From Catenulispora pinistramenti (GTDB taxonomy: Bacteria; Actinomycetota; Actinomycetes; Streptomycetales; Catenulisporaceae), in NCBI RefSeq assembly GCF_018274385.1, contig NZ_JAAFYZ010000034.1, positions 1 through 63,360 of the forward strand: a stretch of 63,360 bases of DNA, written 5' to 3'. A program made the translations under genes and the position numbers. Below, in pieces: positions 1-63,360 of this stretch. The notes below the pieces were generated by a model. It saw only the letters and a list, made by a program, of their open reading frames with translations. It was not told where the DNA came from and did not search any database. Every line of letters begins with the position of its first letter. Position 1 is the first letter of the stretch.

Positions 1-1
1 C

Positions 2-304
2 CCCGGCCCCCGCGCCACCCACCATGACCACCACTGCGCCGAGCGCCACGCAGCCCACCGCGCCGAGCGCCACGCCACCCACGAAGCCCGCCGAGCCGCC
101 CGCACCACCCGCGACTCCGGCGAACCCACCCCCGAGCGCACCACCCGCGACGCCTTCACCGGCGCCGAGCGCGCTCTCCGCAAACTCACCCACGCCTACC
201 TCCAGGCCGTGAGCACCCCGGACACCACCCGCCGCGACCAGGCCCGCGCCATCCTGGCAACCGCCCGCCGCGACCTCCGCACCATCCTCACCCCCGAAGC
301 CTGA
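2..304 (+). CDS. C-terminal part of an unknown Ala/Arg/His-rich protein (5' end outside window)
   Basis: An open frame runs from the window edge to a TGA at 302-304 and encodes about 100 residues. It is rich in Ala, Arg, His and Glu, with low-complexity charged repeats first and then a helical-looking tail (ALRKLTHAYLQAV, then ARAILATARRDLRTIL). The third codon position is almost always G or C, as expected for an actinomycete gene, and a strong hairpin follows at once. No family is recognised. It lies on the chromosomal side of the tRNA, so it belongs to the host and not to the island. Confidence 0.55.
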   Translation, partial: PGPRATHHDHHCAERHAAHRAERHATHEARRAARTTRDSGEPTPERTTRDAFTGAERALRKLTHAYLQAVSTPDTTRRDQARAILATARRDLRTILTPEA

Positions 305-310
305 CCCCCA

Positions 311-334
311 GCGGCCCCGCCCCGGCGGGGCCGC
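311..334 (+). terminator. Perfect GC hairpin after the first gene
   Basis: Arms 311-321 and 324-334 are perfect reverse complements of 11 bp. They start 7 nt after the stop codon of the partial gene. There is no U-tract, which is common for actinomycete terminators. Confidence 0.6.
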
Positions 335-403
335 GCCACCCACCAGAAACGTCAGGCTGGAACCCACCCCCGACCCGCTAAGATGAGCCCGCGTCGCCGC
401 CAG

Positions 404-476
404 GCCCTCGTAGCTCAGTGGATAGAGCACCGGACTTCTAATCCGATGGTCGCAGGTTCGAATCCTGCCGGGGGCA
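404..476 (+). tRNA. tRNA-Arg (anticodon TCT), island integration site
   Basis: A 73-nt cloverleaf. The acceptor arm pairs GCCCTCG with CGGGGGC (one G-U), the D-arm contains TAGCTCAGTGG, the anticodon loop is CTTCTAA with anticodon TCT, and the T-arm contains GGTTCGAATCC. CCA is not encoded. The 3' half from 435 onward is repeated exactly at 60962-61004, so the gene has been rebuilt by island insertion: the 5' half is native and the 3' half came with the element. Confidence 0.95.
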
Positions 477-477
477 C
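435..477 (+). repeat. attL core, 43-bp repeat in the tRNA-Arg 3' half
   Basis: It covers the anticodon loop to one base past the discriminator of the tRNA and is identical to 60962-61004. Because it carries the tRNA 3' end, integration leaves a functional tRNA here. Confidence 0.93.
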
Positions 478-532
478 AGATCGAGTCGTATCAACTATGC
501 CATTGACCTGGTGTTTTTCAGATCTGAACCTC

Positions 533-589
533 CACTGGACAAGACATCTTGACGGTCCGTCAGTCAAATGGTCCAGGAATGGTCCAGGG
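533..589. repeat. Left subterminal repeats, candidate integrase arm sites
   Basis: TGGTCCAGG occurs at 569 and again at 580, an 11-bp period or one helical turn, with CACTGGAC at 533-540. The same elements with the same 11-bp spacing occur inside the right end at 60813-60845. Known tyrosine integrases bind paired arm-type sites next to the core; assignment as arm sites here is inference. Confidence 0.55.
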
Positions 590-693
590 TGGGCTCAAAG
601 TGGGCTCGGAAGCGCCGTCGTCGGGCATTGATCCGGCCGCTCACCTGGGCCTCGATAGGCCGACTCGATTGGTGACCGCACCGTGGAGCACGA

Positions 694-736
694 AAAAGCC
701 GGCTGCAGGGACATCAGTGTCCCTGCAGCCGGTTTT
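694..736. terminator. Bidirectional terminator between attL and the integrase
   Basis: Perfect 15-bp arms at 699-713 and 718-732 enclose the loop TCAG. The stem is flanked by an A-run on the left (693-697) and a T-run on the right (733-736), so it can act on both strands. It lies 23 bp beyond the integrase stop codon and separates it from the tRNA. Confidence 0.85.
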
Positions 737-758
737 GTTCGCGCCTTGCGGCGCGGTG

Positions 759-2336
759 TCATGTGGCGGTGTTGATGGCTTGGGCGATGGCGTTGGCGGC
801 GGTGTGTTTCAACTCGTCGAAGACGCTGGTGTAGGTGTCTCGGGTAATCGTGGTCGTGGAGTGTCCGAGCATCTCGGAGACGACTTTGACGTCGATCCCG
901 GCTGCCAGCGCTAGGGTCGCGGCTCCGTGGCGGAGGTCATGGAGGCGGATCGGCGGCAGGTCGGCTTCGGTGATCAGTAGCCGGAACTGGTCGCTGACCC
1001 ATGACGGCGTCAACTCGCTGCCGTCGGCGGTGGTGAACACCAGTCCGTTGTCCTTCCAGTTGGGTCCGGCGGCTAACCGCATTTCGGCTTGGTGTCGACG
1101 CCAAGCCTTGATTGCGGCGACGGTGGTGTCGTCTAACGCCACGTCCCGTTCGCCTGCATCCGACTTCGGGGTGCTGGTGTAGATCTCGCCGTCGACTTCG
1201 GTGACCTGCTGTACGACGCTCATGGTCTTCGCACCCAGGTCGAGGTCGACCCAGCGCTGCCCGAGCGCTTCGCCTCGTCGCAACCCGGTGAACGCGATCA
1301 GGTGAAACAGGCCGTAGAGCTCGTGTCCCCTGGCCCTCTGCAGGAATGCCGCGGTCTGGGTCCTGGTCCACACCATCACCGCCGAGGGCACCTGGCCCGT
1401 CTCCCGCCACCGTGCTTCCCGAACCGGTGTCCAGACAAGGGCCTTCGGTCGTTTCCCAGGCTCGAGATCTGCCAGGGCGGCGACGTTCACGGTGATCAGT
1501 TGCTGTGTGCAGGCGGCCGACAGTCCCGAGCGCAGTGTCGCGCGGATCCGCTGCCGGGTGGCGGCGTTCGCCGGTCTCCGGAACGGCGGCATCGACGCCA
1601 GTGTCTCCTTCAACTTTCGTACCGCCTCACGGTCGCCGCGCTTCCGGGCTGTCTTGATCTTGTTCTCGATCTCGCGGCGAGCGGCGTTCGTGACCGGGAT
1701 TGCCTCGGCCTCGGTGGCGATTGCGGTGAACATGGCGTGCACATGCGCTACCCGAAGCCGATCCAGCGGTATTTCCCCCAGGTGGGGGATGAGGTAGTTG
1801 TCGATGTGGGTTTGGTAGCTGACTACGGTGCCGCGGCTCAGGCTGCTCTTGGCGCCGATCCACTCGGTGAGCCATTCGCCGACGGTGAGTTTGTTCATTA
1901 CCGGCTGGCCCAGCCGGGCGGCCTTGCGGATCTCCTCCACCTCCGGCAGCGGTGTCTTTGCCTTCAACGCCACCCGGATCCGTTCCACGATGTCGGCGCG
2001 CAGCTTGTCTGCGGCGCCGGGTACGTCGTCTAACTCGTCGGCGATCGCCACCAGCGCCCGGATCCGTTCCACTGTCTCTTGGGCCTTGTCGAAGGTGGGT
2101 ATCCCGCCCTGTGTCAGATGCGCACGCGGTGCATCGGGAGCGGTGGTGACTTCCATCTGGAAGTGCCAGCTGCCGTGGTTGGAGTTCCAGCGTCCACCGG
2201 CCCGCCGCAGCTGTGGACAGCCCGAGCCCAGTCGGCGCATCCGCGGCTTGCCGTCGGCGCCGAGCACCGCATGCCCGTCGGAGTCGGTGACCGGTGTGCG
2301 GCAGCCGCACTTCTTGAAGATCGGATTGTTGGCCAT
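759..2336 (-). CDS. int: Tyrosine site-specific integrase
   Basis: A 525-residue phage/ICE-type tyrosine recombinase that would catalyse integration and excision of the island at the tRNA-Arg gene. The N-terminal 60 residues are Cys- and Gly-rich (CGCRTPV, SGCPQL), followed by an arm-binding/SAM-like region (about 140-250) and the catalytic domain (about 330-525). Catalytic motifs are visible: Arg in FTGLRRGEALG, the HxxR box in LHDLRHGAATLAL, then LGHSTTTITRDTYTSV with the nucleophilic Tyr. Length fits actinomycete integrases. The ATG at 2336 is preceded by a strong AAGGGGG ribosome site. It reads toward attL, and a bidirectional terminator separates it from the tRNA. No obvious xis gene lies beside it. 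Confidence 0.96.
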   Translation of the reverse strand: MANNPIFKKCGCRTPVTDSDGHAVLGADGKPRMRRLGSGCPQLRRAGGRWNSNHGSWHFQMEVTTAPDAPRAHLTQGGIPTFDKAQETVERIRALVAIADELDDVPGAADKLRADIVERIRVALKAKTPLPEVEEIRKAARLGQPVMNKLTVGEWLTEWIGAKSSLSRGTVVSYQTHIDNYLIPHLGEIPLDRLRVAHVHAMFTAIATEAEAIPVTNAARREIENKIKTARKRGDREAVRKLKETLASMPPFRRPANAATRQRIRATLRSGLSAACTQQLITVNVAALADLEPGKRPKALVWTPVREARWRETGQVPSAVMVWTRTQTAAFLQRARGHELYGLFHLIAFTGLRRGEALGQRWVDLDLGAKTMSVVQQVTEVDGEIYTSTPKSDAGERDVALDDTTVAAIKAWRRHQAEMRLAAGPNWKDNGLVFTTADGSELTPSWVSDQFRLLITEADLPPIRLHDLRHGAATLALAAGIDVKVVSEMLGHSTTTITRDTYTSVFDELKHTAANAIAQAINTAT

Positions 2337-2671
2337 GCGGGCCCCCTTTTTTTCATTCGCGGATGGGTTAGGTGTGGTCTCGGCCTGCGCGTGACGTTCA
2401 GGCCGAGAAGTGAAGCGTTAGCAGTTGAGGTCAAGGCATCGGATCGCCTGGGGGCGAAATCCGATGGGTCACCGGTGCGGGATCCATGGACGCTCTGCAC
2501 GCGCCTATCCGTCAAGTGCTTGATGCAAAGTTGATATCGATGTCACCGTTAGCGATTTCGCTGGTACTGGGCGTGATTGTGGGCTGATCGGAGTAATCGG
2601 CTGCCGGGGCAGGGTGAGGTTCGGGCCGGGGAAGACGGCTGCGGGGTCTCACCGGGGATCGGTGTTCTGGC
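2337..2671. other. Non-coding gap upstream of the integrase
   Basis: 335 bp with no convincing gene on either strand. It must hold the integrase promoter, probably within the lower-GC stretch near 2520-2560. The right border is the end of a truncated insertion sequence. Confidence 0.4.
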
Positions 2672-4084
<1,413 letters not shown>

Positions 4085-4452
4085 GGCGCCTGCAACAGCG
4101 CCCAGCGCTCGTTCTCGTCCTCGACCGACGCCAGGATCTTGTGGATGGTGTGGGAGATGCCCTTCACCCTCCGCCCTGCAGGCCAGCGGGAGGCCACGTA
4201 GCGGTGCGAACGGGCGGTGAAGAACGACAGTCTGATGTCCTCGGCGAACCCGGCCAGCGCCGGCTCGACCTGGAACGCCGGGTCGATCCCGGCCCCGCCG
4301 CTGGCCAGCGGGCAGATCTCCAGCGCGTAGTCACCGATCGTGAACTGGGCCTTGGACGCCAGCTCCACCCATTCGCGGGCCTTGTCGACCAGTTCGGCAT
4401 AGCGGGCCGCGCTCACCGCGCCGACCATCTCAGAAGTAGTCTCGACCGTCAT
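4085..4452 (-). pseudogene. DUF6192-like protein, 3' end removed by an IS
   Basis: The first ~120 codons of a gene starting at the ATG at 4452. The product has the layout I recall for the DUF6192/RacA-like family of streptomycetes: a helix with ELVDKAREWVELASKAQF, then FAEDIRLSFFTARSHRYVA and a basic segment. The frame runs into the IS end at 4084 and continues there with IS-encoded residues, so the native C-terminus is lost. The family's role is not established; association with DNA or plasmids is only an inference from its HTH-like middle part. Confidence 0.65.
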
Positions 4453-4608
4453 TGACGCTCACCACCCCGGCCCGACCGGGCCCCGGCGCGGAAGCGCCGG
4501 TGGAAACCCCCGGGCCACGCTGGGTGAAGCATCGACCCGCCACAGATCCGACGACCAGATGAGCGGGCCGGGGCGATTTACGGCGCAGCGGTGGCGTCTG
4601 TCAGGGAT

Positions 4609-4887
4609 CTACGACGTTGCGGATCTCCGTTTCCAAGCCCGGGTCCTGCACGTGGGAGAACAGTAGATTGCCGATGGAAGGTGATCCACTCCGGCCACCC
4701 ACTCCGTCCCGCACTCCGGGCACGAGGCGATCTTCCCCAGCTTGATCGCCTCGACCCGCGCCCGGATCCGCGCCACGATCCGGTGATGCTTGGCCCGGCA
4801 CGCCGGCGAGCAGTACTTCGCGCTGGCCTGCGCGTCCACCGGCAGCTGCCAGCCACAGACCACGCACGCCTTCCTCGGCTCCGGCAC
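4609..4887 (-). CDS. Small double zinc-finger protein
   Basis: A 92-residue basic protein with two similar zinc-binding halves: CVVCGW with YCSPACRAKHHR, and CPECGTEW with YCSPTCRTRAW. Each half has a CxxC pair plus a CxxxC pair, the pattern of treble-clef/FCS-type fingers in small actinomycete proteins. The start chosen is a GTG at 4887, which gives the first finger an N-terminal lead. A GGAGAG lies directly upstream but is very close, so the start is uncertain. It probably binds nucleic acid or protein. It follows the truncated DUF6192-like gene on the same strand. Confidence 0.6.
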   Translation of the reverse strand: MPEPRKACVVCGWQLPVDAQASAKYCSPACRAKHHRIVARIRARVEAIKLGKIASCPECGTEWVAGVDHLPSAIYCSPTCRTRAWKRRSATS

Positions 4888-5040
4888 CTCTCCATCATGG
4901 CTCTGATCCGCAGCCGCCGGGAGTCATCCGGTAATCAGCCTACGGAACGGACATCCGTAACGCTCCGACGATCAATCACCAGTGAAAGCGGGTTCTTACC
5001 TCAGCAGTCGGGTTCTTCAGCGCGTGCCAGGTCGCCGGGC

Positions 5041-5078
5041 CGGATCAGGGGGAGGCCCCGGAGCCTTCCCCTGATCCG
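5041..5078. terminator. Long hairpin downstream of the lectin-like gene
   Basis: Arms 5041-5056 and 5063-5078 pair over 16 bp with one G-T wobble and a 6-nt loop. On the + strand it is followed by TTTC. It lies between two leftward genes, so a terminator or transcript-end role is likely. The 150 bp between it and the lectin-like gene hold nothing recognisable. Confidence 0.5.
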
Positions 5079-5231
5079 TTTCAGAAGGTGAGCGTGGCCT
5101 GACTGGTCTCAGCGGCACACCAGTCGGGGACGCGGCGTAGAACGCTCGATCTCCTCGACGAAGGCGGTACACGCCGTGGTCCACCGCTCCTGCTCGATCT
5201 TGAGGGGATCGTTCCTGACTCGGGAGCTACT

Positions 5232-5828
5232 TCACGACGTTACGGTCACGGAGTACCACTCCTGCGTGGTGCCCGATCCGGTGTAGCACGCTCCCTGCTC
5301 GACAACGGTACCGATGGACGTTCTGGACCCCTGAGTGCCCATGCACTTGCCACTGTGGAGGTTGATGAAGGTGTAGAAGCCGCCGTCGATGTAGCTGTTG
5401 GCCCAGAACTGCGAGTGATCCGAAGTCCCGGAACAGTCACCCTCCGTGAGCGGGGCGGCGTCCGAGCTGGCACCCTGGACGCCGAGGCAGTAATTGGTGC
5501 CGTTGTTCTGGTATTGGTAGTAGTTGAGCCCGTTGGCTGTGATCTCGTGTATCGGCTTCCACGTGCTGCCAGCCATTTCGCATTCGTCCAGCGCTACGCC
5601 GTGGTCGCCGACCACGCTCACGCATACTGCGCCGCCGGCGCGGTTTTCGATGGAGTACCCGTACGTCGTCTGCGGGGATGCCTGCCCGGCGAGGTGTTGT
5701 GCCGCAGCGGCGGGCGTGTGCGCGGCGGCGTCTGCCGCGGCGCCGGCCGGTACGGCGGACCCGAGCGTCAGCAGGAGGCCGACGAGGGCGGCGAGTACCG
5801 CCGTATGGAATGTGTGCCTGATCTTCAC
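5232..5828 (-). CDS. Secreted ricin-type beta-trefoil lectin-like protein
   Basis: A protein of about 198 residues starting at the GTG at 5828, which has AAGGGAA about 8 nt upstream; an ATG further out would add a non-signal-like N-terminus. Residues 1-32 form a signal peptide: basic KIRHTFHT, a hydrophobic Leu/Ala core, then AGAAADAAA. The mature part has three repeats of a C-x-G-x(n)-C-x(n)-W kind (VCVSV...TWKPI, YCLGVQG...SQFW, KCMGTQG...QEWY), the spacing of a ricin-type carbohydrate-binding beta-trefoil. It has no catalytic domain, so it probably acts outside the cell as a binding protein. No partner gene is adjacent. Confidence 0.7.
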   Translation of the reverse strand: MKIRHTFHTAVLAALVGLLLTLGSAVPAGAAADAAAHTPAAAAQHLAGQASPQTTYGYSIENRAGGAVCVSVVGDHGVALDECEMAGSTWKPIHEITANGLNYYQYQNNGTNYCLGVQGASSDAAPLTEGDCSGTSDHSQFWANSYIDGGFYTFINLHSGKCMGTQGSRTSIGTVVEQGACYTGSGTTQEWYSVTVTS

Positions 5829-6029
5829 AGTGTGTTCCCTTCGGACGTGGAACCTGTACGCCGCCGCGCGTCTGTTGTGGACTGGGAGCGGCGTCGTGTC
5901 AGGCTCCGTCATACCCCGGCGGGATTGTCAGGCGTCGGTGGCCGGGAACCTGACAACAACACCCGGACAACGTGGAGGGGCCGACGCGCGACGTCGGGCT
6001 AGACCACTACCAGGTCAGGCTCTAACCAC

Positions 6030-6134
6030 ACCTGGTACCGGCACATGACCATGGCGATGCTCGCGCTGGCGGGGCTGGCCCTGAGGGAAGTCCCTCCGGA
6101 GATCGGCCTTCCGACCCGGAACGGCGATCCGTAA
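6030..6134 (+). pseudogene. C-terminal scrap of an IS701-type transposase
   Basis: A short frame reads TWYRHMTMAMLALAGLAL before a TAA at 6132-6134. It matches in pattern the WYRHVTLAMLAHAFLA segment near the C-terminus of the intact IS701 transposase at 35752-36978. No ends or upstream coding part survive. Apart from this scrap, 5829-6230 holds only the promoter region of the leftward lectin-like gene. Confidence 0.55.
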
Positions 6135-6230
6135 CACCGAATCGATCAAGCGGTATTTCAAAAACCGGTTCTTAAGGATCCGGCATGTATTGAGTATTCT
6201 CTCGAGGCGCGCGAGTGGGATCGAGCTGCG

Positions 6231-6500
6231 ATGGATCGCAACGATGTTCTCCGCTGGGGTGCGCGTCCTATTGAGCCCTCCAGGCTGGCAGCGCTCGATA
6301 GTGAGCTAGCTCGGCGGGCCTCGATACTCGATCAGCTGCCCCTGCCCTTGCTCGGTCCACACATCGAAGACCTCCTCAAGCAGCGCAAACGTGCAACGAG
6401 AATCAATACATTTCGCAGGTCGGCGGTAGCGGTTGCGGCCAAGACGCCGACGCTCTTGGACGCAGTGGACAAGGTCGCAACATCGCTCGGCTATAAGTGA
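6231..6500 (+). CDS. Small hypothetical protein (89 aa)
   Basis: An 89-residue frame of mainly helical composition with a central basic stretch (LLKQRKRATRINTFRR). There is no recognisable domain, signal or membrane segment. Codon use is less G/C-biased at the third position than in neighbouring genes, and no clear ribosome site precedes the ATG, so it may be recently acquired or not a gene at all. Confidence 0.3.
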   Translation: MDRNDVLRWGARPIEPSRLAALDSELARRASILDQLPLPLLGPHIEDLLKQRKRATRINTFRRSAVAVAAKTPTLLDAVDKVATSLGYK

Positions 6501-6723
6501 CCTCATGCCACGCCGCCCTTGGTGTCACCAAGCGAGCCAGGTGACAACTACGTAGAAGACGCGCAACTCGGCGGCCAGGTACAACCGCCCCGGTCGCTGG
6601 ACCACTTTCGCCGAGGCGCGATTTAGCTCGATTGGGCAGCACCGCGACGTCAGCGGCGCCAGGGGCTCTGCCCAGGCGGCCCTATCTGGCCTCAGACTGG
6701 CGGAATGCCGACCGATGATCCGG

Positions 6724-6751
6724 CCGCCGGGCCGGTGACCCGGCCCGGCGG
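6724..6751 (-). terminator. GC hairpin after the immunity-like gene
   Basis: Perfect 10-bp arms at 6724-6733 and 6742-6751 with an 8-nt loop, 63 bp beyond the stop of the leftward gene 6815-7369. The rest of 6501-6814 shows nothing else. Confidence 0.6.
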
Positions 6752-6814
6752 TCCTTCAAGCAGGCCTGAGGGCAAGGCCCAGATCTACTGGCCCACGTGA
6801 GAGCCAAAGACCCA

Positions 6815-7369
6815 TTACGGCGCGTTCTGAAGCCAGCGCCCGATAGCAGCCTTCTCCTGTTCGGAGACATCAGGGAAATCAGCCAGCTGCGGCGCAAACT
6901 CGCGAAGTCCTGCATTGCGGGAAGGATCACGCGCAAGCGTGGAACCCACCGACGACTGACTCACATTGCCCACGACGATGACGCTTCCGTCGAGCGACAA
7001 CATGACAAAGCCAGGATGGCCCTGCCCGCGGCCGAGGATGCTCGCCGCGCCTCGACCCATTACATCCCATGACTGCGCCAGCCGGACGTGCGCCCACCAC
7101 CATTCGCCCGTCTGCTCCACCGCCACCAGGAATTCCCGGTCGGTGCCGAAGAGGCCGCCCTCGCTGGCGAGCTGATACCACCCGGAATTCGCCTGGGCGA
7201 CGAGGTCTGGAGCCTCCAGCTCGACGGCTGAATGCGGTACCGGCTCAGCCGTGGGCGGGAAGCTCGTTGCCGCGTTGGCGAGCCTCGGGGGGATCAGCGG
7301 AACCAGCGGATCCACCAATTCCACGAGCTCCAGGCCGCCTGCGGCCAGCTGCTCCGCCAGTTCGCTCAT
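6815..7369 (-). CDS. Putative immunity protein for the RHS toxin
   Basis: A 184-residue acidic protein of no recognised family. It has a Trp/aromatic-rich middle (SGWYQLASEGGLF, TGEWWWAHVRLAQSW) and a beta-rich centre with VMLSLDGSVIVVGN, without signal or membrane segments. It starts 60 bp after the stop of the large RHS gene on the same strand and is followed by a hairpin, so the two form a unit. In polymorphic toxin systems the gene immediately downstream of an RHS toxin is usually its cognate cytoplasmic inhibitor; the call rests on that context, not on a family match. Confidence 0.55.
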   Translation of the reverse strand: MSELAEQLAAGGLELVELVDPLVPLIPPRLANAATSFPPTAEPVPHSAVELEAPDLVAQANSGWYQLASEGGLFGTDREFLVAVEQTGEWWWAHVRLAQSWDVMGRGAASILGRGQGHPGFVMLSLDGSVIVVGNVSQSSVGSTLARDPSRNAGLREFAPQLADFPDVSEQEKAAIGRWLQNAP

Positions 7370-7429
7370 ACGCAGGACGCTCCCAAGAATCGACGACAGA
7401 CACAGTACCGGACAGGTTGCGTGCGGAGG

Positions 7430-10400
7430 CTACCACTTGTACAGAATTGGAGATCCATAGTTGTGGACACCCTGCGAGTCGAGCGGGAACCAGGCGATAT
7501 CGCCAGTCGTTGGGTGCACCATGATTCGGGTTTGGCTGTTGGGTTTGAAGTTCCAGAAGATTTTTGCGCCGGCTTGTCCGTTGGGGTTGTGGATCCACGA
7601 CTGCCAGAAGGACTTTCCCTTTGGACTCAGGTTCTTGCCCTCGAAGTAGTCGGTGACACCGTTCGTGGTCCGCGGAGGGAAATTCGGGTTGTTCCGAACC
7701 GTGTTCACCAGGTCGTGAACCTCTTGCGGAGTGTTCATGTATTCGTAGTCGTCGGCTTTTTGTGCGTTTCTAGCTGCGATCTCGTCCGGTGTGTAGTTTT
7801 CGTCCGGATGCCATTGTGACCCGTACGCCAGGCCGAACGGGTCGCTGAACGTCAGCGGATTGGGCACGTACGCGTGATCGTTGGGTGCGGCCGAGAGGCC
7901 CAGGGGGTCCGGGGCGATGTAGGTCGCGAGGTCTGGTGAGTAGTACCGGTGCAGGTTGTAGTGCAGGCCGGTTTCAGCATCGTGATACTGGCCCGGGAAC
8001 CGCAGTGGGCAGTCCAGGCCTGGGTCTGCGCCGGCGGTGATCGTTCGTCCCCAAAGCGACGTCGTCGTGTGCCATGCGATGTGGCCGTCGGGCGCTATCA
8101 GTTCGGTTGGGGTGCCGATCAGGTCGGTGATGATCGCGTGGAACGCTTCGTCGATCTGGTTCTGTTCGGCGTCGTCTGCCCATGTGCGGTGGCGCTGCGC
8201 GGCCGGCCGGAAGCTGGCGGGCTCGTAGTCCCAGGTGAGGGCGGCCCATGTGCCATCGGGGCGCTGTGTGTGTTGTTCGACGAGGTTCGGGCCGTGCCAG
8301 GAGAATGTCGTCTGTTCGACAACGGTTCCGTCGGTGTCGATCCGCTGCTTGGCGCTGCGGCGCCCCATGGGGTCGTAGATGTAGCGCCATGTGCCGCGAT
8401 CGGGGGTCACGGCTTGGACCAACCGGTCCCGTGAGTCCCAGGTGTACTCCCAGACCTGGCTGCGGCCGTCGAGCGTACGGCGGACTGTGCGGACCAGGCG
8501 TCCTGCGGCGTCGTATTCGTGGTCGGTTCGGCGGGAGCGGCGCAGTAGTGTCCGGTCTACGACGCTCGCCTGGATCGCGGTGTCGGGACCTGAGGCGGCG
8601 TCTGTGGCACCCTCACCACTGCTGGCGACGATCACGTTGCCAAAGCCGTCGTAGGCGTAGCTTTCTGACCAGTCGCGCGCGGAAACCGCGGTGACCCGTC
8701 CTGTCGTATCTGAGGCGAAGCGCCGGGCGCCACGAAGGCTGTCTCGGATCTCCTCCGGCGCGCCGTCGGCCCGCCAGATCCAATCGCGGCTGAGAGCAGA
8801 GCGCCGGCTCGGGCCGGGACCGGCCGCGCCGCCGGCCGTCTCATCGCTGACCCACACCTGCTGCGCCACCGGCCGTCCGGCCACGTCGTACTCGTGGGAC
8901 AGCCAAGCGGTGAGGCCGATAGCCCGCTCGATCTCCCGACCCGCGGCGTCGAATTCGAAATGCAGGCTGCCGGATCCTGCGTCCAGCCCGGCGGCACGCC
9001 CTGCCGCGTCATATGTCCACGCTGACTCCGCGCCTGAGGGCGTTGTTCGGTGTACGAGACGCCCGGCCGCGTCATACCTGTACCGCACTGTGCGGCCGTC
9101 GACAGTTTCCGCGGCGATTCGGCTGCACTGGTCGTACTCGAATGCCAGCGTGCTGCCCGGCCCAGTCGCGGCCAGCAGCCGCCCGCCGGTGTCGTAGGAG
9201 TACTGGTAGTCCCCATCGGGCGTGTGGTGTGCCACAACGTGCCCGGCGGCATCCCGATCCAGCGTGATGCGCTGCCCGGCCCCGTTGATGCGGGCTTTGA
9301 GCCGCCCGATCTCGTCGTACTCGTAGGACTGGGTGCGTCCGATGAAGTCAGTCTCACCGACCAGCTGCCCGATCGGGTCGTACTGGTAGGACCACTGTGC
9401 GCCCTCCGGATTGGAGACGGCGAGAAGGTTCATTTCGCTGTCGTAGGCGAAGGCGTGGCGGACGCCGTCCGGCCCGGTCCGCGCCAGCAGCGTCTCCATG
9501 GGGCCCGGTTCGAATGCCGTGACCGCGCCCAGTGGGTCGATGTGCTCCAGCAGCCGGCCGTCCGGGTCGTATCGCCACCGGGTCACTGCGCCGTCGGGGC
9601 GGGTCTGCGCCACTGGCGAGCCCTCAAGGGTCCATTCGGTGGCGGTGATGGCCCCGAGGGGATCAGTCACCTGGATCACCCGCCCTGCGCTGTTGCGCAC
9701 TGCGTGCGTCTGGCCGCCGACCGGGTCAGCGGCTCCCACGGACAGGCCGGCGCGGTCCGTGATGAAGCGGGTCACAGCGCCCAGCGGGTTGATGGCTTCT
9801 GCCAGTGCCCCGTTGGCGCCGTAGGCGAACCTGGTGGAGTTCCCGGCCGGATCAGCCACGGATATGAGGTTCCCCCGGGCGTCGTAGTCCCGGTGCCACT
9901 GCGCGCCGTCAGCCATCGTGACGGTCACTATCTGGTGGAGCCGGTTGTATTCCAGCTCGGATGCCGAGCCGTCGGGTTCGACGATGCGGCGTACATCGCC
10001 AGCCTCGTCGCGCTCATAGCGCGTGGTGTCGCCTAGGGCGTTGACCCTGACCAGGACCCGCCCGTAGCGGTCGGTTTCGGTGATGGTGGTATGGCCCAGG
10101 GGGTCGGTCTCGGAGACGACGTGCCCGAACTCGTCATAGATAAAGGTGGTGACGTGTCCGAGTGAGTTGGTGTGGACCGTGGTGCGATTCTCTGGGTCGT
10201 AGGCGAAAGATCCCGCCAGGAAGCGGCCCTCACCTTGAACAACCCGGCCGATCGCGTCGTAGTGATAGCCGTAGCGGTAGCCGGAGCGGTCGCGCCACGC
10301 CGTGATCCTGTCGTTCTCGTCCCATTCGTAGGTGAACGGCAGGCCTGAGGAATTCACCACGCCCGTCAGCCGACCTCGCGCGTCGTACTGGAACTGCTTG

Positions 10401-12001
10401 ACTACCACCCCTGTGCCTGTGTCATCGTCGTCCATGAGCCGCAGAGCGCTGATTCGCGGGCCGCCGTTGGTCGGCACGGTGTCCACCGTGACGCGGTAGC
10501 CGGGGTGTTCGACCAAGGTGGGCACTCCATCGGCATCCCGGTGGACGTCGATACGGGTGCCGTTACGGTCCGATATCGCGGTCAAGTCACGTATCTGGCC
10601 GAACTCGTTACCGAAGTGCACGACAGGGAAGTGGCGGACTTCCCCGGACCACGGATCGCAGATCCGTACCTCATCGGTCTCCCGGTCCCACACCAGCGGC
10701 CAGCGGCTGCCACGGTCCGGAAGCACCGTCTCGCCCGCGGATGGCAGCGGATAGTCCAAGCGCTGGCCGTCGTCACCAGCGAAATGGATCCCGGCCTCGT
10801 TAATCGAGATGCGCTGGTCCAGAGTCGAAGACCAACCCGGCCCGAAAAGGTGTCCCGTCGCGTAGCCGGAGGCGTAGGCACGGCGCAGCACCACCGGAAG
10901 GACCCCGGGCAGCTCTATGTCGGTGGCGTCGGTCAGCATCCAGCCGGACACCACGTCGACGGGGTCGTCCTCGGTGTTCGCCGGGCCGTTCCCCTCAGCC
11001 ACGCGAGCGTCGTCCCCGATGCTGTTCGTCTCGGGGCCCAGAGCGTCACCCTCCCGTACGACGGCGCCCGCCTCGCCCTCCGCGTCCTCGGCCGCCGAAC
11101 CCAAGGCCCGGCCGCCGACGAAGGTCAACGCCAGCATGCCGGCACCAAGCAGGGCGTCGCCCCAGTGACCCTGCATCGCATCGCCGATGGCCCCTACCGC
11201 CGTCCCGGCAAGCGCAATGATGTTGTCGGCCTCAGCCAACGCCGCGGTCACCACATCCACGCCAGGGATCCAGGAGGTCGCCAAAGCGATCACGTCCAGG
11301 ACCGGTGCGAGCTCGCCGGCGATCTGGCCGATCTCCCCGCCCCATTTGGACAGGTCCTCGCCGAGGTGCTGCCACCAGGACTTGTTATGGATTCCATCAT
11401 GCTGCGCGTGCCCGATAGCCTTGGCGCAGGTCTTGGCCGCGTTGATCCGGTCGTCGTGGGCCTGATTCGCCTGGGTCGTCAACGCGGCCATGCGGGCCTT
11501 GGCGTTGTTCAGGTTGGTCTGCGCGGTGTCGTGGGCGGTTTGGGCGTCGGTGACGGCCTGCGGGTTGGGACTGGGATTGGCGGCGTGGTTCTGCTGCGCC
11601 GTCTTCAGGTCCGCCGCCGCGCCGTTGGCTGTGGTGGTCGCGCGTTGCAGATCGACGTTCGCGTCTTGGGCTTGGCGCAGCGCCGAATCAGCCTTGCTCT
11701 GTGCTGCTTGTAGCTGCGGCGCGTACGCCGACAGCGCGTCAGAGGCCTCCGAGTACGACGTGTACAGCTTCTGCAACCGCCCGGGCAACGGACCGTAGTG
11801 CGACTTGAAAGCCTCAGCGGTCTGCCCCACCCACTCCAGAGCCGCGCTGTCGTTGCCGAAAGAGTTCAGACTCCGATACGCCGACTCCACATCGTGGGCG
11901 AAATCCCCGAACTCCTTCGCCAACGCCTGCACCGACTCCACCACACCCGGCGTCGGATCCCCATCCAAACCCAGGATGTCCCAACCAGTTGGACGCGCCA
12001 T
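7430..12001 (-). CDS. RHS/YD-repeat polymorphic toxin with WXG100-like N-terminus
   Basis: A protein of about 1523 residues. The ATG at 12001 is chosen because a G-rich ribosome site precedes it and the protein then begins with the family's MARPTGWDILGLDGDP start. Residues 1-120 are helical with a WVG motif, typical of actinobacterial toxins exported by type VII-like secretion. A long coiled-coil linker (about 90-200) is followed by a hydrophobic Gly/Ala-rich region (about 230-320) and DPVDVVSG, which opens the RHS barrel. Dozens of YD repeats follow (YDARGRL, YDAAGRLV, YDPIGQLV), and the barrel closes with LHYNLHRYYSPDLATYIAPDPLGL and SDPFGLA. The last ~130 residues are the variable toxin domain, which I cannot assign; they end in GDIAWFPLDSQ and a Tyr-Lys-Trp tail. 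Confidence 0.9.
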   Translation of the reverse strand: MARPTGWDILGLDGDPTPGVVESVQALAKEFGDFAHDVESAYRSLNSFGNDSAALEWVGQTAEAFKSHYGPLPGRLQKLYTSYSEASDALSAYAPQLQAAQSKADSALRQAQDANVDLQRATTTANGAAADLKTAQQNHAANPSPNPQAVTDAQTAHDTAQTNLNNAKARMAALTTQANQAHDDRINAAKTCAKAIGHAQHDGIHNKSWWQHLGEDLSKWGGEIGQIAGELAPVLDVIALATSWIPGVDVVTAALAEADNIIALAGTAVGAIGDAMQGHWGDALLGAGMLALTFVGGRALGSAAEDAEGEAGAVVREGDALGPETNSIGDDARVAEGNGPANTEDDPVDVVSGWMLTDATDIELPGVLPVVLRRAYASGYATGHLFGPGWSSTLDQRISINEAGIHFAGDDGQRLDYPLPSAGETVLPDRGSRWPLVWDRETDEVRICDPWSGEVRHFPVVHFGNEFGQIRDLTAISDRNGTRIDVHRDADGVPTLVEHPGYRVTVDTVPTNGGPRISALRLMDDDDTGTGVVVKQFQYDARGRLTGVVNSSGLPFTYEWDENDRITAWRDRSGYRYGYHYDAIGRVVQGEGRFLAGSFAYDPENRTTVHTNSLGHVTTFIYDEFGHVVSETDPLGHTTITETDRYGRVLVRVNALGDTTRYERDEAGDVRRIVEPDGSASELEYNRLHQIVTVTMADGAQWHRDYDARGNLISVADPAGNSTRFAYGANGALAEAINPLGAVTRFITDRAGLSVGAADPVGGQTHAVRNSAGRVIQVTDPLGAITATEWTLEGSPVAQTRPDGAVTRWRYDPDGRLLEHIDPLGAVTAFEPGPMETLLARTGPDGVRHAFAYDSEMNLLAVSNPEGAQWSYQYDPIGQLVGETDFIGRTQSYEYDEIGRLKARINGAGQRITLDRDAAGHVVAHHTPDGDYQYSYDTGGRLLAATGPGSTLAFEYDQCSRIAAETVDGRTVRYRYDAAGRLVHRTTPSGAESAWTYDAAGRAAGLDAGSGSLHFEFDAAGREIERAIGLTAWLSHEYDVAGRPVAQQVWVSDETAGGAAGPGPSRRSALSRDWIWRADGAPEEIRDSLRGARRFASDTTGRVTAVSARDWSESYAYDGFGNVIVASSGEGATDAASGPDTAIQASVVDRTLLRRSRRTDHEYDAAGRLVRTVRRTLDGRSQVWEYTWDSRDRLVQAVTPDRGTWRYIYDPMGRRSAKQRIDTDGTVVEQTTFSWHGPNLVEQHTQRPDGTWAALTWDYEPASFRPAAQRHRTWADDAEQNQIDEAFHAIITDLIGTPTELIAPDGHIAWHTTTSLWGRTITAGADPGLDCPLRFPGQYHDAETGLHYNLHRYYSPDLATYIAPDPLGLSAAPNDHAYVPNPLTFSDPFGLAYGSQWHPDENYTPDEIAARNAQKADDYEYMNTPQEVHDLVNTVRNNPNFPPRTTNGVTDYFEGKNLSPKGKSFWQSWIHNPNGQAGAKIFWNFKPNSQTRIMVHPTTGDIAWFPLDSQGVHNYGSPILYKW

Positions 12002-12358
12002 CCCCGACCCCCCATCAAGACACCAGCCGCCGCGAGAACCGACTGGCGCAAATACCGTAGCCTGCAAACACGCCAGGCCTGTCGCGGGGCGGCGACAGGA
12101 GCCATCGTCTCCAGTCCCGCGCCCCACTCAAGCCCAGGCTAAAACAGAGCACTGAGTTTACAGATCACGCGCAGAGACCGTAACCCGGCAGCGTGCATCG
12201 GTCACGGACCGTTGCGGGTGCGGTGTGCCGCAGGTGTCTGAGCGATCTCTCCGCGCAGCAGAAGGGACTACGTGCGCTGGCGGCTGCGACGACGTCGACT
12301 GTGCATCAGCCCCCGCCAGCCAGGCATACACAAGACGACACCGCGAGAAGTCTCGGCG
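12002..12358. other. Non-coding region upstream of the RHS gene
   Basis: 357 bp with only short overlapping frames and no family signal. It holds the leftward promoter for the RHS operon. The right border is a decayed hydrolase fragment on the other strand. Confidence 0.35.
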
Positions 12359-12634
12359 ACCACACCGGGGGTTCCTGGCGCCGGCGGCCTGTACTCGCCC
12401 CTCATCGATATGGGCAGATTCCTAGCCGCGCAGCTCCAACCAGCCAAAACTCCTCTGCGCACCGCAATTGGGCTCAGGCACTCGCCGGTCGGCTGGACAA
12501 CCCACGGCGCGTCCCATGGAGTCCTGTGGCACAACGACGGCACCGGAGGCTTCTCTTCAGCGATCGCTTTCCGGGACGTCGTGGGCGCGGTCACCCGCGA
12601 CGTAGCAGTGCTAGCGGCCTTGGCGACGCCCTGA
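12359..12634 (+). pseudogene. C-terminal fragment of a beta-lactamase-family serine hydrolase
   Basis: The frame shows GAGGLYSPLIDMGRFLAAQL, then a gap, then VLWHNDGTGGFSSAIAFR and a short end VAVLAALATP before TGA. The HNDGTGGF box matches the third conserved element (H-x-G-T-G-G) of class C beta-lactamase/serine hydrolases, and GLYSP...DMGRF matches the segment before it. The SxxK nucleophile and YxN regions are absent, so it is a remnant. Confidence 0.6.
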
Positions 12635-12852
12635 ACAACGAACAGAAGGAGAAGCGCACCTTGGCAAAGAACAGCGATAGCGACGGCAGGTCGATCCCCG
12701 ACGACGCGCGCCAATAGATGCTGGACCGCGGAGCCACCGAGGCCGACTTGAGGCGTGCGAAGCATCTGACGATCTGGATCTCAGGATCGATCCTTTACGC
12801 GAAGCCGACCTCCAACGGCAGGATCGACCCGTCCGCCGAGTCCTAGTCGGCC

Positions 12853-12901
12853 CTGTGTCCTCACCGCCCCGTTCCGCCAATACGGGGCGGCCAGGACACA
12901 G
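12853..12901. terminator. Strong imperfect hairpin
   Basis: Outer arms 12853-12861 and 12893-12901 (9 bp) and inner GC arms (CCGCCCCGT with ACGGGGCGG) form a long stem with small bulges. It lies between the decayed hydrolase and the gene starting at 13002. The rest of 12635-13001 holds no recognisable gene. Confidence 0.55.
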
Positions 12902-13001
12902 CATCAGCGCGGTCCAGCTTTTGCCCTTCGGGCCCCTTCGCTCATGACTCGTCGCTACGATTGACGCAGAATCCTGACGGAGCAGAGCGGAGGTGCGGGA
13001 C

Positions 13002-13763
13002 GTGTCGGATTCAGTGATCATCTTCAGGGGGCAGAATTTACGCGCCGTCCCCCAAGCGGGCGAAGCCAACCCTAGTGCCGTCACGATTCGCTATATCTCT
13101 GGGCTTCGTGTGTCGGGCACGCATCAACAAAGCCGACCGGCTTCTGTTGCACGTACTCTGAGTCATTGTCTCAAGTTGAAGTCGCTGGTCGACGCGGCGT
13201 GGGCTGACTCCTTGCCAATCCAAGAGGTGGACCGGCGCCGATCCGAAGACCTCATTGGAGCAATCCAACTCCTTGGCGGCGCCGTCCGCCGCGGCGAGAG
13301 CCTTCCTTGGGATCAGTCGACCACGATCGAATCCCCGCCCGCCTTTCACGTAGAGGCATATCGGTGCCCTGACGCCACCAGGCCGATGTGCCTGGACAGC
13401 ATCGAATCCCGGCATCTGATGCACAGGACCCGGCAATGGCTCGCGAGGCAGAGCCTGACCTGGTGGTGCGTGGGCGACAGACGCCGAGCATCAGCGTCGG
13501 CCGCTATGGGGGCCCTCAAAGCGCGCGTCCGCGACGCGCGCCGGCGGTTCAGCCGCAGGGTTGCGCGAATCATCGCGCATGAAGAAGGGCTGGGTCGCCA
13601 GGTCAGTCGGCATGTTGACCAGTATCTCGACTCCTTATTCGCAGCGTTCATGCGCAGCGATGTCGACCAACGACCGCCGTGGTCACGGATCACGGTCCTG
13701 TTCCGGACGTCCTTGGCGGGGACGCTGACCAGGAACGCACCACCACAGCCGGGCAAGGGGTAA
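13002..13763 (+). CDS. Hypothetical protein (about 253 aa)
   Basis: The GTG at 13002 is preferred over a GTG three codons earlier because GGAGG at 12989-12993 lies 8 nt upstream. The product is basic and soluble, with a Trp/Arg-rich middle (RQWLARQSLTWWCVGDRR) and an Arg-rich helix (ARVRDARRRFSRRVARII) around 175-190. No domain is recognised. It has normal high-GC codon use in its second half and weaker bias in the first. It stands alone between two decayed genes, so it could itself be worn. Confidence 0.45.
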   Translation: MSDSVIIFRGQNLRAVPQAGEANPSAVTIRYISGLRVSGTHQQSRPASVARTLSHCLKLKSLVDAAWADSLPIQEVDRRRSEDLIGAIQLLGGAVRRGESLPWDQSTTIESPPAFHVEAYRCPDATRPMCLDSIESRHLMHRTRQWLARQSLTWWCVGDRRRASASAAMGALKARVRDARRRFSRRVARIIAHEEGLGRQVSRHVDQYLDSLFAAFMRSDVDQRPPWSRITVLFRTSLAGTLTRNAPPQPGKG

Positions 13764-13844
13764 TAGGACGGCCGGTCGGACCGGTCCCGCACACTCCCTG
13801 CCCGCGTTTGCCGCGCGCGTTCTCCGGCCATCCTTCACCGATGG

Positions 13845-14045
13845 GTGGGAACGGAATTGATCAACACGGCTCACGACCTCGACGTCTGCGACGATGGCGA
13901 GGCGTCGTCGGACAGCGGGGCCCGTAACAGCAACAACGGTAGCCGCCACAACCGGATCTGGCGGGACCGCCGCGACATCGTCCGCACCGTATGCAACGTC
14001 ATCGCCACAGGCGTAGTCGTCTACGGCACGCTACGCGGTCGGTAG
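13845..14045 (+). CDS. Possible small protein with a C-terminal membrane-like segment (66 aa)
   Basis: A GTG-started frame with an acidic first half (DLDVCDDGEASSDSG) and a basic, then hydrophobic, end (RDRRDIVRTVCNVIATGVVVYGTL). Small membrane proteins are common beside actinomycete transfer genes, and the next frame looks like a relaxase tail, but no ribosome site is clear and the frame may be chance. Nothing else is seen in 13764-14070. Confidence 0.3.
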   Translation: MGTELINTAHDLDVCDDGEASSDSGARNSNNGSRHNRIWRDRRDIVRTVCNVIATGVVVYGTLRGR

Positions 14046-14070
14046 CACATTCCCTGACCGGGTTCCCAGC

Positions 14071-14805
14071 GTGGGAATTGCCCATCCCGGGAGCCCGGTC
14101 CGACCTCGCCAATTCCTCCTCCAGCAAGCCGCCCGCCGCGACCACCTCGACACCGTCCCCGAGCCCGCCGAACGCCTCACCCTGCGCATCAGCACCTACT
14201 TCGACAACCGCCCATTCCCCGCCGCCTACCGCCACATCCCAGACCCCGAGAGCCCCCAGACCCTGCCGGCGCGGCTCACCACGCCGAGCCGGGTCCTCGC
14301 CAACGGGCGCGAGGAGGACGAGTCGCTGCGCACTTCGCTCGACTCTCTCACCACGCAGATTCGTGCTCGCGTCCAGCAGCTCGCCGACCGCGCGATCACC
14401 GAACAACCGACCTGGATCGAGGACAACCGCACCGCGCCGCGTACGCCGCAGCAGGAGGCCGAATGGCGCGGCCACGTCGCCGTCGTCGCGGCCTACCGCG
14501 AGCAGCACCGCACCACGAGCGAGGACCCCGTACGCCCGCTCGGGCCGCTCGTGGCCGCCGACGAGAGCGACCACCTGGTCCACCGCCAAGCTGAGATCTC
14601 CGTCGGCCGGATGCTCGCGCTGAGCGCGGAGGAGGCTGAATCGACAAGCCGAGCTCCCGCCCGTTCCGCCAGATCGAACACCCCAAGGCGCCAGCTCGCC
14701 CCTGCGCGTGCTCGCGGACTCGAATACGACGAGCCGCAGCACACCAGTCGGCGGAGCGTCGAGCATGAAACCCACCGGACCGCCGAACGCGAGATCGGGT
14801 ACTAA
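14071..14805 (+). pseudogene. C-terminal remnant of a MobF/TraA-like conjugative relaxase
   Basis: A 244-codon frame whose middle resembles the C-terminal region of large actinobacterial TrwC/TraA relaxase-helicases: a WIEDN segment, then a short linker before WRGHVAVVAAYREQHR and DPVRPLGP. The relaxase and helicase domains expected upstream (over 1000 residues) are missing, and no natural start is apparent. If right, it is the last visible part of a mating system in the island. The assignment rests on remembered motif layout only. Confidence 0.45.
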
Positions 14806-14816
14806 GCACCCCGGTT

Positions 14817-14852
14817 CGGGCCGCCCCGATGAGAAGTGTTCGGGGCAGCCCG
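14817..14852. terminator. Hairpin after the relaxase-like remnant
   Basis: 13-bp arms 14817-14829 and 14840-14852 pair with one mismatch and a 10-nt loop. It sits between the rightward remnant ending at 14805 and the leftward operon ending at 14989, so it can serve both. Confidence 0.55.
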
Positions 14853-14988
14853 ATCCGTCAAGGACGCCTGCGGCGCCGCAGTGCGATGAGCTTTCGCTCA
14901 TCCTTGACCCCTCGGTCTGTCCCCAAAAACCCGGCAGCTATCGGGCGGCTCGGGGAAATGTGTCGTCCACAGGGCGTACCTCCATGTC

Positions 14989-15798
14989 TCATCCTGCATC
15001 GAAGGTGCTGATCGGAACCAACTCCGCGCCTTGCGATAGAAGCAGCAGGAGTTCAGAGACGTATGCCCAGACGTGCCCGCTCCCGGATCGGGGCACGAAG
15101 TCCCACCAGTGGAGCGTGAGCGTCGCGTTCCCCGCCTCGCTGGCTGCGCGCAGCAGGGTACCGGCGGTCCCCGTCGGGGTCCGCTTGCTGGTGTCGATGT
15201 ATCGCCGAGAAACGCTGATCGTCTGGAAGTACTGCGAGCGACTAGAAGGCCGACCATTCGGCGGAATGAGTTTGGACGCCGCGCGGCCGTCGGGCGTCGT
15301 GTCCAAGCCGAGTTCGGCTACTTCGCCGTCAGTAATCGATCTGCTGACGACGTAGCCGCGTGCGACGAGCGATTGCGCGAAGTCGAGGTCGATGGCGTTG
15401 TGGGGCGGGACGAGAACGCGGGTGCCGAATTCGTCGCGCCAAGTGTCCAACGCGCTGATAAGTGCTTCCGCACGGCGGGGACGGATGGCTACGAGCTCCG
15501 GCACCGCGGGCCCCGCTGACGATTTGTGGTCGGCATGGGTAAGCCCGTGCAGAGCGATGTCGGACCCCTCGCGGCGTACCGCGTGCAGCAGCTCCAGGAC
15601 TGGACCGTCCCGCCGTGCGGATCGTGGGCCGGGTCGTTCGGCAGTCGTGGCAGTGGGCCCCAGACTCAGCGGTGCGGCGTACGGGATTGCCGCGTAGGTG
15701 ACTGGTTTGCCGCGCCACAGCTCGCGCGCCAGGCAGTGGAGTAATTCGACCGGAGTGCGGCCGTGGATGTCGTCGAGCCGGATCGCGACGGCGCCCAT
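14989..15798 (-). CDS. Polysaccharide deacetylase-like protein (DUF2334 type)
   Basis: 269 residues. The ATG at 15798 lies about 8 nt after GGAGGG; a GTG two codons earlier would be too close to it. It starts with AVAIRLDDIHGRT, the metal-binding Asp-Asp strand of NodB-fold deacetylases of the DUF2334 kind. IALHGLTHADH supplies the His pair (HGxxH), and VLVPPHNAID and LTLHWWDF fit later motifs. It would act on an acylated sugar or sugar-like group as a metal hydrolase; the substrate is unknown. It is the last gene of the ten-gene operon, 14 bp after its neighbour. No signal peptide is present, so it acts in the cytoplasm. Confidence 0.72.
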   Translation of the reverse strand: MGAVAIRLDDIHGRTPVELLHCLARELWRGKPVTYAAIPYAAPLSLGPTATTAERPGPRSARRDGPVLELLHAVRREGSDIALHGLTHADHKSSAGPAVPELVAIRPRRAEALISALDTWRDEFGTRVLVPPHNAIDLDFAQSLVARGYVVSRSITDGEVAELGLDTTPDGRAASKLIPPNGRPSSRSQYFQTISVSRRYIDTSKRTPTGTAGTLLRAASEAGNATLTLHWWDFVPRSGSGHVWAYVSELLLLLSQGAELVPISTFDAG

Positions 15799-15812
15799 CG
15801 TCACGCTCCCTC

Positions 15813-18245
15813 CTAGGCTGCGCTGCCGACGGGATGGGGTGCAGGGGTGGTCTCCGCACCGTGGGAGTCGTCGGTCGCGGTGGTCTCGTTCTCTTTGAGG
15901 GTGGCGGCGAGGGCGGCGATGCGGTGCAGCGGGCCGAAGTCCGGTCGGGGTGGTGGCGTTTTGCCGCGCAGGGCTGCGATGGCGTGGCGTATGGAGGTGC
16001 GCATCGGGGAGTCTTCGATGATCTGGTCGAAGACGACCGTGCCGTCCTGGTCGGCGCTGAGGCGGTGCTGATTGCGGTCGAGCTGCCACCCGCCGGGGGC
16101 GGTGACGGGTTCAAGGTGGAGCTTGAAGCGGGTGCGGCCGGCGTGGACAGTGACGTGGCGGTGCCGGTCGTCGGACTCGCGTAGGTCGCGCTGCCAGCGC
16201 TCACCTGTGGCTGGCGCAGTGTGCAGCGGGATGAGGGGGCCGGTGATCGAGGAAGCGAGTTCGAGGTAGACGCGGGTGTGCTCGTGGTGCAAGGTGGTGC
16301 GCTCGGTCAGGGAGGAGACGAACAGCCGCTCGTCGTAGGTGGCGTACAGGTCGCTGAGCGCGGGGTCGGCGGCGAAGTAGTTGCCGAGCAGGGGCGGAGG
16401 AAGGACCCGACGCACGACGGCGAGCATGTGCAGCCATTCGTAGCCGAGGACGCCGTAGGCACGATCGATGAAGCGGCCGGTCTCCACGTCGGCTCGCCGG
16501 TCCTTGGTGAAGATGACCGAGACGTGTTCGATGGGCTGGTCGGGCTCCAGTTCGCGGATCAGGACGCCGAGCCTGCCGAGCGCTTCGGAGTGGATGTACT
16601 GGTCGTTGACGACCACGCGGGCGTGCGGATTGGTGTCGAGGAGGTGTTCGAGTTCGGGGATCTCGTGGCCGTGGCAGGCGGGTTTTTCCAACAGGATGCG
16701 CGCGTTCGGGTCGCGGGCGAGGATCGCGCGCAGGATCGGGAGGTGTTCGCCGGTCGGCGTGCAGACGGACCACAGATCTACCTGCTTGGACGGGCTGAGC
16801 GTGTCGAGGCTGGCATGGACCGCGAGCCCGACCGCCGACCTGGCTGAGTGCTTGGGATCGACGAGGTCGAGCGCCATGCCGCTTTCAGTGAGCATCTGGG
16901 CGTGAAGCTGGCCGGCGACGCCGTAGCCGAGGATGCACGCGTGCCCGGTGGGCTCCTGCGCCGCCGGACGCGTGGCCGCTTCTTGGGGGCGTGAGTCGAG
17001 GTAGAGGTCGAAGTACGCCTCGAACAGGCCGGCCTTCGCGATGGCGGTGTCCGCCGTGTCGGTGTGCACGCCGGGGCTTTGCTGGTCGAAGGTTCGGCAC
17101 AGTGTCTTGGCGGCGATGAGCGTTCCGGCGCGGTAGGCGTCGTATCCCTGGGTGGGGATGGCGTCGGCGTCGAACAGGTTCAGCGAGCGGCCGTCGCCGA
17201 GAAGGCACAGCGTGGGTCCTTCGGGTAGGTCGTAGCGGCGGCCGACGCCGGGCAGATCCGTCGAGACGGCGTGCAGTTCGGGCGTGCGCAGGACGCTGAA
17301 GTCCTTCGTCGCGAAGGGCGCGAGGTAAGCGCCGTCGGGCAGCTGCCGTAGCTGCTGCTCGGTCAGTGCGATCTCTCCGGTGGCTCCGAGGACGGCGAAC
17401 GGCGTGGTGCAGGCCAGGGCGTCAGCCGCAGTGCGGTGCGCGCAGTACCCCGTTTCGGCGGCCGTGATCAGCGACGCGGTGTCAGTGTCCACGACGCACA
17501 CCCTGCTGCCCTGGGCTCGCAGCAGCGCGGCTAGGCGCGAGCCGAGGGTGCCGTAGCCGAGAAGCAGGACGGGCCGACCGATGAACTTGACCGTGGGTAT
17601 CAGCTCGCGCAGCCGCCGCATGCACGAATCGGCGATCTCCAGGTATCCAAGCTGGGTTTTGACCCGAGAGCGGGCCATGTTCCAAACCGGGACGCCGAGC
17701 GGGCCGGCGGCGGCGATCCTCTTGAGGCCGCTGACCGTCAGTTCGAGCGCGGCGTCCACGGCTCGCTCGGGATCGGCTTTCCCGTAACCGCGGGCGATCA
17801 GCCCGCCGTCGTCAATCGCCAGGACTTTGCGCCCCTGCTCGCGGGCGGCGGCGATGAACCGGTCGACCTCGGCCGCGGCGCGCAGTGCCTCTGCGTCCTG
17901 GCCGGGTTGTGCTCCGGGGTCGGCGTCGATCCAGGCGTTGTCGAAAACGGTGCTGCGGTAGCCGCGGGCCAGGAAGGTGGCGTGGATGCGCTCCCGGTTG
18001 CGGGTCTGGTCCCCTTTCGCCATCGCGAAGATCCACTCCGGGGGGATGCCCGCGCTCTCGGCGCCGAGTACGAAGCCCACGCTGTTCTCCACGTAGTGGT
18101 CGCGGAAGAGCAGGGCCCAGCCGTCGAAGGAGCAGTCGGCTTCGGCGTAGCGCGAGAGCAGGGGCATGTTCGCCTGGATGGCGGCGATCTCCTCGTCGGA
18201 GTACGGCGCATCGGTGTCCGAAAGCGCCGCGTGCTGGCTGTACAT
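15813..18245 (-). CDS. Fusion of an S-adenosylhomocysteine hydrolase-like domain and a Gfo/Idh/MocA oxidoreductase
   Basis: About 810 residues from the ATG at 18245 (GAGGAGAAG upstream); an ATG 14 codons earlier lacks a ribosome site. Residues 1-420 resemble S-adenosylhomocysteine hydrolase: a conserved-looking N-terminal half, IDDGGLI at 144-150, MARSRVKTQLGY at 190-201, and a Rossmann loop GYGTLG at 230-235. Residues 435-790 are a Gfo/Idh/MocA-type dehydrogenase with a second Rossmann loop LGYGVAG at 439-445 and the family's EKP box in ILLEKPACHG. The C-terminal ~30 residues are disordered. Two NAD(P) sites in one chain suggest coupled redox chemistry on a small molecule. Many canonical SAH-hydrolase residues differ, so true SAH hydrolysis is doubtful. 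Confidence 0.75.
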   Translation of the reverse strand: MYSQHAALSDTDAPYSDEEIAAIQANMPLLSRYAEADCSFDGWALLFRDHYVENSVGFVLGAESAGIPPEWIFAMAKGDQTRNRERIHATFLARGYRSTVFDNAWIDADPGAQPGQDAEALRAAAEVDRFIAAAREQGRKVLAIDDGGLIARGYGKADPERAVDAALELTVSGLKRIAAAGPLGVPVWNMARSRVKTQLGYLEIADSCMRRLRELIPTVKFIGRPVLLLGYGTLGSRLAALLRAQGSRVCVVDTDTASLITAAETGYCAHRTAADALACTTPFAVLGATGEIALTEQQLRQLPDGAYLAPFATKDFSVLRTPELHAVSTDLPGVGRRYDLPEGPTLCLLGDGRSLNLFDADAIPTQGYDAYRAGTLIAAKTLCRTFDQQSPGVHTDTADTAIAKAGLFEAYFDLYLDSRPQEAATRPAAQEPTGHACILGYGVAGQLHAQMLTESGMALDLVDPKHSARSAVGLAVHASLDTLSPSKQVDLWSVCTPTGEHLPILRAILARDPNARILLEKPACHGHEIPELEHLLDTNPHARVVVNDQYIHSEALGRLGVLIRELEPDQPIEHVSVIFTKDRRADVETGRFIDRAYGVLGYEWLHMLAVVRRVLPPPLLGNYFAADPALSDLYATYDERLFVSSLTERTTLHHEHTRVYLELASSITGPLIPLHTAPATGERWQRDLRESDDRHRHVTVHAGRTRFKLHLEPVTAPGGWQLDRNQHRLSADQDGTVVFDQIIEDSPMRTSIRHAIAALRGKTPPPRPDFGPLHRIAALAATLKENETTATDDSHGAETTPAPHPVGSAA

Positions 18246-18321
18246 CTGAGTCTTCTTCTCCTCAACGTGGGTATCGGTGGAACGCATCCGGCGGTGGGCT
18301 CGTCAGTACCGTCGGCTGCCT

Positions 18322-19371
18322 TCAGGCGCGCAGGGTCTTCTCCAAGTCGCTCAGGCGGTCGAGCAGCGTGGTCGCGGCGTGATGGCGCGACAGCCAGAAC
18401 GCGTCGAGCTCGGTTTGCAGCAGACCCGGCTTGAGGTAGTGGTTCTTCACGCCGTACAGGCTGGTGAGCAGCTGGAGGAGCGCGACGCGGGCGCTGTAGG
18501 CGATTCCGTCCGGCGCAACGTGCGGGTTGGCGTCCCGGTAGGCGGCGATCAGCTCGGTGGCGTCGGCGTCCCACGCGTCCGAGTGGACGACCGTGTTCGG
18601 GTAGTAGGCGACTCGGCCGAGCTCGTAGGCGATAAAGAACGGGTCCGGCGGGCGGAAGTCGATGACCGCTGCCACCTGCTCGCCGGAGAGCATGATGTTC
18701 ATCGGGGAGTAGTCGCCGTGCAGGACCTGTGTGGTCAACTGCGGCAGCTCGGCGAGCAGAGCGGGGATGCGGTCGACCTGGTCGCGTCGTTCGCGCAGCG
18801 TGCGCCTGGCCTCCTCGTCGAACTCGTCGAGCTCGTCCTTGTCCTCGATGATGCCGAGCAGGCGATCGATGGTGCCGGTGAACTCCGGTGCGTCGAAGGT
18901 AAGCCAGGGCTTGACCTGCGGGGCCGGGCCGCTGCTCTCGGGCAGCGTGGCGAAGGTGCGGTGGATCTGGCCGAGCGTGTGTCCGACGGCGTGCAGCTGC
19001 TGCCGGTTGTATCCGGTCTCGATGATTTCGCCGTCGACGTATTCCCACACCGAGGCGGCGGTGCCCTCGTGCGTGGCGATGAACGTGCCGTCGGGAAGGG
19101 CCAGCGGCCGGGCGATGGGGATGCCAGCCTGGGCGGCGAGGGCTGACAAGCGGATACCGCCGGCCTCTCCGTCAAGATCGGTTCCGGGCGTGTACGCCTT
19201 CACGAACAGGCGGCCGGCTTCGGTGACGGCCCGGTAGTTGACGCTGCCGGCGCCGACCGGGATGCGGTCGAGCTCGGTGGCAGTCAGGCCGAAGCCAGCC
19301 TCCAGCAGCTGCTGCACGGCGGAGGGAGCCGTGGGGTCGTTGGCGGGCGCGGAGGTGGGTGTCGGGGTCAT
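18322..19371 (-). CDS. APH/homoserine-kinase-II-like small-molecule phosphotransferase
   Basis: 349 residues of the protein-kinase-like phosphotransferase fold. VNYRAVTEAGRLFVKAY carries the ATP-binding Lys, VLHGDYSPMNIML is the catalytic loop (HGDxxxxN) and AAVIDF the metal-binding Asp. It likely phosphorylates a hydroxyl on a pathway intermediate or acts as a self-resistance kinase. It lies between the glycosyltransferase (36 bp) and the fusion gene (76 bp) in one leftward operon. Length is typical for the family. The substrate cannot be told. Confidence 0.8.
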   Translation of the reverse strand: MTPTPTSAPANDPTAPSAVQQLLEAGFGLTATELDRIPVGAGSVNYRAVTEAGRLFVKAYTPGTDLDGEAGGIRLSALAAQAGIPIARPLALPDGTFIATHEGTAASVWEYVDGEIIETGYNRQQLHAVGHTLGQIHRTFATLPESSGPAPQVKPWLTFDAPEFTGTIDRLLGIIEDKDELDEFDEEARRTLRERRDQVDRIPALLAELPQLTTQVLHGDYSPMNIMLSGEQVAAVIDFRPPDPFFIAYELGRVAYYPNTVVHSDAWDADATELIAAYRDANPHVAPDGIAYSARVALLQLLTSLYGVKNHYLKPGLLQTELDAFWLSRHHAATTLLDRLSDLEKTLRA

Positions 19372-19407
19372 GGACTCATCCTTCTCTGACGGAGTGTGTT
19401 GGCTCGG

Positions 19408-20478
19408 TCACGGTAGCGATCTTCCGGTGCGCGAGGCTAAGCCGCTGGCCACAGTGGTGTACGCGGCTGCGATGCCGGGCCACCGGTCGCCCCTGGCGGT
19501 GGCAGCCGGTTGCGGACTGGGGCTCCGGTCGAGTTGGGCCAGGCTGTCGGCCAGCTCCCCGGCGTCCTCGTAGAGCGTGCGCGGATGCCCTTCGGTCAGC
19601 TCGCGGATGCTGGGGAGGTCGGGCGCGAGAACCGGAGTACCGAAGCCGACGGCCATCGCGACGCTGGAGGGGTGCAGCACGCGGCGGAAGAACGAGAACG
19701 CCCCGTCGGTGCGGTAGGGGGCGACCAGCGCGGCGGCGCGACTGCACAGGTAGCGGGCCGTGCCCGGCGGGACCGGTTCAGCGTGCAGCAGGATTCTGCC
19801 GTCCGAGCGTGCGGCCAGCTCACCCAGTTCGCGGGCGGTGGCCGGATCGGACGGGCGTCCCGCGATCACCAAGTGGGCGCTGCGGGTCTGGTCGAGGAAG
19901 GTGCCCGCCACCTGCGGCAGCCCCTTGTAGTCGGCGAGGTTGCCGAGGGCGAGCAGCCCTGTGAGCGCGGAGGCCAGAAAGTCGGCCAAAAGGCGGATCT
20001 GCGGAGACGGGAATTGGTCTGGGATGGCGTCCAGGCCGGCGGTGCCCGCCGTGACGACCGCGCCGCGCGCTCTCCTCGCAGCGAGGTACGCGGCGTCCGC
20101 CGCGGTGTGTGTGATCACGGTGTCAGCGCGGGAGAGCAGATGTTCGGCCACCTGCCGGTCGATGTCGCTCATCCCGTCGGTGTAGATCGGGTAGAGGTTG
20201 TGGACCGTCCACACCAGACGCCATCCATCGGCTTGGAGTGCGTCGAGACTCGCCAAGAGCCGGTGTGCTCGCTCGGAGTCGGGCCGGCGGTCCGGCCCGT
20301 GGTAGAGGCGGGCGAGGCGGTGGAGGTTGACCACTCCCGGCTCCGGGCTGTCAGGGGTCGGGAGCTCCGGTGAGAACCGCAGGTCGAGGTACGGGGAGAG
20401 CGCTGCGTCGAACTGCTGGAAGTACGGGCTCGGCCAGCGCGGGTAGTCCGTGATCACGGTCCATGCAGGACGCTTCAT
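19408..20478 (-). CDS. GT-B glycosyltransferase
   Basis: 356 residues from the ATG at 20478, which has AGGGAGA upstream and overlaps the preceding stop by 4 bp (ATGA). The N-terminal half shows VWTVHNLYPI and a Rossmann-like TVITHTAADAAYL. The C-terminal half has LLALGNLADYKGLPQ, LVIAGRPSD, RTDGAFSFFRRVLHP and a donor-site-like FGTPVLAPDLPSIREL, the general layout of GT4-like enzymes. It would transfer a sugar from a nucleotide donor to an unknown acceptor in the cytoplasm. Presence with a deacetylase and kinase suggests a glycosylated product. Confidence 0.72.
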   Translation of the reverse strand: MKRPAWTVITDYPRWPSPYFQQFDAALSPYLDLRFSPELPTPDSPEPGVVNLHRLARLYHGPDRRPDSERAHRLLASLDALQADGWRLVWTVHNLYPIYTDGMSDIDRQVAEHLLSRADTVITHTAADAAYLAARRARGAVVTAGTAGLDAIPDQFPSPQIRLLADFLASALTGLLALGNLADYKGLPQVAGTFLDQTRSAHLVIAGRPSDPATARELGELAARSDGRILLHAEPVPPGTARYLCSRAAALVAPYRTDGAFSFFRRVLHPSSVAMAVGFGTPVLAPDLPSIRELTEGHPRTLYEDAGELADSLAQLDRSPSPQPAATARGDRWPGIAAAYTTVASGLASRTGRSLP

Positions 20479-21266
20479 GATTCTCCCTGCGCCCGCGGTG
20501 TCGCAACGAGGCCGCGCCACCACGCGCATGCGGCGGTGTACCGCTGGAGGCACGCCTGAGCGCTACGCAGCTGGCCCGTCCACTCGAACCCGATCTCCAG
20601 TTGGCCGCTGGCGCAGGCCGCCCGCGCCAGGACGGTGTGCCCAGTCGCTCCCAGGCCACTACCGTCGTCGCTCAGGTGCAGCACGTCGGACAAGGCGATC
20701 ACCCTGTCCGCGAGTCCGCGCGCGTCTGCTGGAGAGTGCGACGCGAGTCCTGCGGCGGCTTGGGCAGTGTCGGCCAGCAGGCGGATGCGGGGATCGCTGG
20801 ATGCCAGGGCTTCCAGGCTGTTCAGGCCGGGCGCGGTCCACCACGAGTGGTGGTGCGGTTCGATCAGCAGGCTGATATCTCCCCCGGGCAGGAGGGGGGC
20901 GTGACCGATGACTGTGGCCGGCTTGTCCGCCAGGACCCGGACCCGGCCGACGCCGAGGACGGCCGCTGAATCGGCCATACGGTCAAGTGCGGCCCGCGCG
21001 GCTGAGCGCGTGCGGGGCTCGGCCGAGGTGAGTTCCGCCAGGGTCACATCGCTGGTCACCACAGTGATCGGGCACAGTGCCCGTGCGGTCTCGCGCCAGT
21101 GTTCCAGCTCGCGCCGGCTGCGTTCGAGCACTCCGTGGCCCCGGGCCCCTCCGCGCAAGTGCAGGAAGGGGATCTGCACGCTTGCGGCCCAGGCCAGCAG
21201 TTCGGGCATGGTCAGGCCCTTGATGCCGATGCTGTAGAGCCCGACGGGCGATTCTGCGTCGGTCAT
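20475..21266 (-). CDS. TIM-barrel protein, xylose-isomerase-like
   Basis: 263 residues. The ATG at 21266 overlaps the previous stop by 4 bp. It opens with GLYSIGIKGLTMPELLAWAASVQIPFLHLRGG and later has DISLLIEPHHHSWW and DPRIRLLADTAQAA, followed by VLHLSDDG. This is the strand-by-strand pattern of AP-endonuclease-2/xylose-isomerase-like barrels, where a Glu-His pair and Asp-x-x-x sites bind metal. It could isomerise or epimerise a sugar or cyclitol. It is somewhat short for the family (usually 270-300), and the exact reaction is unknown. Confidence 0.62.
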   Translation of the reverse strand: MTDAESPVGLYSIGIKGLTMPELLAWAASVQIPFLHLRGGARGHGVLERSRRELEHWRETARALCPITVVTSDVTLAELTSAEPRTRSAARAALDRMADSAAVLGVGRVRVLADKPATVIGHAPLLPGGDISLLIEPHHHSWWTAPGLNSLEALASSDPRIRLLADTAQAAAGLASHSPADARGLADRVIALSDVLHLSDDGSGLGATGHTVLARAACASGQLEIGFEWTGQLRSAQACLQRYTAACAWWRGLVATPRAQGES

Positions 21267-22168
21267 CGGGCCCACTCCACGATGGTGATAGGACGAGTAC
21301 CGCGTCCGGGCCCGCCTTCGGCCAGATGCCGGTAATAGTCAACGAGCTGGTCTTCGCATAGGCGGTCACACCAGCGGTCGGGCAAGTCGCCGCCGAACGC
21401 GGACGTCAGCCACGCGAGAACGGCAGAGTACTGGCGTTGATACGTGTCGTGGTCGTAGCCCGACAGCTCGTGCATGCCGATGATCGCGACGCTCTGGCGG
21501 TGCACGTGCAGCGTGGACACGACGGAGTCTGGATCGGGTGTCCCGAGCAGACCGAAGGTGCCGCCGGGCGCCACTGCGGCAAGCCCCGGCTCTATTCTGC
21601 CCGTCACATCGATCACGACGCGCGCGGAACCTGCGGGCACGGACCGAGTGGGCTGTGCACCGAGGTCGCGTGCGAAGGGGACGTCGCTGCGGTCGGTCAG
21701 GAGGGTCAGGTTTTCCGTTCCGCGCCGCAGCAGCTCCAGGCAGCAGCCGAGGGCGACCGGTCCCGATCCCGCGACGAGGGCGGTCGACGGCGTTGTGAAG
21801 GTGTCGTGGCTCAAGCCCAGGGCTGCGATCAGCTGGAAGCGTGCGGCGGCGAGGAGGGCGAGCGACGTGCCGGCAGGAACGGTCAGCGCTCGGGGGTGGT
21901 TGGGCTGGACCCAGGCGCCGTGCGGCGCCGGGACGAGCAGCAGCTCCCCGGTGACGGGCCCGGAGGTGATGTTCATGTAGCCGGCGGGCTGGGGTTCGCC
22001 GTGAACACTATTGCGCAGACGGCGCAGCTCCGTCCCGGGGCTTATCACACTGGCGCACGCTGCCAGCGCGCCGGCCGGTGGCCGGCTTGGCGGACGAAGG
22101 CACGGTTCGCCATCGGCGAACACGACCCGTTCCCCGCCGCTCTCCTGCGCGATGTGCGTGGCCGTCAT
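21263..22168 (-). CDS. Medium-chain dehydrogenase-like oxidoreductase
   Basis: 301 residues from the ATG at 22168, overlapping the HAD stop by 4 bp. The N-terminal part has ISPGTELRRLR and AAARFQLIAALGLS, the C-terminal part a Rossmann loop VAGSGPVALGCCLELLRRG, and VIDVTGRIEPGLAAVAPGGTFG. This matches zinc-type MDR proteins of the bacteriochlorophyllide/threonine-dehydrogenase-like group but with a shortened catalytic domain and without an obvious structural-zinc Cys cluster. It would oxidise or reduce an alcohol or keto group with NAD(P). It sits in the middle of the operon. Confidence 0.68.
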   Translation of the reverse strand: MTATHIAQESGGERVVFADGEPCLRPPSRPPAGALAACASVISPGTELRRLRNSVHGEPQPAGYMNITSGPVTGELLLVPAPHGAWVQPNHPRALTVPAGTSLALLAAARFQLIAALGLSHDTFTTPSTALVAGSGPVALGCCLELLRRGTENLTLLTDRSDVPFARDLGAQPTRSVPAGSARVVIDVTGRIEPGLAAVAPGGTFGLLGTPDPDSVVSTLHVHRQSVAIIGMHELSGYDHDTYQRQYSAVLAWLTSAFGGDLPDRWCDRLCEDQLVDYYRHLAEGGPGRGTRPITIVEWAR

Positions 22169-22878
22169 CGCCTCGCTGCTTCCCAGAGAGCAGGCAGATC
22201 GGCGAAGTACGGCAGCCCGGACTCTTCGCCCTGGGGGTCGTGCTCCCAGACCGGGGCGACCAGCAATGCCTGCATGCCGAAGCTGCGCGGCGGGCCGATG
22301 TCCTTGTCCGCTGTGTCCCCGACGAACAACACCTCGGCGGCCGGGCAACCGGCCGCGTCCAGGACGGCGCGGTAGAAGTCGGGATGCGGCTTGAGCACGC
22401 CGATGTCGGTGGACAGGACCAGGGCGTGGAAGGCGTCGCCGATCCCGGCCTCCCGCAGGGTCCGGGCGCGCGCTGACAACGACCAGCGGGTGTTGCTGGC
22501 CAACACCAGCCGCACGCCGCGCTCTGCGAGATCGCGCACGGCCTTCGCGGCGGCCTCGTCGATCCGCGCGTCGGGAAGGTGCTCGAACACGCGCTCGGAC
22601 CACAGCTTTTCGCCCGGCAGGATGCACTCGGCACGGTCGGCGGCGTCGTGCATGATCTCCACGAAGGGCGTCTGGTGCAGGTTCGCGCGGTCGCGCGCCC
22701 GTGCGGCCTTCATCGCCTGGTCGAGAGCTGCGGCGAAGGCGTCGGGGACGCTCCATCCCGAGCACTGCGCCAGAGCGGCGACGAACGCGGTGCCGTCGGC
22801 CTTTTCATCGCCGCGGCCCGCGAGCGTCCCTCCGAAGTCGACCGCGATGCAGCCGACCGGAAAAGAGATGCTGGTCAT
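22165..22878 (-). CDS. HAD-superfamily hydrolase (phosphatase)
   Basis: 237 residues from the ATG at 22878, with GGAGGAAT upstream. Motif I is IAVDFGGTLAG (nucleophilic Asp; Gly in place of the usual second Asp), motif II VLASNTRW, motif III with Lys in GVLKPHPDFY, motif IV VGDTADKDI. The cap is helical and C1-type. The second Asp of DxD normally acts as acid/base in phosphatases, so activity may differ from the norm. It pairs logically with the APH-like kinase (phosphorylation, modification, dephosphorylation). Confidence 0.78.
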   Translation of the reverse strand: MTSISFPVGCIAVDFGGTLAGRGDEKADGTAFVAALAQCSGWSVPDAFAAALDQAMKAARARDRANLHQTPFVEIMHDAADRAECILPGEKLWSERVFEHLPDARIDEAAAKAVRDLAERGVRLVLASNTRWSLSARARTLREAGIGDAFHALVLSTDIGVLKPHPDFYRAVLDAAGCPAAEVLFVGDTADKDIGPPRSFGMQALLVAPVWEHDPQGEESGLPYFADLPALWEAARR

Positions 22879-22880
22879 GC

Positions 22881-23582
22881 CTATTCCTCCGTAAGTTCCA
22901 GATCGATCGCTTCGGCGATGGCGTCTGCGGTGCCGTATGCCTCGCGGACCGGCTGCAATCGTGCTGCCGACCGCACCAGTCTCATTCGCTCTGCGGCCAG
23001 TTCCGGGCATTCCATGCTGCGCAGCGGCGCGGCGGACGGGTCCGTGAGTACGCGGTCGAGCAGATAGCCGCTGGCGCGCCACCACACCGACAGCGAGGTG
23101 TGTTCGTCGAGGTCCGCCACGTGTGCCGACGGTCCGGCCCCGGAGTCCACGGTGACGTTCATGGCAAGGCGGGCGCGGATCGCCTCGGTGCCCACTGCGA
23201 CCCACGGCACGCGGGCGGTCGCGTCGATCCGGGTTGCCGGGCGGGGCACAGCGTTGGCCGACGCTTGAGCGAGTCCATGTGCCGCTGGGGAGCTGGGTCG
23301 CAGCAGGAACCGGCGTGACCCGCCGACCAACGTGTTGCGACCGGCCAGCATCAGTGCGACGTCGCCAGCAACAGCGCGCCAGCCACGGGCTGCCAGCGCC
23401 AGGCCGGTCACGCTTTTGCCCGCTCCGTAGCCGCCGAACAGCAGCACGCCCTCTGTGCCGCGCGCCATCGCCACCGCGTGGACGCTCAGGACGCCCGCCG
23501 CGACGCCGCGGCAGTGTTCTTGGGCGCGGTGCACCCGCAGCGCGTCGCCCGTCCGGTCGCCAGGCGCGAAGTCCGTGATCAC
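22881..23582 (-). CDS. HPr-kinase-like P-loop protein (short form)
   Basis: 233 residues from a GTG at 23582 that overlaps the upstream stop (GTGA). LSVHAVAMARGTEGVLLFGGYGAGKS (two segments split here: LSVHAVAMARG, then GVLLFGGYGAGKS, residues 32-57) matches the HPrK C-terminal domain, where a conserved His precedes the Walker A loop. AVAGDVALML supplies a Walker B-like Asp. It lacks the HPrK N-terminal domain. Relatives occur in several peptide and natural-product operons as kinases or accessory proteins. It is adjacent to a second, longer homologue, so the two may work as a pair. Confidence 0.68.
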   Translation of the reverse strand: MITDFAPGDRTGDALRVHRAQEHCRGVAAGVLSVHAVAMARGTEGVLLFGGYGAGKSVTGLALAARGWRAVAGDVALMLAGRNTLVGGSRRFLLRPSSPAAHGLAQASANAVPRPATRIDATARVPWVAVGTEAIRARLAMNVTVDSGAGPSAHVADLDEHTSLSVWWRASGYLLDRVLTDPSAAPLRSMECPELAAERMRLVRSAARLQPVREAYGTADAIAEAIDLELTEE

Positions 23583-24709
23583 GAGATCCGCTCCGCGTCG
23601 AGCAGGCTGCGAAGTTGTGGCCAGATCAGCTCCGCCGTGCCAGTCGTCACATGCTCGATCGCGAACCGAAGCACAGGCAGGTGCCCCAGGAACGCTGCCA
23701 CTGTGCGGGAATCAGGTGCGTGCCGCTCGGCTGCCGCCGGCCCGACCAGTCCGAGCAGATCCGTCATGAACGCCAGATGCCCGTCATCGGCTGTCAACAG
23801 CCCGAGATCCGCGCCTTCGCCGTCACGTTCCAGCAGCACCACAGCTGCGACCCGTCCAGACCCTTCACGGGAGATGCCGTAGGCCGCGCAGTACTCGGCA
23901 GGGCTCGCCAGCCACCGCTCCCGGTGCCAGGTCGGCGAGACGTGCCGACGGTCGAGATCGCTGTCGTCGGGCGCTCCCGCCAGTTCCAGTGGCACGCTCA
24001 CCCTGGTCGGCCAGCCGATCGCCTCGATGCTTCGGTCGGCACCCGGGGCGACGAACACCAGGTCATCGCCGAGGAAACTCGCGCCCAGTTCCCGGCACAG
24101 CACATGCGCCAGGCTCGACTTGCCCGCGCCGGGCGCGCCACCGAGCAGTACCACGCGCCCGCCGAACGAGACCGCCGCTGCATGCAGCAGAAGCCAGCCA
24201 TCCGTCAGCAACGCCCCGCCGAAATATGCCCGGACCAGCCAGTCCACCCACCGCGCGGCGTGAGTGGCACCCGCTGGAACCAGCACGCGAGTCGAGCGCG
24301 TGTCCCGGTCTACCGTGATCGTTGCAAGCGCGTCCTGCGGCCGGTACTGGCCGACCGCGACTGTGGAACCCGCCGCGCTCACCGTCCTCTCCAACCGAGG
24401 CCAGCCGTAGTCTCCGAGCAGGACGGACCAGGTCGCTGGCATCACCGGGGCGGCTTCGACAGCCATCGGCTCCACGAAGACGGCCCAGTCGGCTGTTCCC
24501 TCCACTGGCATCGACTGAGCGGGAGGGCACATCCACGTGCACGCGCCCTGCACCGCCTTGAGGGGCGTTCCAGTCAGTTTCACCCGTCGCCCGGCAACGG
24601 ATAGGACGAACTCCAGCGTCGGACTCATGCTGTCGTCCACGTTGCCGGAGACTTGCTTCGGCGCGTCCACGACAATCCCCTCCGTTTCAGAATTGCTGGG
24701 CGTTTTCAT
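23579..24709 (-). CDS. HPr-kinase-like P-loop protein (long form)
   Basis: 376 residues. An N-terminal ~150-residue domain (LEFVLSVAGRRVKLTG, VFVEPM, WSVLLGDYGWPRL) of beta-rich character precedes an HPrK-like kinase core: LLLHAAAVSFGGRVVLLG, then the Walker A loop GGAPGAGKSS at 190-199, and SFLGDDLVFVA as the Walker B-like strand. The C-terminal third is helical. It would bind ATP and may phosphorylate a small molecule or peptide. It starts 15 bp after the small head gene and overlaps the shorter HPrK-like gene by 4 bp, so the three are co-translated. Confidence 0.7.
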   Translation of the reverse strand: MKTPSNSETEGIVVDAPKQVSGNVDDSMSPTLEFVLSVAGRRVKLTGTPLKAVQGACTWMCPPAQSMPVEGTADWAVFVEPMAVEAAPVMPATWSVLLGDYGWPRLERTVSAAGSTVAVGQYRPQDALATITVDRDTRSTRVLVPAGATHAARWVDWLVRAYFGGALLTDGWLLLHAAAVSFGGRVVLLGGAPGAGKSSLAHVLCRELGASFLGDDLVFVAPGADRSIEAIGWPTRVSVPLELAGAPDDSDLDRRHVSPTWHRERWLASPAEYCAAYGISREGSGRVAAVVLLERDGEGADLGLLTADDGHLAFMTDLLGLVGPAAAERHAPDSRTVAAFLGHLPVLRFAIEHVTTGTAELIWPQLRSLLDAERIS

Positions 24710-24724
24710 TCGTGCAGCTCAGCG

Positions 24725-25120
24725 TCAGCTCGTGGCAGTGATCGTCGCGTTCACGTCGCTGGCCGCAGCCTGGCCGGCACCAGCCGACTGCTCCCGTGCC
24801 TGCTGATCGTGCTTCTCGCGAGTCAGGCGTCGCCACGCCAAGACGGCCCTGCGCCGGGACATCGGGGAGTCTCCGGAGAAGATGCGCAGGAACAGCTCCC
24901 GCTCTGGGATCAGGAGGCTCAGCACCTCGGCCCGCGCGGCGGTGACCTCCGGAGTCGGCAGGTCGCCTTGCTCCTCCGATTCCCGAGCGCGCCACTCGCG
25001 AGCGCTCGCCAGCCGTTCTTCAAGAGAACGCGGCTCGAAGCCACGGTGGAGAGGAGCGAAGGCGCCGTCGCAGGCGCGCAGGCGCCGACGCTTGTACCTC
25101 AATCTGCCTGACCGGTGCAT
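24725..25120 (-). CDS. Small basic protein at the head of the operon (131 aa)
   Basis: 131 residues from the ATG at 25120. The N-terminus is very basic (RSGRLRYKRRRLRAC). The centre is helical (LEERLASAREWRARE, ARAEVLSLLIPERELFLRI), followed by MSRRRAVLAWRRLTREKHDQ and a Ser/Ala/Thr tail ending DVNATITATS. Codon bias is normal for a real gene. No family is recognised. It is the first gene of the ten-gene operon, immediately before two HPr-kinase-like genes. Its charged leader-like body and small-residue tail would allow it to be a modified substrate, but that is speculation. Confidence 0.6.
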   Translation of the reverse strand: MHRSGRLRYKRRRLRACDGAFAPLHRGFEPRSLEERLASAREWRARESEEQGDLPTPEVTAARAEVLSLLIPERELFLRIFSGDSPMSRRRAVLAWRRLTREKHDQQAREQSAGAGQAAASDVNATITATS

Positions 25121-25179
25121 TAGCCGTCTCCTCCTTGGTGACGTACGGCGGTCGTGGTGTCGGTTGTGGTGCTAGGGGG

Positions 25180-25222
25180 CGCGCCGCCCCGCCGGGGTCG
25201 GAGGCAGGGGCGGGGCGGCGCG
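25180..25222 (-). terminator. GC-rich hairpin between permease and operon
   Basis: Perfect 14-bp arms at 25180-25193 and 25209-25222. It follows the leftward permease gene (stop at 25396) and precedes the operon head gene at 25120, so the operon probably has its own promoter in 25121-25179. Confidence 0.65.
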
Positions 25223-25395
25223 TGCGCGCCGCGAGGGAGGTCCCAAGGGCGCGCCCGGAGTCCGGGTCGGCGCGGTGCCGGGGGGAGCCGCGCCGAACGA
25301 CCCGGACTGGCTCAGAGCGCCGGAGCGCCAGATCTCACCGTGCTCGTGCGGATGTAGGAGGGTACTGCGACATCCGTCCGGTTGCTGCCCGGCTG

Positions 25396-26943
25396 CTACA
25401 GGTCGGCTTCGAGCGCGGCCAGCTCCTCGGCGGTGATGTGCTGCTGGGGACCTTCGTAGGTGCCGCGGCCGAAGAGCATGTACCCGAGCAGGACCAGCAC
25501 GACCAGGGCGAGGACGCCCGGCAGCGCCCAGTTCATCGTGGTCCAGTGCATGTAGTCGCGGGCCACTGGCAGGCCGGCGGCGATCGAGGCGAGCACGATC
25601 GAGCCAACGGCGGTCCAGCCGACGAGCTTGGGGTGCTTGAGCTGGAGGTCACCGGGGGTGAACCTGCTGGGATGGATCAGGCGCAGGAAGGTCGGGATCA
25701 CGTACACGAGGAATAGGGCAATGGCGGCGTAGGCGGTGATGCCGTAGAACCAGGGCAGCCCGAAGGCGCCGGGGACGCAGAACGCCGCTGATCCCAAGGT
25801 CATCGCCCACACCGCCCGCAGCGGGACCCGGGTGTTGGTGGTGAAGTGGTGCAGGTAGCCGTTGAAGATCAGGGCGTTCTCGCGGGCCGCGCCGACCACC
25901 ATCCGCGATCCCGCGTCCACGCACGAGATCGTGCACATCATCTGGCCGATCAGAATCCACACGAGCAGGAAGACCGCCAGGGGCCCGTTGAGCGCGTCCA
26001 GGATGATCTGCGCTGGGACCGCTGGGAAGGCGGTGCCCAGTTCCGCGTTGAGGTTCTGCACGCCGAACGACAGGGAGATCAGCAGCATCAGGCCGCCGAC
26101 GAAGGACCACTCGACCGCGCGGGTCATCGCCTTGGGCGCTACCCGGCTGGCGCCCAGCGTCTCGTCTGCCTTGTGTCCGTTGGCATCGAACCCGGTGAAG
26201 GTCAGGAGGGGCACGACCGCGCCGAGCGCGACGACGTAGATCGGGCTGTGCCAGTCGGTGTTGTTGGCGTAGTGGAAGAAGACGAACTTCGCGGACTGGT
26301 GGGTGTGGGCGAAGGCGATCAGGCAGAAGGAGATGACCACGGCCCCGCCCATGTGCACCCACATCGAGGTGCGGTTGATCCGCGCGACGAAGTCGACGGC
26401 GAAGGAGTTCAAGATCCCGGCGACCGCCATGATGGCCAGGGAGATGGCCAGGTCCTGTACGAGAGTGTCGGAGAACCCTGTTTCCACCGCGAGCAGGCGG
26501 CCGAGGAAGAGCGCGGCGCTGAACGCGGCGAAGGCCGTGCCGGCGAAGTCGCCGGTCAGGTTGAGCCACGCGACCAACCAGCTGGCCGGGCGCCCGTGCT
26601 TCTTGGCCAGCGCGGCGGTCCAGAAGAACGGGCCGCCCAGGGTTGGGAAGGCGCTACAGATCTCGCCCATCGCTCGGGCCACGCACCAGATCGGTATGAA
26701 CAAGGCGACCCAGGTCCAGATCATGACTGCGGGTCCGCCGGCTGCGGCGCCCTGTCCGTACAGGCCCAGAGTCCCGGTGAGGAACGAGATGATCGACACG
26801 CTCAGCGCCGTGGCGGAGTCCAGGTTCAGGCGGCGGCGGGTCTCCCGCTTCGTCTTCGTGCGCCGGGCCAGGTAGAGATCGTCTTGTCTCTCCGTGAGCC
26901 TGGGGCTCTGCGCGGTCCGCGACTGCGCGGCGGTGTCCGACAT
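25396..26943 (-). CDS. APC-superfamily amino-acid/polyamine permease
   Basis: 515 residues. The ATG at 26943 has GAAGGGC about 9 nt upstream. About 12 membrane segments are visible, from SATALSVSIISFLTG to LPGVLALVVLVLLGYMLFG. The first helix region (ALSVSIISFLTGTLG and GGPAVMIWTWVAL) and GEICSAFPTLGGPFFW match the amino acid/GABA-permease group, where the Gly-rich helix 1 binds substrate. It imports or exports an amine or amino acid across the plasma membrane. It is separated from the operon by a hairpin but points the same way and may supply a precursor. Confidence 0.85.
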   Translation of the reverse strand: MSDTAAQSRTAQSPRLTERQDDLYLARRTKTKRETRRRLNLDSATALSVSIISFLTGTLGLYGQGAAAGGPAVMIWTWVALFIPIWCVARAMGEICSAFPTLGGPFFWTAALAKKHGRPASWLVAWLNLTGDFAGTAFAAFSAALFLGRLLAVETGFSDTLVQDLAISLAIMAVAGILNSFAVDFVARINRTSMWVHMGGAVVISFCLIAFAHTHQSAKFVFFHYANNTDWHSPIYVVALGAVVPLLTFTGFDANGHKADETLGASRVAPKAMTRAVEWSFVGGLMLLISLSFGVQNLNAELGTAFPAVPAQIILDALNGPLAVFLLVWILIGQMMCTISCVDAGSRMVVGAARENALIFNGYLHHFTTNTRVPLRAVWAMTLGSAAFCVPGAFGLPWFYGITAYAAIALFLVYVIPTFLRLIHPSRFTPGDLQLKHPKLVGWTAVGSIVLASIAAGLPVARDYMHWTTMNWALPGVLALVVLVLLGYMLFGRGTYEGPQQHITAEELAALEADL

Positions 26944-27030
26944 GGGGTCATGCCCTTCATGAATACGTGGGTGGAAGCAGGTCGGGTAGTGCATGGGGCC
27001 GAGCCGCGAGGGCTCGGAGTCGAGGGGCGG

Positions 27031-28176
27031 TCAGCGCGGTAGTGAACTGGGCGGGACGTGACAGTCCAGGCAGGTTTTCGTCAGCACGGCACCGGGATCT
27101 CCGTCGTGTTTCCACGGATCGGTGGTGGCGTGAGGGATCATCCAGGTCAGCACGAGCCGGGCAGTCGAGTACTCGCGCACCTGATGCAGGTAGTAGGCAA
27201 GGAACGACAGATCAGACAGCGGCATGTACGGCGGCTGGGAGCCGTTCTGGAACCACGTATTGGCCAACTTGACAGCGTCAGCCCGCAACGCCAGGCGCCA
27301 GCGCTCCTCCATCGCAGGCAGGCGCTCCCGCAGATATTGCTCGCGGCTGTTCTTTCCGTGCGTGTGCAGGTGGTTGCGTAGCCGCATTTCCTCAGCCGCG
27401 TTCGGGAACGGATCGCGGGCCGGCGCGTGCATCAATCGCAGCAGCTTGAGCGGAGATCCTGCGGGGGCGCTGTCGGAAGCCCACACCGCCATCTGCTCGC
27501 GGGCCGTGGCGTCCATCTCGTCCGTGGACGGGATAGGGGTCGAGTCCGGGGTCCACAGCGCGGCGGTGTACGGCCCGGAGCATCGGGGAATCAGGCGGTG
27601 CATCGCCTCCCGGTTGTGCGGGTCTCGGCGAAAGATCTCCGCGAAGAGCGGCCAGGGGCCGGAAACGGGCAACCCATCGGGTGCGTCCGTCGTCAGACGC
27701 AGTGCGGGCAACGGAACGCCCGTCTCGCCGAGGCTCAGCAGCGTGACCCAAGGCGTCGGATCGGGATCGGCAGCCCACACCGCATTGCGACACGCCTCCA
27801 CAGCCCGTGCCGCCAGCTTCGACGCGCTCGGCTTGTTCGCACGAGCGGCGTGGATTGCCCGTACCGCCAACACCCGGGCATGAAGTAGCAGCGCGTCAGA
27901 GTTCTTGGGTTCATCCGAAAGCCACTGTTCGTCGATGTGCAGATGCCGCCGCACGATCACCGCGGCCAAGACGCTCGTGCAGTACGCCCGCCGGTCGCGG
28001 TCGAAAGAGGTTCGCACCGAGGCCAGCAGCTCCCGCGTGCTTCCCAGGTATCCACCAGTCGTCAGATCGCTGATAGCCCGAGCAAGCTGCACATCGCGCC
28101 CGGCAGGACCCCACAACCAAGCCGGCGCAGCGGGCTGCGGACCCACGTTCGTCATGGACGCCACGGCCGCGCTCAC
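27031..28176 (-). CDS. Hypothetical helical-repeat protein (381 aa)
   Basis: 381 residues, predominantly helical with TPR-like character (ISDLTTGGYLGSTRELL, ARVLAVRAIHAARANKPSA, VTLLSLGETG, WPLFAEIFRRDPHNREAMHR). A C-terminal CLDCH pair is present. No enzyme motif is seen. The GTG at 28176 overlaps the stop of the upstream ATPase gene (GTGA), so translation is coupled. In actinomycetes such proteins often accompany an XRE-TPR regulator and a GHKL ATPase, as here. Confidence 0.6.
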   Translation of the reverse strand: MSAAVASMTNVGPQPAAPAWLWGPAGRDVQLARAISDLTTGGYLGSTRELLASVRTSFDRDRRAYCTSVLAAVIVRRHLHIDEQWLSDEPKNSDALLLHARVLAVRAIHAARANKPSASKLAARAVEACRNAVWAADPDPTPWVTLLSLGETGVPLPALRLTTDAPDGLPVSGPWPLFAEIFRRDPHNREAMHRLIPRCSGPYTAALWTPDSTPIPSTDEMDATAREQMAVWASDSAPAGSPLKLLRLMHAPARDPFPNAAEEMRLRNHLHTHGKNSREQYLRERLPAMEERWRLALRADAVKLANTWFQNGSQPPYMPLSDLSFLAYYLHQVREYSTARLVLTWMIPHATTDPWKHDGDPGAVLTKTCLDCHVPPSSLPR

Positions 28177-28871
28177 CGGCCCTCCGCCATCGGGACCGCA
28201 GCGCCGGAGGTCGGGGCGGGTGACGCTTCAGCAGGCACCTCGGCCCCCTGCGCAGCCGCGACGGCGGCCAGGAGCAGCCGCCAGCATTCTGAGCACAGGT
28301 GCGCAGCAGGGTCGTCATCTCGCAGTGCCTGCTCCCACCCGTCGCGCTCCTCGATCAGCCAGGAGCACGCCGACGGCTGGGCTCCGTGCACGCTGGAGCA
28401 ATCGCACTGGCAAACCCGACGGCGCAGCTCATCGGAGACGGGAGTCCAGGCTGTCACCGTGTAGCCGCCCGGTACGCGCACATCAGTGAGCCGCGCACCC
28501 AGGCCCCTCACGAGTTCGAGCCCTCGGCCGAAGCCTTCGCGGGACGGCGCGATCTGGTTCGCCGGGCGCACGGCACCACTGCCGGCGTCGGTGACCGCGA
28601 TCCCCAACCACCGCCGACTGTCTTCGACGCACTCGTGGATCGCCACATGCACCTGCTCCGAACCGCCTACCGCGTGGTGCAGGATCGCATTAGTGAACAG
28701 CTCACTGACATATACCGAGGCAGCGAACGCCCCATCGTCGCTCATGCCGAGCTGCGGCAGCACCTCGGTGACGTCTGCTCGGGCGTTCGGGCAGGAGTCC
28801 TCGGATGCCGAGTACCGGCGGCCGAAGCACACTGAGACTGGGGCGACCGCCTCCACCTCAACAACCTGCAT
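28173..28871 (-). CDS. GHKL-type ATP-binding protein, anti-sigma-factor-like
   Basis: 232 residues from the ATG at 28871, with GAGGAGG just upstream. The N box is VSELFTNAILHH, followed by AVTDAGSG (G1-like) and GRGLELVRGLGARL (G2-like), the signature of small HATPase_c proteins related to RsbW. A C-terminal half with several Cys (CQCDCSSVHG, LCSECWRL) may bind metal. It lies divergent to the XRE-TPR regulator gene. That pairing is very common in Streptomyces, where such pairs act in developmental or secondary-metabolism control. Confidence 0.75.
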   Translation of the reverse strand: MQVVEVEAVAPVSVCFGRRYSASEDSCPNARADVTEVLPQLGMSDDGAFAASVYVSELFTNAILHHAVGGSEQVHVAIHECVEDSRRWLGIAVTDAGSGAVRPANQIAPSREGFGRGLELVRGLGARLTDVRVPGGYTVTAWTPVSDELRRRVCQCDCSSVHGAQPSACSWLIEERDGWEQALRDDDPAAHLCSECWRLLLAAVAAAQGAEVPAEASPAPTSGAAVPMAEGR

Positions 28872-29034
28872 CACAACCTCCTCGTCCCCGAGCTCGGTGA
28901 CGACGGCCGGGCACGGAATGGCCCTGATTTGCCGTCATCGATAGACAACCAGTGCTCGCCCGAGCCGCTATGGTGATGGGGGGTAGCAAACGGTAGTGAA
29001 AACGCCCCGCAACGTGATCACGGGAAGTGGTGCC
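28872..29034. promoter_or_regulatory. Divergent promoter region between the ATPase and regulator genes
   Basis: 163 bp separating oppositely oriented starts at 28871 and 29035. The region holds AT-richer patches (TTGCCGTCATCGATAGACAACC near 28929 in two pieces: TTGCCGTC and ATCGATAGAC). It is the natural place for a shared control site; no clear operator palindrome is visible. Confidence 0.4.
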
Positions 29035-30378
29035 ATGGCCGAGAACGAAGCGCTCATCGCCTGGATCGGGCGCACCGGCTGGAGCCGTGCGGAGCTGGCC
29101 CGTCAGGTGTGCGCCCGCGCTCACGCAGGCGGACATCGCCAAATCGCGTGCGATGCCAACAATGTGCGGCGCTGGATCGCCGGCAGCCAGCCACGTCCGC
29201 CGGTACCGGAAATCCTCGCCACGGTGATCAGCGACCGTGTCGGAGTCCGGGTCACGCCGGCCGAGCTCGGTTACGGCGATGCCCCCACGCGAGATCGCGC
29301 ACTGGTGTACGACCCCTCGTTTGCGGCTACCGTGGATGCCATCACCGACCTCGGGAGAGCCGACATGGATCGACGCAGCATATGGAAGTCCGCGGTCTTC
29401 GCCGCCGCAGCCTCCGTCGTCCCCTCCCGAGAGTGGCTGCTGTCCACGCTGACGGCGGACCCGCGGCGGCGAGTCGGTCAGGGTGAAGTGATCTCGGTCA
29501 GGAACATGTTCGCCGTGTTCCAGGAGATGGACGTGATGCAGGGCGGAGGCTCCGCCCGGCTCGCGCTGGCCGCGTACATGAACGAGCACGTCTACCCGCT
29601 GCTGCGTGCGCCCAAGTCCGCGGCCGTCAACGATTCCCTGCTTCGCGCGAGCGCCGAACAGAGCTACCTGCTGGGCTGGATGGCGTACGACAACGGAGAA
29701 CACGCTCTCGCGCAGCGCTATCTCATCCAGGCTCTGCGACTGGCCCAAGAATCGACCGACGCACCGCTCGGCGCGCACATCCTCGCCGGGATGGCCGACC
29801 AGGCAACGCTGATGGGCAATCCCGCAGAAGGCGTCCGCCTCGCCCAGACCGGTCGGCTCGGGCTGCGAGGTGCCGAATCGCCTGCATGCCTGGCCGACCT
29901 GTATGCCCTGGAAGCTCGCGGCCACGCCGCCATGGGTGACGCGCCGGCCGCCGTCGCTGCCATCGGACGCTCTCGGGAAGCCTTCGCCGATGTCGACTAC
30001 GCCGTCGAGCCGGAGTGGGCCCGCTTCATCGACTCGGCATACCTCAACGGCGAATACGCCACCGCGATGCGCGATGTCGCCCGACCTACCGACGCAGCCT
30101 TCTATGCCCGTGAATCCATCAGGGCAGCCAGCGCCCAGAAGCGCGCTCGTCGCGGCGCCATGTCGCAGGCGGTGCTCGCGTCTGCGCACCTTCAGGACCG
30201 CAACCTCGAAGCCGCGCACTCGGCCGGCGTGCGAACCATTGAACTCGCGGGCAAGGTGAAGTCCAGCCGGACCCTCGACTCGATCAAGGATCTGCGCACT
30301 CGCATGGGAGCAGCCGGGAACCACCGGCTCGTCGCCGACTACAACAGCCGGGTCCACGAGCTCCTGCGTGCGGTCTGA
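29035..30378 (+). CDS. XRE-like/TPR transcriptional regulator (NsdA-like architecture)
   Basis: 447 residues from the ATG at 29035, preceded by GGGAAG; a GTG 13 codons upstream lacks support. The N-terminal ~75 residues form a helix-turn-helix (GWSRAELARQVCARA, NNVRRWIAGSQPRPP). A middle region MDRRSIWKSAVFAAAA and a long TPR-type C-terminus (LLGWMAYDNGEHALAQRYL, ADLYALEARGHAAMGDAPAAV) follow. This is the architecture of Streptomyces NsdA-like regulators, which sense signals through the TPR half. It is divergent from the GHKL gene and could control the leftward operon. Confidence 0.8.
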   Translation: MAENEALIAWIGRTGWSRAELARQVCARAHAGGHRQIACDANNVRRWIAGSQPRPPVPEILATVISDRVGVRVTPAELGYGDAPTRDRALVYDPSFAATVDAITDLGRADMDRRSIWKSAVFAAAASVVPSREWLLSTLTADPRRRVGQGEVISVRNMFAVFQEMDVMQGGGSARLALAAYMNEHVYPLLRAPKSAAVNDSLLRASAEQSYLLGWMAYDNGEHALAQRYLIQALRLAQESTDAPLGAHILAGMADQATLMGNPAEGVRLAQTGRLGLRGAESPACLADLYALEARGHAAMGDAPAAVAAIGRSREAFADVDYAVEPEWARFIDSAYLNGEYATAMRDVARPTDAAFYARESIRAASAQKRARRGAMSQAVLASAHLQDRNLEAAHSAGVRTIELAGKVKSSRTLDSIKDLRTRMGAAGNHRLVADYNSRVHELLRAV

Positions 30379-30467
30379 GCCGCCCAGCGGCGGACGACCG
30401 AGAATCGGTTAGCCCGCCACTCTGACGCACGTGTAGTGAAAGAGTTCATGGCGGAGGCGGACCAGGG

Positions 30468-31088
30468 CTAGGAGTCGAGTCCGAGAAGTCCGCGCATCTT
30501 GGGTGCCGCAATATGCTCGTCAAGTGCGTGAATGACGGTCATTCCCAGCGCTTCGGCCGGCGGCAGATTCTCTTCCGTGTCGTCGGCGAAGACACATTCA
30601 GACGCAGGGACTCCTAGCAGGCTCACCGTGTGTTCGAAGATTGCTGGATTCGGCTTTCGCTGGCCCAAATCCGTGGACAGAACGACTGCGTCAAAGAGGT
30701 TCCACAGGTCGTATGGACTATACGGATCAAAGGGCTCGCGTCCAAGGCTGTTGGAGATGACTGCCGTGCGAATTCCAGCCCTTCTCGCGTCGCGCACGAC
30801 CCCGAGGACCTGCTGCGCCGGGAGAAGATCCAGCAGCACCCTTTCCATCAGGCCGTCCGCATTGACCTTGAGCAGCTTCGCGAAGCCCGCATTCCAGTCG
30901 GCCTGCTCGATCTCGCCGAGTTCGAGCCGCCGGTACAGGTCGGCGCCCTCCGCGCTCGCCCACGCACGCAGGAACCATCCAGGACGCATCCGCTCCCTGA
31001 GTTCGAACAGGTCGATCGCCTCGACCATGTTTGAGGTGCAGACCCCGAAGAAGTCCAGCAGCAGACCCGAGTACCGGCGTTCTCCCAT
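30468..31088 (-). CDS. HAD-superfamily hydrolase (subfamily IA-like)
   Basis: 206 residues. Motif I is LLLDFFGVCT (nucleophilic Asp, second Asp replaced), motif II TAVISNSLG, motif III KPNPAIFEHT and motif IV VFADDTEENL. The cap is a short helical C1 type. Size fits small-molecule phosphatases or pyrophosphatases. It stands alone, 10 bp from the downstream end of a membrane protein gene on the same strand, so the two may be co-transcribed. Substrate unknown. Confidence 0.78.
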   Translation of the reverse strand: MGERRYSGLLLDFFGVCTSNMVEAIDLFELRERMRPGWFLRAWASAEGADLYRRLELGEIEQADWNAGFAKLLKVNADGLMERVLLDLLPAQQVLGVVRDARRAGIRTAVISNSLGREPFDPYSPYDLWNLFDAVVLSTDLGQRKPNPAIFEHTVSLLGVPASECVFADDTEENLPPAEALGMTVIHALDEHIAAPKMRGLLGLDS

Positions 31089-31097
31089 GCTCCAACC

Positions 31098-32237
31098 CTA
31101 ACGCGGCGAGGCATCTCGCAGGCCTTCGCTGCCATCAATGGCGTCCGGTGTTCGCGGCTCCGTACTCGCGAGGTTCCATGGGACCTTGATGTCCAGGACT
31201 GTAGGAATGCCCAGCTGCTTAATGGTGTAGATCCCGAGAGCAGACGCCAGGCTTGTCAGGAAGACCCGCGCTTCGATGTCCGCTCCGAACGACCGAACCG
31301 CCTCGTGAACTGCTGTAAGCAGTACGGCCAGGCTGATGTGCGCCCCCCACACCCAACGCAGGCTGCGCCTGTCGCGCACTGCTTGCGGAGCCAGGTCGAC
31401 GTCTTCCAGAAGCTCGGGGTCAACCAGGTGGAGGGAGCTTATCTGCCTTGGGGATGCGGTCTGGCGCTGGATCAGTGAAGCGAGCAACGAGGCGAGCGAC
31501 AGCTCGTCTGCGGCGAGTTCTCCGAACGCCCTCCTGTTTACAAGAGCATTGATGTTCGCGATGAGCTGTTTGGCGTGACCTGTAGCATCCCGCTGCTGGA
31601 GTCGCGCATCTTTGGGAATCCTGGCGGTAGCGAGCTTTTCGATGGCCCGGCACAGGTTGGTCGACACCTGGGTCAGTTTGTGGGCTATGGTCTCGTCCGG
31701 TTCGTCCTCAACGTTGTCGTGCTCGCCCCCTGGCATCATGAGTTCCACACAGCGCACTGCGAGCTCGGCCACCTGATCGCGACGCCTGGACCGATCAATG
31801 CCGATCATGTCGACGACGAACAGCCAGATGGACCCGAACATCACGACATCCGCCCACCCAGCGTGGGCCAGCAACCGGACCGCCACCGCACCGAGAAATG
31901 GCGGGAGCCACACCGCTCCAGCGCCGACGCGGGCCAGGTCGCGCCGCGTCAACGCCTTCGTCACGTTCTTGGTCGCTGGCAGGTAGGGCTTAGGAACCTT
32001 CATCTCGATGAGGCGATCCCGCGTGGCCCGCGCGGTCCGATTCGCGTTCCGATAGACCCAGCGCTGTAGAGGACGCAGGTACCGGGGCCATGAAGCCTTG
32101 CGGATGCGTAGCCTCGCGAAGCACTGTGTCACCATTGCTGCGGCGGCGATATACACGATCAGAATGCCGGCGACCTCGTTGCCCCAGTCCCCATGCGCTC
32201 CTGCGGCATCCGAAGCCGCAGCTACGTACATCTCCAC
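31098..32237 (-). CDS. Hypothetical membrane protein (379 aa)
   Basis: Residues 22-40 (AGILIVYIAAAAMVTQCF), about 104-145 (VWLPPFLGAVAVRLLAH and VVMFGSIWLFVVDMIG) and about 300-350 (AHISLAVLLTAVHEA and FLTSLASALGIYTI) are membrane segments. The centre (150-295) is cytoplasmic, charged and helical. No family is recognised. The stop is 10 bp before the HAD gene start, suggesting a two-gene unit. The right neighbour is an insertion sequence 144 bp away. Confidence 0.65.
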   Translation of the reverse strand: MEMYVAAASDAAGAHGDWGNEVAGILIVYIAAAAMVTQCFARLRIRKASWPRYLRPLQRWVYRNANRTARATRDRLIEMKVPKPYLPATKNVTKALTRRDLARVGAGAVWLPPFLGAVAVRLLAHAGWADVVMFGSIWLFVVDMIGIDRSRRRDQVAELAVRCVELMMPGGEHDNVEDEPDETIAHKLTQVSTNLCRAIEKLATARIPKDARLQQRDATGHAKQLIANINALVNRRAFGELAADELSLASLLASLIQRQTASPRQISSLHLVDPELLEDVDLAPQAVRDRRSLRWVWGAHISLAVLLTAVHEAVRSFGADIEARVFLTSLASALGIYTIKQLGIPTVLDIKVPWNLASTEPRTPDAIDGSEGLRDASPR

Positions 32238-32381
32238 ACTTGCCCCCCCTCGACGTGGCCAAACGCCGCATCCGGCTCAGGCGATGCTGCCAGAGCCGAC
32301 CGACAGCGGGCCAGACCGAGCCGCGTCTAGCGCACCAGGCTGCTCGTGGCCGCGATCAGGTCGTCCGCAGCCACGCCTTCC

Positions 32382-33578
<1,197 letters not shown>

Positions 33579-33614
33579 TCACTGCAATTTGCGCGATGCT
33601 GTTGCCAAGCGTCT

Positions 33615-33648
33615 GTCGAGAGAAGACTATTGAGAGGTGTCTCTCGAC
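33615..33648 (+). promoter_or_regulatory. Inverted repeat over the ArsR start, probable operator
   Basis: GTCGAGAGA at 33615-33623 and its reverse complement TCTCTCGAC at 33640-33648, 16 bp apart. The right arm overlaps the assumed GTG start of the ArsR-like gene, a position suited to autoregulation. Confidence 0.5.
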
Positions 33649-34290
33649 GATACCTCACAGAATGACGCGTTGACAGAACCGGCGCCTGTGCTTTCGCCGC
33701 AGGGGTTGCTTGAAGTCGACGACCCCGTAGCTCTCCGTGCTCTAACCCATCCCGTGCGTATCGCAGTGCTCGAGGCCCTGACGACGAAGGGCCCACTGAC
33801 AGCTACGGAAGCCGGTGAAACCATCGGCGCGTCAGCGACGACATGCTCCTTTCACCTACGTCAGCTGGCGAAATATGGGTTCGTTGAGGAGGCCGGGCAC
33901 GGGCCTGGCCGTCGCCGGCCCTGGCGTCTCACGCACTTGGGCATCTCCTATTCCCAAGCTGCCGACGATCCCAGGACGGCCGAGGCTGCCAAGCGATTGG
34001 CGGGACTGGTCATGGGCCAGTCACTGGTACGGCTGCGAACCTGGATGGAGACCAGGGACAAATTCCCACCCACCTGGCAGAAGGCGGCCGACACCACCAC
34101 GGCGGTCCTGTTCGCGACACCTGACGAACTCAAAGCACTCAACAACGAGTTGCTGGCCGTCGTGATGCGCTACCGCGCGGCATTGACCGATCCGGACCGG
34201 CGGGCGCCGAATGTGCTGCCGGTGGAAGTAGTCGTCGTCGGCTACCCCATCGAGCGCCATCCTGACACGTCGGGGGCCGAAGATGCGTGA
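33637..34290 (+). CDS. ArsR-family transcriptional regulator
   Basis: 217 residues with a winged helix (residues 28-95): VALRALTHPVRIAVLEAL, TATEAGETIGASATTCSFHLRQLAKYG in two helices, and the wing GRRRPWRLT. A C-terminal ~110-residue domain is the kind found in ArsR regulators paired with MFS exporters. The start is uncertain: GTG at 33637 is inside the inverted repeat, and an in-frame TTG lies at 33670. It overlaps the MFS gene by 8 bp, so it most likely represses its own operon until a drug-like ligand binds. Confidence 0.8.
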   Translation: MSLDDTSQNDALTEPAPVLSPQGLLEVDDPVALRALTHPVRIAVLEALTTKGPLTATEAGETIGASATTCSFHLRQLAKYGFVEEAGHGPGRRRPWRLTHLGISYSQAADDPRTAEAAKRLAGLVMGQSLVRLRTWMETRDKFPPTWQKAADTTTAVLFATPDELKALNNELLAVVMRYRAALTDPDRRAPNVLPVEVVVVGYPIERHPDTSGAEDA

Positions 34291-35548
34291 GCTTCTAAGG
34301 ATCCGCAGCGCGAGGCTGTACCTATCCGGGCAGGCACTCTCCATGTTCGGCGACAACGCCTTGTGGATCGCGGCAGCGGTGTGGGTCAAGAGCCTCACCG
34401 GCAGTACCTCGATGACCGGTCTCCTCATCCTCACTATGGCCGCACCGCAGTTGCTCGGCCCGCTCGCCGGAGTCCTCGTCGACCGCTTCCGGCGCAGGAC
34501 CGTACTGATTGTCGCCAACTGTTTGTGCGCCGCGACGGTTCTGTCGCTGCTTCTCGTGGACGGCCACCGGCTATGGTTGATCTTCTTGGTTATGGGCGTT
34601 CTTGGCGCGGCCTCGACAGTGCTGAGCTCAGGGGGCTCGGCGCTGCTCGCGACTATCCTGCCCGACGACCTACTGCCCACGGGCAACAGCGTTCTGCGCG
34701 GAACCAGGGAGGGGCTGCGCCTCATAGCGCCGCTGACCGGGGCGAGCCTGTTCGCGGCTTTCGGCTCCAGCGCTGTCGTCATCCTTGACGGGGCTACGTT
34801 CGTGGCTGCGGGAGGAACTCTCGTCGTCATGAGAGTGCACGAGAGCCCGGGGGTAAAGAGCGACCGGCGGTGGCGCACGGAGGCTGCCGCTGGGGCCAGG
34901 CACATAGCCAGAACCGCTGCGTTGCGGCAGATCGTTCTCTCGTACGGGCTCTCGTCGATAACCTTGGGCCTGAGTGAAGGCGTGCTGTACGCGGTCGTCG
35001 ACGACGGGCTTCATCGGCCCCCTGACTTTGTCGGCGTTCTCACTGTCGCCATGGGAGCCGGGGGAATACTCGGCAGTTTGGTGGCGCCGACGGTCATCCG
35101 TCGGTTGGGCGAGACGGAACTGACCGCCGGCGGCATGCTGATCTTGTGCCTCGGGCTTCCCCTGCAAGCCGCCCCCTGGCTTCCGTCGGTTCTTGTCGGC
35201 GAGCTGGCGTTCGGGGTGAGCTTGCCGTGCATCACCATCGGGGTGTTCAGCCTATTGCAGCGATCGACCCCTAACCACCTGCAGGGCCGTGTCTACTCGG
35301 CCTGCGAGATGCTTAACGGGATCCCGCAGATCACGGCGATCGGGGTGGGGGCCATGCTGCTCGCGGTGGTGGACTACCGCATTCTGCTGGCCCTCATGAC
35401 GGCCAATGTCGCCCTGGCCGCGGCGTATCTGCTCACCCGGCGGCCGCAGCAGGCGGGGCAGGCACATCTGCCGACGCAACACGGTCACGATCCGGCGCCC
35501 GCGCCACTGCTGGCAACTGCTGAGGATACTGAAGGACGTGCGTGTTGA
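34283..35548 (+). CDS. MFS transporter (drug efflux-like)
   Basis: 421 residues with about 10-12 membrane segments, starting LLRIRSARLYLSGQALSMFGDNALWIAAAVW. LGPLAGVLVDRFRRRTVLI is the MFS loop 2-3 motif (G-x-x-x-D-R-x-x-R-R). It resembles the MFS_3/enterobactin-exporter-like group common beside ArsR regulators. Length is normal. It is translationally coupled to the ArsR gene. An IS701 element sits only 25 bp after its stop but does not disrupt it. Confidence 0.85.
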   Translation: MRELLRIRSARLYLSGQALSMFGDNALWIAAAVWVKSLTGSTSMTGLLILTMAAPQLLGPLAGVLVDRFRRRTVLIVANCLCAATVLSLLLVDGHRLWLIFLVMGVLGAASTVLSSGGSALLATILPDDLLPTGNSVLRGTREGLRLIAPLTGASLFAAFGSSAVVILDGATFVAAGGTLVVMRVHESPGVKSDRRWRTEAAAGARHIARTAALRQIVLSYGLSSITLGLSEGVLYAVVDDGLHRPPDFVGVLTVAMGAGGILGSLVAPTVIRRLGETELTAGGMLILCLGLPLQAAPWLPSVLVGELAFGVSLPCITIGVFSLLQRSTPNHLQGRVYSACEMLNGIPQITAIGVGAMLLAVVDYRILLALMTANVALAAAYLLTRRPQQAGQAHLPTQHGHDPAPAPLLATAEDTEGRAC

Positions 35549-35573
35549 CGTCAGTTCGATAGATCCCACCTAG

Positions 35574-37123
35574 TACTCCAGCAGCGGTTCGGTGTTTCCG
35601 CTGGTGGCAGGCCCCGTACTGATTGTAGTGCGGGGCCTGTGTCCGTCGTCGCATCCTGCGGTGCGGCGGCGGTAGTGGCAGGCCCGGGACACCGCTTGCC
35701 GTCGTCGTCGCCAGGTCGACCAGGCCAGGACGTGCCGCACGGGTTCGTGGATCAGCGGAGGGGTGAGAGCAGCCATGAGCCGCCGGATCTCTGCCACAGA
35801 CAAGGCGATGACATGGGGCTGAATATCAGCGAAGCCCCCTTTTCGGCCGCGTCGGCGGCCTGGGCCGCCAGGAACGCGTGGGCGAGCATCGCCAAGGTGA
35901 CGTGCCGATACCAGCCTGGATAGCGTCTGACCTCGTACTCGTCCATGCCGCAGTTGTTTTTCGCGGACTGGAAGCATTCCTCGACCGCCCAGCGCGCCCC
36001 GGCGACCCGGACCAGCTCGGCGACCGGGGTGCTGGCTGGTGCGCAGGCCAGGTAGTAGGCGATCTCCTTGTCCGGGTCCAGGCTGCGGCGGGCCAGGATC
36101 CAGCGGTGATGCGTGGGCTCCTCGCCGTCGAAGTCCGGGACCGCCGGCAGCCGGGCGGCCGCCCAGTCGTAGACGCGGGGCCCCTTCGCTCCGTCGCCGC
36201 AGGACATCCGCTCCCAGGCCGGTTCCGGGGCGTCGGCGAACACCGCGTCGATCCGCCAGATCCCGCCGTCTGCCCGGACCTGCTGGGATTTCGGGACCGC
36301 GACCACGTAGCCGACGCCGTGGATCTCGCACATCCGCCGGAACTTGAAGTCGGCACCGTAGGCCTCGTCGGCGGAGACCCAGCCCACCGGCATCCCGGCC
36401 GCCAGCACCCGGGTCACCATCGTCCTGGCGATGTCCGGCTTGGTCGCGAAGACGCGCTGCTCGGGGATCCGCGCGGCCCGACACCGATCCGGGTGATCGG
36501 TCCAGGACTTCGGCAGGTAGAGCTCGCGATCGACCAGCGCCCGACCACGGCGCGACGCGTAGGCGGCGAACACCCCGATCTGACAGTTGTCGATCTTCCC
36601 CGAGGTGCCGGTATATTGCAGAGAAACCCCCGCTGACGTGCGGCCCTTCTTGATGAAGCCGGTGTCGTCCACGATTAGGACGCCGTCCGGTTCGCCGAGG
36701 CGTTCGGCCACGAAGTCCCGCACATCGTCCCGGACCTCATCAGCATCCCACCGGGCCGCGGCCAGCAGCCGCCGCAGTCCGTCCGGCGTGCCGTGCCCGG
36801 CGTACTCAGCCAGCTGCCAGCCGTTCTTCCTCCCGACCGGCCCCAGCAGGCCTTTCACGTAGTCCCGCATCCGGTAGCGGGTCTCCCGCCGGAAGAACCG
36901 GTCCCCGACCCGCACCAGCAACGCATCCAGCTGCTCCGACCACGATTCGGCCTGCTCAAGGCCCTCGACTATCGCCATGACCTGGCCAACGAATATCAGA
37001 GCACGAAGTCACGCAAGCAGCGGACCGCCGCCGCACCGCAGGATGCGACGACGGACACAGGCCCCGCACTACAATCAGTACGAGGCCTGCCACCAGCGGA
37101 AACACCGAACCGCTGCTGGAGTA
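35574..37123 (-). mobile_element. IS701-family element with 100-bp inverted repeats and CTAG duplication
   Basis: 1550 bp. Both ends start TACTCCAGCAGCGG, and the terminal inverted repeats run 100 bp (35574-35673 and 37024-37123) with a single mismatch. CTAG flanks both sides (35570-35573 and 37124-37127), the 4-bp YTAR target duplication typical of IS701. The element therefore looks complete and recently inserted. Confidence 0.92.
35752..36978 (-). CDS. IS701-family transposase
   Basis: 408 residues. Motifs of the IS701/DDE_5 group are present: VLIVDDTGFIKKG (first Asp region), GWVSADEAYGAD (second Asp), and RWAVEECFQSAKNN with the catalytic Glu, then WYRHVTLAMLAHAFLAAQA near the C-terminus. 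Length fits the family. The last ~25 residues look atypical but the frame is otherwise intact, so the enzyme may be active. Confidence 0.93.
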   Translation of the reverse strand: MAIVEGLEQAESWSEQLDALLVRVGDRFFRRETRYRMRDYVKGLLGPVGRKNGWQLAEYAGHGTPDGLRRLLAAARWDADEVRDDVRDFVAERLGEPDGVLIVDDTGFIKKGRTSAGVSLQYTGTSGKIDNCQIGVFAAYASRRGRALVDRELYLPKSWTDHPDRCRAARIPEQRVFATKPDIARTMVTRVLAAGMPVGWVSADEAYGADFKFRRMCEIHGVGYVVAVPKSQQVRADGGIWRIDAVFADAPEPAWERMSCGDGAKGPRVYDWAAARLPAVPDFDGEEPTHHRWILARRSLDPDKEIAYYLACAPASTPVAELVRVAGARWAVEECFQSAKNNCGMDEYEVRRYPGWYRHVTLAMLAHAFLAAQAADAAEKGASLIFSPMSSPCLWQRSGGSWLLSPLR

Positions 37124-37369
37124 CTAGTCATCCCGGCTCGTTGCCGTGCCGCTGGGTCGGCGCGAAAATGATGCGTGCGGGTGCCGTCCGCGGTGATGCC
37201 GATCTGTTCTTGGGTTGATATCCCGTGGCCTAGTCCGGCCTGGCCGCCGGTGAGGGGTTGTGTCCTGTCGCCTTGAGCACGCCGGTCAGAGTCGGCGTTC
37301 CCCTGTGGCGGCCGTGCGGACGGCGCCTGCGCGGTGTCGCTGGGGAGCGCGGATTGGGAGGGAGTCCCG

Positions 37370-38605
37370 ATGGACGAGCATGCCGAAGTGGTGGTGCTGG
37401 AACAGGCCGTCGAGCAGGTGGCTCGGGTTGCGGCGATCGACATTGCCAAAGCCAGCGCGATGGTGTGCACCAGGGTGCCCAGCCAGAAGAACCCTGATCG
37501 GCGGGTGCAGAAGACGTTCCCGGTGAAGGCGACCACCAACGCGATCGCCGAGCTGGCCGACCACCTGGTGTGTCAGAGCATCGAGCTGGTGGTGATGGAG
37601 GCGACCTCGGACTACTGGGGGCCCTTCTTCTACCAGCTGGAGGCCAGGGGGCTGAAGGTGCGGCTGGTCAACGCCCGGGATGTGAAGAACGTGCCGGGCC
37701 GGCCCAAAACCGACAAGCTGGATGCGATCTGGCTGGCCAAACTGGCCGAGCGCGGGATGCTGCGGCCGTCGTTCGTGCCCGGCAAGCCGGTCCGGCAGCT
37801 ACGCGGACTCACCCGGCTGCGGACCGCCCTGACCGAGGACCGCTCCCGCTACCGCAACCGGATCGAGAAGGTCCTGGAGGACGCCTGTTTGAAGGTGACC
37901 GACAAGACCGATGGCGCCTCGGACCTGTTCGGGGTCTCCGGCCGGGCGATGCTGGACGCCCTGATCGCCGGCGAACGCAACCCGCGGACGCTGGCCGAAC
38001 TGGCCCAAGGCCGGATGCGCGCCAAGATCCCCAAGCTGGTCGAGGCCGTGACCGGACACTTCGAGGACCACCACGCATACCTGATCGGGATGCTGCTGGA
38101 CGACCACGACCGGCTGACCGCACAGATCCAGGAGCTGACCGCCCGGATCGAAGCCGTGATCGCCGAGTTGGACCCGACACCCCCGCCCGATCCCGACCAC
38201 CCGACCCGCATGCCGCTGCTCGACCGGCTCGATGAGATCCCCGGAGTCGGCCGGGACACCGCAGCGGCGATCATCGCCAAGACGAAGATCGACGGCTCGA
38301 CCGCACGCACGGTTGCCCGAATATGCCGGGCCGATCTGATCGTCATCGATGACATCGGCATGCTCCCCGTCGCTGCGGAAGCCGCCGAGGCGTTCTACCG
38401 GATCATCGACGCCGCCTACGAGCGTCGCTCGATCGCCGTGACCTCGAACATCCACCCCAGTGGCTTCGATTCGATCATGCCGAAGACCATCGCCACCGCA
38501 GCAGTCGATCGCCTGCTCCACCACGCACATCTAGTGCTGACCAGCGGCGACTCACACCGGCTGGCCCAGGCTCTCGCCGGCAAGGGGGTGGTCCCGCTGA
38601 ACTGA
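37370..38605 (+). CDS. Chimeric ORF: IS110 transposase N-part joined in frame to an IS21 IstB C-part
   Basis: 411 residues from the ATG at 37370, with GGAGGGAG about 6 nt upstream. Residues 1-310 are an IS110-type DEDD transposase: AAIDIAKASAMV, ELVVMEATSDYW, KTDKLDAIWLAKLAERG, and the start of the Transposase_20 domain, LDEIPGVGRDTAAAIIA. Around residue 312 (nt 38305) it switches to the C-terminal third of an IstB/DnaA-like ATPase: ADLIVIDDIGML (Walker B), SIAVTSNIHPSGF (sensor-like) and AAVDRLLHHAHLVLTSGDSHR. Neither half is complete: the IS110 C-terminal Ser region and the IstB Walker A are missing. It is most simply a deletion junction between two insertion sequences, yet the frame stays open. 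Confidence 0.85.
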   Translation: MDEHAEVVVLEQAVEQVARVAAIDIAKASAMVCTRVPSQKNPDRRVQKTFPVKATTNAIAELADHLVCQSIELVVMEATSDYWGPFFYQLEARGLKVRLVNARDVKNVPGRPKTDKLDAIWLAKLAERGMLRPSFVPGKPVRQLRGLTRLRTALTEDRSRYRNRIEKVLEDACLKVTDKTDGASDLFGVSGRAMLDALIAGERNPRTLAELAQGRMRAKIPKLVEAVTGHFEDHHAYLIGMLLDDHDRLTAQIQELTARIEAVIAELDPTPPPDPDHPTRMPLLDRLDEIPGVGRDTAAAIIAKTKIDGSTARTVARICRADLIVIDDIGMLPVAAEAAEAFYRIIDAAYERRSIAVTSNIHPSGFDSIMPKTIATAAVDRLLHHAHLVLTSGDSHRLAQALAGKGVVPLN

Positions 38606-38629
38606 CCACCGACGGGAGCTCCACAGCCC

Positions 38630-38651
38630 GCCCACCGAGACTTCGGTGGGC
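38630..38651 (+). terminator. Hairpin after the chimeric ORF
   Basis: 9-bp arms GCCCACCGA (38630-38638) and TCGGTGGGC (38643-38651) with loop GACT, 25 bp after the stop. It is probably the native end of the IS21-type operon. Confidence 0.6.
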
Positions 38652-38669
38652 ACACACCTGGATTTCCGA

Positions 38670-40352
38670 GGTTCTGGCGCTGATCTTGTGATCGGCCGCG
38701 TCCGTGATCTTCAGGCGTAGATCACCCGCTTGCGGAGCAGATCGAACTTCGCGCGGCCATACATCTGGCGTTTCAGCATCTTGATACGGTTGACGTGGCC
38801 TTCGACGGCACCGGAGCTGAACGGCAGGGTCAGGCCGGCGGTGACGGCGGCGTGGTCTTGGACGATGCCCCTGGTGAACGGGATCAGGTCGGGCAGCTCG
38901 GCGATGCGGACCTCGGGATCCAGGCGTTGAGTAGGTGTCCGTCGAGGTTGACCATCATTTTGGCGAAGTCTGTGACTAGCCCGGACAGGTCGTCCAGTTC
39001 CGGGCAGCGGGCCAGGATGCCTTTGAGTCGCTGTTGCTCGTCGGCGGATAGGCCCTCGGGGTGGCGGGTCAGCCAGCCGGTGGCGTCCCGGACCGTCGGC
39101 GGCACCGGGACGGCCGGGATCTTCGCGGCCTGTTTGCGGTAGGGCGCCAGGAACCGGCGCACGGTGCGGTCGGTGGCCTCATAGCCCAGGTCGCGCAGCT
39201 CGGCGGTGATGACGACGGCATCGGTGATCCCGGCGTTCCAGCGCTCGATGACGTAGGGCTTGAAGTCGTCCAGCACGCTGGGCCGGGTGACACCGCCCAT
39301 GAGCTGGGACGGGTTGTCGGCGTCGGCGTAGCGGCGGACGGTCTTGGCGTCCCAGCCGAGCTTGCGCTGGATCTTCGTCAGGGTGGCGCCCTCATCCAGC
39401 AGTTCGTGGACCATGCGGTGCCGTTCGATGGTGCGGATAGCCAGAGGCGAGGTGGTCGCTTCGGTCGCTGCCAGGTCCAACGTCGCCGGTGCGGCGGGCT
39501 CCGCGACCGGTTCGCGCAGGCAGCCGCGGTGCCGGGCGACCGTCGTCTCCACGGCCTCGCACAAGTTGTTCCACAAGTGCCAGCGATCAGCTACCTGGAG
39601 TGCGTCGGGGGCGCCGAGTCGGGCGGCCTCGGCGTAGGCGCCGGCCCGGTCGCGGCAGATCACCTCGACGCCGGGATGCGCGAGTAGCCACGCCGCGACC
39701 GGGCCCGCGGTGCGCTCGGGCAGCAGCTCGACCGGTCGACGCGTGGTCATGTCGATCAGTACCGTGCCGTAGACGTGGCCCTTGCGCAGGGCGAAGTCGT
39801 CGATCCCGAGGACCTGCGGCCCGGTCGCCGACTGGCTCTCGGGCAGCGCGCGGACCCGCCGCAGCAGGGTGTGCCTGCTCACCGCGATACCGAGCTTCGC
39901 AGACAGCCGCGCTCCAGCCCGGCCGGCCAGCGCCAAGCCGATCGCGTCGAACTCGTCGAGCAGTAGCGGCGTGAACCGGGAGTGCGGGCTGGTCAGCCCC
40001 GGTATCTGCTCGGCGAACGTGACAGCCTGGCAAGCCGGGTCCTGGCAGCGGAACCGCCGTACCGTCAGACGGATCACAACGCCGACGCCGCCGATCGCGA
40101 CGTCCCGCAGCTTGCCCACGTACCGGCCATGGACGCGGCCCGCGGCATCGCCGCAGTTCGGACATGCCGCCGAGTTGCTACGGGCGCGAGCGCCCAGCAC
40201 TACCGACCCGACGCCGCGCTCGATCTGCTCGACGATGACGCCGGCAAGGTGCGGCAGGAGTTCATAAGAACACTGTGATAGGCACCGCGCGATCCTCGCA
40301 GTGACCAGGCAAGATCACGAACCCGGCCAGTCACAAGATCAGCGCCAGAACC
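38670..40352 (-). mobile_element. ISL3-family element with 8-bp target duplication
   Basis: 1683 bp. Terminal inverted repeats begin GGTTCTGGCGCTGATCTTGTGA on both ends and continue imperfectly. The 8-bp direct repeat ATTTCCGA flanks it at 38662-38669 and 40353-40360, the duplication length of ISL3. Removing the element rejoins the IS21-like right end, so it landed inside that remnant. Confidence 0.93.
38711..40200 (-). pseudogene. ISL3-family transposase, frameshifted near the C-terminus
   Basis: The main frame (438 codons from a GTG at 40200) shows the N-terminal zinc finger CPNCG, RRFRCQDPACQAVTF, then VLGIDDFALRKG (first Asp), VICRDRAGAY (second Asp) and DRWHLWNNLCEA. At about 38925 it leaves the conserved frame and stops at 38884. 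In the neighbouring frame the normal ending continues (PFSSGAVEGHVNRIKMLKRQ with the catalytic Glu) to a TGA at 38711. A one-base indel thus removes the last catalytic residue. The N-terminal ~20 family residues also lie upstream of the start chosen. Confidence 0.85.
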
Positions 40353-40360
40353 ATTTCCGA

Positions 40361-40691
40361 TGTCCGCCGACCTCGCCTTCCGACATCCGCCCAACAAGGA
40401 CACTTCGTGGCCGTTGACACCACAGCGGCCAGGTAGGCCAGGTTCGCCGGGCAGCCACCCGTTAACCAAGCGCACCATCACATGAAACGGCGTGGGGCCG
40501 ATCTCCATCTGCATCCCCGCTGACTTGCCTCGGCCGGCTGGTCCGTGAACTGCGAGTCGAGCAGAGCTGGTGGTATGCCGCCCGCCCACCACCAGCCGCG
40601 CGAAATCACGCGAGCCGGTGGTTCGAATCGAATGCCGCGCTACCGACTGCACGGCCGGCTAGGACGTCGTCCGATCTCCGCGGGAACGCGA
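40361..40691. other. IS21-like right end and otherwise empty gap
   Basis: The first ~25 bp (TGTCCGCCGACCTCGCC followed by TTCCGACA) look like the outer end of an IS21-type element and continue the sequence interrupted by the ISL3 insertion. The remaining ~300 bp hold no recognisable gene or site. Confidence 0.4.
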
Positions 40692-41084
40692 CTATGTCGC
40701 GTTCATTCTTGGCAGATACCTCCTCACGGCGCGACGCGGCGGGCCCGGCCCGGCCGAGGGCGGCCGGCCTGGGCCGCGCCTGAACTTCCTCGCGAAAGTG
40801 CGGATCGTGGCTGGATACCAACATCGTCGCCCGTCGACAAGCACATCTGGAGACGGGAATCGGTCCCGGTAGATGAGCTTGTACACAGCATCGGGCGTAG
40901 TGCCGAGGATCCTGGACGCACCAGAAACCCCGACAAGGGTGCCTTCCTGCATCATCCCCCTGCCGTCGATAGACCTCTCGATAGCACTTTCGACAGTAGT
41001 CGCGACAGGCATCGTGTCAACCCGCCCCCGGGTCGACAGGGCAAGTGCTGCGCATCCAGGCAGGTCTGATTCGTGCTCTGACAT
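40692..41084 (-). CDS. Small MerR/excisionase-type HTH DNA-binding protein
   Basis: The conserved core is VSGASRILGTTPDAVYKLIYRDRFPSPDVLVDGRRCWYPATI (in segments: VSGASRILGTTPDAVYKLI, then YRDRFPSPDVLVDG, then RRCWYPATI), a winged HTH in which a tyrosine-rich helix and a wing contact DNA, as in excisionases and small MerR-like regulators. A basic C-terminal tail (RKFRRGPGRPP) follows. The start is uncertain: ATG at 41084 gives 130 residues, while ATG at 40955 gives about 87 and covers the core. It is divergent from the radical SAM gene and the best candidate for binding the inverted repeats at 41264-41306. Confidence 0.6.
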   Translation of the reverse strand: MSEHESDLPGCAALALSTRGRVDTMPVATTVESAIERSIDGRGMMQEGTLVGVSGASRILGTTPDAVYKLIYRDRFPSPDVLVDGRRCWYPATIRTFARKFRRGPGRPPSAGPGPPRRAVRRYLPRMNAT

Positions 41085-41263
41085 CTGCTCGACATCGACT
41101 GTGCTTCGACCGCCTCCACTACCGCGGTGATGGGTGGCCGGCAGGGCCGGCCAAGTATCGGCTTGCGACGGTGTCCTCGCTCGTGTTGCTTGGCCGAATG
41201 ACTGCTGGCGCCGTGTGCAGCGCGTGGCGCCTGACCGGACCACCATCTGCGTAGACGCCATTT

Positions 41264-41306
41264 AATTGTCCAATTCATTGGAGCGGGTCCGAGCAATTGG
41301 ACAATT
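41264..41306 (+). promoter_or_regulatory. Palindromic operator upstream of the radical SAM gene
   Basis: AATTGTCCAATT (41264-41275) and its exact reverse complement AATTGGACAATT (41295-41306) lie 19 bp apart. CCAAT and ATTGG also face each other at 41270-41281, giving three related half-sites. The stretch is AT-rich in a GC-rich region and lies about 95 bp before the radical SAM start, in the gap shared with the HTH gene. Confidence 0.65.
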
Positions 41307-41398
41307 GAATTTATTTCGCAGACTATTGACTCATCCCTCGATCCTCTGGTTCCGTATTACTCGGAACACGCCGGACGCCGCTATCGGAAGGCTCTTCG

Positions 41399-42760
41399 AT
41401 GAGTGACCGTAAAAATGACAGCAACTACGTTCCCTCTCGATTCCTGAGCCTGTCCCACGATGAGGACGGTTCGCTGATCCTGTACTGCGCACGTACGGGT
41501 GCTGTCGGGGTCGTCGCCGATGGAGACGTTGATGCGGCACGAAGCGCGTTGCTGCCCGGCACGGTGACGGAAGGGCCTCTGGGCGGTATTCTCGCAGACC
41601 TGGAGCAAGGCGGATTCCTGGTGTCGGAAGGGGTCGATGAATCGGCGCTGGCGCACGAAGACTATATCCAGCGTTACACGGACAAGAGCCTTGAGCTGAT
41701 TGTCATGCCCACGGAGCAGTGTAATTTCCGCTGCGTCTACTGCTATGAGGCGTTCCTGCGCGGGGAGATGGCCCAGGATATCCGGGACGGTGTCAAAAGG
41801 TACGTCGAGTCACAGTCCGGGTTGGAGCAGCTGACCCTCTCGTGGTTCGGCGGGGAACCGCTACTGGCCGGCGATGTCGTGGCCGAGATCACCGAGTACT
41901 GCCAGTCATACGCCGAGCGGACCGGGGCGGCGTTCCTCTGCGCCGCGACGACGAACGGATACGAGCTCACTCCCGAATACGCGGAACGGATCCTCCCGCT
42001 GGGGCTCACGAACTTCCAGATCTCTCTGGACGGCGTCGAGCACGATCATGACGAACGCCGGGTCGGCGCGAACGGCGAAAAGACGTTCGCCCGCATCGTG
42101 GAGAACCTCCGGTATCTCCACGAGTCCGACCACGACTTCGAGGTCGCGATCCGCCACAACTTCGACCCGGGGAACCTTCCCCGCGTATCGGAGTTCTACG
42201 AGATGCTGAAGAGCGAGTTCGGCGGGGATGACCGGTTCGTCACCGAACTGCAGCCCATCGGGCGCTGGGGTGGACAAAACGACGCCGATCTGAGCGTCTG
42301 CGAAGGCAGGCCCATGCTTCGGTCCCTGATCGAAGCCAAGAAGCTCGCGCTGGACGCCGGCTTCCGGGACGCGCACGGAATCGACATGCTCCGCCCCAGT
42401 GGTGCCACCTGCTACGCCGCGAACCCCCGCTCGTTCGTCATCGGGTCCGACGGCAAGGTCTACAAATGCACCGTCGAGCTGGACTACCACGATCGCAACA
42501 TCGTGGGGCAGCTCCACGGCGACGGGACCATGGACTTGGACTGGCGAAAGATGGCGCTGTGGACGGAGACCAACGGCATGGACGCCGGCAAGAAGTGCGT
42601 CACCTGCTACTTCAGCCCCACGTGCCACGGCGCGATCTGTCCGAAGGAATGGATGGACGAGGACGAAGCCGAGTGCCCTAAGTCCAAGCACACGATCGGC
42701 GACACCTTGAAGCTCATCCGCGCGGAGAGCCTCTTCGTCAAGCCCGCCGGCGTCCCCTAG
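41399..42760 (+). CDS. Radical SAM/SPASM peptide maturase
   Basis: 453 residues from the ATG at 41399 (GGAAGG 9 nt upstream). Residues 1-95 form an N-terminal domain of the kind seen in RiPP radical SAM enzymes (SRFLSLSHDEDGSLILYC, ILADLEQGGFLV). The radical SAM core starts at residue 100 with CNFRCVYCY (Cys108, 112, 115 bind the SAM-reducing 4Fe-4S cluster), followed by WFGGEPLL and QISLDGVEHDHDERR. The C-terminal SPASM-like domain (about 330-430) has many Cys (CYAANPRSF, YKCTVELD, CVTCYFSPTCHGAIC, ECPKSKH) for auxiliary clusters. It would cross-link or otherwise modify the 22-residue peptide encoded 95 bp downstream. Confidence 0.93.
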   Translation: MSDRKNDSNYVPSRFLSLSHDEDGSLILYCARTGAVGVVADGDVDAARSALLPGTVTEGPLGGILADLEQGGFLVSEGVDESALAHEDYIQRYTDKSLELIVMPTEQCNFRCVYCYEAFLRGEMAQDIRDGVKRYVESQSGLEQLTLSWFGGEPLLAGDVVAEITEYCQSYAERTGAAFLCAATTNGYELTPEYAERILPLGLTNFQISLDGVEHDHDERRVGANGEKTFARIVENLRYLHESDHDFEVAIRHNFDPGNLPRVSEFYEMLKSEFGGDDRFVTELQPIGRWGGQNDADLSVCEGRPMLRSLIEAKKLALDAGFRDAHGIDMLRPSGATCYAANPRSFVIGSDGKVYKCTVELDYHDRNIVGQLHGDGTMDLDWRKMALWTETNGMDAGKKCVTCYFSPTCHGAICPKEWMDEDEAECPKSKHTIGDTLKLIRAESLFVKPAGVP

Positions 42761-42764
42761 AGCC

Positions 42765-42799
42765 CGGTAGGGCGGCACGGCGAAAGTACCGCCCTACCG
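42765..42799 (+). terminator. Hairpin between the radical SAM gene and the peptide gene
   Basis: Perfect 11-bp arms CGGTAGGGCGG (42765-42775) and CCGCCCTACCG (42789-42799), 4 nt after the radical SAM stop. It could terminate, attenuate or protect the upstream transcript, letting peptide and enzyme be made at different levels. Confidence 0.6.
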
Positions 42800-42855
42800 T
42801 TACCCGCCGCTGAACACTCAGCCGGCACCGTCAGAAAGCAGAGAGGGGGTGCCCA

Positions 42856-42924
42856 CCATGACCTGGATCGCGAAGTCGCGGATCAACAGCAAGCGCGAGC
42901 GGAAGCTCGACAACTACGGCTGCT
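42856..42924 (+). CDS. RiPP precursor peptide, 22 residues ending Asn-Tyr-Gly-Cys
   Basis: A short gene with ATG at 42856, GAGAGGGGG about 7-14 nt upstream and TAA at 42922. The peptide starts MTWIAKSRINSKRER and ends KLDNYGC. It has one Trp (position 3), one Tyr (20) and one Cys, which is the very C-terminal residue. A basic helical leader-like part precedes the short NYGC tail. It lies between a radical SAM maturase and a decarboxylase of the family that acts on C-terminal cysteines, which fits a peptide whose last residue is decarboxylated. An in-frame GTG three codons earlier is possible but sits on the ribosome site. The peptide's identity rests on context and composition only. Confidence 0.82.
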
Positions 42925-42932
42925 AACCGGCC

Positions 42933-42972
42933 GCCGGATGGGAGGCGACTCTGATCAGAGTCGCCTCCCATC
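42933..42972 (+). terminator. Perfect 40-nt palindrome after the peptide gene
   Basis: Arms 42933-42952 and 42953-42972 are exact reverse complements over 20 bp, starting 8 nt after the peptide stop. Such stems downstream of RiPP precursor genes act as attenuators or 3' stabilisers so that precursor outnumbers enzymes. Confidence 0.75.
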
Positions 42973-43044
42973 CGCTCATCCCGCCGCAGATCCCACCCGA
43001 ACTCCGTGTAGACCACCAAGCCTCCGCACCGAAGAAGGAAAACC

Positions 43045-43719
43045 ATGAACAACGCCCTACCTTGCGAGAAGCTGCTGATCGGAGTCAGCGGATCGATCCA
43101 CTGCTCCCAAATAGGCGGGTACCTTGCGCAAATCCGACGAGAGTTCGCCGTGTCGATCCGCGTCATCATGACCCGAACCGCCTGCGACATGGTGAACCCG
43201 AAGACGGTGGAACTCCACACCGACAGCCCGGTCATCGCCGACATCTGGGGCACGCCCCAATCAAAGAGCCCCCATATCACCGCCACTCGCTGGGCCGATC
43301 TCTTCGTGGTACTGCCCGCCTCCGCGAACATCCTCGGCAAAGCCGCCCACGGCATCGCGGACGACGTCCTGTCGACCGCGATTCTGGCCTCACGCGGACC
43401 GATAGCGTTCGCGCCGGCGATGAACCCGTCCATGTGGGAGAGTGCCGCAGTCCAACGGAACCTGCAGACGCTGAAGGAAGACGGCCACTACATCATCCCG
43501 CCGCAAGAGATCACCTCTGTGACCACCGGAGACTACGACTCCGGTCTCGGGCCGACTCCGGAGTCGCTCATGCCCCACCTTTGGCACGTGCTGATGAAGC
43601 ACACCAAAGATGTTTACTGGGAAGAGGCGACGCGAACCCTACCGATGACGCCAGCTGAACGTGCGCGGCAGAACTTGCCGCTGCTCGCCATAGCCGACAA
43701 GCAGCAGGCGAGTGCTTGA
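43045..43719 (+). CDS. Flavin-dependent cysteine decarboxylase (EpiD/Dfp family)
   Basis: 224 residues from the ATG at 43045, with AAGGA 5-6 nt upstream. It has the HFCD flavoprotein pattern: GVSGSIHC near the N-terminus (FMN phosphate), the catalytic His77 in PHITATRWAD, PASANILGK at 91-99 (PASANT motif) and PAMNPSMW at 124-131 (substrate-clamp motif). Members oxidatively decarboxylate a C-terminal Cys to an aminoenethiol (EpiD, MrsD) or phosphopantothenoylcysteine (Dfp CoaC). No CoaB domain is attached and it lies beside a peptide ending in Cys, so peptide decarboxylation is the likely role. The C-terminal ~40 residues extend beyond the minimal fold. Confidence 0.9.
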   Translation: MNNALPCEKLLIGVSGSIHCSQIGGYLAQIRREFAVSIRVIMTRTACDMVNPKTVELHTDSPVIADIWGTPQSKSPHITATRWADLFVVLPASANILGKAAHGIADDVLSTAILASRGPIAFAPAMNPSMWESAAVQRNLQTLKEDGHYIIPPQEITSVTTGDYDSGLGPTPESLMPHLWHVLMKHTKDVYWEEATRTLPMTPAERARQNLPLLAIADKQQASA

Positions 43720-43934
43720 CCGTCGGTTCATACTCGTCCGAGTGACCTTGGGCGATGCTCGATGCGAGGCCTCCGGCCAATTTGCTCGTCATGTATCAGC
43801 ACCATTGCTGACCCGACTTTGCTCTCGCTACTACACAGGTCCGTACTTGCGGAGCCAATTAGCGTTGACCCGACTCTGTGCCTGCCGAATACCTGGCTCT
43901 TGCAAGATTTTCGTGACGTGTCCGGTGGTTGTCG

Positions 43935-44457
43935 TCACAGCAGCAGGACGCGCTTTCGGAGAAGCGGGAGCCCAGCTCGTCCATACATCTGCCGCTTGGC
44001 TAGCTTGATCTTGGTGACGGTGCCCTCTACGACGCCGGAGCTCCATGGCGAGGTGACCGCGCCGAGCACTGCGTCCCAGTCCTTGTCCAGTCCTGTGGCG
44101 AAGGTCTTCAGCGCTGGCAGAGTGTCCGTTCGGGCTGCGTTCACCCACTTGAGTAGGCGTCCGTTGCTCGGCCGGCTTGTGAGCAGGCCGGCGAAGGCGG
44201 CGACATGTTCGCGCAGACGGGCCAGGTCAGGGCAGTCGTTCAGTGCTTGTTTCAGGCCGCTGCGCTCGTCCTCAGTCAGCGCGGCCTCAGGCCGCATGAG
44301 CCAGCCTACGAGGGTCCTGGTCTTCGGCGGGGTGACGGTAGTCGGCGGCAGTACGCCGCGTACCGTCAGGGTCCGCAGATACCGGGACAGGGTGCGGAAG
44401 CTGCAGACCAGTCCGCGCTCGGTCAGTTCAGCGTGCAGCGCGGTGGCTGAGTGGCAG
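43935..44457 (-). pseudogene. C-terminal fragment of a second ISL3 transposase
   Basis: The frame carries LVGWLMRPEAALTEDE, then LREHVAAFAGLLTSR and the ISL3 ending WSSGVVEGTVTKIKLAKRQ followed by LLRKRVLLL and TGA at 43935. The N-terminal two thirds are missing; upstream coding stops where a biosynthetic gene fragment begins (about 44457-44461). It is a different ISL3 lineage from 38670-40352. The 215 bp between the decarboxylase and this fragment hold the IS end and nothing else recognisable. Confidence 0.8.
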
Positions 44458-44460
44458 CCG

Positions 44461-44802
44461 AGTGTGGAGGGCCACCGCGAGATCGTGGAGCGCAACATCG
44501 CCTCGGCCAAGCTGCTCGGCGAGCGGCTGGCGGGGTTGCCCGGCGTGCGGTTGGCGGCCCCGGTCCGGCTCAACGTGGTCTGCTTCACCGTCGGGGAGGA
44601 CGGAGCCGGCGCGGTGAACCCGGCCGACGCGGCCGAGGCGGTCAAGGTGGTCGTCGCGGCCGTCGCCGAGAGCGGGCAGGTGTTCGTGACGCCCACGGTG
44701 CTGGCCGGGACGCCGGCCGTCCGGGTCGTGTTCAGCAACTGGCGGACCGGACCCGGCGACGACGATCTGATCTTCGAGGCCTTCCGGAGGGCGCTGTCAT
44801 GA
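44461..44802 (+). pseudogene. C-terminal tail of a PLP-dependent decarboxylase, 5' end cut by an IS
   Basis: About 113 codons: GHREIVERNIASAKLLGERLAGLPG, split here as GHREIVERNIASAK and LLGERLAGLPG, then RLNVVCFTVGEDG and VRVVFSNWRTG. This is the small C-terminal domain of group II (aromatic amino acid/glutamate type) PLP decarboxylases. The PLP-lysine domain is lost upstream at the ISL3 fragment. Its TGA overlaps the next ATG by 4 bp (ATGA), so it was the preceding gene of the PKS-NRPS operon and may have supplied a decarboxylated amine starter. Confidence 0.75.
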
Positions 44803-45680
44803 CCGTGGACCTGGGACGGATGGGACTGTGGGCCCCGTGGGCGCTGTGGGACGCGCACGGCGCCGGCCTCGCCGACGCCGCCGCCGAACTCGACGGGCTC
44901 GGCTTCGGCACCCTGTGGATCGGCAACGAGCCGGGCCTGTTCGCGGCGGCGGAGTCGATGCTGGCCGCGACGTCGCGGATCGCCGTCGCGACCGGGATCG
45001 CGAACATCTGGGTGCATCCGGCTGCCGTGGCGGCGGCGGCCGCCGCACAGGCCGCGGTCTCCCATCCGAACCGCCTGCTGCTCGGCGTCGGCAACGGACC
45101 GCGGGAGGCGGCCCAGTGGTGGCTGTCGCCGTACGCGCGCATGATCGCCTACTTCGACGAGCTCGACCGGCTCGGCACACCGGCCTCCGCACGGATCCTG
45201 GCCGCCGTCGGGCCGAAGATGCTGGCGCTGGCCGCCGAGCGCAGCGCCGGAGCGCACCCGTTCCTGACGACGGCGGAGCACACGCGGCAGGCGCGGCAGG
45301 CTCTCGGCCCCGGGCCGCTGCTGACCCCGGAGCTGAAGGTAGTCCTGGAACCGGCCCCGGAGCGGGCCCGGGCCACGGCGCGCGGGGCCCTCGGCTTCTA
45401 CCTCGACAAGCGGGGGTTCTCCACGAACCTGCGACGGCTCGGCTTCACGGACGCGGACCTCGGCGGTGGTGGCAGCGACCGGCTGGTCGACGCGGTCGTG
45501 GCGTGCGGCGACGCCGACCGGGTACTGCGACGCATCGCCGAGTTCCGCGACGCCGACGCGGACCACGCCGCGCTCCAGGTGACTACGGACGGCACGAACC
45601 ATCCGGAGGTCGGGCGGCGCCGGCTGCCGACGGCGGAGTACCGGGTGCTCGCCGAGGCGCTGGGGCCGGTGCCGTCGTGA
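44799..45680 (+). CDS. LLM-class flavin/F420-dependent oxidoreductase
   Basis: 293 residues from the ATG at 44799. It is a luciferase-like barrel: MGLWAPWALWDAHGAG at the N-terminus, LWIGNEPGLFAAAESML, IAVATGIANIW and LLLGVGNGPREAAQWW. The layout fits the F420-dependent TIGR03620-like group. It oxidises or reduces a small substrate in the cytoplasm. It is translationally coupled on both sides (ATGA and GTGA overlaps), placing it firmly in the PKS-NRPS operon. Length is typical. Confidence 0.85.
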   Translation: MTVDLGRMGLWAPWALWDAHGAGLADAAAELDGLGFGTLWIGNEPGLFAAAESMLAATSRIAVATGIANIWVHPAAVAAAAAAQAAVSHPNRLLLGVGNGPREAAQWWLSPYARMIAYFDELDRLGTPASARILAAVGPKMLALAAERSAGAHPFLTTAEHTRQARQALGPGPLLTPELKVVLEPAPERARATARGALGFYLDKRGFSTNLRRLGFTDADLGGGGSDRLVDAVVACGDADRVLRRIAEFRDADADHAALQVTTDGTNHPEVGRRRLPTAEYRVLAEALGPVPS

Positions 45681-46987
45681 GGAGGTTCCGGGCCGTTGTC
45701 GCGGGATACTCCGTCTCCGCGTACGGCAGCTACCTCGACTCGGTGGCCCTCGCGCTGTTCGTGTACGAGGCGAGCAAGTCGTCGCTGGCCGTTGGCGTGT
45801 ACCTGGCCCTCCGTCTGGGCAGCGGCGTCGTGAGCGGTATCACCGGCGGCCGTCTGCTGGAGCGGGTTCCGCACCGCCGGGCGATGATCGTGACGTGCCT
45901 GATCCAGGCGCTGGCGCTGTTCGGGCTCAGCGCGGCGCCGCACGGGTCGCGGGTCGCCCTGTGCTTCGTGCTGGCGGTGATCGCCGGATACGCCGGCACG
46001 CTGTTCGCGGTCTCGCTACGCAGCATGATTCCCGAGGTCGTCGGCGACGACCGGCGGGACCGGGCGAACTCGCACCTGGTGATGGGGCGGTCGCTCGCCA
46101 TGGTCGCCGGGTACGCGACGGCCGGGCTCGTCGTGGCGGACCTCGGTTTCACCGCGGCCTTCCTGATCGACGCCGCCACCTACCTCGTGTGCGCGGCGGC
46201 GGTGCTCGGGCTCCCGCGCGATGCCGGGGCCGCACCGGCCGAGCCCGCCGAAGCCGCCGGTACCGAAGCCGCCGGTATCGACGCCGGAAAGCCGAGCCGT
46301 GGTCCGCTGGCCGGCAGCCGCCTGGCCGTCGCCGCCCTGCGCGCGGTCCCGCTGCTCCTGCTGATGGTCGGCCTGCGTGCCGTGGACGCGCTCGGCTCGT
46401 CGTCGCACAACGTGGCGCTCCCCGTGTACTCGGCCACCGCGGACGCCGCGCACCCCGCCGACTTCGTCGCGCGGTTCTGGCTGTGCTGGGCCATCGGGAA
46501 CATCCTGGTGCAGCAGGCCGTGCAGCTCGGGGCCAGGCGGTACGGATTCGCCACCGGCGCCTCCGGGTTCGGCGTCGGCACCATCGTCATGTCAGCGGCC
46601 TTCATCGCCGCCTTCGCCGGGCTCGGTCTGTGGCCGACCGTCGTGATCGCGGTCGTCGCCGGGGCCGCCGACGGCTTCACCGAGGTTTCGTACACCTCCT
46701 CGCTCCAGACGCTGCCGGTCTCCGCCCGGACCCACGCGTTCGGCCTGTCGGCGACCGTCGAGAACGCGGGGTTCGGCATCGGGATGATCGTGTGCTCGGG
46801 TCTGCTCGAGCGGCTCACCCCGCTGGAGGTGGTCGGCGGTCTGCACCTGATCGCCATCGGCGTGGCGGTGGTCTTCGTCGCGACGACCCGGCGGCGGAGC
46901 ACGGCGGCGGCGGTCCCGCCGCTTGGCGGTTTGGTCCGGTCCGGCGCCTCCGGCGCGGTCCCGGCCGAAGAGGGTGCGGACGCGTGA
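45677..46987 (+). CDS. MFS transporter, probable product exporter
   Basis: 436 residues from a GTG at 45677 overlapping the previous stop. About 12 membrane segments are visible, e.g. SVALALFVYEASKSSLAVGVYLALRLGSG (pieces: SVALALFVYEASKSS and LAVGVYLALRLGSG), GLVVADLGFTAAFLIDAATY and IAVVAGAADGFTEVSY. GRLLERVPHRRAMI is the loop 2-3 motif. A Pro/Ala/Glu-rich cytoplasmic loop (about 175-205) divides two halves. The final ~35 residues are a disordered tail. It overlaps the start of the megasynthase gene, implying export of its product. Confidence 0.85.
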   Translation: MRRFRAVVAGYSVSAYGSYLDSVALALFVYEASKSSLAVGVYLALRLGSGVVSGITGGRLLERVPHRRAMIVTCLIQALALFGLSAAPHGSRVALCFVLAVIAGYAGTLFAVSLRSMIPEVVGDDRRDRANSHLVMGRSLAMVAGYATAGLVVADLGFTAAFLIDAATYLVCAAAVLGLPRDAGAAPAEPAEAAGTEAAGIDAGKPSRGPLAGSRLAVAALRAVPLLLLMVGLRAVDALGSSSHNVALPVYSATADAAHPADFVARFWLCWAIGNILVQQAVQLGARRYGFATGASGFGVGTIVMSAAFIAAFAGLGLWPTVVIAVVAGAADGFTEVSYTSSLQTLPVSARTHAFGLSATVENAGFGIGMIVCSGLLERLTPLEVVGGLHLIAIGVAVVFVATTRRRSTAAAVPPLGGLVRSGASGAVPAEEGADA

Positions 46988-49900
46988 ACCGGGCGGTCGC
47001 GATCATCGGCACGGCGTTCCGGTTCCCCGGCGCCGACACCGCCGAGCAGTTCTGGCAGACCATCCGTGATGGCGCGGTCCACATCCGCCGCTTCACCGAG
47101 GACGACTTCGCGCGCGCGGGAGTTCCCGAGCAGGACTACCGCGAACCGGACTTCGTCGGCTCCAGTGCGCTGCTGGACGGCATCGCACAGTTCGACGCCG
47201 AGTACTTTGGCATCTCGGGCAGGGAGGCCGAGGTCACCGACCCCCAGCAGCGCCTGCTGCTCGAATGCTGCCACCACGCGCTTGAGGACGCCGGGTACGC
47301 GCAGCCGCAGCCCGGCACCCGCGTCGGCGTGTACGCCAGCACCGGATACCGGCTGTACACGATGCAGAACTACCTGGCCAACAACCTCACGGTGGCCGGC
47401 TGGAGTCCCGACTGGGCATCGGGCAAGCAGGTGCAGGTGGGCAACGCGCCGGACTTCGCCGCCGCGCGCGTCGCGTTCCGGCTCGGGCTCACCGGTCCCG
47501 CCATGAGCGTGCAGACCGCGTGTTCCAGCTCCCTGGTGTCCGTCCACCTCGCTGCCCGCGCGCTGATCGCCGAGGACGCCGACCTGGCCGTCGTCGGGTC
47601 GGCGGCGCTGCACCTGCCGCAGGTGTCCGGCCACCGCCATATGCCCGGCTCGACGATCTCGCCGACCGGTGGCCTGCGGCCCTTCGACGCCGATGCGGAC
47701 GGGACGGTCGGCGGCAACGGCGTCGCGGCGGTGGTGCTCAAGCGCCTGGACGACGCGCTCGCCGCGGGGGACGCGATCCGTGCCGTGATTATCGGCAGCG
47801 ACGTCTCCAACGACGGTGCCGGCAAGCGGGGCTTCGCGGCGCCGGGTGTCGACGGCCAGCGGGAGGCGGCGGTCCGCGCGTTGCGGGACGCGGGCGTGCC
47901 CGCCGAGTCGATCGGCTACCTCGAGGCGCACGGGACCGGGACGGTCAAGGGCGATCCGATCGAATACGAGGCTCTCAGCTCGGCGTACCGGTCGTCGTCC
48001 GGCGCGACCGGGTTCTGCGAGCTCGGCACGATCAAGGGCAACATCGGCCATCTGGACGCCTGCGCCGGCCTGGCCGCCCTGATCAAGGCCGTCCTGGTCC
48101 TGGAGCACGGCGAGATCCCGCTGCTGGCCGGCCACACGCGGATCAACCCCACGATCGCAGCGGCGGACGGACCGTTCACGATCTCGCCGCGATCCCGGCC
48201 CTGGCCGCAGACCGGCGGGCCCCGTCGGGCAGCGGTCCACTCCGTTGGCATGGGAGGCACGAACGCGCACGTGATCCTCCAGGAGGCTCCGCCACCGGCC
48301 GCGCGTCGCGCAGACGCGGCGCCGGTGGCCGTGCTGCCGCTGTCCGCGCACACGGACGGCGCGCTCCGGGACGTGGCGGAGGCCTATCGCAGGGCTCTCA
48401 CCGAGTCCTCGACCGGCGACCAGTCGTCGGCGGACCGCAGCCGGTCCGCAGACGTCGTCACCACGGCCGCTCTCGGACGTCGTCATCGCCGGCACCGGCT
48501 CGTGCTGCTCGGGAGCGGCTCCGAAGACTTCGCCGGCGCCGTCGACGACTGGCTGGAACACGGCGCGACGGCTGCGCACGCCTCCGGATCGCGGTGGCTC
48601 TCCGGCAGCGTTCCCGAGGGTCCGGCGGACGCCCGCGTGACGTTCCTGTTCAGCGGACAGGGCGGCCCGCACGCGGGAATGGCGCGCGAGCTGGCCGAGC
48701 GGTTCCCCGTCTTCCGGCACGCCCTCGACGACTGCGATCAGGCCTACCGGGCGGCCGGCGGCGACTCGCTCCTTCCCGATCTCCTCGGTCTCGACAAGCC
48801 GGCGGCCCGGTGGGGCACCGACATCGCGCAACCGGCGATCTTCGCTTTCCAGACCTCCCTCGTCCGGCTCTGGGCCGACCTGGGTGTCGCACCGCATATC
48901 GTGGCCGGGCACAGCGTCGGCGAGTACGCGGCGCTGTGCGCCGCCGGGGCGCTGGACATCGCCGACGGGATGAGGCTGACCGCGGCGCGCGGCCGTCTGA
49001 TGGCGGGCACCACGCACGGCCGGATGGCAGCGGTGTTCGCCGACCGGTCGCTGGTGGAGTCCCTGGCCGTGGTCTGGCCCGGTGTCGAGCTCGCGGTCTC
49101 GAACGGCACGGCCCACCACGTGATCGCCGGGACTCCGGAGGCTGTCGCCATTGCCCTGCGCCAGTGCGACGGCGACGGCGTTCCCTGGACCGATCTCCTG
49201 GTGGACCGCGCCTTCCACTCCTCGCTGCTGGATCCGGTCCTGGCGGGTTTCGCCGCCGTCGCGCGCGGCGCGGCGTTCGGGCCCACGACGGTGCCGTTCG
49301 TGTCGGGGCTGGACGGCGTCGTGCGCCCCGCCGGGTGGACGCCGGACGCGGAGTACCTGGTCCGCCAGGCGCGGGATCCGGTCCGGTTCGACGAGGTCCT
49401 GGCCCGGCTGGGGGACGCCGGAGCCCACGGATCGGCGCTGCTGCTGGAGATCGGCCCGGACGCGGTCCTCACCGGCCTGGCCCGCCGGGCCCTGCCGGCC
49501 GGCCCGCCGGCCGTCGCATCGCAGACCCCGAAGAGGCGGCTGGACACGTTCTGGTCGGCCCTCGGCCGCCTGTGGTGCGACGGCGTCGAGGTCGACTGGG
49601 GCCGTCTGCTCGCGGACTGCCAGGGCCGACGCATCCCGCTCCCGACCTATCCGTTCCGCCGCACCCGGCACTGGGTCGGCCCGCCACCGCCAGCAGAGTT
49701 CGAACATCGGGGAAGTACCGTGCATCGTGCAGAAGACGCCGTGCTGGACCGGCTGACCGCCATCGCGGCCCGCCATCTGGGCTGCCGCCCCGCCGAGGTC
49801 GGCGCCGACCGTCCGTTCGTCGGCCTCGGCGCCGACTCGCTCCAGCTGATCGGCATGGTCAAGGACCTGGAGCACGAGTTCGGGGTCCGCATCGCGCTGC

Positions 49901-52900
49901 GCGAACTGCTGGAGGAGTTCGGGACGCCCGCGCTGGCTGCCGAGCTCGTCCGCAGCCGGCGGTCCGACCCGGACCCGGGCGGATCCGGCACGGACGGAGG
50001 AGGATCCGGCACGGGAGTGCAGATCCGCCTCCCGGCTCCCGCGCCGGCTCCGGAGGCCGCCGGGCTTCCAGTCGCGCCGGGCTCCCCGGCATCCCACGGC
50101 CCCCACGTCGTCCTCGACGCCGACTCCGGGATGACCGCCACCGCCGAGGCCTCCCAGCGCCGCCACATCGACGAGCTCACGCGACGGTTCGTCGGCCGCA
50201 TGCCGACGTCGAAGGAACTCGCGCAGCGCCACCGCCGCGTCCTCGCCGACAGCCGGGCCGTGGTCGGGTTCCGTCGGGGGAGCAAGGAGATGCTCTATCC
50301 GATCGCCGCGCAGAGCGCACACGGTTCGCGGCTCGTTGACGTCGACGGCAACTCCTACGTTGATATCACCATGGGCTTCGGCGCGCTGCTCCTGGGCCAT
50401 GAGCCGGAGCCGGTCGCCGAGGCCGTCCGCGAGCACCTGGCGCGCGGGGTCCGACTTGGCCCGCGCAGTGCGGACACCGGCGAGGTGGCCCAGCTCATCG
50501 CCGATCTGACGGGACACGAGCGGATCGCGTTCGCGGCCTCCGGCACCGAGGCGAACTCCGCGGCGCTCCGCCTGGCCAGGAACGCGACCGGTCGCGACAA
50601 GGTCGTCATGTTCAGCGGTTCCTACCACGGCCACATCGACTCGGTGCTCGGCCGGCGGGTCGGCCACGGTGCCGAGCGGGGGACCGTTCCGGTGTCGCCG
50701 GGGATTCCGCTCAGCGCGGTCGCCGAGCTCATCGTGCTCGAATACGGGAGTCCGGAGTCGCTGCAGGCGATCGAGGCGCTCGGCGAGTCCGTTGCCGCGG
50801 TCATCGTCGAACCGGTGCAGTGCCGGAATCCCCGGCTGCGGCCGATCGGATTCGTGCGGCGGCTGCGTGAGCTTACCCGGCGGCTGGGGATCGCCCTGAT
50901 CTTCGACGAGATGCTGACCGGGTTCCGGCCGCATCAGCGCGGTGCGCAGGACCTCTACGGCGTCGTGCCCGACCTTTCGACCTACGGCAAGGCGGTCGGC
51001 GGCGGCTACCCGATCGGGGTGATCGCGGGGAGCTCCGACGTCATGGACGGCGTCGACGGAGGGTTCTGGCAGTACGGCGACGACAGCGTCCCGCCGCGGG
51101 ACACCACCTTCTTCGGCGGGACCTATATGCAGCACCCGGTCTCGATGGCGGCCGCCAAGGCGGTGCTCACCCACCTGGTGGAGGAGGGGCCCGCCCTCCA
51201 GGAGGGGCTCAACGCCCGGACCGACCGGCTGGCCGGCACGCTCAACGCCTTCTTCGCCGAGCACGAGTACCCGCTCGAGCTCGACCACCACGGCTCCATG
51301 TTCCGGTTCCGACACAAGGCCGACCTGGACCTGCTGTACCACCACCTGGTGCTGCGCGGGGTCTACGTCTGGGAATGGCGCAGCTTCTACCTCTCCACGG
51401 CGCACACCGACGACGACGTCGACCGGGTTGTCGAGGCGGTGACCGGTTCGCTGACCGAGCTCCGCGACGCGGGGTTCTTCCCGTCCTCGAAGGTCCACGC
51501 CGCGCCGCGCCGGGCGGCACCGGCGGAGCAGCTGCGCCGGGCACCCGATTTCAGCGTGTACTTCTTCGGCAGCCATCGCCGCCAGGACAGCGCCCGCGAC
51601 GAGTACGCGCTGCTGACGGAGACCGTCCGGTTCGCCGACGACCACGGCTTCCACGCCGCCTGGCTCCCCGAGCGGCACTTCCACGAGTTCGGCGCGCTGT
51701 TCCCCAGCCCGTCGGTGCTGGCCTCGGCGCTCTCCCAGCAGACCAGCCGGATCAGGCTGAACGCCGGCTCGGTCGTGCTGCCGCTGCACGACCCGATCCG
51801 CGTCGCCGAGGAATGGTCGGTGGTCGACAACCTGTCCGGCGGCCGGGTGTCGATCGGCTGTGCGAGCGGTTGGCACTCCGACGACTTCGCCCTGTATCCG
51901 GACCGGTTCCAGGGACGCCGGGAACTGACGATGGAATACGTCGGGCAGCTGCGCACCCTGTGGAGCGGAGGCTCGCTGACCCGCCTTACGGGCAACGGCT
52001 CGGAGCTCGAGGTGCGGCTGCATCCCCGGCCGGTCCAGGACCTGCCCCCGATGTTCCTGGCCACCGGCGGCGACCGGGACTCCTTCGAGCGGGCCGCCCG
52101 CAACGACCTCGGCGTCGTCACGAATCTGGCGAGGCAGTCGCTCGAGGAGCTCGCCGAGAACATCGGGCACTACCGGAAGATCCGCGGCGAAGCCGGCCTG
52201 GATCCGGAGGCCGGCCGGGTAGCGGTGCTGCTCCACACCTATCTCGCCGACGATCACGACCGGGCGCGCTCGGAGGCTTTCGGGCCGATGGGCGAGTACC
52301 TGCGCTCGTCGCTGTTCATGCGGTCTTCGGCGCCCGCGACCGGCGCGATCGACAGCGGATCGCTCCCGGACGAGGACTTGGACTACCTCTTCGGGGAGGC
52401 TTATGCCCGGTACTGCGATGATCGGGCATTGATCGGTTCACCGGAGAGCTGCGCCGGGATGGTCGACAAGCTCCGCGCAGCGGGCGTCGACGAACTCGCG
52501 GCCCTGGTCGACTTCGGCATGACGCCCGAACGGCTGCGGTCGAGCATGGCGCTGCTGGCAGAGCTGCGGCTGCGGTTTCACCCGGAGACGGAACCGGCCG
52601 GCCCCGTCGTTCCGGCGGTCGAAGCCGCCACGCAGCCCGCGACGGCGGTACCGGTCACCCGCACGGCACCGGCCACCGCGATCCAGCGCCGGCTCTGGCG
52701 AGCCTGTCAGCTCACCGAGTCGAGCGCGTACCAGGAGGTGCAGGCGGCACGGTTCGACGGCCTCCTCGACGCGGCCGCACTGCGCACCGCCGTCAGGATG
52801 CTGATCACCCGCCACGACGGCCTGCGCACGGTGTTCCGCGCGGACAATCAGGACGGCGGGCTTCAGCAGTACATCCGTCCCGATCCGCAGGTCGACCTGC

Positions 52901-55773
52901 GGATCGTCGACCGGCGGGGACAGGATCCGCAGACCGCTGTCCGGGATGCGCTGCGCGAGCTCGGCGAGCTGCCGTACGACCCGGCGGCCGGCCCGTTGTT
53001 CCGCCCGGTGCTCGTCCGGCTCGCCGCCACCGACCACGTTCTGCTGTTCGGCATCCACCATCTGATCACGGACGGCCATTCGGCCGAGATCATCGCCGGG
53101 GATCTCCACCAGTGCTACCGAGCCGCGATCGAGGGCCGGGAGCCACGATTCGACCATCCCGCCGGCTCCGCGGCGGACGCGGCCCTCCACCCGGCGGCAT
53201 CCGCCGAGGGCCTCGAGTGGTGGCGCACCCGCCTCGGCGCGGTGCCGCCGGTGCTTCGCCTGCCGACCGATCTTCCCCGGACCCGGACGGCCGGCGCCGG
53301 GGCATCTCAGGCCATCGAGCTGGGCCCGGAGCGCTCCCAGCGGCTGCAGTCGTGGAGCGCAGGGCAGGGGGTGACGCTGTTCGCGGCGCTGCTGACCGCC
53401 TGGCAGGTTGTCCTGCGGCGCTTCTCGGGTCAGGACGAGTTCCTGGTCGGCAGCACGTTCGGGATGCGGGCGGCCGCCGACCGCGACACGGTCGGCTGCT
53501 TCGCGCAGGTGCTTCCGCTGCGCTGCTCGCTGACCGGCGGCACCGTGATCCGCGCTGCCGTGCGGGCCACCCGCGACGCACTTCTCGACGCGGCCGAGCA
53601 CCACGACGCGGACCTTGAGGAACTGCTGGCGTCGCTGAGCCCTGATCCGGCCGCCGTGCGACCGTTGATCACGGTCTCGGCGGACCTGGACAGCGAGCCG
53701 CTGTCCGAAACGGGGCTGCCGGGGCTGCGGGCCCGCGGCGCGGACGCGGGCAGCGACGGTGCCCCGTTCGAGCTCGGGCTGCACGCGTTGCGCACGGCGG
53801 AGGGACTGCGGATCCGGATCCGGTACGACGCGGGTCTGTTCGCCGCCGCGACCGTCCAACGGTTCCTCGATCATCTGTGCCTGGTCGTCGACGGGTTCGT
53901 CGACGGCGTCGAGCGGATCGGCGACCTGCCGGCCCGCACCGAGGCGGACCAGGCGCTGGCGGCTCGGCTCGGCACCGGTTTCGGTCTGCCGGGAGTCCTG
54001 ACCGACCTGCGGTCGGTGCGGCCTGCCGACTCCGACCGGCCGGCGATCGTCGACGGGGCCGTGGTCTGGAGCGGTACCGAGCTCCGCCGGGCTGCCGACG
54101 GCGTCACGGCGCGGTTGCGCACCCTCGGCGTGGGCCGCGGCGACATCGTGGCGGTGCACCTGCCCCGGGGGTTCGGATACGCGGCGGCGGCCGTGGGCAT
54201 CGTCGCCGCCGGTGCTGCCGTCCTGCCGCTAGACCCGGCTCAGCCCGGGCCGCGCCGGGCCGCGATGATCGCCGACTCCCAGCCGGTCGCCGTCGTCCGC
54301 GGCGACGGCGACGGCGCGAAGCCGACCATCGAGGCCTGCGGGGCCGGCGCCGCAGTCGGATCGGCGGCGGCGGTCGCAGTCGGATCGTCGTCGGCGGCGG
54401 TCGCACCCGACGACGAGTTCTGCCGGCTGTACACCTCCGGATCCACCGGATCGCCCAAGGGCATCCGCATCAGCCATCGCAATATGGCCGTCGTGCTCGA
54501 GGGCTTCTGCGCCGGCCTCGGCGTCACCGGTGCGGACCGGATCGCCTGGTATAGCAGCGTCGGTTTCGACGCCGCGAACATCGAGCTGTGGCCCGCGCTC
54601 GTCGCAGGGGCGGAACTGCATGTCGTCCCGGAGGAGGTGCGGCTGGATCCGCGGCGGCTGATCGCGTGGTACTGCGATGAGGGCATCACGCGCGCCTGGC
54701 TTCCCACGGCGATGGCCGAGCAGGTGATCGGGCTCGAATGGCCCGCCGGCTGCCGGCTGCGGTCGCTGGGTACCGGTGGCGAGCAGCTCAACATCCGTCC
54801 GCGCCCGGGGCTGCCGTTCACGGTCCTCAACTCCTACGGCCCGACCGAGGTAGCCGTCCTGTGCACGTGGGGCCCGGTGGATCCGGACGGTCCCGGGAAG
54901 CCTTCGCTGGGAGTGCCGACCGCGGGCGTGCGGCTGCTCGTGGGCGATCCCGACGGACGGGAGCTCCCGCCCGGGGCGGTCGGTGAACTTCATGTCGGCG
55001 GTGATCAGGTGGCACTCGGCTACCACGGCGCCGAGCCGGACGCCGATCGGTTCCGGACCGACCGGGACGGCCGCCGCTGGTACCGGACCGGTGATCTGGT
55101 GCGGTGGGGCGCGGACGGGAACCTCCACTTCCACGGCCGGACCGACGGACAGGTCAAGATCCGCGGCGTGCGCGTGGAGCCGGGCGAGTGCACTCCGGCG
55201 GTCGCCGCCCTGCCGGGCGTGCGGGCCGCGCGTGTGATCGGGACGGTCGATCCGAAGAGCGGGCACGGCCGGCTTACTTGCTTCGTGCAGCCGGGAGAGC
55301 CCGTCGCCGACGAAGCCGGGCAGATCAGAGCCTGGCGGCGGCAGTTGCGGGCGACGTTGCCACGTCCGATGGTCCCGGACGACTGGCAGCTGGTCTCCAG
55401 CCTTCCGCTCGGGGTCTCGGGGAAGTGGGATCCCGGCGCGATGGTTCCGGCTGACCGCCCCGCCGAAGCCGACGCACCGGCCGATGCACCACAGACACAG
55501 ACCGACGGCGGCAGTCGTCGCGAGGCCGTGCGCGAGCTCTGGGCCGACGTGCTGGGTGTGGGGGTCTCCGCGGTCGGGGACGACGCAGACCTCTTCGATC
55601 TCGGCGGGCACTCGATCACCGCGATCAAGCTGCTGAGCCGGTTCCGTTCCGAGTTCGGGATCGACGTCTCGGTGAGCGACTTCTTCGCCGATCCGACGGT
55701 GGCGGCCATGGCGGATCTCGCTCTCGACGCCTCCGGCACCGAGCTGCACGGTCGCGTCCGAGGGACAGTGTGA
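46984..55773 (+). CDS. Hybrid PKS-NRPS: KS-AT-ACP-AMT-LLM-C-A-PCP
   Basis: 2929 residues from the GTG at 46984. Domains by motif: KS 4-430 (Cys180 in TACSSS, His316 in EAHGTGT, His356 in KGNIGH); AT about 550-860 (Ser644 in GHSVG, later AFHS, suggesting malonyl-CoA); ACP with Ser952 (GADSLQ); class III aminotransferase about 1050-1500 (Lys1336 in STYGKAVGGG); luciferase-like monooxygenase about 1520-1860; condensation about 1890-2320 (HHLITDG, His2025-Asp2030); adenylation about 2340-2820 (LYTSGSTGSPKG, SYGPTE, RTGD); PCP with Ser2877 (LGGHS). No KR, DH or TE is present. The chain would be extended once, the beta-ketone transaminated to a beta-amine, possibly oxidised, then joined to an amino acid. 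By-eye adenylation code D-A-I-A-G-G-S-V-L-K matches no specificity I know. Confidence 0.93.
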   Translation: MNRAVAIIGTAFRFPGADTAEQFWQTIRDGAVHIRRFTEDDFARAGVPEQDYREPDFVGSSALLDGIAQFDAEYFGISGREAEVTDPQQRLLLECCHHALEDAGYAQPQPGTRVGVYASTGYRLYTMQNYLANNLTVAGWSPDWASGKQVQVGNAPDFAAARVAFRLGLTGPAMSVQTACSSSLVSVHLAARALIAEDADLAVVGSAALHLPQVSGHRHMPGSTISPTGGLRPFDADADGTVGGNGVAAVVLKRLDDALAAGDAIRAVIIGSDVSNDGAGKRGFAAPGVDGQREAAVRALRDAGVPAESIGYLEAHGTGTVKGDPIEYEALSSAYRSSSGATGFCELGTIKGNIGHLDACAGLAALIKAVLVLEHGEIPLLAGHTRINPTIAAADGPFTISPRSRPWPQTGGPRRAAVHSVGMGGTNAHVILQEAPPPAARRADAAPVAVLPLSAHTDGALRDVAEAYRRALTESSTGDQSSADRSRSADVVTTAALGRRHRRHRLVLLGSGSEDFAGAVDDWLEHGATAAHASGSRWLSGSVPEGPADARVTFLFSGQGGPHAGMARELAERFPVFRHALDDCDQAYRAAGGDSLLPDLLGLDKPAARWGTDIAQPAIFAFQTSLVRLWADLGVAPHIVAGHSVGEYAALCAAGALDIADGMRLTAARGRLMAGTTHGRMAAVFADRSLVESLAVVWPGVELAVSNGTAHHVIAGTPEAVAIALRQCDGDGVPWTDLLVDRAFHSSLLDPVLAGFAAVARGAAFGPTTVPFVSGLDGVVRPAGWTPDAEYLVRQARDPVRFDEVLARLGDAGAHGSALLLEIGPDAVLTGLARRALPAGPPAVASQTPKRRLDTFWSALGRLWCDGVEVDWGRLLADCQGRRIPLPTYPFRRTRHWVGPPPPAEFEHRGSTVHRAEDAVLDRLTAIAARHLGCRPAEVGADRPFVGLGADSLQLIGMVKDLEHEFGVRIALRELLEEFGTPALAAELVRSRRSDPDPGGSGTDGGGSGTGVQIRLPAPAPAPEAAGLPVAPGSPASHGPHVVLDADSGMTATAEASQRRHIDELTRRFVGRMPTSKELAQRHRRVLADSRAVVGFRRGSKEMLYPIAAQSAHGSRLVDVDGNSYVDITMGFGALLLGHEPEPVAEAVREHLARGVRLGPRSADTGEVAQLIADLTGHERIAFAASGTEANSAALRLARNATGRDKVVMFSGSYHGHIDSVLGRRVGHGAERGTVPVSPGIPLSAVAELIVLEYGSPESLQAIEALGESVAAVIVEPVQCRNPRLRPIGFVRRLRELTRRLGIALIFDEMLTGFRPHQRGAQDLYGVVPDLSTYGKAVGGGYPIGVIAGSSDVMDGVDGGFWQYGDDSVPPRDTTFFGGTYMQHPVSMAAAKAVLTHLVEEGPALQEGLNARTDRLAGTLNAFFAEHEYPLELDHHGSMFRFRHKADLDLLYHHLVLRGVYVWEWRSFYLSTAHTDDDVDRVVEAVTGSLTELRDAGFFPSSKVHAAPRRAAPAEQLRRAPDFSVYFFGSHRRQDSARDEYALLTETVRFADDHGFHAAWLPERHFHEFGALFPSPSVLASALSQQTSRIRLNAGSVVLPLHDPIRVAEEWSVVDNLSGGRVSIGCASGWHSDDFALYPDRFQGRRELTMEYVGQLRTLWSGGSLTRLTGNGSELEVRLHPRPVQDLPPMFLATGGDRDSFERAARNDLGVVTNLARQSLEELAENIGHYRKIRGEAGLDPEAGRVAVLLHTYLADDHDRARSEAFGPMGEYLRSSLFMRSSAPATGAIDSGSLPDEDLDYLFGEAYARYCDDRALIGSPESCAGMVDKLRAAGVDELAALVDFGMTPERLRSSMALLAELRLRFHPETEPAGPVVPAVEAATQPATAVPVTRTAPATAIQRRLWRACQLTESSAYQEVQAARFDGLLDAAALRTAVRMLITRHDGLRTVFRADNQDGGLQQYIRPDPQVDLRIVDRRGQDPQTAVRDALRELGELPYDPAAGPLFRPVLVRLAATDHVLLFGIHHLITDGHSAEIIAGDLHQCYRAAIEGREPRFDHPAGSAADAALHPAASAEGLEWWRTRLGAVPPVLRLPTDLPRTRTAGAGASQAIELGPERSQRLQSWSAGQGVTLFAALLTAWQVVLRRFSGQDEFLVGSTFGMRAAADRDTVGCFAQVLPLRCSLTGGTVIRAAVRATRDALLDAAEHHDADLEELLASLSPDPAAVRPLITVSADLDSEPLSETGLPGLRARGADAGSDGAPFELGLHALRTAEGLRIRIRYDAGLFAAATVQRFLDHLCLVVDGFVDGVERIGDLPARTEADQALAARLGTGFGLPGVLTDLRSVRPADSDRPAIVDGAVVWSGTELRRAADGVTARLRTLGVGRGDIVAVHLPRGFGYAAAAVGIVAAGAAVLPLDPAQPGPRRAAMIADSQPVAVVRGDGDGAKPTIEACGAGAAVGSAAAVAVGSSSAAVAPDDEFCRLYTSGSTGSPKGIRISHRNMAVVLEGFCAGLGVTGADRIAWYSSVGFDAANIELWPALVAGAELHVVPEEVRLDPRRLIAWYCDEGITRAWLPTAMAEQVIGLEWPAGCRLRSLGTGGEQLNIRPRPGLPFTVLNSYGPTEVAVLCTWGPVDPDGPGKPSLGVPTAGVRLLVGDPDGRELPPGAVGELHVGGDQVALGYHGAEPDADRFRTDRDGRRWYRTGDLVRWGADGNLHFHGRTDGQVKIRGVRVEPGECTPAVAALPGVRAARVIGTVDPKSGHGRLTCFVQPGEPVADEAGQIRAWRRQLRATLPRPMVPDDWQLVSSLPLGVSGKWDPGAMVPADRPAEADAPADAPQTQTDGGSRREAVRELWADVLGVGVSAVGDDADLFDLGGHSITAIKLLSRFRSEFGIDVSVSDFFADPTVAAMADLALDASGTELHGRVRGTV

Positions 55774-57314
55774 TGGAGACGACCGCCGAGGAGTTCCTCG
55801 ACCGGCTGCGTGCCCTCGACGTCCGGCTGGAGCCGTCGGGCGACGGCGGCCTGCGCTACGACGCCCCGGCGGGCGCCCTCACCGGCGAGCTGCTGACCCA
55901 GCTGCGCCGGCGGCGCGGCGGCCTGCTGGCATGTCTCGGGGGGCCGCCGGACCGGCTGCCCGAAGTCGTCGCCTCCGAGGCGGCCACCGTCCAGCAGGCG
56001 GGGCTGGCCGCCTACAGCCGCGACGCGCCGCTCCCGCACGTCCTGAACGTGGGAACCAAGATGACGATCACCGGCCATCTGGACCCGGTGGCGTTGGAGA
56101 CCGCGCTGGCCGCGCTCGTCGCCCGGCACGAGGGGATGCGGACGCGGATCGTGTCCGACGGCTCCGACGGGGCGGGCTGGCGCCAGGACGTCCTGGCGCC
56201 GGTGGCCCGGACGCTTCCGGTGGAGGATCTCTCGGACCTGAACGAGGCGGCGTGCGCCGCACGGGTCGCCGAGATCTGCCGGGAGGAGGTGAACAAGCCG
56301 TTCGACATCGGCGTCAGCACAGAGCCCAGATTCCGTCTGCTCCGCCTGGCCTCGGAATGCTGGGTCTTGCTCAACACCGTCCACCACGTCGCCACCGACG
56401 GCTGGTCGTTCACGGTCCAGCAGCGGGACCTCGCCGAGCTGTACCGGGCCGCGCTCACCGGCACCCCGTCCGGTCTGGCGGAAGTGTGGGCGCAGCCGCG
56501 CGACTACGCGCGCCGACAGCTCGAATGGCCGCTGGACCCGGCCACCGTGGAACACCGCCTGGACTACTGGCGCGGCGTTCTGGACGGCAGTCCGCTCCGC
56601 ATCGACCTGCCGACCGACCGGCCCCGCGGCGACGGGTCGGTGCCGATGACAGGTCGCGGGCGCACCTCGGCCTCCGCCATGCCGGGGGCGACGCGGGCGG
56701 CCGTCGAGGCGCTGGCCCGCGCCCGACGCACCACGCCGTTCGGTGTCACCGCGGCCGCGGGCGCCGTCCTGCTGGCCGGCCTGACCGGTCAGCGCGACCT
56801 CGTGATGCAGTTCCCGTACGCGAACCGCGACGACGAGATCTTCGCCGACACGGTGATGTTCTCGGCGACGAGCCTGGCCCTGCGCCTGCGTCTGGACCGC
56901 GCACCGGCCTTCGCGGACCTGGTGGATCAGGCGTCCCGGGCGGTGTGGGGAGCCATCGACAACCTGCTGCCCCTCGGCAGGATCCTCGCCGATCTCAAGG
57001 AGCACGGGGTGCCGGACGTCCCGGAACGCTTCCGGGTCATCGCCGTCCATCAGAACTCGATCGAACTGGGCATCGACCTGCCGGGCCTCACCGTCGTGAC
57101 CGAGGACCTGCCGACCGACACGGCCCGCGCCGACCTGACGTTCGGTGTGGCCCCGTACCCGGATCCGGCCGACGGCTACCGCGTCTTCGCAGAGCACCCG
57201 CTCGATCTCTGGGATGCCGAGACGGTCGACGAGTGGATGCGCACGTACGCCGCCATCGTCGCCAAAGCCTGTCGCGCGCCGGACACGCCGCTGGAGCATC
57301 TCGTGCTCGAAGCC

Positions 57315-58492
<1,178 letters not shown>

Positions 58493-59103
58493 GGGCTCTT
58501 CAGGATGCGGATTCCCTCGTCGGCGGAAATGGGGTCGAAGCTGTCGGTGAACTTGGTGTCGCGATCCCGGATCAGGAACTTGAGCCTCTTTCCCCGCTCG
58601 GCCAGATCCATCACGACATTACGGGCGGCCTGGGTCGTCCACTCTCCGGTCGGATGGGCTGTCACCCCGGCTAGGTGCGCCCGGCGGGTCCCGTGCTCGA
58701 TGAGGGCCAGGGCGTACAGGCGTTTCAGGCCGATCGTGTCCACATGCACGAAGTCGATCGCGAGGATGCGGTGGGCCTGCATGGTGAGGAACTGCTTCCA
58801 CGTCGGACCCGACCGCCGCGGCGCCGGATCGACCCCGGCCGCGTTTAGGATCTCCCACACCGTCGAGGACGCGATCTGGTGGCCGAGCTTGACCAGTTCG
58901 CCCTGGATTCGGCGATGGCCCCACATCGGACAATCTTTAGCCATCGTGAGCACAAGTTTCTTGACCGCTGCGGCGGTCGGTGGCCTGCCGGGTTTTCGCC
59001 GGGCGCTGTAGTCCCACTTGCGAGCAACCAGCCGGCGGTGCCAGGCCAACAGCGTCGCCGGACTGACTGGGGACACCTCAGCCCATCGCCGGCGCGGAAT
59101 CAA
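58493..59103 (-). pseudogene. Truncated rve-type transposase of another IS
   Basis: A frame from about 59103 (homology extends a little upstream as FWFAALSSLIPRRRW) carries PATLLAWHRRLVARKW, MWGHRRIQGELVKLGH, ILAIDFVHVDTIGLKRL and FLIRDRDTKFTDSF. It ends at the border of the 57315-58492 IS, losing the catalytic Glu region. It belongs to the same broad class but is clearly a different element. 59104-59300 is probably its remaining end sequence. Confidence 0.82.
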
Positions 59104-59303
59104 CGATGAGAGTGCCGCGAACCAGAACCTGTCGGCCGACTCGTAACGGACCCTGACGATCTGACAGCCCAGGTCACAGGCCCGATCGTATTTCCGAGCC
59201 CTACAGGACGGACCCGTGACCAGCGTGGAAGGTCTTCTCGGCCCTTCGGCCCAGGCTCGCCAGCGTGTGTGATTGCGAGTCCGAACTAGGTTAGGTAGAT
59301 TGA

Positions 59304-59330
59304 ATCTATGTAGATTGTAGCTACATAGAT
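59304..59330 (+). promoter_or_regulatory. 10-bp palindrome just before the ATPase gene
   Basis: ATCTATGTAG (59304-59313) and its reverse complement CTACATAGAT (59321-59330) with a 7-nt spacer. A related TAGATTGAATCTA lies just left (59297-59309). The stretch is strikingly AT-rich and directly abuts the ribosome site GGAGG, so it can work as an operator or an RNA stem controlling translation. Confidence 0.6.
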
Positions 59331-59341
59331 GGAGGATGGCC

Positions 59342-60805
59342 GTGCCGGGTTTCGTGGGGCGTGACGTCGAGCTGGCGCTGCTGCGTAAGCGACTTGACCG
59401 GATAGCTCAGACGGGGTCGGGGGTGGCGGTCGCGATCCGGGGGCGTCGGCAGGTTGGCAAGTCACGATTGGTGCAGGAGTTTTGCGACGAGGCGGGGGTG
59501 CCCTATTTCTATTTCACCGCGACCAAGGGAGCCTCGGCGGTCGAGGCGGTGGCCGCGTTCATCGGTGAGTTGAAGACCACGCCCGTGCCCCAGGATCGGG
59601 ACCTGGTGCCGGACGCGGGTCCGGGAAACTGGCCCGATGCTTTCCGGATCCTGGCCTCGGTGCTGCCTGCCGGGCCGGTGGTGGTGGTGATCGACGAGCT
59701 GCCGTGGCTGGCCGAGCAGGATGAACTGTTCGACGGGGCGCTACAGACTGCCTGGGACCGGTTGCTGTCGACCAGGCCTGTGCTGTTGCTTCTGCTGGGT
59801 AGCGACATCCACATGATGGAACGGCTGACCGCCTACGACCGTCCGTTTTTCGGCCGCGCCGATCAGCTGGTCCTGGGGCCGTTGAACCCGGCCGAGACAG
59901 CCGACGCGACAGGTCTGGCCGATGCTGACGCCATCGATGCCCACCTGGTGTCCGGAGGACTACCGGGGATCCTGAGGGCCTGGCCGCATGGGATGCCGGC
60001 GCTGGAGTTCATCCGCACCGAGTGCGCCGATCCGGCCTCCCCGCTGTTCGGGGTGCCGGAGGCCACACTGATGGCCGAGTTCCCGGTGCCGGATGTGGCG
60101 CGGAGGATCCTGGAAGCAGTCGGCGGCGGGGATCGTACCCATGCAAACATCGCCGCCACCGCCGGCAGCCGCTCCGGTGCCCTGCCGTCCGGCACCCTGT
60201 CGCCGTTGTTGGGCCGATTGGTCGAGCAGAAGCAGGTTCTGGCTCTGGACCAGCCGCTGTCGACCCAGGCCGGAAAGCCGGGACTGTACCGGGTGGCCGA
60301 CAGCAACCTGCGGTTGTACCTAGCGGCGCTGCGCTCCGCGGCCGAACAAGTGCGGCGTGGTCGCCCCGAAGCGGCGTTCGCGCTGGTGCAACGACGCTGG
60401 CCGACCTGGCGCGGCCGGGCTGTCGAGCCGTTGATCCGCGAGTCACTGCTGCTGGCGGCCTCCGGCGAGGCCCTGGAGTGCCCGGATGTCGAAGCCGTGG
60501 GCGGATGGTGGAACCGGCGGTTCGATCCCGAGGTCGACCTGGTCGGCGCAGACCGGGGCCCCGTCGCCGGAAGGTTGTACTTCGTGGGTTCGGTGAAATG
60601 GCTCACCGGTGCCTTCGACCACCGCGATCTCGCAGCGCTGCATCGTGCGGCAACCGAGATCCCGGGATACGCCGAATCAGACGTCAAACTGGTGGTCGCA
60701 TCTCTCGGCGGGATCATCGACGGCCTCGGTCTGGACCGAGCCCGCGGTGACATCGTGTGGAGGTCCGCCGACGTCGTAGGCGCATGGAATCGCGATGCAG
60801 GCTGA
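59342..60805 (+). CDS. AAA ATPase with DUF234-type C-terminus
   Basis: 487 residues. The GTG at 59342 is preferred over the ATG at 59336 because GGAGG (59331-59335) touches that ATG but is 6 nt from the GTG. The N-terminus PGFVGRDVELALL is the archaeal-ATPase-like lead, GRRQVGKSRL the Walker A and VVVVIDELPWLAEQ the Walker B; SDIHMMERLT is sensor-like. The C-terminal third has a winged-helix part and a nuclease-like strand pair (FDPEVDLVGAD, then YFVGSVKW) matching the PD-(D/E)xK-like DUF234 region. Such ATPases are typical cargo of mobile elements; defence or toxin roles have been proposed for relatives. It lies just inside attR. Confidence 0.8.
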   Translation: MPGFVGRDVELALLRKRLDRIAQTGSGVAVAIRGRRQVGKSRLVQEFCDEAGVPYFYFTATKGASAVEAVAAFIGELKTTPVPQDRDLVPDAGPGNWPDAFRILASVLPAGPVVVVIDELPWLAEQDELFDGALQTAWDRLLSTRPVLLLLLGSDIHMMERLTAYDRPFFGRADQLVLGPLNPAETADATGLADADAIDAHLVSGGLPGILRAWPHGMPALEFIRTECADPASPLFGVPEATLMAEFPVPDVARRILEAVGGGDRTHANIAATAGSRSGALPSGTLSPLLGRLVEQKQVLALDQPLSTQAGKPGLYRVADSNLRLYLAALRSAAEQVRRGRPEAAFALVQRRWPTWRGRAVEPLIRESLLLAASGEALECPDVEAVGGWWNRRFDPEVDLVGADRGPVAGRLYFVGSVKWLTGAFDHRDLAALHRAATEIPGYAESDVKLVVASLGGIIDGLGLDRARGDIVWRSADVVGAWNRDAG

Positions 60806-60812
60806 CCGGCGG

Positions 60813-60845
60813 TGGTCCAGGGACGGTCCAGGGCCGGCACTGGAC
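60813..60845. repeat. Right subterminal repeats, candidate integrase arm sites
   Basis: TGGTCCAGGG at 60813 and CGGTCCAGGG at 60824 repeat with an 11-bp period, and CACTGGAC lies at 60838-60845. These are the same words found inside the left end at 533-589. Confidence 0.55.
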
Positions 60846-60961
60846 CAGATCACCCTCGAATGGCACTCGATGACAGCGGCGGCTTGATGGATGTGGACAG
60901 ACCGGCACGGATTGGCCCAGGTCGACCTCAGATGACGGCCTGATGGTCGACAACCTCGGTG

Positions 60962-61004
60962 CTTCTAATCCGATGGTCGCAGGTTCGAATCCTGCCGGGG
61001 GCAC
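60962..61004 (+). repeat. attR core, 43-bp copy of the tRNA-Arg 3' half
   Basis: Identical to 435-477. The 5' half of a tRNA is not present upstream, so this is the displaced original 3' end of the host tRNA gene, marking the right border of the island. Confidence 0.93.
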
Positions 61005-61012
61005 CGCGCCCG

Positions 61013-61044
61013 AACCCCAGGCTCATATGTTGACCTGGGGTTTT
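61013..61044 (+). terminator. Original terminator of the host tRNA-Arg gene
   Basis: 9-bp arms AACCCCAGG (61013-61021) and CCTGGGGTT (61034-61042), followed by TT. It lies 9 nt beyond attR, the position where a tRNA terminator would have been before insertion. The remaining bases up to 61310 hold only short CTCGAG and GTGATGACGG repeats. Confidence 0.75.
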
Positions 61045-61310
61045 ACGTTTCCTTGACTCGAGCACTCGAGTCGACTCGAGTCGTAAAGTCGTTGAAACGG
61101 CCCCGTGTGATGACGGTGTGATGACGGCCGTAGCGACTCCGTATGGTGACGGCCTGTTTTTCGTGGTGCCGCCGTGTCACTCATTCTCCGCAGGGCAGGT
61201 GCTCGCCACCCGTTCGGGTCCCCTCAGGGGCCGAGCCTTCTGACTTTTGTCGGCGGCCCCCGCCTTCGGAGCGTTAGTTGTTCGCCTGCGATGGCTCCAT
61301 GACGTTCTGT

Positions 61311-62213
61311 TCAGAGCGCGAGCCATTGGGACGAGCGGTCGCTGGCGCGGATCCCTGAGAACCGCTGCTGCAGGAATGTGAAGTATCGTTGGTCCGCGCT
61401 GGCGCGGCGGAGCGGTCCGGTGAGCTGCATCATGTCGCGCATGTGCATGAGTGCTTCATAGCCTGGGGAGTGAGCCAGGTCGTAGCCGTATTCGGCCGCG
61501 AAGGCGCTCTTCCAAGCGTTGTCACGGCCGTACCTGCGCACGGCGTGCCAGGTCGGCACTAGGTCTACTTCACGAGGCCCGTGGCTGACCCAGTCCCAGT
61601 CGCCGAGCAGCAGGCCGTGGGGGCGGCTGTTCGCGAGCAGGTTTCCCGCCCACGCATCTGCGTGGACGAGGCCTGGTGGGAGTTGCCACTCGATGGCGGT
61701 GAGTTGTTCGCGTACCTTGACGATCTCCTGCTTGAGCCATGCGACATCGTCGCGGGCCAGCACCGTCTCGGGCACGGACTCAGCGAGCGCGCCCTCCAGC
61801 GAGGTCAACGCGACCCAGGACGGAAGGTGCACTGGGATGGCGTCGTCGATCGTGTGGAGCCGATGCAGCAGCGCAGCGAGATCGGTCGATGAGTACTTCA
61901 GCTCGACTGGTTGCTCATGGAACTCCCAGAAGCTGGCTACCGATCCGCATTCGAGTGCGACTGGTTCGACGGTTCCAAGCGGCGCAGTAGCGGGGAATCC
62001 GTGGGACTGCACCAGCCAGCGGGTCACCGCCTGAGTCAGCCGGACCTGTTCGAGGTCAGCGGGCCCCACGGTGATGCGGATGACCGCCTCTGCACTCGGC
62101 AGGTAGTAGATGGCGTTGCTGTAGTGGTGGATCAGTCGCGCATCAGCAGGGTCTATTCCGGCGCTGGCGCAGGCTGCGACGAGCTGGGCCTGAAGGTCGT
62201 CGTCGTTGGTCAA
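61311..62213 (-). CDS. APH-family phosphotransferase
   Basis: 300 residues of the aminoglycoside phosphotransferase/choline-kinase fold. AVIRITVGPADLEQV is an N-lobe strand, LVHADAWAGNLLANS the catalytic loop (HxDxxxxN) and LLLGDWDWVSHGPREVDL the metal-binding Asp region. The expected N-lobe Lys is not obvious (Arg in its place), so kinase activity is uncertain. It lies outside the island with an XRE-TPR-type gene 12 bp upstream, a host pair common in Streptomyces. Confidence 0.8.
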   Translation of the reverse strand: MTNDDDLQAQLVAACASAGIDPADARLIHHYSNAIYYLPSAEAVIRITVGPADLEQVRLTQAVTRWLVQSHGFPATAPLGTVEPVALECGSVASFWEFHEQPVELKYSSTDLAALLHRLHTIDDAIPVHLPSWVALTSLEGALAESVPETVLARDDVAWLKQEIVKVREQLTAIEWQLPPGLVHADAWAGNLLANSRPHGLLLGDWDWVSHGPREVDLVPTWHAVRRYGRDNAWKSAFAAEYGYDLAHSPGYEALMHMRDMMQLTGPLRRASADQRYFTFLQQRFSGIRASDRSSQWLAL

Positions 62214-62225
62214 GCCGCCGTGCTC

Positions 62226-63360
62226 CTAGCTGTCGACTGCGTCGGCGTGTGCGAACGCCGCATCGAGCTCCTTCACAGCGGCGTTGGCGCTGAAGTCTGC
62301 CAGACGCGAGCGGGTCTGTTCGATCGCGGCCACGGCGCGGGCGCTTGTGAGTCGTCCGATCAGCGGCAGGCAGCCGGCCATGACCGCACACGCGCGCTCG
62401 ACGTCGGTGTTGCCCGGTTGGAGATAGGACATCGCGAGCGTCGTATTGGCCAGGACATCACGCCGCGGCATCGCGTCGGCCGCTGCCTCATCCAGATGGG
62501 CTGCGTCAGCGTGCCGCTGCACGTAGCTGGTCCGGCCCAGCGCGTGCGAGGCGTACATGGCCTCGACCGTGAGTTGGCGTACGGAGAAGAAGGAGACCCA
62601 TCGTGGCTCCTCGGCGTCGCCGCGTTGGTCAAGCAGGACTTCGGCCTGGACGAGATGCCGATCGCTCGTCGTGGGGTCGTTGGCAACAGCGGAGGCGCGG
62701 GAGGCGACGGCGTGGCAGCGGGCGAGCGTCAAGGGCGAGCGATCCTTGTTGGCTGCTTCGACCGCGGCTTGCGCACTGGCGACAGCCGAGTCGGGATGGT
62801 TGATGTGAAGGGCCTGCATCGACAGGTCGGTCAGGATGTGCGCTGCCAGGGCGTAGTTTCCCGCAGCCTTCGCCAGCCGCAGGCTGTGGGTGAAGTAGCG
62901 CCGGGCAAGGCGCTGATGGCCCGCGTCGAACGCCATGAAGCCGGCGACGTCGGCGAGACGTGCGATCTCGGTGAACAGGAGCTGGCCGACTTGATCGTTG
63001 TACTTGCCGGTTGCGGCCAGCGGGATGGCGACGCTGGCTAGATAGTGTGCCAAAGTACTGCGGGCGTGACCGCCGCCAAGGCGGTGGTCGGCGTCCGCGA
63101 ACGCTTCGGACATGATGGACAGCGTCTGCACGTCCGCAGCACCGACACGCTGCCCCGTTCGATCGCTCCGGACGGCTTCGTCTGGCTGAGAGCTGTCCGC
63201 CCAAGCCAGCAACACCTCGACGACGGACTCGGCCCCGGCATCGGCCGCGATGTCCGCCACGCGGACGTTCACATCGGCTCCGGTCAGCGTGCCGAGTCCG
63301 GCAAGAGCCTCGTCTACGGATGGCATCCACGAGACGCCGTGCTGGAGCAGTTCCTCGTCT
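62226..63360 (-). CDS. TPR part of an XRE-type regulator (5' end outside window)
   Basis: The open frame runs through the window edge; an internal ATG at 63326 is unlikely to be the true start because coding character continues (DEELLQHGVSW). The visible ~377 residues are helical TPR-like repeats (LLFTEIARLADVAGFMAFDAGHQRLARRYF split as LLFTEIARLADVAG and FMAFDAGHQRLARRYF, LRLAKAAGNYALAAHILTDLS, SAVASAQAAVEAANKD). This is the C-terminal half of actinomycete HTH-TPR regulators; the HTH lies beyond 63360. It precedes the phosphotransferase gene by 12 bp in the same operon. Confidence 0.7.
   Translation of the reverse strand, partial: DEELLQHGVSWMPSVDEALAGLGTLTGADVNVRVADIAADAGAESVVEVLLAWADSSQPDEAVRSDRTGQRVGAADVQTLSIMSEAFADADHRLGGGHARSTLAHYLASVAIPLAATGKYNDQVGQLLFTEIARLADVAGFMAFDAGHQRLARRYFTHSLRLAKAAGNYALAAHILTDLSMQALHINHPDSAVASAQAAVEAANKDRSPLTLARCHAVASRASAVANDPTTSDRHLVQAEVLLDQRGDAEEPRWVSFFSVRQLTVEAMYASHALGRTSYVQRHADAAHLDEAAADAMPRRDVLANTTLAMSYLQPGNTDVERACAVMAGCLPLIGRLTSARAVAAIEQTRSRLADFSANAAVKELDAAFAHADAVDS

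Follow-up and report, generated by a model that had tools for sequence, protein, structure and literature searches.

A compact radical SAM and flavoprotein locus of Catenulispora pinistramenti with a 22-residue precursor ending in cysteine, most likely of the AviCamCys kind

The window, the whole stretch of 63,360 nucleotides from Catenulispora pinistramenti analyzed here, carries three consecutive genes, all on the plus strand in the ORF list, for a radical SAM enzyme, a 22-residue peptide and a flavoprotein (Table 1). The initial annotation had read this trio as a RiPP locus composed of a radical SAM/SPASM maturase, a peptide that ends in Asn-Tyr-Gly-Cys with its sole Cys in last place and an EpiD-type decarboxylase. 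The ORFs and the peptide sequence confirm this arrangement, PF04055 with the Cys pattern and PF02441 with His77, PASAN and PAMN bear out the two enzymes, and homologous loci together with published chemistry support the RiPP reading, the assigned gene functions and, by analogy, one of the proposed products, a candidate thioether from an enethiol sulfur to Asn made by the radical SAM enzyme.

Table 1. Coordinates of the trio and of flanking features in the window
Feature	Position	Strand	Evidence
Radical SAM/SPASM peptide maturase, 453 aa	41399..42760	+	PF04055, NCBIfam, model
Precursor peptide MTWIAKSRINSKRERKLDNYGC, 22 aa	42858..42926	+	Sequence, conserved motifs
RNA stem-loop, 18 bp stem, immediately 3' of the precursor stop	42935..42974	+	Folding versus shuffles
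LanD/EpiD-type FMN peptidyl-cysteine decarboxylase, predicted, 224 aa	43045..43719	+	PF02441, phmmer, model
ISL3-family transposase, upstream context	38884..40200	-	PF01610, PF14690
Transposase-like fragment, just downstream, ends approximate	43935..44500	-	By eye, from ORF 43935-45602

The radical SAM enzyme matches PF04055 in Pfam (E 5.7e-17) and has Cys108, Cys112 and Cys115 in a CxxxCxxC motif, followed by Cys residues at 338, 357, 400, 403, 409, 414 and 426, which we take to be a SPASM pattern. Its top NCBIfam match, to the radical SAM/SPASM RiPP maturases of TIGR04463 (residues 27-426, E 2.2e-50), scores 171.7 bits, far from the cut-off of 525, and the match to mycofactocin MftC (TIGR03962) also stays under its cut-off, at 63.9 of 265 bits. 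The fold neighbors of the predicted model (pLDDT 83.5) are anSME, 5why/5wgg and ChlB, with anSME (Z 26.8, rmsd 3.2, 335 aligned) and 5why (Z 26.3, rmsd 4.9, 387 aligned, model residues 13-442) tied as structural matches. A sequence profile reaches just one solved radical SAM chain at E 1e-10, namely 5wgg (residues 99-269); 5why and 5wgg, both structures of CteB, stem from studies of how thioether bonds are formed. The 5why match takes in the N-terminal region of the model from residue 13 onward, the region in which RiPP maturases frequently have a leader-binding domain.

The flavoprotein matches PF02441 (Pfam, E 8.7e-26), and its motifs are intact, with His77, PASAN at 91-95 and PAMN at 124-127, the last in agreement with the EpiD-type PxMNxxMW signature. 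Its phmmer matches are to 7cfu (SpaF; 2.7e-32), MrsD (1.9e-30) and EpiD (3.5e-13), and the same three give the best structure matches of its model (pLDDT 80.8), although PPC decarboxylase ranks near the top as well. The top NCBIfam match is CoaBC, under the cut-off (coaBC_dfp, 140.5 of 219.7 bits), and coaC_strep is missed as well (97.1 of 261.4 bits). A CoaC-type housekeeping enzyme is rejected as a reading of this gene, since the NCBIfam cut-offs are missed, RiPP decarboxylases match best and the gene adjoins a conserved Cys-ending precursor. CoaC-type enzymes use a redox Cys to reduce the enethiol; because the window flavoprotein has no Cys beyond residue 47, its enethiol should persist.

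The peptide has a single Cys, the final residue Cys22, within the tail DNYGC. By eye, its ORF has a plausible ribosome-binding site, an in-frame GTG at 42849 lies 9 bases 5' of its start, and the stem-loop behind its stop codon is strong (z -6.5; none of 200 shuffles equally stable). A strong stem-loop also follows the precursor in five of the six other regions folded, a set that excludes the Halobacillus locus L005 described below; the region 3' of precursor L043a, folded likewise, is without one (z -0.13).

Relatives were sought with exact eight-residue patterns from the radical SAM enzyme in one scan of an 84,980-species collection, which was not exhaustive and gave 29 loci. Among named genomes, the closest homologs in that scan are those of Actinoplanes sp. 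KI2 (L003, 66% identity) and Streptomyces sp. ODS25 (L004, 56%), each with a short ORF right behind the radical SAM gene that begins MTWI and ends in Cys (MTWIAKAKAVGALTEPTNGNCGIC and MTWINKGSQDAMRKRSNGNNCNC, respectively). A search of 354 genomes of the family to which the L003 genome belongs added one genome, G1124, with two loci: L043, which has the tandem precursors MVWISEGSSGSMAQEQTANNNCGIC and MVWISEGSDGTLVTKSTGKNNCGIC, and L044, in which MEWIVEISSEPAHRTYDNGNCVC lies ahead of the radical SAM gene; these peptides start with MVWI or MEWI and likewise end in Cys. The five actinobacterial radical SAM proteins form a single clade with support of 100/100 in a 15-row tree. Halobacillus hunanensis (L005) combines genes for an MFS protein, a B12-binding radical SAM enzyme, a flavoprotein, a SPASM radical SAM enzyme and a 42-residue peptide ending in NNCNC. 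L005-like radical SAM proteins were found at E 1e-60 in 16 of 348 genomes of its order, its own counted, and a PF02441 gene lies beside this protein in one of the 15 others, G1394 (L094), in the order MFS, flavoprotein, 37-residue peptide ending in NCGGC and radical SAM enzyme. Besides the window, similar loci are thus found in three actinobacterial genomes, one of them with two, and in two Bacillota genomes. The flavoprotein pairing may have arisen once or more than once: in the tree, which leaves out G1394, the Halobacillus protein falls outside the actinobacterial clade, but the branches involved are long. At the cut-offs used, the radical SAM protein was found in its own genome only, both among the 14 genomes of the window's family (E 1e-50) and among 396 genomes from its phylum (E 1e-90); of 391 genomes from its order, 6 gave matches at 1e-70, five of them weaker and over about 300 residues, and in the genus of L004 the genome of that locus alone matched at 1e-100 (392 genomes).

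The initial annotation had proposed to search genomes for the trio and to look for conserved core residues. In the loci described here, a C-terminal N[CY]x(1,2)C fits all eight precursors from seven loci, the window included. Homologous loci lacking a Cys-ending peptide, which would have spoken against that annotation, were sought, and all seven loci have such a peptide, though L004 is without a recognizable flavoprotein. The single Cys to which the annotation drew attention is a property of the window peptide and not of the family, as in seven of the eight precursors another Cys precedes the final one by two or three residues, at the place of Tyr20. Similarly, it had correctly noted that no exporter gene adjoins the window trio, but this does not extend to the family, because an MFS gene (Pfam) adjoins the trio set in all six other loci, suggesting that something is exported in the relatives. 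The Asn lies three residues before the terminal Cys in the window (NYGC), L004, L044 and L005, the last three having NCNC at two loci and NCVC at one, and four residues before it in L003, L043 (two precursors) and L094, which have NCGIC in three precursors and NCGGC in one. The six actinobacterial precursors share M-x-W-I, with Trp3 invariant. A chance ORF is rejected as a reading of the window peptide, since the peptide is conserved at four other actinobacterial loci.

On sequence grounds, a C-terminal Cys goes together with a decarboxylase gene. Precursors with a PF02441 gene alongside end in Cys in seven of seven cases, versus one of 11 without (L004); a Fisher test gives p 0.00025, which is not a strict probability because the precursors are related. 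The ten others without a flavoprotein (L006, L008, L009, L018, L033, L045, L046, L081, L086 and L088) all end in a residue other than Cys; these are putative precursors, short ORFs next to the radical SAM gene chosen by eye, that of L045 being an annotated hypothetical gene, and the absence of a flavoprotein near L033, L045 and L046 was judged from displayed ORFs or annotation. Their ends are NNCGCNVQCGAAALNPADVFASRGE (L006), DDCNCTSGSSLKS (L008), NCWGCNTMFCVPE (L009), NIGNCGCSTN (L018), NINCPCLQ (L033), SVPGNLR (L081), SVPGNLK (L086) and SVPGSLR (L088); L045 and L046 contribute two Deinococcus peptides. No precursor was assigned on inspection of L007, L017, L021, L025, L029, L079 and L082. 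Across the 18 genomes with the radical SAM relatives L005-L022, PF02441 was seen beside the radical SAM gene in Halobacillus only (contig numbers were matched for part of these). Motif scans over all 95 loci showed additional N-C-x-C sites.

Because Cys-ending precursors are conserved and a Cys end is mostly absent without the flavoprotein, the window peptide, judged by its sequence, is a genuine RiPP precursor whose terminal Cys appears tied to the decarboxylase, and the locus is a genuine RiPP locus. A strict rule is weakened by L004, the exception to the recognizable flavoprotein present in six of the seven loci: its peptide ends in Cys, but the gene in third place does not match PF02441 and resembles the others in a C-terminal tail alone (single comparisons, E 9e-6 and 5e-8). 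Where PxMN is expected, the flavoproteins of L005 and L094 have PNME and PNMG and are missing the Asn.

A passage of PMC11162475, citing Cheng et al. (Cheng, Huang, Duan, Liu 2023, Angew e202308733), attributes the synthesis of AviCamCys to a radical SAM enzyme paired with a LanD flavoprotein, which together close a C-terminal ring on a ribosomal peptide, as would happen here; it also states that LanD enzymes turn a C-terminal Cys into an enethiol that adds to an unsaturated residue. The initial annotation, which knew of no named class with such a trio, had in this respect been overtaken by the 2023 report. Within the literature searched, the term AviCamCys occurs in PMC11162475 only. The residue name implies a bond between the Asn β-carbon and the enethiol sulfur, 3-carbamoylcysteine being, from the name, Asn with sulfur on its β-carbon, and the likeness to the window rests on the citing passage and the title of the reference. 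An Asn β-carbon step of this sort appears in a passage of PMC8326336, on the peptide NxxcA, in which a radical SAM enzyme links Cys23 to the β-carbon of Asn20, with a dehydro-Asn intermediate as one of the proposals. In the window core N19-Y20-G21-C22, Asn and Cys are spaced as in the NxxcA β-thioether (NxxC), and the Cys is C-terminal; joining the NxxcA-type step to the LanD enethiol step would give S-[2-aminovinyl]-3-carbamoylcysteine (AviCamCys).

We posit that the radical SAM enzyme would bind the short leader (MTWI...) and take a hydrogen off the β-carbon of Asn19, while the flavoprotein would catalyze oxidative decarboxylation of Cys22 to an aminoenethiol, whose sulfur could then bond to the Asn19 β-carbon to close an AviCamCys ring over N19-Y20-G21-C22. 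Asn would sit where AviCys rings have Ser or Thr, making a dehydratase unnecessary, and in the relatives the product would probably be exported by the adjoining MFS protein. The two reactions, which of them comes first, the atoms that are linked and the recognition of the leader are inferred, and, by analogy with the published systems, we consider such a ring the probable product of the two enzymes. The locus itself most likely belongs to the radical SAM plus LanD kind: both enzyme genes lie beside one short precursor, and its C-terminal Cys has a nearby upstream Asn, a feature of that kind taken from the residue name. Against an AviCamCys ring stand the spacing between Asn and terminal Cys, which varies between three and four, the internal Cys of seven of the eight precursors, which is Tyr20 in the window, the Cys end of L004 without PF02441, the altered PxMN of the L005 and L094 flavoproteins and the top NCBIfam match to CoaBC.

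The AviCys and AviMeCys peptides, made with epidermin EpiD, mersacidin MrsD, SpaF, TvaF and cypemycin CypD, share the flavoprotein fold and motifs and the C-terminal Cys, and EpiD was crystallized with DSYTC (1g5q), which resembles the window tail DNYGC. Unlike in those systems, a radical SAM gene lies next to the precursor in the window, and no dehydratase was recognized by eye among the neighboring ORFs. The window peptide does not match T/S-X(2-6)-C at the C-terminus, the precursor rule given for AviCys/AviMeCys in a passage of PMC11162475, whereas four of the eight family precursors do. With the ranthipeptide NxxcA (NxxcB) and with CteB-type maturases the window has in common the NxxC spacing and the SPASM radical SAM fold; relative to them it adds the C-terminal Cys and the flavoprotein.

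Other outcomes are less probable. It is conceivable, though we would not expect it, that the Actinomycetota and Bacillota loci form a separate RiPP family in which the Asn, the internal Cys or Tyr and the decarboxylated Cys build a bicyclic or metal-binding C-terminus, with the 22-25 residue actinobacterial peptides left untrimmed and a Tyr-containing second link in the window. We think it rather improbable that two separate changes occur, with Cys22 decarboxylated and the radical SAM enzyme forming another bond, for example at Tyr20 or Trp3: the position ahead of x(1,2)-Cys is occupied by Cys in seven of eight precursors and by Tyr in the window, and Trp3 is unchanged across the six actinobacterial precursors, but Trp3 lies within a conserved N-terminal part that resembles a recognition element, the Asn preceding the Cys/Tyr position is common to all eight, and Asn/Asp-Cys motifs also occur in several relatives without the flavoprotein.

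The shortness of the actinobacterial precursors (22-25 residues, with an obvious core of no longer than about 5-8) and the lack of a peptidase recognizable by eye in the ORFs adjoining the trio would suit a scaffold whose trimming yields a small cofactor or a ligand for a metal, like PQQ, mycofactocin or 3-thiaglutamate; the MFS genes at six of six other loci, which suggest an exported product, and the rarity of the loci across the genomes searched make this an outcome we doubt still more. The radical SAM/SPASM enzyme and the Asn-x-x-Cys of the precursor are also features of ranthipeptides of the NxxC type, and a plain Asn19-Cys22 β-thioether with the carboxylate retained, the flavoprotein having some other role, would fit the NxxcA-like spacing, the match to a thioether-forming maturase and the Cys end that L004 retains without a recognizable flavoprotein domain. 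A blocked thiol would be a poor fit for the mechanism of EpiD-type enzymes, and the exactly C-terminal Cys of all seven precursors with a flavoprotein likewise makes a plain thioether very unlikely. Equally hard to credit is a decaying window copy, for which the transposase ORFs upstream (35752-36978 and 37334-38605, by eye, and the Pfam-supported 38884-40200), the transposase-like fragment past the flavoprotein, the missing adjacent MFS exporter gene and the change of the core Cys to Tyr could be cited, as all three ORFs are open with motifs in place, and the plausible ribosome-binding site and strong stem-loop flank the peptide.

The AviCamCys chemistry itself has already been reported and is not new. 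What the present locus adds is the very short precursor family, its single-Cys variant, its spread and the MFS neighbor present in the relatives and absent in the window; no description of the compact precursor family was found in the literature searched. A 22-mer with two enzymes is a minimal, easily expressed system for studying how a cysteine decarboxylase and a radical SAM enzyme work together, and the natural variants NYGC, NCVC, NCNC, NCGIC and NCGGC are material for testing which residue is joined. Because four of the eight precursors, the window's included, do not match T/S-X(2-6)-C, mining with that rule, as given in the PMC11162475 passage, would miss them.

The transposase-like fragment downstream may mark the displacement of an exporter gene. 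A composite transposon with identical flanking IS copies is unsupported, the best match between 43935-44500 and the DNA beside the upstream ISL3 gene being 95 bases at 69%. The MFS gene at 45677-46984 is likewise unsupported as an exporter of the trio family, as its product shares 28% identity with the MFS protein of L003 across 184 aa, against a yardstick of 36% over 408 aa between those of L047 and L003; it adjoins PKS-NRPS genes.

In the Halobacillus hunanensis locus (L005), the MFS gene is separated from the flavoprotein gene by one for a radical SAM protein with a B12-binding domain, which suggests additional methylation. A C-terminal W...M...YWDEA tail is common to the actinobacterial flavoproteins and the third gene of the Streptomyces sp. 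ODS25 locus (L004), even though the latter lacks a PF02441 match, and this tail may have a separate role of its own.

Other relatives of the maturase lie beside different peptides. In L033 and L018, the N-C-x-C motif is internal rather than C-terminal. The relatives at L081, L086 and L088, in genomes of the Halobacillus order, have no adjacent flavoprotein, and their short, Cys-free peptides, which share the C terminus SVPG[NS]L[RK], are apparently a conserved substrate of another kind. On Deinococcus plasmids (L045 and L046), an ESGGAGxPGGGxHLD peptide accompanies the radical SAM gene and a luciferase-like oxidoreductase gene.

Within the window, the PKS-NRPS region, which also holds aminotransferase-like and luciferase-like stretches, is apparently unrelated to the trio.

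Features of the related loci and of the window
Locus	Position	Feature	Basis
L033	2596-2760	Peptide ending NINCPCLQ, adjoins related radical SAM gene	
L018	8993-9295	Peptide ending NIGNCGCSTN, adjoins related radical SAM gene	
L081	1373-1459	Short peptide, SVPG[NS]L[RK] end	
L086	1362-1457	Short peptide, SVPG[NS]L[RK] end	
L088	2822-2962	Short peptide, SVPG[NS]L[RK] end	
L005	5017-7224	B12-binding radical SAM gene	Pfam
L004	9562-10143	Third gene, no PF02441, C-terminal tail retained	
L045	3886-6327	Luciferase-like oxidoreductase gene, radical SAM gene and peptide	
L046	3742-6340	Luciferase-like oxidoreductase gene, radical SAM gene and peptide	
Window	45677-57347	Genes of PKS-NRPS type	By eye
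Window	45677-46984	MFS transporter, within PKS-NRPS stretch	
Window	55770-57347	Condensation-domain protein	Pfam
Window	7430-12127	RHS-repeat protein, putative T7SS secretion signal	Pfam
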